Source of the DNA: Mariprofundaceae bacterium
Lineage (GTDB): Bacteria > Pseudomonadota > Zetaproteobacteria > Mariprofundales > Mariprofundaceae
NCBI GenBank assembly: GCA_030950905.1
Contig: JAUZQQ010000099.1
Coordinates: forward strand, 1-36,467
DNA length: 36,467 nucleotides
Direction of reading: 5' to 3'
A program made the position numbers and the translations under genes. Under the pieces are notes generated by a model. That model worked only from the letters and a program-made list of their open reading frames with translations, had not been told where the DNA came from and ran no database searches. Below, in pieces: positions 1 to 36,467 of this stretch (the stretch's first letter is position 1; the number at the start of each line of letters is the position of its first letter).

Positions 1-105
1 GATGATAATGTGGCTGTGCCCGTGGTGGATCGCATTATTCACCACTCGCACATTTTTATGTTGGGTGGTGAAAGTTATCGGCTAAAAGCCAAGCTGAGCC
101 ACTAA
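1..105 (+). CDS. istB: IstB C-terminus (IS21-family helper ATPase), 5'-truncated by window edge
   Basis: The first 34 codons read through to a TAA stop at 103-105 and carry the typical IstB ending: a VVDRIIHHSHIF-like helix followed by GGESYRLKAK. IstB is the AAA+ helper ATPase that works with the IstA transposase in IS21-family elements. Only the tail is present because the window starts inside the gene, and it is too short to be reported as a separate long reading frame. The gene lies 17 nt upstream of the IS terminal repeat at 123-169, which is the expected layout for the right end of an IS21 element. Identity rests on the tail motif plus the adjoining terminal repeat. Confidence 0.8.
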   Translation, partial: DDNVAVPVVDRIIHHSHIFMLGGESYRLKAKLSH

Positions 106-122
106 AACACTGGGAAAAGTGG

Positions 123-169
123 ACTAGTCTTATTGACCGATTTTGGACTATTTCTGTTGACCGTTGACA
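123..169 (-). repeat. IS21-family terminal inverted repeat (right end)
   Basis: This 47-nt sequence is a perfect inverted match to 36288-36334. It contains two imperfect 17-nt direct repeats starting CGGTCAA, the multiple-terminal-repeat layout known for IS21-family ends, where they are bound by IstA. Confidence 0.85.
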
Positions 170-329
170 CAATCAATCGCATAAGCTGTTGATTTCTCTC
201 GCTTTCACCTGGCTCAGGTTCAGGACGATAGTAGCTAGAGCGGTGCAGTTTCAAAATCTCACATTGACGTGAAAGGGACAGGTTTTTGTGGGTCGGATCA
301 ATCGCTGTACGTTTGTCAGCTAAGTTCAT
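170..329 (-). pseudogene. IS3-family OrfB (DDE transposase), truncated N-terminal fragment
   Basis: The fragment starts at ATG 329 and encodes the N-terminal helical part of an IS3-type OrfB, with the recognisable LSLSRQCEILKLHRSSYY segment followed by NQQLMRLI. The IS21 terminal repeat then interrupts the frame at 169, and the chimeric frame runs on into the IS21 DNA to a stop at 102. The entire DDE catalytic core is missing. The frame is -1 relative to orfA and would normally be read through programmed frameshifting at 347-353. Confidence 0.8.
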
Positions 330-610
330 GTCACCGACCCTGAGAGTTTTTTTAACCAGTCTACCTCAATCTGTAACTGCCCAACTTTCTTGTACAAGCG
401 GTCACACTCTTCAATATGCTGTTGCTCACTGTTGTCTGGCTTTTGGTTGAATAACTCGACTGCATTATCAAGCAGTAGCTTCTTCCATTTGTTAATCTGC
501 GTACCGTGAACACCGTACTCTGATGATAATTCAGCGGCTGTTTTCTGCCCTTTTATTGCCTCTATCGCAATGCGAGCTTTCTCACTTTTGCTGTATTGTT
601 TTCGTGCCAT
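326..610 (-). CDS. IS3-family OrfA (HTH protein of transposase)
   Basis: This 94-residue protein starts MARKQYSKSEKARIAIEAIK and has a helix-turn-helix of the HTH_Tnp_1 type followed by a leucine-zipper-like C-terminus, as expected for IS3-family OrfA, which binds the IS ends. ATG 610 is preferred over the in-frame ATG at 622 because a GGAG lies 6 nt upstream of it. The C-terminus overlaps the orfB start by 4 nt. The gene appears intact, but its partner orfB is truncated, so the element is probably immobile by itself. Confidence 0.85.
   Translation of the reverse strand: MARKQYSKSEKARIAIEAIKGQKTAAELSSEYGVHGTQINKWKKLLLDNAVELFNQKPDNSEQQHIEECDRLYKKVGQLQIEVDWLKKLSGSVT
347..353 (-). promoter_or_regulatory. 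Likely -1 ribosomal frameshift site (A7) between orfA and orfB
   Basis: The minus strand reads A-AAA-AAA in the orfA frame, directly before CTC. Slipping back one base joins orfA to a frame that continues through GDMNLADKR into OrfB. This is the usual way IS3-family elements make the OrfAB transposase. Here the product would end prematurely at the IS21 insertion. Confidence 0.6.
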
Positions 611-771
611 ATATGTCTCCATTTTACCCGAGAAATTATACCCTAAATTTGTCTTAACTCACTGTTGCATTTGCGGGGTCCACTATAGTATTGACCTTGC
701 TTTTCAGTGAAACATATCCCTTTTGATGTTTTCAATACTTACGCCCGAATAAAATGCCGATATCCAAGCTG

Positions 772-1431
772 TCACTCTAACCCTAAAACATCTGAAAACA
801 GCCATGGGCTTATCTTTTTTTGCTTTTGCTCGTAACAATGGATGGCATCTGTTTGTTGTAGCGTCAGGCCAATATCATCAAGACCGTTAATCAAGCAATG
901 CTTGCGAAATGTATCAATCGTGAAAGACAATGTTTGCCCGTCATCCAAGCTTATAGATTGTTTGGGTAAATCAATGCGTAAAGCAAAACCTTGATGGGTA
1001 TTTACAGATTCAAACAAAGAAGTGATTTCATTCGTCGTCAAACAAATGGGAAGTATGCCATTTTTAAAACAATTGCTGTAAAAAATATCGGCAAAGCTGG
1101 GCGCAATAATTGCTCGAAAACCATAATCCAACAGTGCCCAGACAGCGTGTTCGCGGGAAGAGCCACAAGCAAAATTGTCCCGCGTTAATAAAATACTGGC
1201 TTCTTGATAACGGGCTTGGTTAAGAAAAAAATCTTTTTTTAATGGTCGGTTGGAGCAATCCATATCGGGTTCGCCAATATCCATATACCGCCACTCATCA
1301 AACAAATAAGGGCCATAACCTGTGCGCTTAATGCTTTTTAAAAATTGCTTGGGAATAATAGCATCGGTATCAATGTTGGCACGATCCAGAGGCGCGACCA
1401 ATCCTTGATGGGTATTAAACTTTTGCATCAT
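772..1431 (-). CDS. leuD: 3-isopropylmalate dehydratase small subunit (LeuD)
   Basis: LeuD pairs with LeuC in the cytoplasmic isomerase that converts 2-isopropylmalate to 3-isopropylmalate in leucine biosynthesis. The 219-residue product has the family features [20 protein letters not shown] near the N-terminus and the swivel-domain signature [14 protein letters not shown] near residues 83-100. The length is close to the usual 200-215. Two tandem ATG codons lie at 1431 and 1428. AAGGAG just upstream on the minus strand supports a start here. The start overlaps the end of leuC by 17 nt, so the two are translationally coupled. Nothing suggests damage despite the IS remnants 90 nt downstream. 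Confidence 0.96.
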
Positions 1432-2839
1432 GATCTCCTTGGGTCAGCGTGCGAACATCCACGAAATGGCCAGCCAGTGCTGCTGCCGCTGCCATCGCAG
1501 GGCTGAGTAAATGGGTGCGACCGCCAGCACCTTGGCGACCTTCAAAATTACGGTTGGAGGTGGATGCACAGCGATCACCAGCATTCAAACGATCGGCATT
1601 CATCGCCAAACACATGGAGCAACCAGGTTCGCGCCATTCAAATCCTGCCTTTTTAAAAATAACATCCAGCCCTTCATGCTTGGCAGCTTTGGCCACCAGA
1701 CCTGAGCCTGGAACAGCCAAGGCTTGACGAATATTGGGCGCAATATGCTGCCCCTTAAGCACCGCTGCCGCCGCACGAAAGTCTTCGATTCGGCCATTGG
1801 TGCAAGAGCCAATAAACACTTTATCTACGGCAATATCGGTAAGTGCCGTCCCTTCATCCAAACCCATGTATGTCATCGCCCGCGCCCAACCTTCCGCTTG
1901 CAGCGTATTTCGTGCTTCTTGCAATAGCGGCACGTGACCATCAATAGCGACGACCATTTCTGGACTCGTTCCCCATGTTACTTGGGGCGCGATATTATTC
2001 GCATTTAAGGTAATATCACGATCAAACTGGGCATCTTCATCCGATACCAATTGTTGCCATGCGGTTTTCGCCAATGCCCATTGTTCACCGGCTGGCGCCA
2101 TAGGACGACCTTTAACATAAGCGAGCGTCGTATCATCCACTGCAATCATACCACAGCGAGCACCCGCTTCGATGGCCATATTGCACAAGGTCATGCGACC
2201 TTCCATGCTTAATTCGCGTACCGCTGAGCCTGCAAATTCGATAGCATAACCCGTACCACCTGCGGTACCGATATGCGAAATCACATACAAGGCAATGTCT
2301 TTTCCTGTTAACGCGGGTGCTGTACCATCAATACAAATCCGCATGGTTTTTGGCTTTTTTTGAATCAAACATTGCGTGGCGAGTACATGCTCAACATCGG
2401 ATGTCCCAATACCCATAGCCAATGCTGCAAAAGCACCGTGGGTGGAAGTATGCGAGTCACCACATACCAAGGTAATGCCTGGCAATGTTAAACCTTGCTC
2501 GGGCCCGATAACATGTACAATGCCTTGCCGCACATCGTTCATGTCAAATTCACGGATGCCAAATTCATCACAATGTTGATCAAGGGCTTCGACTTGACGG
2601 CGAGAAATAGGGTCAACAATGCCTTGTTGGCGGTTCATTGTGGGAATATTGTGATCTGGCGTAGCAAGGGCAGTTGCCGTGCGCCACGCCTGCCTCTTCG
2701 CCAAACGCAAGCCTTCAAAAGCCTGTGGGCTGGTTACTTCGTGGATTAAATGGCGATCAATATACAAGAGTACTGAACCGTCATCGTTTTCTCGGACAAC
2801 GTGTTGTTGCCACACTTTTTCAAATAATGTTTGTCCCAT
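1415..2839 (-). CDS. leuC: 3-isopropylmalate dehydratase large subunit (LeuC)
   Basis: LeuC is the aconitase-like, [4Fe-4S]-containing catalytic subunit of isopropylmalate isomerase. The chosen start, ATG 2839, gives 474 residues beginning [10 protein letters not shown], matching the usual LeuC N-terminus, with a GGAG about 7 nt upstream. A reading frame extends further upstream to 2923, but that extension has no family support. The three cluster ligands are visible as Cys346 (in GSCTNGR), Cys407 and Cys410 (in EPGCSMC). [19 protein letters not shown] marks the conserved substrate region. It is the upstream gene of a leuC-leuD pair; leuA and leuB are not in the window. Confidence 0.96.
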
Positions 2840-3005
2840 AGCACGCTCCAAAAGGAGGCATACTAAGTTCTGTACACATTTCGTCCACTTTAAGCGAACA
2901 GAAACAGCATAAAGCTCGCCCAAATGGGGATTTTAGCGTAGGTCTTTCTATTCTCGGGCAAGCTCTTAGTCTTTGCCCATTATTATTAATGAGGTTTTGC
3001 TGTTC
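2840..3005. promoter_or_regulatory. Divergent leuC / prfC promoter region
   Basis: This 166-nt gap separates two divergently transcribed genes, so promoters for both must lie here. An imperfect dyad (AGCTCGCCC at 2913-2921 against GGGCAAGCT at 2956-2964) spans the middle and could be an operator or an RNA stem. I did not identify a convincing leucine leader peptide or convincing -35/-10 pairs. Confidence 0.4.
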
Positions 3006-4589
3006 ATGGCTTATTGTTTGGAAATTGAAAAGCGTCGCACGTTTGGTATTATTTCACACCCGGATGCAGGTAAAACCACATTAACAGAAAAGCTGCTGCT
3101 GTTTGGCGGCGCGATTCAAATGGCAGGGGCAGTGAAGGCACGCAAGGCAACGCGTCACGCAACCAGCGATTGGATGAAAATTGAGCAAGAACGCGGTATT
3201 TCTGTGGCTTCCTCAGTGATGAAGTTTAACTACCGTGACTTTGAAATTAACCTGCTCGATACACCTGGCCATCAAGATTTTTCAGAAGATACCTACCGTG
3301 TATTAACGGCGGTTGATTCGGCCATGATGGTGATTGATTCCGCCAAAGGCGTAGAGGTTCAAACTGAAAAATTGATGGAAGTATGTCGCATGCGAAATAC
3401 GCCGATCATTACATTCATCAACAAATTGGATCGTGAAGGCCAATCACCGCTTGATTTATTGGCAGATATTGAAGATAAGTTGCAAATTGAATGTGCGCCA
3501 CTTTCTTGGCCTATCGGTATGGGGAAATCATTTAAAGGCGTGTACAACCGTTACCGTCAAACCTTGCACTTGTTCACCCCCGGTACAGAGGGTGAAGATG
3601 AACAAGCGGTTTTTATTAAAAACTTACAAGACCCTAAGCTTGATGAACTTCTTGGCACACAAGCCGACGAATTGCGTAATGATATTGAATTACTGGAAGG
3701 CGCATCTGACCCTTTTGATCTGGAGTATTTTCTTGCAGGCAGTCAAACCCCTGTGTTTTTTGGGAGTGCGGTTAATAACTTTGGTGTACGCGAATTATTG
3801 GATGCATTTGTTGAATTTGCACCGTCACCAGGCCCCCGTGCCGCAGAACAACGCATGGTTTCACCCGAAGAAAAAAACTTTTCTGCCTTTTGTTTCAAAA
3901 TTCAAGCGAACATGGACCCTGCCCACCGTGATCGTATTGCCTTCTTTCGCATTTGCTCGGGTAAGTTCACCCGTGGCATGAGCGTTCGCCATCATCGTAT
4001 TGGTAAAGATATTAAATTGGCCAAGGCAACGGTGTTTATGGCGCAAGATCGCAGCCACATCGAAGAAGCATGGCCAGGTGATATTATCGGTCTGCACAAC
4101 CACGGCACGATTCGTATTGGCGATACTTTTACCGAAAAAGAAGTGTTGAATTTTACAGGAATCCCCAACTTTGCCCCTGAGATGTTTCGCCGCATTCGTT
4201 TAAAAGACCCCATGAAACGCAAACAATTGCACAAGGGCTTGATTCAATTGTCTGAAGAGGGTGCAGTGCAAGTCTTTCGTACCTTGCTTGGCGGTGATTA
4301 TATTCTTGGGGCAGTCGGTGTATTGCAGTTTGATGTGACCGTTGAGCGATTAAAAACAGAATACCGCGTCGATGCAGAATATACAGGTACAGATTTTCAA
4401 ATTGCCCGTTGGATCACATGTGATGACGTTACGCGCTTGCGTGATTTCACCCGCCTATTTGAGGCAAACTTATCCAAAGATGGTGATGGTTGTTTAACCT
4501 ACCTTGCGCCCAGTCTTTGGAAGCTCAATTATACCATAGAAGAATGGTCTGATATTGGGTTTCATAAAACACGTGAACAAACCCGTTGA
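3006..4589 (+). CDS. prfC: Peptide chain release factor 3 (RF3)
   Basis: RF3 is the translational GTPase that recycles RF1/RF2 after termination. From ATG 3006 the product is 527 residues, essentially the same as E. coli RF3 (529). The P-loop is [10 protein letters not shown] (residues 17-26), followed by the switch [16 protein letters not shown], the NKLD guanine-recognition motif and the long domains II-III with [14 protein letters not shown] and [18 protein letters not shown]. An in-frame TTG at 2973 would add 11 residues without family support. A GAGG at 2991 is a rather distant ribosome-binding site for 3006. The gene is single and divergent from leuC. Confidence 0.97.
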
Positions 4590-4729
4590 TGCCGCTAAAT
4601 TTCTTCAGATTGAAAGCGATAACTTAAAATCATAAGGTCAACGGTTGCGTGCTTATGGCCTGCGCTATATCTTCCGCATTTAATTTGAATAATTCATAAA
4701 GCGTTGCCACAACCATAGGAGATAGTTTA

Positions 4730-4897
4730 ATGAGCCAAGTAAAAGTTGAGTGTCCGCGTTGTAAAAACACATTTCAAGCAGAAGAATCAAAATTATACGA
4801 ATGCCCAAAGTGTGGAACGAATGTGAAAACAAAAGAAAGCAGAACATTTGGTGATACCCAAGTTTTGCCCCAAGCGCCAAGAGATTACAGTTTATAG
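4730..4897 (+). CDS. Small zinc-ribbon protein, 55 aa
   Basis: This is a short gene with a good ribosome-binding site (AGGAGA at 4718-4723, 7 nt before ATG 4730). The product has two CxxC pairs, Cys8/Cys11 (CPRC) and Cys25/Cys28 (CPKC), spaced like a rubredoxin-type zinc knuckle, then a charged tail. It probably binds zinc and contacts nucleic acid or protein, but I cannot name a family or partner. It lies between prfC and a cvpA-like gene with 61 nt to the latter, so it may be co-transcribed with it. Confidence comes from the clear SD, the symmetrical CxxC motifs and the clean stop. Confidence 0.7.
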   Translation: MSQVKVECPRCKNTFQAEESKLYECPKCGTNVKTKESRTFGDTQVLPQAPRDYSL

Positions 4898-4958
4898 GAT
4901 GGCCTGCTTTTATAGGTTGGTATACTGCCATTTAGCCCATCTGTTTTCATAAAATACA

Positions 4959-5570
4959 ATGATGAGTCTTCTTGATCTTGCGATCATTGGAATCATTGGG
5001 CTGGCTTTTTTGCAGGGTGCAATGCGTGGTTTTATTGTCGAGCTTGTCGCTGTTGCTGGCGTTGTAGGCGCATTTATTGCTGCGATTAAAGCATCTGGAA
5101 ATATTGCCGATAAACTGGTTGATTCGACAGGCATTGATACCACCTATGCTGATCCGATGGCTTTTTTTATTGTATTTTTTGCTGTTATATTACTATCTTC
5201 AATCATTGTGGCTGCCATACCGAACCCATTAAAAGGTAAAGGCGGTAAAATCCTGTTCACCCTTGACCATCTTTTTGGCGGGATTATCGCACCTATTAAG
5301 CCTATTGTGTTTGTTGGTGTTTTTTCGTTAATTGCTTTTACTTATATTAAAAATCCTACGGATGTGTTCGGCTCAAAAAGTACCTTGCGTCCTTTTGTGT
5401 TAAGTCTTGGAAAAGCGATGAGCAACATGATTCCCGCGAATAATCCCTTCTCGCAAAAAAACTTTGCCAAAGGGGTTCCAACCATTAACACAAGTGATTG
5501 GCTGGGTGGTCTGCCCAATGTAAAAGATAAAAAAGACCTTGAAAAACTGTTGGAAGAACGAATTAAATAA
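4959..5570 (+). CDS. CvpA-family inner-membrane protein
   Basis: The 203-residue protein opens with LDLAIIGIIGLAFLQGAMRG, the typical first helix and loop of the CvpA (colicin V production) family. Hydrophobic segments follow at about 28-45, 67-87 and 115-130, giving a four-helix membrane core and a polar C-terminal tail. CvpA proteins are implicated in envelope homeostasis, and the E. coli member was first linked to colicin V export. The biochemical activity is not known. Two adjacent ATGs (4959 and 4962) are possible starts and neither has a strong SD. It lies upstream of panB. Confidence 0.85.
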   Translation: MMSLLDLAIIGIIGLAFLQGAMRGFIVELVAVAGVVGAFIAAIKASGNIADKLVDSTGIDTTYADPMAFFIVFFAVILLSSIIVAAIPNPLKGKGGKILFTLDHLFGGIIAPIKPIVFVGVFSLIAFTYIKNPTDVFGSKSTLRPFVLSLGKAMSNMIPANNPFSQKNFAKGVPTINTSDWLGGLPNVKDKKDLEKLLEERIK

Positions 5571-5617
5571 CCCTTGAAAGACGGTACTGTCTATGCAGAC
5601 CGAAGCGGAAAGGTACG

Positions 5618-6412
5618 ATGAAAAAAGTAACAGCAATGACGATTGTAGCAATGGCTCGTCAGGGTAAAAAAACCGTATGGTTAACGGCACATGATGCGAG
5701 CAGTGCATCGCTTGCGTCGCTTGCTGGCGTGGATGTAATCCTCGTTGGCGATTCTTTGGCCATGACGACACTGGGCTATGCGACAACATTGCCTGTATCG
5801 CTGGCTCAAATGATCGCCCATGCCACGGTTGTAGTCGCTGCAACATCGCGACCTTGGGTCGTTTGTGATCTTCCTTTTGGCAGTTATCAAACGTCGCCTG
5901 AACAGGCTTACAGCAGCAGCGTATGTGTCTTGCAACAAAGTGGTTGTGATGCGGTCAAACTAGAAGGCGGTGTACTGATGGCTCCCACTATTCGTTTTTT
6001 ATCCGAACGGGGTATTCCTGTGGTTGCCCATATTGGACTGATGCCGCAATCGGTGAAACAACAAGGTGGTTACCGAAGACAGGGAGAGGATGAATATGCA
6101 GCAGCACGCATCAAAGCCGATGCACAAGCGGTGAGTAATGCAGGCGCATTGGCCGTTGTACTGGAATGTATTCCCGATGCTTTGGCAGCAGAAATCACTG
6201 CCACACTGTCTATTCCTACCGTAGGCATTGGTGCTGGCGCGCAATGCGACGCACAAATTTTGGTCTGGCATGATCTGTTGGGATTGTCTGAAAAAAACCC
6301 ACCCTTTGCCCCAGCCTACTTGAATCTACGACAAACGATTGTTGATGGCATCGCCCAATGGGCAGACGATGTTCGCACGCAACAATTCCCGGGAACAAAA
6401 CCATGCAATTGA
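5618..6412 (+). CDS. panB: 3-methyl-2-oxobutanoate hydroxymethyltransferase (PanB)
   Basis: PanB makes ketopantoate from 2-oxoisovalerate and methylene-tetrahydrofolate, the first committed step to pantothenate and CoA. The 264-residue product has the usual length and an (alpha/beta)8 fold. Metal-binding Asp45 (VGDSLAM), Asp84 (CDLPFGSY) and Glu116 (KLEGG) are present, as is the catalytic glutamate, Glu183 (VLECIP). AAAGG precedes ATG 5618. The last 10 nt overlap the panC start, so the two genes form a coupled operon. Confidence 0.97.
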   Translation: MKKVTAMTIVAMARQGKKTVWLTAHDASSASLASLAGVDVILVGDSLAMTTLGYATTLPVSLAQMIAHATVVVAATSRPWVVCDLPFGSYQTSPEQAYSSSVCVLQQSGCDAVKLEGGVLMAPTIRFLSERGIPVVAHIGLMPQSVKQQGGYRRQGEDEYAAARIKADAQAVSNAGALAVVLECIPDALAAEITATLSIPTVGIGAGAQCDAQILVWHDLLGLSEKNPPFAPAYLNLRQTIVDGIAQWADDVRTQQFPGTKPCN

Positions 6413-7257
6413 TTGAAAAAACCGACGACTTAAGACACGAACTGGCAGCACTGCGCAGCAAGGAGCGCATTGCTTTGATTGCCACCATGGGTTGTTTGCA
6501 TGATGGTCATATCAGTTTGATTCGCAAAGCAAAAAGATTGGCCGATGTGGTGGTGGTGAGTATTTACGTTAATCCACTGCAATTTTCTGCCGAGGAAGAC
6601 CTTGACCGTTATTTGCGCCCTTTTGCCGAAGATACACGGCGTTGTGAAGCCGAGGGGGTGGATCTATTGTTTCACCCTGAATCACTGTTTGCCACGCCAG
6701 AGCCGATGGTTACTTTACATGTGCAAACCCTAGGGGAATGTCTTTGTGGTCGCTTTAGGCCTGGGCATTTTGATGGTATGCTTACCGTGGTCAATGCATT
6801 GTTTAATATTGTAGAACCAGATTTGGCTATATTTGGAGAAAAAGATTGGCAGCAATTAAGCATTGTTCGTCGCATGGTTTATGATTTAAACATGCCTGTT
6901 GCCATTGCCTCTGCTCCTATTATGCGCGAAGAAAATGGTTTGGCGATGAGCAGTAGAAATCAATATTTAACGGTTGCCGAGCGCAAGCGGGCTACTTGTC
7001 TTTTTCAAGCATTAACAGTGATGCGAAAGGCCTGCCTTGCTGGAGAAACCAATTGTGTGCCCTTGTTGGCGATGGCGACCACTGTTTTGCGGAATGAGGG
7101 CTTGGATGCCGAATACCTTGAAATACGCAACAGTAATACATTAAAACCAATATCAACCATAGAAGCTGATGCGCATGCATTTATTGCTGTGCGCATCAAC
7201 AATACACGCTTGATCGACAATATGGCACTTACAAAGACGCTGCAAAAAGGCGAGTAA
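6403..7257 (+). CDS. panC: Pantothenate synthetase (PanC)
   Basis: PanC condenses pantoate and beta-alanine with ATP to give pantothenate. Starting at ATG 6403 gives 284 residues (E. coli PanC is 283) and a normal N-terminus, [11 protein letters not shown]. The frame is open further upstream to 6358, but that is inside panB and unlikely to be used. The HIGH-type nucleotide motif [11 protein letters not shown] is at residues 29-39, FGEKDWQQL follows in the middle, and the KMSKS-like loop appears as MSSRNQYL. panB-panC forms a short operon; panD is not present. Confidence 0.97.
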
Positions 7258-7283
7258 GTGACGATTTATTACAGGGAGCATCC

Positions 7284-8030
7284 ATGGGATTACACAGTGA
7301 TGAAATAGATTATGAGCTGCTTGGTCATGAGCAAATGGTAGAAGTAGAACTTGACCCCGGAGAGACGGTGATTGCTGAAGCTGGTGGTATGACTTGGATG
7401 GAGTCTGATATTGCCTTTGAAACCCGAATGGGTGATGGAACAGAGAGTGGCTTGTTTGGCAAGCTCTTTGGCGCAGGCAAGCGCATGCTTACGGGCGAGT
7501 CACTTTTTTTAACGCATTTTACCAACCAAGGGCAACAGAAACGGCGCGTGGGATTTTCTGCAGCTTACCCTGGCACGGTATTGCCGATTGATCTATCGAG
7601 CATTGGCGGCACACTTATTTGCCAAAAAGATGCGTTTTTGTGTGCTGCACAAGGTACCAAACTGGGCATCGCATTTAATAAACGATTAGGCGCAGGCTTC
7701 TTTGGCGGTGAGGGCTTTATTCTTGAGAAGCTTGAAGGCGATGGAATGGTTTTTGTTCATGCTGGTGGTGCTTTGGTTAAAAAAGAGTTAAAAGGTGAGA
7801 CATTGCGTATTGATACGGGCTGTTTGGTCGCCATCACGCAAGGTATTGATTATGATATTGCCTTGGCAGGTGGTTTAAAAACCATGTTGTTTGGTGGTGA
7901 AGGGGTGTTTTTGGCGACCCTTTCAGGCCATGGCACAGTATGGGTACAAAGTCTTCCATTCTCTCGCATGGCAGACCGTGTACTGGCAGCAGCGCCCAGC
8001 CAAGGCGGACAACAGCAAGGTGAAAGTTAG
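7284..8030 (+). CDS. AIM24 / TIGR00266-family protein
   Basis: The 248-residue protein matches the AIM24 family of beta-sandwich proteins in pattern: [19 protein letters not shown] near the start, many Gly-rich beta turns, and [20 protein letters not shown] near the end. Bacterial members have no established activity; the yeast mitochondrial homologue AIM24 affects inner-membrane organisation. There is no signal peptide or membrane helix. GGGAG lies about 7 nt before ATG 7284. It sits 26 nt after panC on the same strand and may be in the same transcript. Confidence 0.85.
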
Positions 8031-8084
8031 CGGTTCTATAGGACAGCCTCCCAGGTTGCATTCGTTAGAAAGGGGCCTTTTCTG

Positions 8085-9653
8085 ATGTTTACCCATAAAT
8101 ATTTAAAATCCAAAACCACCATGTATCAATGGTTGATGCTTCTATCACTTGTCGCGACCCCTCTATTTTATGGTTGTGCCATTAACCCTGTAACAGGGCA
8201 AAAAGAGCTGATATTGATTTCAGAATCAGCCGAATTGGCAATGGGAGAAAAGAACTACCTGCCCGCGCGGCAGATGCAGGGCGGTGATTATATCGCCGAC
8301 CCTGCTGTTATTGCGTATGTGCAAGAAGTAGGGCAGAAGTTGGCAGCAGTATCTGACCGAAGGCTTCCTTACGAATTTACCGTTTTAAACAACTCGGAAA
8401 TCAACGCATGGGCGATGCCTGGCGGTAAGTTGGCAATCAACCGTGGTTTGTTGATGAAAATGGATAGCGAAGCAGAGCTGGCATCGGTGCTTGGTCATGA
8501 AATCGTTCATGCAGCGGCGAAACACAGCGCCAAACAAATCCAGAAGGGAATGTTGATTCAAGGTGCTGTATTGGCCGCGAATATGGCGATTCAGACACAG
8601 AGCAATAACCAGCTCACACAAAATATTGGTATGCTCGGCACAAATCTGGCTGCTTCGATGCTCAATGCAAGATTTAGCCGTAATGATGAATATGAATCAG
8701 ATCATTATGGCATGGTTTATATGTCCCGTGCTGGTTATGATCCTTTTGGGGCAGTTAGAATGCAGGAGCTGCTATTATCACAAAAAAAAGGAAGGGATAA
8801 TCTTTTCAGTAACTTACTGTCCAGCCATCCGCCTTCAGCCGATAGGGTGGCAGCCAATCGTTTGTTTGCGGCACAATTGCCAGCAGGAAAAACAGGGCGA
8901 AACGAATACCATCGACGGCTTCAATCCTTGTTTGATGCAGCCCCTGCGTATGATGCTTACGAAAAAGGGGTGAAAGCTTTCGCTGCAAAAAAATACTCCC
9001 GCGCCCGTTCGTTGGCTGAACAGGCGATAAGAATTGAATCCCGTGAGTCTCAGTTCCACCTGTTAAGGGGATCAGCACTTGAGCAGGGTAACAATAAAAA
9101 CGCGGCTTTGAGAGAGTATAAAAAAGCAGCAAGCATGAACCCAGGGTATTTTCAAACCCATTTAAAGCTGGGATTGCTGTACGATACCATGGGGCACAAA
9201 CAGCAAGCAAAACAATCTTTGGAAAGCAGCGTTGCTTTGCTAAAAACAGCGCCTGCGATGCAGAAATTAGGGCAGTATGCTTTGCATGATGGCAATATGA
9301 ATCTTGCCAGATCATACCTAAGCGCAGCCGCAAGCAGCAATACTCCCGTAGGAAAATCTGCTTATAGCGAGCTTCTTCGCTTTGATCTACCTGCCAACCC
9401 CAGTCAATACCTGAAGACAAGGTTTGGTCTCAATGAACAGGGGCAAATGCTTGTTGCTATTAAAAATAATACACCATTTCCCGTATCAGCACTGGTTATT
9501 GAAGTGCGTAGCGCGACACGCTACCGCAGTATCAAACTTCGCGGGGAGATTCAAGCAAATGCGCAGTCTACATTCAATATAGGCAAGCTAATAACGGCAG
9601 AACAACTGCGTGCCACCCGTGTACGAATGGTCGGTGCAACGTTGGCTAAATAG
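8085..9653 (+). CDS. M48-family metalloprotease lipoprotein with TPR tail (BepA-like)
   Basis: The N-terminus is a lipoprotein signal: a hydrophobic run and the lipobox LFYGC, with Cys31 as the probable lipidated residue. The Zn-protease motif HEIVH is at residues 138-142, and the third ligand is probably Glu204 in DEYESDHYG. After residue 280 the protein becomes helical with TPR-like repeats (alternating A/Y/L spacing around 290-400). BepA-type proteases in the periplasm cleave misassembled outer-membrane proteins such as LptD. The lptCAB genes occur in the same window, but not adjacent. At 522 residues it is a little longer than E. coli BepA (487). Confidence 0.88.
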   Translation: MFTHKYLKSKTTMYQWLMLLSLVATPLFYGCAINPVTGQKELILISESAELAMGEKNYLPARQMQGGDYIADPAVIAYVQEVGQKLAAVSDRRLPYEFTVLNNSEINAWAMPGGKLAINRGLLMKMDSEAELASVLGHEIVHAAAKHSAKQIQKGMLIQGAVLAANMAIQTQSNNQLTQNIGMLGTNLAASMLNARFSRNDEYESDHYGMVYMSRAGYDPFGAVRMQELLLSQKKGRDNLFSNLLSSHPPSADRVAANRLFAAQLPAGKTGRNEYHRRLQSLFDAAPAYDAYEKGVKAFAAKKYSRARSLAEQAIRIESRESQFHLLRGSALEQGNNKNAALREYKKAASMNPGYFQTHLKLGLLYDTMGHKQQAKQSLESSVALLKTAPAMQKLGQYALHDGNMNLARSYLSAAASSNTPVGKSAYSELLRFDLPANPSQYLKTRFGLNEQGQMLVAIKNNTPFPVSALVIEVRSATRYRSIKLRGEIQANAQSTFNIGKLITAEQLRATRVRMVGATLAK

Positions 9654-9686
9654 CCCTTACCGTATGCCCATGGTGTTTTGCCTGCA

Positions 9687-10481
9687 ATGATAAAGTACAT
9701 TCTATGCTGCTGTTTTTGGTTGCATGCACAAAACATCCACGCCGCGCCATTACAACGTATATTGGCACTCACGCCACACGTATGTGAGATGCTTTATGCC
9801 ATTGGCGCATCGGCCAATATTGTTGGTGCGGTGGATTATTGTAACTACCCTGAAGCAGCAAAAGCATTACCCCGCGTTGGCAATTATCAAGGTATCAATG
9901 TTGAAGCAGCATGGCGTTTAAAACCTGATGTTGCCGTGGTTTTGAGCCGTAGTACCAAAGGCGTTGCGGCATTAGAGGCACTGGGCGTGGATATTGTGGT
10001 TTCCAACCCAAGCAGTTTTGATGGTATATTTCAAAGTTTGTTGCTGTTGGGAACACTTACCAATCACAGCCAAGAAGCCATTGAACTCGTTTCCCAACAA
10101 CGCTTGCGTTTGATAGCGGTGCAACGTAAAGCACGAACAAACCTACGGGTATTTTACGAAGTCTGGCACGCCCCATTGATTGCAGCCGGTGGCACAAGTT
10201 TTATTAATGCTTTGATTGATGATGCAGGCGCTATAAATATATTCTCACAAATAACACTAGAAGCGCCACGCGTTAATGTTGAGGCGGTAATCAGGGGCAA
10301 GCCTGATGTCATTATTATACCTGGGGAAACGCACGATTTGCAAGCCAGGCAATTGTTTTGGGAAAAGTGGTTGGGAAAAAAACACATCCATTTCGTCACC
10401 GTTCCTGCTGACCTGATGCATCGACCAGGGCCACGCTTGATTGAAGGGCTAGAGATATTGCAGCATCTATTGAAAAAATAG
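9687..10481 (+). CDS. btuF: BtuF-like periplasmic substrate-binding protein (cobalamin type)
   Basis: The 264-residue product from ATG 9687 has a signal peptide ending near HAQNIHA and a TroA-like fold: ILALTPHVCEMLYAIGA, then VDYCNYPEAAKALPRVGNY and LKPDVAVV. This order is characteristic of vitamin B12-binding BtuF-type proteins of ABC importers, although heme or iron-chelate binders share the fold. A TTG at 9678 is an alternative start. No permease or ATPase is adjacent. The last 154 nt or so, from 10335 past the stop, are almost identical to 12208-12361, so the present C-terminus may derive from a recombination or insertion event. Confidence 0.78.
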   Translation: MIKYILCCCFWLHAQNIHAAPLQRILALTPHVCEMLYAIGASANIVGAVDYCNYPEAAKALPRVGNYQGINVEAAWRLKPDVAVVLSRSTKGVAALEALGVDIVVSNPSSFDGIFQSLLLLGTLTNHSQEAIELVSQQRLRLIAVQRKARTNLRVFYEVWHAPLIAAGGTSFINALIDDAGAINIFSQITLEAPRVNVEAVIRGKPDVIIIPGETHDLQARQLFWEKWLGKKHIHFVTVPADLMHRPGPRLIEGLEILQHLLKK

Positions 10482-10488
10482 GGTCATT
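10335..10488 (+). repeat. btuF 3'-end direct repeat, copy 1
   Basis: 154 nt covering the last 48 codons, stop and 7 nt beyond match 12208-12361 at all but three positions by eye: A/G in the poly-A run, C/T in the histidine-to-leucine region and T/C in the stop region. In this copy the frame ends in TAG; in the other copy that codon is CAG and the frame runs on to TGA. Upstream of 10335 the similarity falls off but does not vanish at once. Confidence 0.95.
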
Positions 10489-10491
10489 TAA

Positions 10492-10613
10492 TGTAATGGG
10501 GTCAGGCTTCGATTCTGTTGCTTTTGTTGAGTTTTCTATGACCTTGAAAATAGCGTCGGAGTAAAGCTTTATTAAGAGCTGCGTCAAAGGCCGTAGAGCC
10601 GAATCCTGACACT
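10492..10613. repeat. MITE/REP-like element with GTCAGG...TTCG ends
   Basis: This stretch starts TAATGGGGTCAGGCTTCGATT and ends in GCCGAATCCTGACACTG. The two ends are imperfect inverted copies of each other (GGGTCAGGCTTCG against the complement of CGAATCCTGACAC), so the roughly 115-nt block between btuF and the hipA-like gene could fold or behave as a small non-autonomous element. The left end recurs in inverted orientation at 35892-35938. No protein is encoded here. Confidence 0.45.
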
Positions 10614-10679
10614 GTTACTGTTATTACTTTGGTATGAAGTGTAAACTACTTTAAGGGCTGGTGAAGGATGCCGAGAAAT

Positions 10680-11810
10680 CTATAGGTTTATCAACTGCTG
10701 TATTCGCATCTGGATGAACTGCTCAATGATCTCCAGCCGTTTAGCTGGTAGATTATATTTCGGGTGTCGTTTAAAGCGGAAGTTCACCAGCTTGTGCAGG
10801 CGATTTTTCTGCTCTTTGCTGATGATTTCTCTGGCGAATTCCACAAAACCCTGCGATGTGGCCATAAGTCGAGTTTGGGCGTATGCATCAACATCTTCCA
10901 GATCGTCTGCCATGGCATAATTGAATAGCGAAAAGCCATTGTCAAAAATCGGGGCTGGCGCTACAACCCTGTTCGATCCGCTCTCCAGCAGCAGGCCGAA
11001 GTTATTGAAATGCCGATCCTCATTGCAGATCACCGCATCGAAAATCAACATATCCACCAGTGATTGATCGTAATCATCCCCCAACTTTCGGTAATAATCC
11101 ATCACCGCCCGCCAACCACCATTGTTCACGACTCTTCCGGCTGGAACATAGGAAAGTTCCAAACTGGTAAACAACGGGCAGGTCGAAAAGAGCTGTTTTT
11201 TCCACCGCCTCAGGTTGTAAGGTGTACAGTTCAATCCCATCGCTTTCGCTACCTGAGCGGCATAAAACTCCGAATAAGGTTCGTTGCCCGTATTGGCTGC
11301 TCCTGTTGATCCGGCTTTGTAGAGATAGAGCGTTCCCTGTTCCCGCCGCCAACATTTGGCGAGCATGCCCCCAGTGGTCAACTCGGGCGTGGAGATAAAA
11401 CCATGGCGTTTGGTCTCGCCATAACCAGTATAGGCGATGAACGAGAGAATGCGACTAATCCGGTTTTCATAGAGATTAAACTGGCGAAACGACCCTTCAA
11501 ATCCCTGCTCAACAATCCAGTAACAATCGTTAACCGACAACCCCTTGCAAACATCAATGATCCCCTTGGTATCGCCCACATTCAACCCAAGTTTCGCCAG
11601 AAGGTTTTGCACAAACAAACGATTGCCCGGAATCACCCGCCGTTTAAGCCAAGTCAGCAGCCCTTTCTCGCTCAACTCAAGATCAATGGGCAGCAGTGGA
11701 TGATGTGTTTCGTTGATCGACACAATTTGAGCCGACAACCCTTCAATCACGTCGGATGCCAATTCAAAGGTGATTAGCTCATAATCAAACTGTTTTAAAA
11801 TATAACGCAT
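10680..11810 (-). CDS. HipA-like Ser/Thr kinase, orphan
   Basis: The 376-residue protein carries the kinase features of HipA/CtkA-type toxins: a P-loop-side lysine in LYLYKAGS (Lys165), the catalytic loop NEDRHFNNFG (263-272) with Asp265 and Asn270, and the metal-binding DNG (290-292). The N-terminal half, with LKRRVIPGNRLFVQ and IIDVCKGLSVNDCYWIV, matches a widespread family of stand-alone HipA-domain proteins. HipA kinases phosphorylate host targets such as glutamyl-tRNA synthetase and cause growth arrest. The substrate here is unknown. No hipB-like antitoxin gene is adjacent: upstream lies only a decayed transposase. AAGG about 8-11 nt before ATG 11810 is a modest SD. Confidence 0.8.
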   Translation of the reverse strand: MRYILKQFDYELITFELASDVIEGLSAQIVSINETHHPLLPIDLELSEKGLLTWLKRRVIPGNRLFVQNLLAKLGLNVGDTKGIIDVCKGLSVNDCYWIVEQGFEGSFRQFNLYENRISRILSFIAYTGYGETKRHGFISTPELTTGGMLAKCWRREQGTLYLYKAGSTGAANTGNEPYSEFYAAQVAKAMGLNCTPYNLRRWKKQLFSTCPLFTSLELSYVPAGRVVNNGGWRAVMDYYRKLGDDYDQSLVDMLIFDAVICNEDRHFNNFGLLLESGSNRVVAPAPIFDNGFSLFNYAMADDLEDVDAYAQTRLMATSQGFVEFAREIISKEQKNRLHKLVNFRFKRHPKYNLPAKRLEIIEQFIQMRIQQLINL

Positions 11811-11849
11811 ATCAACAACCTTAGAGACTGGAATCTTGAAGCTGAATCG

Positions 11850-12034
11850 ACATTAGGTGCAATACAAAGGGCCTTTTGATGTGTCATGCTAGGTAGACAA
11901 GCCTCACCGGAAACCTTTTCGGCACCACGCAGAAAAAATTGCCGAAATCCAATACATGTATTAATAATACCAAAGACTGGTTCGACTGTCGTCTTTCTCT
12001 GGGCATAAAGTTGTCTTCCATTTCCATCATGCAA
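11850..12034 (-). pseudogene. IS1182-type transposase C-terminal remnant
   Basis: The minus strand encodes GRQLYAQRKTTVEPVFG and GFRQFFLRGAEKVSGE, the conserved C-terminal segment of IS1182-group transposases. After that the match shifts to another frame (LVYLA, stop, HIKRPFVLHL), showing a frameshift and a nonsense mutation. The N-terminal two thirds are absent. The remnant lies directly upstream of the hipA-like gene and marks the inserted segment as mobile-element debris. Confidence 0.75.
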
Positions 12035-12207
12035 ACGCTGAGTTCATCGCTGTAAATATCGTAGTTTACATTTTACTTTACTCTTTATAATGCAGGACTA
12101 TAAAGATAGTGCTATGCGGAAACCAATATTGCCAGCACAGGAACAGTCGCCTCCATCCTTCTCATCAAGACGGAAGGCTTAACGTAATTCTACCCGAGGA
12201 AGCGCGT
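12035..12207. other. Short non-coding junction inside the btuF-icd insert
   Basis: Between the transposase remnant and the second btuF tail I find no convincing gene. Towards its right end (about 12170-12207) there is weaker similarity to the btuF sequence preceding 10335, in the segment encoding NVILPEEARDLQ versus VIIIPGETHDLQ. The left part has AT-rich motifs such as TATAATGC near 12088 that could act as a promoter. Confidence 0.4.
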
Positions 12208-12363
12208 GATTTGCAAGCCAGGCAATTGTTTTGGGAAAAGTGGTTGGGAAAAAAGCACATCCATTTCGTCACCGTTCCTGCTGACCTGATGCATCGACCA
12301 GGGCCACGCTTGATTGAAGGGCTAGAGATATTGCAGCATTTATTGAAAAAACAGGGTCATTGA
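12208..12363 (+). pseudogene. Detached btuF 3' fragment (direct repeat copy 2)
   Basis: The DNA is almost identical to 10335-10488 and encodes DLQARQLFWEKWLGKK... through LLKKQGH, ending at TGA 12361-12363. It has no upstream gene body: the frame can be extended back to 12109 only through sequence unrelated to a binding protein. It is either the original end of btuF displaced by an insertion or a tail carried in by the inserted element. Confidence 0.85.
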
Positions 12364-12440
12364 CGTATCATCGTTTGTTCATTGGAAAAAAAGGTGCAGA
12401 CTTTGCCCTGCATTGGAACAATTATAAATGGAGAACCATC

Positions 12441-14183
12441 ATGCCCTTTGAAAAAATAACGCCCCCAACCATGGGTGAAAAAATAACCATGGGCAATGAT
12501 GGCAAATTATCCGTGCCTAAAAAACCCATTGTTACCTTTATTGAAGGTGATGGAACGGGGCCTGATATTTGGCGTGCTGCACAGCGTGTTTTGAATGCCG
12601 CCGTAAAAAAAGCTTACAACGATGAACGGGAAATCGCATGGATGGAAGTTTTTGCGGGTGAAAAAGCTTGGAATCTTTATGGTCAAAGCGATGATGCTTG
12701 GTTGCCTGAAGAAACTTTACAGGCATTTCGTGATTATTTGATTGGCATTAAAGGCCCATTAACGACACCCATTGGTGGTGGTATCACATCATTAAATGTT
12801 GCATTGCGCCAAAAACTGGACTTGTATACGTGTTTGCGTCCTGTGAAATATTTTAAAGGCGTACCTTCACCCGTAAAAAAACCAGAAGATGTGGATATGG
12901 TTATTTTTCGTGAAAACTCAGAAGATATTTATGCTGGTATCGAGTGGGCTAACGGATCAGACGAAGTCAAAAAACTCATTGCTTTTTTACAAGAAGAAAT
13001 GGGTGTCAGCAAAATTCGTTTCCCTGAAACATCGGGTATTGGCATCAAACCTGTATCGGAAGAAGGAAGCAAACGTTTGGTTCGTGCGGCTATTTTGTAT
13101 GCCCTGGCGAACAAGCGGAAATCAATCACCTTGGTTCACAAGGGAAATATCATGAAGTTTACAGAAGGTGCATTCATGCGCTGGGGTTATGAGGTCGCCA
13201 AAGAAGAATTTGATGCAAAAGAAATAGATGGTGGGCCATGGTGTACATTGCCCAATGGCTTGTTGATCAAAGATGCCATTGCAGATATTACCTTGCAGCA
13301 AGTACTAACGAGACCTACAGATTTTGATATCATCGCTACATTGAATTTAAATGGCGATTATATCTCAGATGCTTTGGCTGCACAGATTGGCGGTATTGGT
13401 ATTGCACCGGGCGCGAATATAAATTACCTCAGTGGTCATGCTATTTTTGAAGCAACCCATGGCACAGCACCAAAATATGCAAATAAAGATATGGTCAACC
13501 CTTCATCGGTAATTCTTTCTGGCGAAATGATGCTTCGTTACATGGGCTGGAGCGAAGCCGCTGATCTCATCTTAAAAGGTATCAATGGTGCTATTCAAGC
13601 CAAAACAGTGACCTATGACTTTCATCGTTTGATGGATGATGCCATTAAACTTTCAACATCAGACTTTGGCGACGCTGTGATTCATCATATGGAAGATGAA
13701 TCGTTGGATGATGAAGCAGCCAACCATTACGATGAATTGGCCGACCGTGCGCGCGATATTTTTGAGTCTGGTGCAGAAAAAACCCAAGAGTTTGTGCAAT
13801 CAGCCGTAGAGACAGCACGAGAACAATTAACCACAGCAGGAACATTTACCGAAGAACAAGGGCAACGTTTAAAATCATTTCTTGAAGATGATATGTTCCG
13901 CATGGCAGAATCAATGCGCAACGAGGCAAAGTCGCGGTTAAATCCATCTCGCTTAACCGTGGGTGCAATGGCCTCACTTAGTGCTGTGATGAAAGCTGCT
14001 GGATCAGCGATCAATGATTTGGCGAGCAAAGCGGAGCAAGGCTTGCATTGTCGTTCGGGTGAAATAACGAGTGCTGGAACACTGACATGCATCCAATGCA
14101 ACAAAGAAATGCACTTTAAAAAAACAGGTCGCATTCCACCTTGCACAGAATGCCATCACACGGAGTTTCGCAAGTCCTATTGA
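12441..14183 (+). CDS. icd: NADP-type isocitrate dehydrogenase fused to a YbeL/DUF1451 zinc-ribbon domain
   Basis: Residues 1 to about 417 are a complete Icd, which oxidises isocitrate to 2-oxoglutarate in the TCA cycle: [11 protein letters not shown], the substrate loop [20 protein letters not shown] with the regulatory-type Ser117, [14 protein letters not shown] and [11 protein letters not shown], ending where E. coli Icd ends (DAVIHHM). The frame then continues for about 160 residues: an acidic linker, a helical segment, and a C-terminal zinc ribbon with CIQC and CTEC pairs and GRIPPC, matching the layout of E. coli YbeL. ATG 12441 is chosen because GGAGA lies 7 nt upstream and the N-terminus fits. 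The frame is open back to 12360. The product is 580 residues, against about 416 for ordinary Icd. Confidence 0.93.
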
Positions 14184-14225
14184 TGCGTTGTTGGATAGAA
14201 AGTTGTTAAACTTTGTCGCTGATTG

Positions 14226-15620
14226 ATGAAATCACTCGTACGAAAATTTCTTAGTCATGTGCATGGGCGGCAGGGTGTGCTTGCTCGTGCCAATGGCACT
14301 TTTTTTTCTGCACAAGTGGTTTCTACAGCACTCCATCGCATCCGCTTGGATATGTTGGATGGGGCAGAGCTTACGCCCGAAGGGCATGCGTTTATTCAAG
14401 GTGCGGCGGCTTATTTAACGTGGCTTGCTTACAAAAGCATGAAAAAACGGGGGCTTGCAGTAACAACCGAAGTATCGCTAAGCGTGGGTGTTCCGCGCAT
14501 GTCGATGATCGTTAAACGCCAACGCAACGGCCAGTTGGAAACCTATACCCAACATATCTTGGATGATGCTTATACGTTGTTGCTGCGTCCACCTGCCTGT
14601 TTTTCTTCTGTGCATGATGCATTTTATAGGCTCAATTCTTTAACCCTTCCAACACCAGAATACTTGTATCTTTATGGTGTATATTTGATGCAATCAGCGC
14701 GGGCAGAAGGCAATTGGCCACGGGGTGAAAAAGTTGGTGGTTTGGCTGATGACTTTGCAGCTTCGCGTGCATTGTTGGTTGATGATTTACACCGTGATGT
14801 ATGCTTACCACTGGATGATCAACGTTTTCGCACGCTTTCGTGGTGGGTGGTATTTCCATCTTATGGCTGGGAAATGAATGATGGGCAAGAACACAATATG
14901 ATGACCTTGGTGGATCAAATCGCCATTTCCCCCATCTTGCCTGCCGATGATGGCATTGCTTATTTGCGCGCCTTGCTGCTGGCACAATTGCTTTTTATTC
15001 GTCACTTGGCAGCACGCACCTTGCTTGTTCTTGGTGTTTCGCCGCGCCACCCTGCGGATACCCGATTGTACCGAGAGGCATTACATGCGAGCGATCACCC
15101 AGCCGCTGCGATGGCACGTTTGCAATGGTCGATTGAACAATCTGAAGCCGACCCGCCAGATGATTGGGCGCAACAATGCAAGCAGCAATGGCAAGCAATA
15201 TTGCAGCAAGCACCCGACCTGAGTTGGAAGAATGATGCTGTTTTTGAACACCCTGAATACAAGCGGTTAAATACGCTAGACCCAGAAGATAATGATGCTT
15301 TTGTTCATTTGCTTACCCCATTGCTAAAAAGCATGCCTGATAATTGGTTTGTTCGGGCTGCTTTGGGCGCGCGTTTGATGCAGGGTGAAGACTTGAAAGA
15401 TGGCGAGAAAATGCTGCGAGCTTGCCTGATTGATTCACCTGAAGATTGCCCTGATGCTTATATCAACCTGGGAACACGTTTAAAATGGCAAGGCCGAACA
15501 GAAGAAGCGATGAAAATTTTTGAACAGGCGGTACAACGTTGGCCTTGGCACAAGCAAAGTGTGGATTCTTGCATGTGGCTGTTGACCGACAATATGGTGT
15601 ACTTTCCTGATGGAGACTGA
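14226..15620 (+). CDS. Unknown protein with C-terminal TPR-like repeats
   Basis: This 464-residue protein has no signal peptide and no family that I recognise. The first two thirds are helical and rich in aromatic residues (for example WWVVFPSYGWEMNDGQEHN). From about residue 360 two or three TPR-like units follow (WFVRAALGARLMQGEDLKDG, then DAYINLGTRLKWQGRTEEAM), suggesting a protein-binding tail. ATG 14226 is preferred to the TTG three nt upstream. The gene follows icd by 42 nt and its stop lies 4 nt before the carbonic anhydrase start, so the three genes probably share a transcript. The function is unknown. Confidence 0.75.
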   Translation: MKSLVRKFLSHVHGRQGVLARANGTFFSAQVVSTALHRIRLDMLDGAELTPEGHAFIQGAAAYLTWLAYKSMKKRGLAVTTEVSLSVGVPRMSMIVKRQRNGQLETYTQHILDDAYTLLLRPPACFSSVHDAFYRLNSLTLPTPEYLYLYGVYLMQSARAEGNWPRGEKVGGLADDFAASRALLVDDLHRDVCLPLDDQRFRTLSWWVVFPSYGWEMNDGQEHNMMTLVDQIAISPILPADDGIAYLRALLLAQLLFIRHLAARTLLVLGVSPRHPADTRLYREALHASDHPAAAMARLQWSIEQSEADPPDDWAQQCKQQWQAILQQAPDLSWKNDAVFEHPEYKRLNTLDPEDNDAFVHLLTPLLKSMPDNWFVRAALGARLMQGEDLKDGEKMLRACLIDSPEDCPDAYINLGTRLKWQGRTEEAMKIFEQAVQRWPWHKQSVDSCMWLLTDNMVYFPDGD

Positions 15621-15624
15621 TGAC

Positions 15625-16263
15625 ATGTGTTCAAAAGGAAGCCCTAAATCCTTTTTGGCAGCCAATGCTTTATGGGCAAAAGAAAAAAAACAGCAAAACC
15701 CTGAATATTTTAAACACTTACAAGAGCAAAAGAAACCAGACTTTATGTGGATTGGTTGTTCTGATGCGCGTGTGCCTGCCAATGAAATGATTGGTGTTGA
15801 AGCGGGGCATGTATTTATTCATCGCAATGTGGCAAATCAGGTGCAGCATATTGATCTTAATGCACTGGCTGCTATTCAATATGCGGTTGATGTACTTCAA
15901 GTTAAGCACATTATTGTGACGGGGCATTATGACTGTGGTGGCGTACGCGCAGCCATGGAGTCGCAGCACTTTGGTATGGTGGACAACTGGATCCGCAGCG
16001 TCCGTGATCTATGGATGCAGCATCACAAGACCATAGGCGAAACAAGCAAGCAGGGACGCTTTGATCGTTTGTGTGAACTAAACGTGATGCGACAGGTCGA
16101 GAACCTTAGCCATACCCGTATTGTACAAAATGCTTGGTCAAGGCAACAACCTTTAACATTGCATGGTTGGATTTACCATGTAGAGGATGGTTTGTTGCGC
16201 GATTTGGAAGTGAGTCGTGTTTCCGTTGATGATGTGGATGGTATTTATCGCACGCATCAATAA
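15625..16263 (+). CDS. can: Beta-class carbonic anhydrase
   Basis: The enzyme interconverts CO2 and bicarbonate in the cytoplasm, supplying carboxylases. Zinc ligands are visible as Cys45 (IGCSDARVP), His101 and Cys104 (GHYDCGGV), with the Asp47-Arg49 dyad of the beta class. FIHRNVANQV and IQYAVDVLQVKHIIVTGH complete the match to the Can/CynT group. ATG 15625 has GGAG 9 nt upstream; ATG 15610 overlaps the previous gene and would add five residues. The length of 212 is close to E. coli Can (220). Confidence 0.95.
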   Translation: MCSKGSPKSFLAANALWAKEKKQQNPEYFKHLQEQKKPDFMWIGCSDARVPANEMIGVEAGHVFIHRNVANQVQHIDLNALAAIQYAVDVLQVKHIIVTGHYDCGGVRAAMESQHFGMVDNWIRSVRDLWMQHHKTIGETSKQGRFDRLCELNVMRQVENLSHTRIVQNAWSRQQPLTLHGWIYHVEDGLLRDLEVSRVSVDDVDGIYRTHQ

Positions 16264-16289
16264 GCCGCAATAAATAATATACCAAACTG

Positions 16290-16412
16290 CTTATTGTTAG
16301 TGAGTGGCAAATTAGGGTGATCAATAACGATGAAAATAACATCCCAATTATTTAACATTTCAACAGCCAAGGCGCGTGCTTTTTTATGCTCGTGATCAAG
16401 CATTTTTCGCAT
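16290..16412 (-). pseudogene. IS66-like transposase remnant
   Basis: The minus strand reads MRKMLDHEHKKARALAVEML followed by IDHPNLPLTNN, a segment typical of the C-terminal region of IS66-type transposases (normally LPLTNNEAERALRH). The match stops abruptly after NN at about 16290, close to the end of the carbonic anhydrase gene, and upstream sequence is missing. About 41 codons survive. It is probably scar tissue from an old insertion. Confidence 0.5.
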
Positions 16413-16466
16413 AGTTTCTTGTAATCACTTAGCTATTGGGTATAATACCAATGGATAGTCTCATTA

Positions 16467-18209
16467 TCACTCAATGGCTTGAAGATGCTGTTTTTCTTTA
16501 AGATTGTAAATCTTTCCATCGATTAATAAATCAGCCAATGGATGAGCTTTTGTTGCAAGCTGCAACGATGCTCTGGTGTTGTTGAACAGGTTACTGTTAT
16601 AGATAAAGGAGCCTTCAGCAATACGTTCCCACCTATTTTCATTATTTTCAGCGTATAATATAATGTTTCCAAGAGTGGGGATAATCACAATGTCATGGCG
16701 ACTATTACCATTGAAGTCACTGATGAATAAATTACACTCTATAATGTTGTCTTGAATAAAGCAGGCGCGCCAAGGTTCGTGTGTACGGCTTTGGAAAATA
16801 TATTTCTTAAAGCTCTCTGGCAATGCAGTGCCTTTCGGCGATATATAAAAATAGTGATCCATATCCATCAGTGTTAAAGCATGAATATCACTATCTTTTA
16901 TTGTTTTCCTTGCCTTGTAACGGTGTGTTTTTTCTAATGTTGTCTGTGCAAGTGTTGCGATGTCTGGCTTGTCTGACTTTGTAAGTTCTTGTAAAGCTCG
17001 AATGCCAGGTTTCCCTAGTGAAAACCGAAGATAATTATAGTCAGACTTATCCATAAGGTGTTGTGCTAAAATTCTTGCCGACTGGCTGGATGCAGCAATA
17101 ATTTTAGGATCAAGTAAGGGTGTATGTACCAATATAGCCATAAGCATAAGTACGGCCGCAGCGGTAATGTTCGTTGGCTCTACCCACAGCATCCATGTTT
17201 TACCTTTATGTAAAACGGCAGCAGCATAGCCAATCGCATAGATAGCGATAACACTGACAATAAGCGCGACAATAACCCGAGTAAACGACCAGCCATATTG
17301 ATCCACGCGCAGCCATACGGCATAAATGCTTATAGCTGATAGTAGAGGAAGTAATAAAGCTGCTGTTTCAATAAGCTTTTTTAGTGCTGGGTGTTCCTCT
17401 TGGCGTTCAATGTAGCCACGTTGATAAATAGCATTGTAAAAAACAATAAACACCAGTTGCAGGGTAATTAATAAAGATGTCGCTGATTTGGTGTCCCATA
17501 ATGGTTGCAAACCACTTAACGGTAAAGCAATAATGAATAACACCGTGATGAAACTAACGACGATAAGAAGGGTCCGAAACAGGTAGTCAATGTGTTCAAT
17601 CATGCCCGTTGAAGAACGACGCTGCCCTAAAGCAATGCCATAACCAACAATCGCACCTGTAGCGCAATAGATAAAATTTTCATCATGGAATAGTTCATGA
17701 AATAAATGAATTTTTAATAAATCAAACAAAGCTGCCCATAACATTAATAGCAACCAAGCAAGCCCTGTAAAAACGACCGCAATAGCAACAGTGAGTGCAT
17801 TTTTCCAGCCATTTTCATACAATAAATTATAGTTTGTTAGGCTGTTTTTAGTCAACCAATTTTGAGAAAATGACAAAAATATAAAGCTGGCAATTGCCAT
17901 GACTGCTGCAAAAGTAAACGCTAGCCCACCCCAGCTGTTTCCTTCATCAAAATTAATTTGGTAGCCCGTGTAACATGCTGTAATAAAGAGTAATAGGCTT
18001 ATGCCAAGAATTATTTTTAGACGTTCTTTGAATGCACCATGCTGTGCGGTTAATATGGCAACTATGGGTGGCAGAAGTATCAATGCATAAGCGGGCATCC
18101 AAAATGATGGATCAGAAATAACGGGCCACTCCCATTGAATGGCTTTATGGAGCCCCAATAGAAGTAATCCTTGTATCAATCCGATTAGACTTGCGTGAAT
18201 GGGTTTCAT
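16467..18209 (-). CDS. DUF4153-family polytopic membrane protein
   Basis: About a dozen hydrophobic segments fill the first 380 residues. WKNALTVAIAVVFTGLAWL and LWAALFDLLKIHLF around residues 134-170 match the DUF4153 family core. A soluble C-terminal region of about 200 residues contains FNGNSRHDIVIIPTLGNI, a pattern reminiscent of FG-GAP-like turns. No function is established for the family. ATG 18209 with GAGG 6 nt upstream is preferred over the GTG at 18215, giving 580 residues. The gene ends just before the IS66-like remnant. Confidence 0.8.
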   Translation of the reverse strand: MKPIHASLIGLIQGLLLLGLHKAIQWEWPVISDPSFWMPAYALILLPPIVAILTAQHGAFKERLKIILGISLLLFITACYTGYQINFDEGNSWGGLAFTFAAVMAIASFIFLSFSQNWLTKNSLTNYNLLYENGWKNALTVAIAVVFTGLAWLLLMLWAALFDLLKIHLFHELFHDENFIYCATGAIVGYGIALGQRRSSTGMIEHIDYLFRTLLIVVSFITVLFIIALPLSGLQPLWDTKSATSLLITLQLVFIVFYNAIYQRGYIERQEEHPALKKLIETAALLLPLLSAISIYAVWLRVDQYGWSFTRVIVALIVSVIAIYAIGYAAAVLHKGKTWMLWVEPTNITAAAVLMLMAILVHTPLLDPKIIAASSQSARILAQHLMDKSDYNYLRFSLGKPGIRALQELTKSDKPDIATLAQTTLEKTHRYKARKTIKDSDIHALTLMDMDHYFYISPKGTALPESFKKYIFQSRTHEPWRACFIQDNIIECNLFISDFNGNSRHDIVIIPTLGNIILYAENNENRWERIAEGSFIYNSNLFNNTRASLQLATKAHPLADLLIDGKIYNLKEKQHLQAIE

Positions 18210-18238
18210 GGACACCTCTATTTTTTCGGCCTCACCAC

Positions 18239-18391
18239 TTACGCGTTAAAAAATAGTGCCAAGTGAAGTGAGGTCATTGGGGGTTGCCTGCTATCTAGCC
18301 ATTCCCAGAAAGATGGTACAATATCAAAACCATAATAACGGTTTTTTGCTTCAATAAAGACATTCGCATCAAGCAAATATCTAAGATTCAT
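18239..18391 (-). pseudogene. Truncated DUF4411 (PIN-like) toxin gene
   Basis: The 50-codon frame begins MNLRYLLDANVFIEAKNRYY and continues GFDIVPSFWEWL, which is the N-terminus of DUF4411-family PIN-like proteins (normally about 160 residues). Asp8 and Glu14 of the acidic cluster are present, but the frame departs from the family after about residue 35 and stops at 18239, so most of the nuclease core is missing. ATG 18391 overlaps the TGA of the preceding XRE-ImmA gene (ATGA), as in intact antitoxin-toxin pairs. A deletion reaching towards the DUF4153 gene is the likely cause. Confidence 0.72.
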
Positions 18392-19542
18392 TTGAAGCCT
18401 AGTTCTTTAGAAAGATTTGAAATGTTCGATGGTTTCATTCCAAGAAGATGCCCAGCATCCCTGTATAGCAACCGACCCTGTTGAACGCTGCTTACAACCG
18501 CTTTAGCAAAGCGTTTCCCCAGCCTGGTTCGAATCGTAGTATAATAATTTCCCCCAGGATTGGCGGCTTTAGGTTGTTTCCATTGTTTAGCTTCTTCCTG
18601 ATAAAATGCTATGTATTCAGTCCAGCTTACAACACCTAACTCATAGGCTCGCCTGCCGATAACAACAGAACTTACACGATAATAACGCACCAACTCATGG
18701 GCATTATCAGCAATGCTTATTTCCTGATTCCAACGCTCATGAAAGCTTACCTCAGGAACCAACCCGTCCGCTGCTACAGCGTTACAAAATGTTTCACTAT
18801 CCAAATGGATGGCACTTGTTTCGTCACTGAGAGAAAGATCAGAAACACCACTTTGACCAATCCAAAGATGTGCCAACTCGTGAATAAGAGTGAACGTTCT
18901 TGCTGCCTTAGAATCTTTCCAATTTAAAAAAACAAGCGGGGCAATCGGGTCGCTAATGGCGAAGCCACGAAATTCATTCACTTTCAATGCCCGTCGCGTA
19001 TGGCTGCCCACAATGCCGCTATGCATCATGAGAATACCCGCATCTTCCGCCTTCTCAATCAAAACAGATAAAAAGGACTCCCCATTGTTGACGCTACTAC
19101 GAAGCTCATCATCTATGCCTAGTGTCTGAGCAATACCCTGAGCAACTTCTATGGGCGTATGCTGGGCGGAAAACCTTCCTATGAATGGAAGTTGCTCTAG
19201 CCCCTGCCCAGCTGCATATTCTTTGTACCATTCCTGCTTGCTTAGTGCATCAAGAATAACTTCGCGTAAATCAACACTTATTTCCCCTATAACAGCATCA
19301 CCAACAGTACGAAGGTCAGGTAAGGGCATAGGTTCTTCTGGTGGCTTATTAAGAAATAGATAACCAAATGGAATATGAAGTATTTTAGATACTTTTTGAG
19401 CTTGCAAAAATGTTGGTTTAGCTTCTCCGCTTAACCAAAGCGGCACTTTATTGCTGATCTTTTCGGCAAGCACAGCAGAGGAAACATGGGCACGCTCACA
19501 TGCCCATTTCAACATCATTGGAGAAATAAATACCTCGTTCAT
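18388..19542 (-). CDS. XRE-family regulator with ImmA/IrrE metallopeptidase domain
   Basis: The 384-residue protein has an N-terminal helix-turn-helix (MLKWACERAHVSSAVLAEKI ... FLQAQKVSKILHIP), a linker with FGYLFLNKPPEE, and a C-terminal ImmA/IrrE-type Zn-peptidase domain with HELAH at residues 221-225. Such COG2856 proteins act as antitoxin-like repressors and are often paired with DUF4411 toxins. Here the partner immediately downstream is truncated, leaving this gene as the surviving half of a toxin-antitoxin-like module. ATG 19542 is the first start in the frame. Confidence 0.88.
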   Translation of the reverse strand: MNEVFISPMMLKWACERAHVSSAVLAEKISNKVPLWLSGEAKPTFLQAQKVSKILHIPFGYLFLNKPPEEPMPLPDLRTVGDAVIGEISVDLREVILDALSKQEWYKEYAAGQGLEQLPFIGRFSAQHTPIEVAQGIAQTLGIDDELRSSVNNGESFLSVLIEKAEDAGILMMHSGIVGSHTRRALKVNEFRGFAISDPIAPLVFLNWKDSKAARTFTLIHELAHLWIGQSGVSDLSLSDETSAIHLDSETFCNAVAADGLVPEVSFHERWNQEISIADNAHELVRYYRVSSVVIGRRAYELGVVSWTEYIAFYQEEAKQWKQPKAANPGGNYYTTIRTRLGKRFAKAVVSSVQQGRLLYRDAGHLLGMKPSNISNLSKELGFK

Positions 19543-19689
19543 AATGGCATAATCCTAACACAAACATCTTTTCAGTGTCGAATGAATAAATCTAGAGTCC
19601 TTTTCAAGTTCGATGTTTTAGGTGAAAGATAGTCTATTTTGGCTTTTTGAAGCCATGCCTCTTAATAGTATTTATCTATTGCATATTGC

Positions 19690-20784
19690 CTAAAATGCTT
19701 TTCGTATTCTAAAGAAAAACCACTCGTCTGTTACTTCTTGTATACCCTTGGTTTTTTGATACACAGGAAATCGGTATTCGCCACTTATTGAAATACCCGA
19801 AGAAACAACCCATTGAAAACCTGGCGTGATAAAAAGAGAGTGAATGCCTGTGTTGTTCACGTTATCAATTAAAGACATATTTGGATTTTGGTAAGCTACC
19901 AGCCCTGTATTGGGGTCGATCGTGCCATTGGTGCTGTCTTTTTGTGAAAGAACGCCGTTGAAGTCCAGCTTGATGTTGAACGCTGATGTCGCACGGTAGC
20001 GTGTTGACACATCATAATTCAAACGACTGCCGACTTTATAACCCAGTGCATTTCGTGTTGAAAGTTGATAGGTTAATGATGGAGAAACAAACCATTGCGC
20101 ACCACCATCTTTATGCTCACCAAAAGCAATGGTTCCGTTGCCAAGGAGTATACCGTCCCATGCGCCTGTTCCTGCTTGCATCATCATATGCACCAGTCTA
20201 CCTGTAGCGTTTCTTGCTTGGTGTTTTCCCGTAGGCGCTTTGATGCCTACGCCCAACGATAAACGTTTGCGGGTGCGGATGTCGGCATCTTTCCATACAT
20301 CACGAATATACAGCAACGACATATCACCCAAGCCTTGAATGGTGTCCATGGTAAGCTTGCTGTTGCGTATTCCAGCAGGTGTTTTCATGCCTCTTAGCAT
20401 TTCCATATCATTGATTATATAAGGTACGGTTAAAACAAAAGCATTATTTTCATCCAGCCTGTAGCTAAAATTCGTTGCGATTTTTGTCATCACCATTTTT
20501 GTGGGAACAACATACATGACACCATTGGGGCGCACGGCTAAATTGTTGTTAATAACAGACTGCGCAGAAACTTTTGATGTTCCTTGTCGAATACTTTTCA
20601 TTTGCATGCTGTCGAGCTGCAACGATACAGACAGTCCTGTACTGCTGCCGATACCATCAACACCTGCTGCAATACAGCATGAAAGCCCGCATTCAGATGC
20701 CGTGGCAGTATTCATGGCGATAGCATTGATCGCTATATTTAGGGCGAGCGAAAAAACACAGCCCCATTGTTTCCAATGTTTCAT
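19690..20784 (-). CDS. Outer-membrane beta-barrel protein (transporter-like)
   Basis: The 364-residue product has a signal peptide (hydrophobic 10-27, cleavage near ATASEC) and then alternating beta strands ending in FFFRIRKAF, with the C-terminal phenylalanine usual for Bam substrates. Segments such as LSLGVGIKAPTGKH and GLGDMSLLYIRDVW resemble porin-like proteins annotated as involved in hydrocarbon or phenol uptake, but I cannot assign a substrate. A CGLSCC cysteine cluster follows the signal sequence. AGGAG lies 7 nt before ATG 20784. The upstream gene 78 nt away on the same strand is a probable operon partner. Confidence 0.75.
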   Translation of the reverse strand: MKHWKQWGCVFSLALNIAINAIAMNTATASECGLSCCIAAGVDGIGSSTGLSVSLQLDSMQMKSIRQGTSKVSAQSVINNNLAVRPNGVMYVVPTKMVMTKIATNFSYRLDENNAFVLTVPYIINDMEMLRGMKTPAGIRNSKLTMDTIQGLGDMSLLYIRDVWKDADIRTRKRLSLGVGIKAPTGKHQARNATGRLVHMMMQAGTGAWDGILLGNGTIAFGEHKDGGAQWFVSPSLTYQLSTRNALGYKVGSRLNYDVSTRYRATSAFNIKLDFNGVLSQKDSTNGTIDPNTGLVAYQNPNMSLIDNVNNTGIHSLFITPGFQWVVSSGISISGEYRFPVYQKTKGIQEVTDEWFFFRIRKAF

Positions 20785-20862
20785 TGAAATTCTCCTGATT
20801 TGTTGTTTAATTGGAAGGTGTGTTTTCAGGCTTCGGTTATAAGTCTAAAAAACCAATAGCCA

Positions 20863-21213
20863 TCAATTAAAAATAGGAGGGGGTAGTACAATATCGGGAA
20901 AATAAAGATGCAATACTGCCATGTAATGGTATTGCGCAGGTAAAAAAGATACAGGGTTCAGGTGAACAATGGCAGGATTAATGTGGGGAGAAAGTAAATG
21001 TGGTAAACCATCAATAGTTTTATGGCATCCGCAACCACATTCAATACGGCATGTGTTTGTGTCTAATTTCACCGTGTGTTGCGATTTCTCTTGCATCATG
21101 GCATCGTTAGACATGTTACATACAGTAAAAAAACGCATGTTTGGTACACAAGTAACAAATAATATTCCGAAGATCATCGCCGCAGCCATGAACCTATGAA
21201 AAACAGGCATCAT
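20863..21213 (-). CDS. Small Cys/His-rich membrane-anchored protein, unknown
   Basis: From ATG 21213 the product is 116 residues. One hydrophobic segment (MAAAMIFGILFVTCVPNMRF) near the N-terminus acts as a signal or anchor, and a polar part carries CRIECGCGCHK and several His residues, suggesting metal binding. A TTG at 21249 would add 12 residues. I do not recognise a family. It precedes the beta-barrel gene on the same strand. The pattern is similar to small metal-related proteins next to efflux or porin genes, but that is inference. Confidence 0.6.
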   Translation of the reverse strand: MMPVFHRFMAAAMIFGILFVTCVPNMRFFTVCNMSNDAMMQEKSQHTVKLDTNTCRIECGCGCHKTIDGLPHLLSPHINPAIVHLNPVSFLPAQYHYMAVLHLYFPDIVLPPPIFN

Positions 21214-21393
21214 GGATGCGAACCCTACTAAATATTGTATGCTTATCAAATTGTGTGTTTATCAAAGTAAAATATAGTAACTATTCATTTTTTTTAATCT
21301 TGTTACCATGCGCCTCCATTTTTCCATCGGGCTGGTAATATTTGCAATAAATATATTGTACTTTACCTTTAATCCGATAATCGAGGTTCCTTG

Positions 21394-23199
21394 ATGTCAC
21401 GCAAGCTAAGAAACATTGCCATTATTGCCCATGTCGACCATGGCAAAACCACGTTGGTTGATGAACTGCTCAAACAATCGGGCACATTCACATCACACCA
21501 AGAGATGAGCGAGCGTGTGATGGATTCCAACGACTTGGAAAAAGAACGTGGCATTACTATTTTGGCCAAAAACACGGCTTTAAAATATGGTGATACAACC
21601 ATTAATATCGTTGATACCCCAGGGCATGCTGATTTTGGTGGCGAAGTTGAGCGCGTTTTAAATATGGTTGATGGCGTATTGCTTCTTGTTGATGCCGTAG
21701 AAGGGCCGATGCCGCAAACCCGTTTTGTTACGGCAAAAGCTTTGGGGCTGGGTCTAAAACCCATTGTGGTGGTCAACAAGGTTGACCGTGATGGTGCCGA
21801 CCCTGAAGCGTGTGTTGATGCCACCTTTGATTTATTTGCAGCACTTGGTGCTACTGATGAGCAGTTGGATTTCCCTGTGGTTTATGCGTCAGCCAAAAAA
21901 GGTTACGCCATGATGTCCCCCGAAGAAACATCGGATAATTTAACTTGTTTGTTTGATGCTATCTTAACGAATGTTGATGCGCCTTTGGGCGACCCTGATG
22001 CTTCATTGCAAATGCTGGCAACGACATTGGCATGGGATGATTATATTGGCCGCATTGTCATCGGTCGTATTGCCAATGGCCGTATTAAAAAAGGTGAAAA
22101 CATTGCCGTAGCCCATGCTGATGGTAAAATCAGCAAATACCGTGCAACACGTTTGATCGGCTTTAAAGGCTTGGAGCGCATCGAAATAGAAACGGCTGAG
22201 GCGGGTGATATTATCGCCATTGCAGGCATTGAACATATTCAAATTGGTGAAACCATCACGGATATAAACAACCCAACACCATTGCCCGTTATTCATGTCG
22301 ATGAACCAACGTTAACCATGGAATTGCACGTCAACAACTCACCACTGGCAGGTACCGAAGGAAAGCTTATTACCACGCGCCAAATTCGTGAGCGTTTATT
22401 CCGCGAAATCAGAACCAATGTGGCCATGCGCGTAGAAGAAACAGACTCAGCAGAAGTGTATAAAATATCGGGTCGTGGTGAATTGCATATCGGTATTTTG
22501 CTAGAAAACATGCGCCGTGAAGGTTTTGAGATGGCAGTATCTCGCCCTGCAGTCATCACCCGTGAAGTTGATGGTAAAACAGAAGAACCTTATGAACAAG
22601 TGACTGTTGATGTCCAAGAAGAATACCAAGGAACCGTGATTGAAAAACTGGGACGGCGTGGCGCAGAAATGACCCACATGCAAACCAGTGCCGATGGCAT
22701 GACCCGCATCGAATTTACCTGCCCAACACGCGGCTTGATTGGTTACACCTCTGAGTTTTTAACCGACACACGGGGAACAGGTGTGATGCACCACGTATTT
22801 CATGCCTATGGCCCTGATGTTGGTGCTATCCCTGCGCGCAACAATGGCGTATTGGTTTCCATGGGTGGCGGAAATTCAGTATCCTTTGCCTTGTGGAAGT
22901 TACAAGAACGTGGTCGCATGTTTATTGGTTCTGGTGTCAGTTTGTACGAAGGCATGATTATTGGTATTCATACCCGAGACAATGACTTGGTGGTAAATGC
23001 GACCCGCGAAAAGAAATTAACCAATGTGCGGGCATCTGGAAAAGACGATGCTATTGATCTAATCACACCACTGAATTTATCGCTGGAGCGCGCCATTGAG
23101 TTTATTGGCGACGATGAATTGGTGGAAATTACACCAAAATCCATCCGCCTTCGCAAACGACTACTAAAAGAACACGAACGCAAAAGAGCAGGAAGATAG
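21394..23199 (+). CDS. typA: Ribosome-associated GTPase TypA/BipA
   Basis: TypA is a translational GTPase that binds the 70S ribosome and supports growth under stress and at low temperature. The G1 motif [10 protein letters not shown] is at residues 12-21, followed by [20 protein letters not shown] and NKVDRDGAD. The elongation-factor-like domains include [19 protein letters not shown] and the C-terminal [17 protein letters not shown] 21394 has GAGG 7 nt upstream. The 601-residue length is near E. coli TypA (607). Confidence 0.97.
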
Positions 23200-23215
23200 G
23201 CGACTGCCATCCTCC
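23191..23215 (+). other. Possible hairpin across the typA stop codon
   Basis: GGAAGATAGGC and GCCATCCTCC can pair as a roughly 9-bp interrupted stem with a GACT loop. There is no T-tract, so it is not a standard terminator. It could influence the typA-carA junction. Confidence 0.25.
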
Positions 23216-23229
23216 TACACTGAGGTTAT

Positions 23230-24396
23230 ATGATGAAACAAACTGAGGCAATGTTAATTTTGGCTGATGGAACGGTGTTTCATGGTCATGCTTTGGGGGC
23301 TGTGGGTCATGTTGTTGGTGAGGTGTGTTTTAATACTTCTATGACTGGCTACCAAGAAATCCTTAGCGATCCTTCTTATACTGACCAAATCATGACCTTT
23401 ACCCAACCCCATATTGGCAATGTTGGTACAAATGATGACGATATGGAATCAAGCGGCATTGCCGTGCGGGGGTGTGTGGTGCGTGCGCCTGCTCGAATTG
23501 CTTCCAATTACCGTGCTTCAGAAGATTTTAATGCCTGGTTAAAACGCCAGCAAGTGGTTGGCATTGCTGGTGTTGATACCCGTGCCTTGGTGATTCATTT
23601 GCGCACCCACGGGGCACAACATGGTGTCATTGCCTCTGATGGCATGAGCCAAGCTGATGCCTTAACCATGGCTCGTGATTGCCCTAGCTTAGAAGGCCGT
23701 GATTTGGTTGCTCAAGTGAGCTGCAGCAAGGTACATACATGGGATCATGGTGGTAGCTTTGACCTTGATGCCGCACAATGGCGGGTTCCCGCATGCGATC
23801 AAGGTCATATTGTGGCTTTTGATTTTGGCTGTAAAAACAATATCTTTCGTGCATTGGCAGACCGTGGCTTTCGCCTCAGTATTGTACCAGCCAACACTTC
23901 TGCTGCCGATGTATTGGCCATGAAACCCGATGGTATATTTTTATCCAACGGCCCTGGCGATCCTTCGGCTGTTGATTATGCCGTTGACACCATCAAAACA
24001 CTTATCGGAATAAATTCAACAACCCTAAAGAAACCAACAACAAAGGTACCAATCTTTGGTATTTGCATGGGGCATCAATTGTTGTCTCAAGCGTTGGGTT
24101 TGACCACCTTTAAATTAAAGTTTGGCCACCGTGGCGGCAATCACCCTGTGCGCAATGAACACGATAAAAGGGTAGAGATAACCAGTCAAAACCATGGTTT
24201 TGCCGTGAGCGATGCGATTATTCCTGAAACTATCGAAATCACCCACCGCTCATTGTTTGATGGTACAATCGAAGGGTTAAAGGTAAAAGGACAAGCAATA
24301 TTTTCTGTTCAATACCACCCTGAAGCCAGCCCTGGGCCTCATGATTCCGATTATTTATTTGACCGTTTTGCAGGTCTAGTAAAAAAGAATACGTAA
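23230..24396 (+). CDS. carA: Carbamoyl-phosphate synthase small (glutaminase) subunit
   Basis: CarA hydrolyses glutamine and passes ammonia to CarB to make carbamoyl phosphate for arginine and pyrimidine synthesis. The 388-residue product has the N-terminal CarA domain (FNTSMTGYQEILSDPSY, then GVDTRALVIHLRTHG) and a class I glutamine amidotransferase domain with the nucleophile Cys279 in GICMGHQLL and the catalytic His/Glu in YHPEASPGPHDS. GAGG precedes tandem ATGs at 23230 and 23233. carB is not adjacent: the next gene, 4 nt on, is lptC. Confidence 0.97.
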   Translation: MMKQTEAMLILADGTVFHGHALGAVGHVVGEVCFNTSMTGYQEILSDPSYTDQIMTFTQPHIGNVGTNDDDMESSGIAVRGCVVRAPARIASNYRASEDFNAWLKRQQVVGIAGVDTRALVIHLRTHGAQHGVIASDGMSQADALTMARDCPSLEGRDLVAQVSCSKVHTWDHGGSFDLDAAQWRVPACDQGHIVAFDFGCKNNIFRALADRGFRLSIVPANTSAADVLAMKPDGIFLSNGPGDPSAVDYAVDTIKTLIGINSTTLKKPTTKVPIFGICMGHQLLSQALGLTTFKLKFGHRGGNHPVRNEHDKRVEITSQNHGFAVSDAIIPETIEITHRSLFDGTIEGLKVKGQAIFSVQYHPEASPGPHDSDYLFDRFAGLVKKNT

Positions 24397-24400
24397 TAAT

Positions 24401-25003
24401 ATGAGCATTCGTTGGCTGTGCCTGAAATGGGGCTGTCTTCTCTTGGCTTTATCCAGCGTTGGCTTGGCGGCATGGTTTGTGTGGCAAAACACTGCATTGT
24501 TTGTACAAAAAGGTGATGAAAACGAACAACACACGGCCAAATCAATAGCCATTGATGCACCATTAATTGTTGAGCGTGATGGTGAGCGGATTGTGTGGCG
24601 TTTGCGCGCGAAAAAAGCACAGCAATTGCCTTCAGGTATGCGTTTGCAAAAACCTGAGCTGGAACTCTTTACAGCCCGTGGAGAAATAACCCTTATTCGC
24701 AGCGATATAGCCCTGTTTGACCCTTTGAAACGAAATATTGATTTTCGCCACCATGTACAAACCACTTACCAAGATTGGCTATTGACCACAGAACGCTTGC
24801 TCTACCTTAGCCAAAAAGACACCGTATTGGTTCCCAATGCTTTTAAAATCAACGGCCCTGATGCCAAAATCTCTGGCCGAGGCTTGCGGGCAAACAGAAA
24901 AACTGGGGTGATTTATATTGACCATGATGTCCATGTGCATGACTTACAGAGAGAAGCCAAGCTTGATTTAAAAACACGCCCCCAACATGGAGATGTTCAA
25001 TGA
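24401..25003 (+). CDS. lptC: LPS export protein LptC
   Basis: LptC is the bitopic inner-membrane subunit that receives LPS from the LptBFG transporter and passes it to LptA. The 200-residue product has a single N-terminal membrane helix (about 8-28) followed by a periplasmic beta-jellyroll with alternating beta strands and patterns such as YQDWLLTTERLLYL and VLVPNAFKINGPDAKISGRG. The identification rests on this layout and on the ATGA overlap with lptA and then lptB. It starts 4 nt after carA. Confidence 0.88.
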   Translation: MSIRWLCLKWGCLLLALSSVGLAAWFVWQNTALFVQKGDENEQHTAKSIAIDAPLIVERDGERIVWRLRAKKAQQLPSGMRLQKPELELFTARGEITLIRSDIALFDPLKRNIDFRHHVQTTYQDWLLTTERLLYLSQKDTVLVPNAFKINGPDAKISGRGLRANRKTGVIYIDHDVHVHDLQREAKLDLKTRPQHGDVQ

Positions 25004-25473
25004 AAAAATACTTTTTTTCTATAACCTGCTTGCTGATGGTACTGTGCTTTGCCAGCATAGCCACTGCTGAACCTGTGGATATTGCATCGGAATCGGTCAA
25101 TGTTGATCATGCCCACAGTCGCGCTGAATTTACGGGCGCAGTTGTATTGATCCAAGGTGATTTTACTTTAAAGTGTGACCGATTGGAAGCGTGGTATGTT
25201 AAGGGCGATCTTGATCATGCCGAAGCTTTTGGCCATGTTACTTTTCACCGCAAAGATATTAATGGTGCTTCAAAGCGGGCTTCTTTTCAAAAACAAACAG
25301 GGATATTAATACTGTTTGAGCAAGCCACCGTAAGAAGTCCAGAAGGTACGGTGAGCGGTGAAAAAATCACCCATAATATTCAAACAGAAACCACCCATGT
25401 GAAAAAAACGGCTGATGGTCGTGTGCACGTAACCATTGATGCCGACAAAACAGAGGCGTTGAAAAAGAAGTGA
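25000..25473 (+). CDS. lptA: LPS transport periplasmic protein LptA
   Basis: LptA forms the periplasmic bridge for LPS. The 157-residue protein has a cleavable signal peptide ending near SIATA and an OstA-like beta-jellyroll: IASESVNVDHAHSRAEFTGA, CDRLEAWYVKGDLDHAEAFG, then GTVSGEKITHNI. ATG 25000 overlaps the lptC stop (ATGA) and its own stop overlaps the GTG start of lptB, so lptCAB are translationally coupled. The length is slightly below E. coli LptA (185). Confidence 0.9.
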   Translation: MKKYFFSITCLLMVLCFASIATAEPVDIASESVNVDHAHSRAEFTGAVVLIQGDFTLKCDRLEAWYVKGDLDHAEAFGHVTFHRKDINGASKRASFQKQTGILILFEQATVRSPEGTVSGEKITHNIQTETTHVKKTADGRVHVTIDADKTEALKKK

Positions 25474-26204
25474 AGGATAACGCGCATCACCTGCAAGCAG
25501 AAGGGCTGACCAAGTCTTACCGCCGTAAAACCGTGGTTCAAGGTGTTACACTGGATGTAAAGTCGGGTGAATGTGTTGGTTTGCTTGGTGCTAACGGTGC
25601 CGGTAAAACAACCAGTTTTTACATGGTTTGTGGTCTTGTTCGTGCCGATGCTGGGCGTGTGCTTGTTGATGGTGAAGACCTGACAAATTTACCCATGCAC
25701 TTGCGCGCGCGCAAAGGCATTGGTTATTTACCGCAAGAGGCAAGTATTTTTCGGCAATTAACAGTGCGTGAAAATTTATTGGCTATTTTTCAAACCTTAC
25801 CCATGACAAGGATCCACATAAACGAAGAATTAGAAAAATTATTGTTGGATCTTGGTATCCAACATGTTCAGCATCAAAAAGCCTACACCCTTTCTGGTGG
25901 CCAGCGCCGCCGCACAGAGATAGCCCGTGCCTTGGTCACGAGACCCCACTTTTTGTTGCTGGATGAACCTTTTGCGGGTGTTGACCCCATTGCCGTAGAA
26001 GATATTCAAAAAATCATTGCACGCTTGCGTGATCGGGGCATTGGTATATTGATCACCGATCATAATGTTCGTGATACGCTAAAAATATGCAGCAGGGCTT
26101 ATTTGATGAGCGAAGGTGAAATCATTGTACACGGTACGCCAGAACATATTATTGATCACCCTGATGCACGCCGCTTATACCTTGGCGATAATTTTGCAAT
26201 GTAG
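25470..26204 (+). CDS. lptB: LPS export ABC transporter ATPase LptB
   Basis: LptB powers LPS extraction from the inner membrane together with LptF and LptG. The 244-residue ATPase has Walker A GANGAGKTTSFYM, Q-loop GYLPQEASIFRQLTV, the signature LSGGQRRRTEIARAL and Walker B LLLDEPFAGVD, followed by the switch histidine in ITDHNVRDTL. The start is GTG 25470, which overlaps the lptA TGA (GTGA). In many gammaproteobacteria rpoN follows; here nadB does. Confidence 0.95.
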   Translation: MKDNAHHLQAEGLTKSYRRKTVVQGVTLDVKSGECVGLLGANGAGKTTSFYMVCGLVRADAGRVLVDGEDLTNLPMHLRARKGIGYLPQEASIFRQLTVRENLLAIFQTLPMTRIHINEELEKLLLDLGIQHVQHQKAYTLSGGQRRRTEIARALVTRPHFLLLDEPFAGVDPIAVEDIQKIIARLRDRGIGILITDHNVRDTLKICSRAYLMSEGEIIVHGTPEHIIDHPDARRLYLGDNFAM

Positions 26205-26219
26205 TCGAACAGCCCGCCA

Positions 26220-27815
26220 TTGAATACCTCCCTTGCCCTTCATTGTGATTATTTAATCATTGGTAGCGGTGCTGCTGGCTTGCTTGCGGCGCAACACCTT
26301 GCCGAACATGGTGCTGTGATACTCATCAACAAGGGTGAATTTTCCGATTCCAATACCTACTATGCGCAAGGAGGTATTGCAGGTGTGGCAGACACGAGCG
26401 ATTCTACCGAGAACCACATTCAAGACACATTGATCGCAGGTGCAGGGCTGTGCCATGAAAATACCGTGCGCAAGGTTGCCGAGGCAGGTGGTGCAATGGT
26501 TCGGCATTTGCAAGCCTTGGGAACACCCTTTGACCATGATGAGCAAGGACTGCACCTCACCAAAGAGGGTGGGCATAGCCATCGTCGTGTTGCCCATGTA
26601 CAAGATGCAACGGGTCGTGCTATCAGCGAAACCCTTTACCACCATGTGCAAAACGATCAACGAATCTCCTGTCTTAGCCAGCATATTGCCATTGATTTAA
26701 TCACCAGTCGTCGCTTGGGACGGCATCATGGTCATAACCGTTGTTTGGGTGCTTACCTACTAAATCCAGAAGGGGTGATTATTACCGTAGCAGCCAAAGC
26801 AACGGTGCTGGCAACAGGCGGTGCTGGTAAAGTGTATAGGTACACCTCCAATCCTCACGTTGCTACGGGTGATGGTATCGCCATGGCATGGCGTGCGGGC
26901 TGTGCTGTGATGAATATGGAGTTTATTCAATTTCATCCCACTTGTTTGTTTCATGCAACAGCACCCACGATGCTCTTAAGCGAGGCATTAAGGGGTGAAG
27001 GTGCGCATATTGTTGATGAACAAGGCCATCGTTTTGTTTTTAACTACGATCCACGCGGCGAGATGGCATCGCGTGATATTGTTGCCCGTGCCATTGATCA
27101 TGAGATGAAAAAACAAGGCAAGGACTGCATGTACCTTGATGCCAGACCCTTGGGGGTAAAAAAAATCCTTAGGCATTTTCCCAATATTCATCAACGCCTA
27201 TTGGATGTATCCATCGACATGCGTCAATCCCCCATCCCAATTGTTCCAGCAGCCCATTATATTTGTGGCGGCGTGCAAACAGACTTGGCAGGGCGCACAT
27301 CGGTGAATGGTTTGTATGTTATTGGCGAATCAGCTTGCACCGGGCTGCATGGAGCCAACCGTTTGGCCAGCAACTCTTTGCTGGAATGTATGGTGATGGC
27401 GGATGCTTGTTGCCACCATGTCAAAAATGAGCCTGTACCACCGTTTCACATGCATTTACCATGTTGGGATGATTCAGGTACAATGCCTGAAATGGATCGT
27501 GTGCAAATCAAACAAAACTGGGATGAGATTCGCGCCACCATGTCCAATTACGTTGGTATTGTACGTTCGCGTCATCTATTGCGCAATGCGCGTCGTCGCT
27601 TGGCACTGATTCGAGAAGAAATATCCAGCTACTACTGGCAACACCCGTTAAGCCGTGATTTGATTGAATTGCGCAATTTATGTTTGATTGCCGAATTAAT
27701 CGTCCGTTCTGCACAACAAAGAAAAGAATCACGCGGCCTCCATTATTCCACAGACTTTCCGAACACCAACAGCAAGGAAGTCCATGATACCATCATTAAA
27801 CCAGAGGTTTTGTGA
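26220..27815 (+). CDS. nadB: L-aspartate oxidase (NadB)
   Basis: NadB is the FAD enzyme that turns aspartate into iminoaspartate, the first step of de novo NAD synthesis with NadA. The 531-residue product has the dinucleotide-binding GSGAAGLLAAQ near residue 15, TYYAQGGIAGV, the substrate segment GGHSHRRVAHVQDATGRAI, EALRGEGAHIVDEQGHRF, DPRGEMASRDIVARAI and the late FAD motif GLHGANRLASNSLLE. The first codon is TTG 26220, 15 nt after lptB, and no good SD is visible. The stop lies 16 nt upstream of the hsdR start. Confidence 0.96.
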   Translation: MNTSLALHCDYLIIGSGAAGLLAAQHLAEHGAVILINKGEFSDSNTYYAQGGIAGVADTSDSTENHIQDTLIAGAGLCHENTVRKVAEAGGAMVRHLQALGTPFDHDEQGLHLTKEGGHSHRRVAHVQDATGRAISETLYHHVQNDQRISCLSQHIAIDLITSRRLGRHHGHNRCLGAYLLNPEGVIITVAAKATVLATGGAGKVYRYTSNPHVATGDGIAMAWRAGCAVMNMEFIQFHPTCLFHATAPTMLLSEALRGEGAHIVDEQGHRFVFNYDPRGEMASRDIVARAIDHEMKKQGKDCMYLDARPLGVKKILRHFPNIHQRLLDVSIDMRQSPIPIVPAAHYICGGVQTDLAGRTSVNGLYVIGESACTGLHGANRLASNSLLECMVMADACCHHVKNEPVPPFHMHLPCWDDSGTMPEMDRVQIKQNWDEIRATMSNYVGIVRSRHLLRNARRRLALIREEISSYYWQHPLSRDLIELRNLCLIAELIVRSAQQRKESRGLHYSTDFPNTNSKEVHDTIIKPEVL

Positions 27816-27831
27816 GGGCTGGGGGAATAAT

Positions 27832-30800
27832 ATGGTTAAGCGTAACAAGGGTAAAACTGTTGATATGACAAGAGAAAATAAGATTGAACAAAGCCTGATC
27901 GACAAGCTAGTCGATCTTAAATACTCCCACCGCGAAGATATTCGAGACAGGGATACGCTTGAGAAAAATTTTCGCGATAAATTTGAATCACTCAACCGAG
28001 TCAAACTAACCGATGCTGAGTTTGCTCGCCTTCGCGATGAAGTTATCAATGCTGATGTGTTCGCCGCCGCAAAAACGCTGCGCGAGCGTAATACATTTTC
28101 GCGTGAAGATGGCACGCCGTTGCAATACACACTGGTCAATATCAAAGACTGGTGCAAAAACGATTTCGAAGTCATCAACCAATTACGCATCAATACTGAC
28201 AATAGCCATCACCGTTATGATGTAATTTTGCTCATCAACGGTTTACCTTTGGTACAAATAGAGCTCAAATCGTTGGCCATCACCCCGCGCCGTGCCATGG
28301 AGCAAATCGTCGACTATAAAAATGACCCTGGCAATGGCTATACCAATACGCTGCTCTGCTTCATGCAGCTTTTTATTGTCAGTAACCGCGCCAATACGTA
28401 TTACTTCTCCAATAACCATAATCAACATTTCAGTTTCAATGCCGACGAACGCTTTTTACCTGTTTATCAACTTGCCAGTGAAGATAATAAAAAAATCACC
28501 CATCTGGATGACTTTGCCGACATGTTCCTCGCCAAGTGCACACTGGGGCAAATGATCAGCCGCTACATGGTCTTGGTGGCTAGTGAGCAAAAACTGATGA
28601 TCATGCGCCCATACCAAATCTATGCGGTGAAGGCGATTATTGATTGTATTCATCAAAACCGTGGCAATGGCTATATCTGGCACACCACGGGCAGTGGTAA
28701 AACGCTCACCTCGTTCAAAGCTTCTACATTGCTAAAAGACAACCCAGACATTGATAAATGCCTGTTTGTGGTCGACCGAAAAGACCTCGACCGCCAAACC
28801 CGCGAAGAGTTCAATAAATTTCAGGAGGGCTGTGTTGAAGAAAATACCAATACAGGATCCTTGGTGCGGCGCATGCTATCAGACGATTATGCCGATAAGG
28901 TGATTGTCACGACCATTCAGAAGCTGGGCATCGCGCTGGATGAAAACAGCAAGCGCAACCAACAACAGCAACAAAAAGGCAAGCAGAGCTACAAAGAGCG
29001 GCTGGAGCCTTTACGCAAGCAACGCATCGTCTTTATTTTTGACGAATGTCATCGCTCCCAGTTTGGCGATAACCACAAGGCCATTAAAGCATTCTTCCCT
29101 AATGCGCAGTTGTTTGGTTTTACCGGCACACCTATTTTTGACGATAACGCCACCTACAAAAAAATTGATGGCACGGTAGGTTCTTTTAAAACGACGGAAG
29201 ATATCTTCGAAAAACAGTTGCACGCCTACACCATCACCAACGCCATTGATGACCGCAACGTATTACGTTTTCATATCGATTACTTTGGCGAAAAGCCGAA
29301 AGACAACGAAGGTAAAAAGAGCAAGGCGAAACCCAAGTTACCTGCGCCTGAATCCATCGTAAAAGAGATATTGAAAAAACACGATGCTGTCACCAACCAG
29401 CGCCGTTTTAACGCGCTACTGGCGACGGCTTCCATTAACAATGCCATTGCGTTCTACGAACTATTCAAGAAAGTGCAGGCGCAGAGACAGGCCGCAGATG
29501 ACGACTATCAGCCCTTAAATATTGTTTGTGTATTCTCGCCACCCACGCAAACCTTGGCCAAAGAGAGCGACCATAAAAATGGCAAAAACGTTGCAGACAT
29601 TGAACAGCTGCAAGAGGATCTTCTCCAGGAAAAAGCCGATAATCAGGAAGCGCCGGAAGAGAAAAAAGCTGCCCTAATGGCCATGATTGCAGACTATAAT
29701 AGCCAATACAGCACCAATCACAGCATTAACGCGTTCGATCTCTATTATCAGGATCTGCAGCAGCGCATCAAAGATCAGAAATACAGCAATGCCGATTACC
29801 CGCGCAAAAATAAAATCGACGTGGTGATCGTGGTGGATATGCTGCTTACAGGTTTTGATTCCAAATACCTCAACACCCTCTATGTGGATAAAAACCTCAA
29901 ACACCACGGTCTGATTCAAGCCTTTTCACGCACCAACCGTGTATTAAACGACACCAAGCCCCATGGTAAAATTATGGATTTCCGTTATCAGGAAGCTGCC
30001 GTGGACGAAGCCATTGCGATGTTTTCCGGTCAGGATAAATCCCGCGCGAAAGAGATATGGCTGGTAGACCCTGCGCCAGAAGTCATTAAGCAGTTGGACG
30101 GGGCAGTTCACCAACTACAAACCTTTATGGATACACAAGGCCTTGCTTGCACACCAGAGCAGGTGAATAACCTCCAGGGTGATGATGCACGCGGTCAGTT
30201 TATCAACCACTTCAAAGAGGTGCAGCGCCTTAAAACGCAGCTTGATCAATACACAGATTTAAGCGAAGAGCAGAGCGAGGGTGTCAACGCACTCATGGAT
30301 GAGGATCAACTTCGCGGCTTCCGTGGCGTGTATCTGGAAACGGCGCAACGGCTTAAAATACAGCAAGGTAAAAGCGGCGATGATAGCCCCGTGCAACAGC
30401 TGGATTTTGAGCTGGTGCTGTTTGCCTCGGCGGTGATTGATTATGACTATATCATGGGATTGATCGCCAAAACCACCGACGAAAAAGCCAGCGCGCAAAA
30501 AATGAGCCGTATGCAGCTGATTAAGCTGATTAGTTCCAGTGCCAATCTCATGGATGAACGTGACGACATTATTGATTACATCAGCACCCTGCCAGCAGGT
30601 GAAAGCCTGAATGAAAAAACCATTCATAAAGGGTACGAGAAATTTAAAGCCGAAAAGTTAGCCAAGGAACTCTCCGCTATGGCTGAAAAACATGGGCTCA
30701 CGTGTGAATCCCTGCAAAGCTTTGTAGATGTCATTATGAACCGCATGATTTTTGATGGTGAACAATTGACGGACTTGATGGAACCTCTGAAACTGGGATG

Positions 30801-30906
30801 GAAGGCTAGACGCGTAGCAGAACTGGCTTTGATGGAAGAGCTTGTGCCGCTACTCAATAAATTAGCTCAAGGGCACGATATTTCGGGGTTATCTGCGTAT
30901 GAATAA
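27832..30906 (+). CDS. hsdR: Type I restriction endonuclease subunit R (HsdR)
   Basis: HsdR is the motor and nuclease of a type I restriction system: it translocates DNA with ATP and cuts unmodified DNA. Starting at ATG 27832, preceded by GGGGGA, gives 1024 residues. The PD-(D/E)xK nuclease site is Asp130, Glu144 and Lys146 (QIELK). Walker A is TTGSGKT (285-291), the DECH box is at 404-407, and FGFTGTPIF and QAFSRTNRVL are further helicase motifs. An in-frame ATG at 27784 lies inside nadB and is unlikely. The stop overlaps the hsdS start by 8 nt. Confidence 0.96.
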   Translation: MVKRNKGKTVDMTRENKIEQSLIDKLVDLKYSHREDIRDRDTLEKNFRDKFESLNRVKLTDAEFARLRDEVINADVFAAAKTLRERNTFSREDGTPLQYTLVNIKDWCKNDFEVINQLRINTDNSHHRYDVILLINGLPLVQIELKSLAITPRRAMEQIVDYKNDPGNGYTNTLLCFMQLFIVSNRANTYYFSNNHNQHFSFNADERFLPVYQLASEDNKKITHLDDFADMFLAKCTLGQMISRYMVLVASEQKLMIMRPYQIYAVKAIIDCIHQNRGNGYIWHTTGSGKTLTSFKASTLLKDNPDIDKCLFVVDRKDLDRQTREEFNKFQEGCVEENTNTGSLVRRMLSDDYADKVIVTTIQKLGIALDENSKRNQQQQQKGKQSYKERLEPLRKQRIVFIFDECHRSQFGDNHKAIKAFFPNAQLFGFTGTPIFDDNATYKKIDGTVGSFKTTEDIFEKQLHAYTITNAIDDRNVLRFHIDYFGEKPKDNEGKKSKAKPKLPAPESIVKEILKKHDAVTNQRRFNALLATASINNAIAFYELFKKVQAQRQAADDDYQPLNIVCVFSPPTQTLAKESDHKNGKNVADIEQLQEDLLQEKADNQEAPEEKKAALMAMIADYNSQYSTNHSINAFDLYYQDLQQRIKDQKYSNADYPRKNKIDVVIVVDMLLTGFDSKYLNTLYVDKNLKHHGLIQAFSRTNRVLNDTKPHGKIMDFRYQEAAVDEAIAMFSGQDKSRAKEIWLVDPAPEVIKQLDGAVHQLQTFMDTQGLACTPEQVNNLQGDDARGQFINHFKEVQRLKTQLDQYTDLSEEQSEGVNALMDEDQLRGFRGVYLETAQRLKIQQGKSGDDSPVQQLDFELVLFASAVIDYDYIMGLIAKTTDEKASAQKMSRMQLIKLISSSANLMDERDDIIDYISTLPAGESLNEKTIHKGYEKFKAEKLAKELSAMAEKHGLTCESLQSFVDVIMNRMIFDGEQLTDLMEPLKLGWKARRVAELALMEELVPLLNKLAQGHDISGLSAYE

Positions 30907-32230
30907 ACAGACTAAAAAAACACTCGTGCCTAAACTGCGTTTTCCTAAGTTTCGGGAGGCGGGGGAGTGGAATAATGAGCTACTAGAAGCCTTATATTCA
31001 TTTAAAGTAACAAATTCATTTTCGAGAGAAAAGCTGAATTACGAAAATGGTTTGGTGAAAAATATACATTACGGAGATATACACACTAAATTTTCCACAT
31101 TATTTAATATCGAACAAGCAAATGTTCCATTTATAAATACATCAGAGTCCTTAGATAAGATCAAACAAGAATGCTTCTGCGAAGAAGGAGATATGATTTT
31201 TGCTGACGCTTCAGAAGATTTAGGTGATGTAGGAAAAAGCATTGAGATTGTTCATTTAAATGATGAAAGACTTCTATCTGGTTTACACACTCTTTTAGCC
31301 CGACAAAAAGACGAAAAACTAATAGTTGGTTTTGGCGGATATTTATTTAAGTCAAACAGAATTAGGGAACAGATTAAAAGAGAATCGCAAGGAGCTAAAG
31401 TCCTTGGAGTATCGGCAGGAAGATTATCAAATATTAAAGTTATTTATCCTTTAAAAAAGAATGAACAACAAAAAATCGCTGATTGTCTTTCTTCCATCGA
31501 CGAACTGATCACCGCGCACACCCAAAAACACGATGCACTCAAAGCCCATAAAAAAAGCCTGATGCAGCAGCTATTTCCTACCGAAGGTGAAACCGTTCCC
31601 AAGCTTCGCTTTCCTGAATTTCAGGATGCGGGGGAGTGGATCGAAACAAAGCTTGGGAAAGTCACCAGTTTTTCTTCAGGAGGAACCCCCTCAAAAGGTG
31701 TACCTGCATACTGGGGAGGCGATATTCCGTGGATAAGCGCTTCTTCAATGCATAGTACAAGCATTAGAGATTCTGATCATAGTATTACGGAATATGCAGT
31801 AAATGAAGGTGCTCGAACAGCCGAAAAAGGAACGTTACTACTATTGGTTCGTGGAAGTATGCTACACAAAAGGATTCCCATTGGAATTGCAGAGAAAGAC
31901 GTAGCATACAACCAGGATGTTAAAGCCCTGATACTTAAAAAAAATATTCTTGGAAAACTCTTGATGTATTTGTTAATTGCTTCTGAATGGGGGCTTTTAA
32001 ATGCTGTTACTAAAACAGGCATAGGGGCAGGGAAACTTGATACAAATGATCTAAATAAGTTCCCAGTTTATTTTCCTTCTGATAAAGATGAACAACAAAA
32101 AATCACCGACTGTCTATCTTCCATCGACGAATTGATCGCCGCACAATCCCAGAAAATCGAATCCCTTAAAGCCCATAAAAAAGGGCTGATGCAGCAGCTT
32201 TTCCCCACCGTTGATGAGGTGAATGTATGA
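30899..32230 (+). CDS. hsdS: Type I restriction-modification specificity subunit (HsdS)
   Basis: HsdS determines the bipartite target sequence and joins HsdM and HsdR. The 443-residue protein has two target-recognition domains (about 25-190 and 245-400). Each is introduced by PKLRFPxFxxAGEW and followed by a conserved coiled-coil region, EQQKIxDCLSSIDELI ... AHKKxLMQQLFPT. This internal duplication is visible at DNA level (30926-30970 with 31595-31639, and 31463-31583 with 32090-32210). The first domain's DNA is clearly more AT-rich than its surroundings, typical of exchanged recognition domains. No frameshift is present. Confidence 0.95.
   Translation: MNKQTKKTLVPKLRFPKFREAGEWNNELLEALYSFKVTNSFSREKLNYENGLVKNIHYGDIHTKFSTLFNIEQANVPFINTSESLDKIKQECFCEEGDMIFADASEDLGDVGKSIEIVHLNDERLLSGLHTLLARQKDEKLIVGFGGYLFKSNRIREQIKRESQGAKVLGVSAGRLSNIKVIYPLKKNEQQKIADCLSSIDELITAHTQKHDALKAHKKSLMQQLFPTEGETVPKLRFPEFQDAGEWIETKLGKVTSFSSGGTPSKGVPAYWGGDIPWISASSMHSTSIRDSDHSITEYAVNEGARTAEKGTLLLLVRGSMLHKRIPIGIAEKDVAYNQDVKALILKKNILGKLLMYLLIASEWGLLNAVTKTGIGAGKLDTNDLNKFPVYFPSDKDEQQKITDCLSSIDELIAAQSQKIESLKAHKKGLMQQLFPTVDEVNV
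31463..31583 (+). repeat. hsdS conserved-region repeat, copy 1
   Basis: This 121-nt segment encodes the central coiled coil of HsdS and is a diverged direct repeat of 32090-32210, with the same length and no gaps. Such paired regions allow recombination that changes the specificity domains. Confidence 0.8.
32090..32210 (+). repeat. hsdS conserved-region repeat, copy 2
   Basis: The C-terminal coiled coil of HsdS is the second copy of the 121-nt repeat at 31463-31583. Confidence 0.8.
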
Positions 32231-32266
32231 TATTATCAGCCATGAAATACCGAAAGGAGTTGTGCC

Positions 32267-33136
32267 ATGGATAAACAATTGCAAACCCTGCAACACAAGC
32301 TCGAAGCGGTTGTACAACGTGCCGATGCGGAAGGTATTGAGTTCTGGTTTGCCCGCGATCTGCAAGCCCCTTTGGGTTATGCTCGTTGGGAGAATTTCCA
32401 AACGGCGATTCAACGCGGCATGGAATCTTGCGAGACCACGGGAAATAAAGCTTCGGATCATTTTCGTGGCGTCACGAAAATGATCGAGCTGGGTAAGGGT
32501 GGCAAACGTGAGGTTCATGACTTTATGCTCACCCGCTATGCCTGTTACCTGATTGCCCAGAATGGTGATCCACGTAAACCTGAGATTGCTTTTGCGCAAA
32601 GCTATTTTGCTGTACAAACTCGCAAGCAGGAGTTGATAGAAGAGCGTATGCGCCTGCAAGCGCGTATGGAAGCACGAGACAGGCTGAAGAAGTCCGAAAA
32701 ATCCCTGTCGCAAAATATTTTCGAGCGTGGAGTAGATAACTCTGGTTTTGGGCGTATTCGTTCACAAGGCGATAAAGCTTTGTTTGGAGGCAATACCACG
32801 CAGACCATGAAGGACAGATACGGTATCGTTAAAAGTCGCCCTCTGGCTGATTTTTTACCCACCTTAACCATTGCCGCCAAAAATCTTGCTACCGAGATGA
32901 CTAATCACAATGTGGAAGAAGCTAATTTACAGGGTGAGCGAGCAATCACCGATGAACATGTACAAAATAATGTCAGTGTGCGCGATATGCTGGGACAGCG
33001 AGGGATTAAACCAGAAAATCTGGCTGCTGAAGAGGATTTAAAAAAACTGGAACGCCGGGTTAAATCGGAAGAAAAAAAGCTGGCAAAAACCACCAAAAGT
33101 TTACCGCCACGTAGCGACGAGTCCGCTAACAAATGA
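32267..33136 (+). CDS. dinD: DinD-like DNA damage-inducible protein
   Basis: The 289-residue protein matches DinD by its N-terminal segment WFARDLQAPLGYARWENFQT and by FMLTRYACYLIAQNGDPRKPEIAFAQ in two blocks, RSQGDKALFGGNTTQTMKDR, and a charged, helical C-terminus. E. coli DinD (274 residues) is LexA-regulated and inhibits RecA filament activity in vitro. AAAGGAG precedes ATG 32267. It is inserted between hsdS and prrC, and its stop overlaps the prrC start by 4 nt, so it is a co-translated member of the restriction operon. I see no SOS box immediately upstream. Confidence 0.88.
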   Translation: MDKQLQTLQHKLEAVVQRADAEGIEFWFARDLQAPLGYARWENFQTAIQRGMESCETTGNKASDHFRGVTKMIELGKGGKREVHDFMLTRYACYLIAQNGDPRKPEIAFAQSYFAVQTRKQELIEERMRLQARMEARDRLKKSEKSLSQNIFERGVDNSGFGRIRSQGDKALFGGNTTQTMKDRYGIVKSRPLADFLPTLTIAAKNLATEMTNHNVEEANLQGERAITDEHVQNNVSVRDMLGQRGIKPENLAAEEDLKKLERRVKSEEKKLAKTTKSLPPRSDESANK

Positions 33137-34248
33137 ACAACCTATTACCCTTTGCCAGCCTGGATGACGTCACAACCCATTTCCGCGATAAACTGAATGA
33201 TAAAAAATATCTATTACTGTTTGCCTACAACGGCACAGGCAAGACACGGTTATCCATGGCATTTAAGGAAGCGGGTAAAAGGGAGAACGAACGAGACACC
33301 CTCTATTTTAATGCCTTCACCGAAGACCTGTTCAGCTGGGATAATGACCTGGATCATGATGCTCAAAGGGTATTGAAGCTCAATTCGAACTCTCGTTTTT
33401 TTGCTGGTATTCAAGAGCTGGAAATGGATACCCGTATCCGTCCATTGTTGCAGCGTTATGCAGACTTTGACTTTAAAATTGATACAGATAACTGGACAGT
33501 AAGTTTTGAGCGTGAAGTCAATCAGGGTGAACATAGCGTGACAGTTGCACACATTAAAATCTCTCGCGGCGAAGAAAATATTTTTATCTGGTGTTTTTTT
33601 CTTGCCGTCGCGCAATTGGCGATTGATGCGAGCAGTGAAGAAGAAGCCTACGCTTGGGTGAAATACATTTACATTGACGACCCTATCTCCTCACTGGATG
33701 ACAATAATGCCATTGCTGTCGCCAGCCATTTGGCGCAAATGCTAAAAAATCAAAGCCGTGTGAAAACGGTCATCTCTTCTCACCATACCCTGTTTTTTAA
33801 TGTCATGTGCAACGAGCTAAGCAGAGCAGTAAAGTACTTCTTAAGCAAAGATGAAGCAGGGGGTGCTTATACATTGAGAGATACAAGTGACACGCCTTTT
33901 TTTCATCATGTTTCCCTCATCAAAGATCTGCATAAAGCGGTAGAGTCGGGTGATTTGTATACCTATCATTTCAATATATTACGTAATATTTTAGAAAAAA
34001 CCGCGACCTTTCACGGCTTTAAAAACTTCTCCGCCTGTATCAAGCAGGGTCATGATGATCCTGATGGTATTGTATATGCGAGAATGGTTAACATATTAAG
34101 CCATGGCAACTATTCACTGTTTGAACCTACGGAAATGATCAATGAGAACAAACAGTACTTTAGAAAAATATTGCGCGATTTTATGAACAATTACCGATTT
34201 AACCCCGAACTGTTTCCTGAACAGATTGAAGAGGCTGCGCAACCATGA
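33133..34248 (+). CDS. prrC: PrrC-like anticodon nuclease
   Basis: The 371-residue protein opens with the PrrC-type P-loop segment FAYNGTGKTRLSMAFKEAGK and continues with LYFNAFTEDLFSWDNDLDHD, both strongly reminiscent of E. coli PrrC. The ABC-like Walker B is YIDDPISSLDD (180-190), followed by SSHH (216-219). The C-terminal ribonuclease part has Arg284, Glu288 and His324, with spacing comparable to the Arg-Glu-His triad reported for PrrC. PrrC is held silent by the type I complex and cuts tRNA-Lys at the wobble position when a phage inhibitor disables restriction. ATGA overlaps dinD upstream and hsdM downstream. Confidence 0.9.
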   Translation: MNNLLPFASLDDVTTHFRDKLNDKKYLLLFAYNGTGKTRLSMAFKEAGKRENERDTLYFNAFTEDLFSWDNDLDHDAQRVLKLNSNSRFFAGIQELEMDTRIRPLLQRYADFDFKIDTDNWTVSFEREVNQGEHSVTVAHIKISRGEENIFIWCFFLAVAQLAIDASSEEEAYAWVKYIYIDDPISSLDDNNAIAVASHLAQMLKNQSRVKTVISSHHTLFFNVMCNELSRAVKYFLSKDEAGGAYTLRDTSDTPFFHHVSLIKDLHKAVESGDLYTYHFNILRNILEKTATFHGFKNFSACIKQGHDDPDGIVYARMVNILSHGNYSLFEPTEMINENKQYFRKILRDFMNNYRFNPELFPEQIEEAAQP

Positions 34249-35852
34249 CCGAAGAAAATCAAAAAGAATTGGGCAAAACCCTTTGGGGCATCGCTAACGA
34301 TTTGCGCGGTGCGATGAACGCAGACGATTTTCGTGACTATATGCTGTCGTTCCTGTTCTTACGTTATTTATCTGATAACTACGAAACATCTGCAAAAAAA
34401 GAGTTGGGCGTAGATTATCCAACATTGAAACCCAATGATAAACGTGCGCCTTTAAGATTATGGTATGAAGACAACGCCGAGGATATCGTTGAATTTGAAA
34501 AACAGATGCGACGTAAGGTGCATTATGTAATTGAGCCGCAGCATCTGTGGAGCAGTATTGCAGAGCTGGCCAGAACGCAAAACGATACGTTATTGGACAC
34601 CTTGCAACAGGGATTTAAGTATATTGAAAACAAATCCTTTGAAAGTACGTTTCAGGGGCTGTTCTCAGAAATCAATCTTGATTCTGAAAAGCTGGGTAAA
34701 AAATACGCTGATCGCAATGCCACGTTGTGTACCATCATTAGCAAAATCGCCGAAGGTATTGCGAAATTTTCTTCAAACAGCGATGTGTTGGGCGATGCCT
34801 ATGAATACCTGATTGGCCAGTTTGCCGCAGGATCGGGTAAAAAAGCCGGTGAGTTTTATACACCGCAACAAATATCGACGATACTGTCTAAAATTGTCAC
34901 GCTTGATAGTCAGGAGCCCGCAACAGGCCCAAAGAAAAAACTCAATAAGGTGCTTGATTTTGCCAGTGGCTCCGGTTCGTTGTTGCTCAATGTTCGCAAA
35001 CAGCTTGGCTCACACGGGATTGGTAAAATCTACGGCCAGGAAAAAAATATTACGACGTTCAACCTAGCGCGTATGAACATGCTATTGCACGGGGTAATAG
35101 ATTCGGAATTCGAAATTCACCACGGTGATTCGCTGCTCAATGATTGGGCTTTACTGAATGAAATGAACCCAGCCAAAAAACTGGAGTGCGATGCTGTGGT
35201 GGCTAATCCACCGTTTAGCTACCGCTGGGAACCGACGGAAGCATTGGGTGAAGATTTTCGTTTTAAAAGCTATGGCCTTGCGCCCAAATCAGCAGCGGAC
35301 TTTGCTTTCTTATTGCATGGTTTCCATTTTCTAAGCGATGAAGGAACCATGGCTATCATTCTGCCGCATGGTGTTCTGTTCCGTGGCGGAGCCGAATCAC
35401 GTATTCGCACCAAGCTCTTAAAAGATGGCAATATTGATACGGTGATTGGCTTGCCTGCTAACCTGTTTTTCTCAACTGGTATCCCCGTATGTATTCTGAT
35501 TTTGAAAAAGTGTAAAAAATACGATGATGTTTTATTTATCAATGCCAGCGAACACTTCGAGAAAGCTAAACGTCAAAACAACTTGCTTGATGCCCATGTT
35601 GAAAAAATCGTCGACACGTATCAATTCCGTCAAGAAGAAGATCGTTATGCAAGACGTGTTTCCATGGAAGAGATTGAGCAGAATGATTTTAACTTAAATA
35701 TTTCTCGCTATATAAGCACTGCCAAGCCTGAGCCAAAGATCGACTTGCAAGTAGTCAATGCTGAGCTGATTGATTGGGAAAATAAAATTATTGAAGCTAC
35801 CAGCAGGCACAATGCGTTTCTGCATGAGCTTGGGTTACCACCTCTACCATAG
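34245..35852 (+). CDS. hsdM: Type I modification methyltransferase subunit (HsdM)
   Basis: HsdM is the N6-adenine methyltransferase subunit that protects host sites and, with HsdS, forms the modification core. The 535-residue product begins with the usual N-terminal helical domain (LWGIANDLRGAMNADDFRDY, then LSFLFLRYLSDNYE), has the SAM-binding motif DFASGSGSLLLN (about residues 238-249), GDSLLND, and the catalytic NPPF (about 321-324). It is the last gene of the operon; having modification after restriction implies that one transcript carries both. The start overlaps the prrC stop (ATGA). Confidence 0.96.
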   Translation: MTEENQKELGKTLWGIANDLRGAMNADDFRDYMLSFLFLRYLSDNYETSAKKELGVDYPTLKPNDKRAPLRLWYEDNAEDIVEFEKQMRRKVHYVIEPQHLWSSIAELARTQNDTLLDTLQQGFKYIENKSFESTFQGLFSEINLDSEKLGKKYADRNATLCTIISKIAEGIAKFSSNSDVLGDAYEYLIGQFAAGSGKKAGEFYTPQQISTILSKIVTLDSQEPATGPKKKLNKVLDFASGSGSLLLNVRKQLGSHGIGKIYGQEKNITTFNLARMNMLLHGVIDSEFEIHHGDSLLNDWALLNEMNPAKKLECDAVVANPPFSYRWEPTEALGEDFRFKSYGLAPKSAADFAFLLHGFHFLSDEGTMAIILPHGVLFRGGAESRIRTKLLKDGNIDTVIGLPANLFFSTGIPVCILILKKCKKYDDVLFINASEHFEKAKRQNNLLDAHVEKIVDTYQFRQEEDRYARRVSMEEIEQNDFNLNISRYISTAKPEPKIDLQVVNAELIDWENKIIEATSRHNAFLHELGLPPLP

Positions 35853-36215
35853 CGCACGCTTTCGCCTTGCATGCAAAAAAATCACGGAAAACTCAACAAG
35901 AGCAATAGAATCGAAGCCTTGTATCTGACCCCATTACAAACAGTTTAATTATGGTTATCGATTGCAACACCATAGCGAGAAATCCTAGAGGGACTTTCCA
36001 TTCACCTCGCTCTCTACAGCCCCTCAATTGCGACGTTAACCTCTTGATAACATATGCTTAATTAATAGGGTCGGCTATGGTTGCTTTGATTATTCAGAAC
36101 TATGAGCATATTACGCTCTCCGCGTTGTCAAAAAAGTTATTGAACCAATCAAAACACCCAAACATCAACAATAATTTGAATGTAATATACAATAAAAAAA
36201 CTGGAGTAATAATTA
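35853..36215. other. Intergenic region after hsdM
   Basis: About 360 nt without a recognisable gene. It holds the inverted copy of the GGGGTCAG-type repeat (35892-35938), then AT-rich DNA. Two short open frames (about 35951-36062 and 36077-36223) encode nothing that I recognise. The last 20 nt carry CTGGAG, the ribosome-binding site of the phnA-like gene. No clear terminator with a T-tract is visible after hsdM. Confidence 0.5.
35892..35938 (-). repeat. Dispersed GGGGTCAG-type repeat, second copy
   Basis: The reverse complement reads TGTAATGGGGTCAG, 7 extra bases, then GCTTCGATTCTATTGCT, ending in GTTGAG. It matches 10492-10531 except for the 7-nt insertion and two substitutions, and the similarity continues weakly for about 15 nt beyond. 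It lies at the outer edge of the restriction operon. Confidence 0.8.
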
Positions 36216-36287
36216 ATGGCTAATATCCCTTCTTGTCCACAATGTAAATCAGCGTACACTTATGAAGATGGTAGTTTATATGTTTGC
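36216..36287 (+). pseudogene. PhnA/YjdM-like zinc-ribbon gene, cut after 24 codons by an IS
   Basis: The fragment encodes MANIPSCPQCKSAYTYEDGS and then LYVC, the N-terminal zinc ribbon characteristic of the PhnA (YjdM) family, whose members are about 110 residues and have no firmly established reaction. CTGGAG lies about 9 nt upstream of ATG 36216. The IS21-family terminal repeat begins exactly after codon 24 (Cys24). The chimeric frame then runs 22 codons into the IS and stops at 36354-36356. The rest of the gene would lie beyond the IS, outside the window. Confidence 0.82.
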
Positions 36288-36334
36288 TGTCAACGGTCAA
36301 CAGAAATAGTCCAAAATCGGTCAATAAGACTAGT
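36288..36334 (+). repeat. IS21-family terminal inverted repeat (left end)
   Basis: 47 nt, a perfect inverted match of 123-169, with internal 17-nt repeats as expected for IstA binding. Confidence 0.85.
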
Positions 36335-36400
36335 ACCACGCCCCAGAAGTTCGTGAAAAAAAGGTGGTCAAAATGCTGATAAATTATAATAATCCGCAGG

Positions 36401-36467
36401 ATGAACAATGTAAGAGTTATTTTAACAACAGATGAGATGAATGCCTTGAACAAGATCTGCTCCAAAC
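36401..36467 (+). CDS. istA: Probable IstA transposase N-terminus, 3'-truncated by window edge
   Basis: ATG 36401 opens a frame MNNVRVILTTDEMNALNKIC that is still open at the window end. Its place, 67 nt inside the IS left end, is where istA begins in IS21-family elements. The short sequence itself is not diagnostic, so the call depends on context. Confidence 0.5.
   Translation, partial: MNNVRVILTTDEMNALNKICSK

Follow-up and report, generated by a model that had tools for sequence, protein, structure and literature searches.

A direct repeat of the btuF 3' end around layered mobile DNA and a HipA/CtkA-like kinase in a Mariprofundaceae bacterium

Introduction

The e14 prophage at icd of Escherichia coli K-12 is accompanied by a 165-bp icdC duplication (PMC11148124), and att identity blocks at icd can be up to about 250 bp long (PMC10111431). 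At e14, as at the locus described here, the 3' end of a protein-coding gene is directly duplicated around foreign DNA and the upstream gene remains open. Unlike this locus, the e14 prophage is 15 kb long, encodes its own integrase and has a known empty site. The present locus instead has a 1.7-kb gap without an integrase, separate mobile pieces, and btuF codons of diverged sequence before the far tail. It lies in a 36,467-nt stretch of contig JAUZQQ010000099.1 of a Mariprofundaceae bacterium (assembly GCA_030950905.1), and this whole stretch is referred to as the window.

Part of the gap resembles a mobile insertion cassette. Mobile insertion cassettes and MITEs consist of IS ends with passenger genes or with none. 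The IS-ended unit of the window shares with the cassettes its inverted IS-like ends around a passenger and its lack of a working transposase of its own. It differs from them in that no target-site duplication was seen and no parent IS was matched.

The passenger is a kinase similar to CtkA of Helicobacter pylori (PDB 3akj) and the HipA-family kinases in its fold, its catalytic motifs and its stand-alone position without HipB. It differs from CtkA in sequence (about 17-18% identity in the fold match) and has an extra N-terminal region; the window kinase is described here from its sequence and predicted fold.

Results

The direct repeat of the btuF 3' end

The btuF gene of the window, a vitamin-B12-uptake gene, matches Peripla_BP_2 (1e-23) and the BtuF model PRK03379 (1.9e-36, under the curated cut-off of that model). 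Its closest btuF found, in the same genus, encodes a protein with 58% identity. The gene ends within the first copy of a 154-nt direct repeat (Table 1), and its frame is still open despite the tail duplication. The two copies are spaced 1873 nt apart and differ at three positions, and an ungapped extension of the repeat covers 175 nt at 95% identity. Two of the differences are synonymous (AAA in copy 1 and AAG in copy 2; CTA in copy 1 and TTA in copy 2). The third is TAG in copy 1 and CAG in copy 2, which places the copy 1 stop three codons earlier. The block length fits the known att identity blocks at icd. A diversity-generating retroelement was considered and rejected, as the three differences show no adenine bias and the insert ORFs scanned contain no reverse-transcriptase domain. 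An Rfam search gave no match.

Table 1. Positions of the features at the btuF locus, numbered from the first base of the window.
Feature	Position	Strand	Description
btuF, full length	9678..10481	+	267 aa; ends in tail copy 1, stop TAG
btuF tail copy 1	10335..10488	+	154 nt; homology reaches the first base of the copy 2 btuF stop and no further
MITE-like element	10493..10618	.	126 nt; imperfect 34-nt terminal inverted repeats; fold z -2.3
Left IS-like end AAGTGTAAACTACTTT	10637..10652	+	followed by ...GAAGGATGCC
Orphan HipA/CtkA-like kinase	about 10680..11810	-	376 aa, intact; PF07804; CtkA by profile and fold
IS1182-family transposase C-terminus remnant	11890..12061	-	in-frame TGA
Right, inverted IS-like end AAATGTAAACTACGAT	12058..12073	-	3 mismatches to the left end
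Diverged btuF codons VILPEEAR	12184..12207	+	prolong copy 2 upstream in the btuF frame
btuF tail copy 2	12208..12361	+	154 nt; continues to QGH-stop
Probable btuC-start vestige	12360..12383	+	TTGA overlap; MTYHRLFI vs MTQHRALL

Downstream of copy 2, similarity to copy 1 ceases abruptly. The block itself is 151/154 identical; just upstream of copy 2 the value is 16/24, and farther out it is at background level (34% over 100-134 nt). The boundary at 12207/12208 is sharp (8/24 against 3/154 mismatches, or 67% against 98% identity; Fisher P = 4e-6) and is conversion-like. The 24 nt before it were scored against a btuF profile built from 29 btuF relatives (family genes). This stretch is the highest-scoring of the 72,886 24-mers on both strands of the window, and it outscores the corresponding part of copy 1. 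Because of these btuF codons and the drop from 151/154 to 16/24 identity, copy 2 reads as the 3'-terminal 178 nt of a second btuF, with the first 24 nt diverged and the rest nearly identical to the first.

Copy 2 also has an ancestral-looking end, since its C-terminal length equals the aligned length of the same-genus BtuF proteins (L006 and L007). Its stop overlaps a TTG (TTGA). Many family members have a 4-nt overlap between btuF and the next gene, and in the same genus that next gene is btuC. The frame from the TTG begins MTYHRLFI, compared with MTQHRALL in the BtuC of genome G003. This vestige is only 8 codons long, and 2 of 939 NTGA windows score as well, the vestige included. These features suggest that copy 2 may keep an old btuF/btuC junction. 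The homology of copy 1 ends exactly at the btuF/btuC boundary. In both of the same-genus genomes that carry btuF, the gene precedes btuC, and an ABC ATPase gene also follows it. The window's own assembly, 82% complete, yielded no BtuC-type permease; the gene could lie in the remaining 18%.

An earlier note, made from the window alone, had described near-identical 154-nt btuF tails; their coordinates, direct orientation and exactly three mismatches were all reproduced. The weak similarity that it saw before copy 2 holds up: the stretch consists of in-frame btuF codons. Its suggestion that one tail comes from a diverged homologue agrees with a stretch that is btuF-like yet only 16/24 identical to copy 1. 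As to the native tail, which the note proposed to identify by alignment with btuF of relatives, copy 2 looks like the resident 3' end, with its full-length C-terminus.

The space between the tails

This gap is layered: a 126-nt inverted-repeat element is followed by a 1.44-kb unit, and with the mobile pieces taken out the tails would be only ~130 nt apart. One end of the MITE-like element recurs at 35887-35938 (minus), just after hsdM. The exact sequence TAATGGGGTCAG has no match elsewhere in the window's own assembly besides the MITE-like copies of the window.

The 1.44-kb unit is bounded by inverted ends of 13-16 nt, for which no parent IS was found. The AAGTGTAAACTACTTT-type end has just two matches in the window, one on each side of hipA. 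Sister genome G002 has these ends too (L130 and L131), once as an inverted pair, with GAAGGATGCC following them. No clear target-site duplication flanks the unit, and the left end has no match in the plasmid collection. As hipA lies within its own inverted-repeat unit, the insert is layered, and the idea that hipA marks a single element is not supported. The decayed transposase seen by the earlier note is the C-terminus of an IS1182-family protein (about 11890-12061). It covers only model residues 420-474 of 488 and is not a full transposase. Integrase, HTH (HipB) and reverse-transcriptase domains are absent from the insert ORFs scanned, in line with the same note's statement that no integrase is present. 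No excisionase or phage gene was found in the insert, and no plasmid gene was found between the tails.

The recurring end at 35887-35938 is a second, partial MITE-like copy directly 3' of a type I restriction methylase gene. The type I restriction system spans 27784-35852 (hsdR, hsdS and hsdM); genes for a Bro-N protein and an AAA_13 ATPase lie between hsdS and hsdM.

The kinase

The kinase ORF (10683-11810, minus strand) matches HipA_C (PF07804, 4e-9), as expected from the HipA-like kinase reported earlier. The motifs NEDRHxxNFG and IFDNG are conserved. In an alignment of 17 homologues the catalytic motifs are invariant, including N263, D265, R266, H267, N270 and D290. CtkA is the closest solved relative by sequence profile. 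A fold search with the structure model (pLDDT 80, with a weak stretch at residues 118-148) returns CtkA first and then HipA. The kinase and catalytic motifs of a HipBA toxin-antitoxin system are thus present, but the insert ORFs scanned contain no HTH domain of an adjacent HipB antitoxin; directly upstream of the kinase gene lies the IS1182 remnant. On its conserved motifs and modelled fold, the protein probably acts as a stand-alone Ser/Thr kinase.

Homologues with 66-69% identity are found in Spirochaetes, Beggiatoa-like bacteria and Desulfobacterota. In the phylum-wide search only 1 of 399 genomes carries the kinase, namely the window's own; the other 398 have no homologue at E 1e-30. Judged by this distribution, the kinase is a horizontally acquired orphan. 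Homologues occur in 15 plasmid and 12 phage records, all at ≤49% identity. In viral contigs, HipA relatives are reached by profile only and no btuF relatives were found. Bracketing repeats are absent from the five viral HipA loci tested and from the five plasmid or phage stretches examined.

Other kinase loci with bracketing repeats

Long, near-identical direct repeats bracket the kinase homologue at 3 of 35 genome loci (L036, L058 and L068); by our own rough estimate, roughly 1% is expected from other repeat pairs. At L036 (Candidatus Tharpella), 113 nt of the 3' end of a DUF1329 gene are repeated at 582-694 and 2924-3036 with 97% identity, ending at the stop. Between these tails lie a PemK toxin gene, a HipA-like kinase gene and a RadC fragment. 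Kinase gene and target gene converge both here (DUF1329) and in the window (btuF). At L058, a duplicate of the 5'-terminal 322 nt of hsdR (3465-3786 and 6134-6455) stands upstream of an insert with a RhuM-like gene and a HipA-like kinase. The L068 repeat is apparently a dispersed non-coding repeat. L036 alone therefore matches the window layout, and bracketing repeats were rejected as a general rule for this kinase. Given the small numbers and the rough control, the shared layout is a lead and not a claim.

At a Spirochaetaceae contig (L035:4257-5916), two tandem tyrosine-recombinase-like genes lie downstream of the kinase homologue, the first of them confirmed by Pfam.

Gene neighbourhood and the search for an empty site

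All seven family genomes examined have icd downstream of aspS, and at least six of them have a small lipoprotein gene in between. In the window's own genus, aspS is located elsewhere, away from icd. In G002, the TPR and carbonic anhydrase genes, which lie 3' of icd in the window, have other genes before them. No counterpart of the M48 gene that precedes btuF in the window was found in the three same-genus genomes. This, together with the unlinked btuF and icd of the relatives examined, indicates that the M48-btuF-icd order is lineage-specific. The separation of icd from its family-wide neighbour aspS likewise indicates that the junctions at the window locus are lineage-specific rearrangements.

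No empty site was found among the family genomes, all of other species, that were searched for btuF, icd and hipA-flank DNA. The earlier note had envisaged strains with btuF directly 5' of icd; in the relatives examined the two genes are unlinked.

The icd gene of the window (12441-14183) encodes a C-terminal extension of ~160 aa with a Cys-rich, zinc-ribbon-like end. This extension is common to the family, and the gene is linked to aspS in relatives outside the genus.

Discussion

The locus is best read as a decayed partial btuF duplication with a homogenised tail and accreted mobile DNA, and not as a self-integrating element (probability roughly 0.48). Copy 2 would be the 178-nt 3' relic of a diverged second btuF that formerly stood before btuC; the relic itself is present in the window, and its former extent is inferred. 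The 5' part of this second btuF and btuC would since have been lost. The last 154 nt of both copies may have been homogenised by homologous recombination or gene conversion, as the abrupt step from 67% to 98% implies. The 126-nt element would then have settled in the gap between the tails. The 1.44-kb unit, carrying the CtkA/HipA-type kinase and the IS1182 remnant, would also have accumulated there. The sharp boundary with btuF codons upstream of it requires two diverged btuF copies and a conversion-type event.

At slightly below even odds, duplication, homogenisation and accretion together cover all observations with the fewest missing parts. The family-like end with a btuC-like overlap is in copy 2 and not in copy 1. 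The insert consists of separate mobile pieces, and the IS-like ends that face each other around hipA recur in G002. The kinase was found in one of the 399 genomes of the phylum searched and is 66-69% identical to proteins of other phyla. Neither an integrase nor an HTH domain was detected, BtuC was not found in the assembly, and icd has no aspS neighbour. Against these points, an ancestor with two btuF genes and the conversion step were not observed in the genomes compared. The btuC vestige is short, and BtuC may sit in the unassembled part of the genome. The boundary at the stop codon is also explained by an element that imports a replacement tail, and the IS-like unit has no clear target-site duplication.

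The main rival, which is doubtful, is a degenerate integrative element of the e14/icd type. Its integrase would have cut inside btuF ~154 nt before the stop. Copy 1 would be the element's replacement tail, and copy 2 would be the native tail, moved to the far end. Most of the element, its integrase included, would later have been lost, and the break between btuF and btuC would have led to the loss of btuC. The direct repeat of a gene tail ending at the stop is congruent with this, with a length in the known range (PMC11148124, PMC10111431). So are the open btuF, the native-like 3' end at copy 2, the foreign cargo between the tails and the similar, independent layout at L036. The absence of integrase, excisionase and phage genes argues against it, as do the cargo in its own inverted-repeat unit and the absence of an empty site in the family genomes searched. 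A plain attP arm would not be expected to carry the btuF codons found before copy 2, although capture of the tail from a diverged homologue would account for them. Checked as a gene-3'-end integrative element, the locus has the identity block and the open upstream frame and has no integrase domain in the insert ORFs scanned. The integrative element proposed earlier is upheld for the tail duplication, the foreign cargo, one tail from a diverged homologue, the block end at the stop and the native-like copy 2. It is not upheld for an integrase, an empty site or hipA as the mark of a single element.

A RecA-type (Campbell) single crossover of circular DNA, carrying a related bacterium's btuF 3' fragment and the cargo, is unlikely. 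It needs no integrase to give the same anatomy, and it predicts that the sequence before copy 2 is a diverged arm and that copy 1 is followed by unrelated sequence. However, the 154-nt near-identity beside a 67% arm still demands a later conversion, the gap holds no plasmid gene, and the left IS-like end is unmatched in the plasmid collection.

A simple tandem duplication of the btuF tail with mobile DNA inserted later, which the earlier note had also put forward, is disfavoured and very unlikely. It agrees with the direct orientation and with the mobile pieces in the gap. A fresh duplicate would be as similar in its first 24 nt as in the rest, yet these 24 nt are 67% identical and the rest 98%. 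The duplicated unit must also have ended exactly at the btuF/btuC boundary, where the homology of copy 1 stops. An assembly artefact joining strain variants is hardly credible: the genome is in 114 contigs and MAG-derived loci dominate the comparison, but the copies differ at three sites, the flanks are distinct, and the 1.7 kb between the tails has no run of N and resembles neither flank.

A broader idea is that small, integrase-less islands carry orphan kinases of the CtkA/HipA type into the 3' ends of unrelated protein genes time and again, leaving a 100-160-nt tail duplicate that ends at the stop. This is highly improbable on the loci compared here. If L036 does share its mechanism with the window, the two would represent an undescribed way for orphan kinases to settle at gene ends.

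With the decayed duplication and accretion as the preferred reading, the locus is a genuine scar of gene duplication or insertion, of a fairly ordinary sort, that shows no trace of a complete integrating element. On that reading, a partial gene duplication into which small mobile DNA has moved can produce a gene-tail repeat, usually the sign of an integrated element. The locus also documents an intact orphan kinase of the CtkA/HipA type moving between phyla.

Follow-up and report, generated by a model that had tools for sequence, protein, structure and literature searches.

The location of PrrC within type I restriction-modification (R-M) operons is classical. In the EcoprrI (prr) locus of Escherichia coli, a type IC R-M system, prrC lies behind hsdS in the gene order M-S-prrC-R, and its product, whose trigger is an Stp-like factor, carries an Arg-X3-Glu ... 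His catalytic triad made up of Arg320, Glu324 and His356 (PMC2610378). Defence genes embedded in type I operons have become an active theme, DarTG2 being one example (PMC12255303), and dinD has been described inside the type I R-M operon Btr190I of Bibersteinia trehalosi, where it is reported to be fused to hsdS (PMC4996451). PADLOC lists the DinD, RhuM and YhcG families (PDC-S13, PDC-S05 and PDC-S02, respectively) as phage defence candidates, in the form of single-gene models with no mechanism given. In E. coli K-12, dinD is a solo gene with a LexA box, and its product is reported to inhibit the filaments formed by RecA (Uranga et al. 2011, cited in PMC10602874).

Here, we analyzed a window of 36,467 nucleotides, a whole contig of a 1.6-Mb assembly (82% complete) from a member of the family Mariprofundaceae, a relative of the iron-oxidising Mariprofundus. 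As the original prediction had stated, positions 27832 to 35852 hold five ORFs on the same strand in the order hsdR-hsdS-dinD-prrC-hsdM. All five were found to be intact, and their family matches far exceed the cut-offs. The genes, together with the upstream neighbor, are as follows:

26220..27815, + strand, nadB, flanking host gene (name given by eye from the sequence)
27832..30906, + strand, hsdR, type I restriction/translocase subunit with HSDR_N, SWI2_SNF2/ResIII and EcoR124_C domains (TIGR00348, 384 bits)
30899..32230, + strand, hsdS, specificity subunit with two target-recognition domains (two PF01420 matches)
32267..33136, + strand, dinD (lineage A), Bro-N domain and helical C-terminal part (NF008573, 367 bits)
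33133..34248, + strand, prrC, putative latent anticodon nuclease with an ABC-type ATPase head and an Arg284-Glu288-His324 triad (PADLOC PDLC02360, 467 bits)
34245..35852, + strand, hsdM, N6-adenine methyltransferase subunit with HsdM_N and N6_Mtase domains (TIGR00497, 375 bits)

The presence of HsdR, HsdM and HsdS together, all intact (TIGR00348, TIGR00497 and PF01420 twice), identifies the locus as a type I R-M system. Like EcoprrI, it has prrC behind hsdS, with the same catalytic triad and ATPase motifs; it differs from EcoprrI in its gene order, R-S-dinD-prrC-M, and in the addition of dinD. The start of hsdR lies 16 nt past the nadB stop codon; an alternative in-frame ATG at 27784 falls within nadB, and homology begins only at residue 24-31 of the longer ORF. 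Because nadB is followed by different genes in six relatives, the operon at this site is an acquired insert. Within it, hsdR overlaps hsdS by 8 nt, and the dinD/prrC and prrC/hsdM junctions are 4-nt overlaps (ATGA), while 36 nt separate hsdS from dinD, whose ATG is preceded by a ribosome-binding site (AAGGAG). dinD shares the operon with hsdS and is coupled to prrC by overlap; the proposed translational coupling of dinD holds on its downstream side and not on its upstream side, where the gene has its own ribosome site. No structured RNA in the window reached the Rfam cut-off, and promoter and terminator scans gave signals scarcely above those of shuffled sequence. Further type I specificity genes were seen on two other contigs of the same genome (G000 contigs C54 and C15).

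The 371-aa PrrC of the window and the 372-aa PADLOC PrrC model align over almost their full lengths, and both the size of the protein and this alignment place it apart from RloC, since it is without the long zinc-hook coiled coil of that protein. Every motif listed in the original prediction (AYNGTGKTRL, IDDPISSLDD, R284, E288 and H324) was found. The ATPase motifs, GTGKT at residues 34 to 38, the signature SRGEE at 144 to 148 and the D-loop DDPISSLDD at 182 to 190, are kept among 19 homologues, and the P-loop, R284, E288 and H324 are invariant in these proteins, down to about 33% identity. The three catalytic residues correspond to Arg320, Glu324 and His356 of the E. coli enzyme. Judged by its sequence, the protein is a genuine PrrC family member. 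By analogy with EcoprrI, it is probably a tRNA-Lys nuclease that stays latent under the control of the restriction complex (PMC3874165, PMC12707154), the trigger and the target both being assigned by that analogy. The proposal of restriction layered with a PrrC guard fared well, as it is backed by strong membership evidence and, for the guarding role that PrrC would play, by the EcoprrI precedent (PMC2610378, PMC3874165). A structure prediction for PrrC, based on five alignment rows, had low confidence in the catalytic part and was left unused, and a sequence search returned no solved homologues of the protein.

An even draw of 398 Pseudomonadota genomes yielded PrrC in 16, with 15 intact copies. 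Each of the 15 intact genes resides inside a type I operon behind hsdS, in one of two gene orders, M-S-prrC-R as in EcoprrI or R-S-prrC-M as in the window, and three of these operons have a RhuM or dinD gene between hsdS and prrC. A further candidate (L036), only 20% identical to the window PrrC and RloC-like, was dropped from the PrrC counts. We also observed that RhuM (PF13310 family) often adjoins prrC in the slot behind hsdS (L145, L146, L149, L153 and L113).

The window DinD scored 366.9 bits against NF008573, whose curated cut-off is 242, and is a member of this family. A scan of one genome per species (85,462 species) yielded 80 loci with a DinD 62 to 90% identical to it, in phyla that include Cyanobacteria, Verrucomicrobia, Chlamydiae, Bacteroidetes, Planctomycetes and Firmicutes, and also in methanogens. 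dinD beside hsd genes, which could have been a peculiarity of this strain, was thereby found in many phyla. For classification, the species-scan loci were pooled with those of the Pseudomonadota draw and K-12, giving 102 dinD genes, and the neighborhood was set at 4 kb. Type I genes were present around 51 of the 102, on the same strand in all 51 cases, and no dinD had opposite-strand type I genes only. Eight genes were in a type III context, and the mod-dinD-res arrangement of such systems was confirmed with Pfam at three loci (L038, L039 and L111). The other 43 had no type I or type III genes within 4 kb, 9 of them lying at contig ends. In the even Pseudomonadota draw, with the window excluded, 7 of 21 dinD loci were within 4 kb of type I genes versus about 0.3% expected (P about 1e-13), which shows that the proximity of dinD to type I genes is not due to chance.

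Several gene orders were seen with dinD, namely R-S-dinD-M, M-dinD-S-R, M-S-dinD-R, R-dinD-M-S and R-dinD-S-M. Parsimony on a quick DinD tree with some long branches required at least 18 changes of the type I label, 8 of them forced by starred branches, and 7 changes of the type III label, 5 of them so forced. ATP-dependent restriction systems carry DinD as a portable cargo that recurs and has been gained independently many times. Its dN/dS is about 0.03 to 0.05, with synonymous sites near saturation, and its dN is the lowest of the genes compared, below that of hsdR, hsdM and prrC; DinD is under purifying selection. At one locus without restriction genes (L012:7974-10174), dinD is flanked by a histidinol dehydrogenase gene and by one for a toxin-looking HEPN/RES-domain protein.

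The 43 genes without a restriction neighbor could mean that DinD is an independent, stand-alone defence or a selfish passenger exploiting recombination-prone slots of restriction operons. Consistent with this, DinD homologues ride phages, satellites and plasmids, PADLOC treats DinD (PDC-S13) as a single-gene candidate, and the same slots are filled elsewhere by the unrelated RhuM (PF13310) and YhcG (PF06250) genes. We regard this explanation as quite unlikely, since the complete strand concordance with type I genes, the often tight spacing and the recurring acquisition by type I and type III operons alike suggest a benefit from being co-expressed with restriction genes.

Loci with the same R-S-x-M backbone encode proteins highly similar to those of the window (HsdR 66 to 78%, HsdM 73 to 85%, PrrC 46 to 73% and DinD 73 to 90% identical), and HsdS is the variable gene, mostly 30 to 50% identical to its relatives; one exception is L113, whose DinD is about 52% identical to that of the window and sits between R and S. 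On unrelated backbones (L014, L016 and L020), where HsdM is 28% or less identical or could not be aligned, DinD is still 75 to 82% identical, and thus DinD is independent of one particular HsdM or HsdR. Type III restriction systems, to our knowledge, have no HsdS, and the occurrence of dinD in them therefore indicates that DinD does not require HsdS either.

These observations bear on the possibility that the restriction complex includes DinD as a structural or regulatory subunit, which would bind the M2S core, often beside HsdS or fused to it, and tune assembly, methylation or cleavage. Such a role would fit the Btr190I fusion, which is reported to retain specificity function (PMC4996451), the PADLOC Specificity_I model PDLC03083 (717 aa), which begins with a DinD domain, and the frequent placement of dinD between M and S with 4-nt overlaps in several loci. 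It is nonetheless unlikely: type III systems also carry dinD, in their case between mod and res, closely related DinD proteins accompany HsdM families that share only 25 to 28% identity, the position of dinD relative to M, S and R varies, and PDLC03083 matches the E. coli-like lineage much more closely than it does that of the window. We conclude that DinD is a selected, portable accessory tied to no single HsdM, HsdR, HsdS or PrrC.

Loci that share the backbone of the window bear on the relation of DinD to PrrC. L116, from the same family, and L006 are missing exactly prrC, and L152, from the same genus, is missing dinD. PrrC and DinD are separable cargos, a congener having PrrC only and another species of the family DinD only, and a fixed toxin-antitoxin-like pair was ruled out by this separability. 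Both genes do occur in one operon at six loci (the window, L002, L003, L004, L013 and L113), which, together with the dinD/prrC overlap, could be taken to mean that DinD serves PrrC as a partner, inhibitor or trigger and that the two form one guard module. We give this explanation very little credence. In the even draw, 13 of the 15 prrC operons are without dinD and only 2 have both genes, most hsd-embedded dinD genes are without prrC, and the relative order of dinD and prrC varies. On a base of about 313 HsdM matches, summed by hand, Fisher's test for the pairing gave a P of 0.05 when the window was counted and 0.28 when it was left out. The six double loci are not significantly above what a shared slot yields, and a special DinD-PrrC partnership is not supported.

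Two DinD lineages were distinguished, A, with the window protein, and B, with that of E. coli K-12. The window and K-12 proteins share NF008573 and the Bro-N domain, and are about 33% identical. Both lineages occur in hsd operons, and two loci carry both: L007:5399-8482, with the order hsdR-dinD_B-hsdS-dinD_A-rhuM-hsdM, and L069:1552-3604, with hsdM-dinD_B-dinD_A. In seven M-dinD-S-R operons, mostly of marine gammaproteobacteria, dinD (lineage A) and hsdS flank a conserved ORF of about 97 aa (L058:8738-9082, L060:4815-5120, L065:8738-9091, L066:8738-9082, L067:8738-9082, L070:8729-9082 and L080:8753-9082). The ORF of L058 shares 71% identity with roughly the C-terminal 76 residues of E. coli DinD (lineage B); such an ORF may be either a dinD gene for the C-terminal domain only or the remnant of a second dinD.

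An exact LexA box was detected upstream of three solo B genes, K-12 dinD, which served as positive control, and two others, but upstream of no restriction-embedded dinD; in the window, no CTGTN8ACAG-like site with at most one mismatch precedes dinD or hsdR. SOS control of the embedded genes was rejected on this ground. The RecA antagonism that had been carried over from E. coli is doubtful for the window DinD: it is a distant transfer, because the proteins belong to separate lineages with low identity and no LexA box precedes embedded dinD.

A sequence search found no solved homologues of DinD. In an AlphaFold model of the window protein (43 alignment rows, mean pLDDT 83.6), the sole significant fold neighbor in the PDB was DdrC of Deinococcus radiodurans (Foldseek E 1e-4, probability 1.0, with low TM-scores of 0.36/0.46). 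DdrC, a DNA-damage-response protein, has affinity for both ss- and dsDNA and shields DNA from nucleases; it also anneals strands and closes linear DNA into circles (PMC5436757). It is unlinked to restriction, and its homology with DinD is unsupported by sequence profiles, so the resemblance of the predicted folds is a lead. This DdrC-like predicted fold suggests that DinD may bind DNA ends or ssDNA, and a role on DNA ends, as raised in the original prediction, or on ssDNA stays our best guess.

On balance, we lean modestly toward a reading in which a horizontally acquired type I R-M operon carries two independent cargos behind hsdS, a gated PrrC and a DinD acting on DNA ends. HsdR, HsdM and HsdS would methylate self DNA and cut unmethylated DNA, and the restriction complex would keep PrrC silent until a phage anti-restriction factor disturbs it, upon which PrrC would cleave tRNA-Lys and translation would stop; homology to PrrC proteins argues for this activity and its gating. 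DinD, as a portable accessory of type I and type III ATP-dependent restriction systems, would most likely bind DNA ends or ssDNA made by translocation and cutting and, once bound, might impede their repair or their rescue through RecA or phage recombinases, or hold the ends. Action on DNA ends or RecA filaments is put forward more cautiously than the PrrC part. Type I and type III hosts have in common ATP-driven movement on DNA and the making of double-strand breaks, which favors a role on broken DNA over one inside the M2S complex.

A bolder version, which we entertain only tentatively, assigns DinD to type I and type III ATP-dependent restriction enzymes as a dedicated companion: by sitting on the broken ends or keeping recombinases from loading, it would render the cuts irreversible. 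In this version, E. coli DinD would be an orphan of the family that the SOS response has captured. Against an obligate link with restriction stands the proportion of sampled dinD genes, about 42%, that have no restriction genes within 4 kb.

With a dinD-hsdS fusion published, dinD in hsd operons reported and the family already a PADLOC defence candidate, the operon described here is a well-supported further case. The literature searched contained no relevant paper linking dinD with prrC, and no account of the R-S-dinD-prrC-M operon or its relatives, the type III association, the two lineages or the contrast in SOS boxes, part of which may be covered by a preprint on embedded defence (Payne et al. 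2024, cited in PMC12255303). If the proposed role of DinD is true, it would give a reason why restriction operons so often hold a DNA-damage protein, and it would tie restriction to what becomes of the DNA after cutting, a stage that has received little attention in type I and type III systems. DinD, known as an E. coli SOS gene, is also recast as a family that has repeatedly settled in restriction operons.
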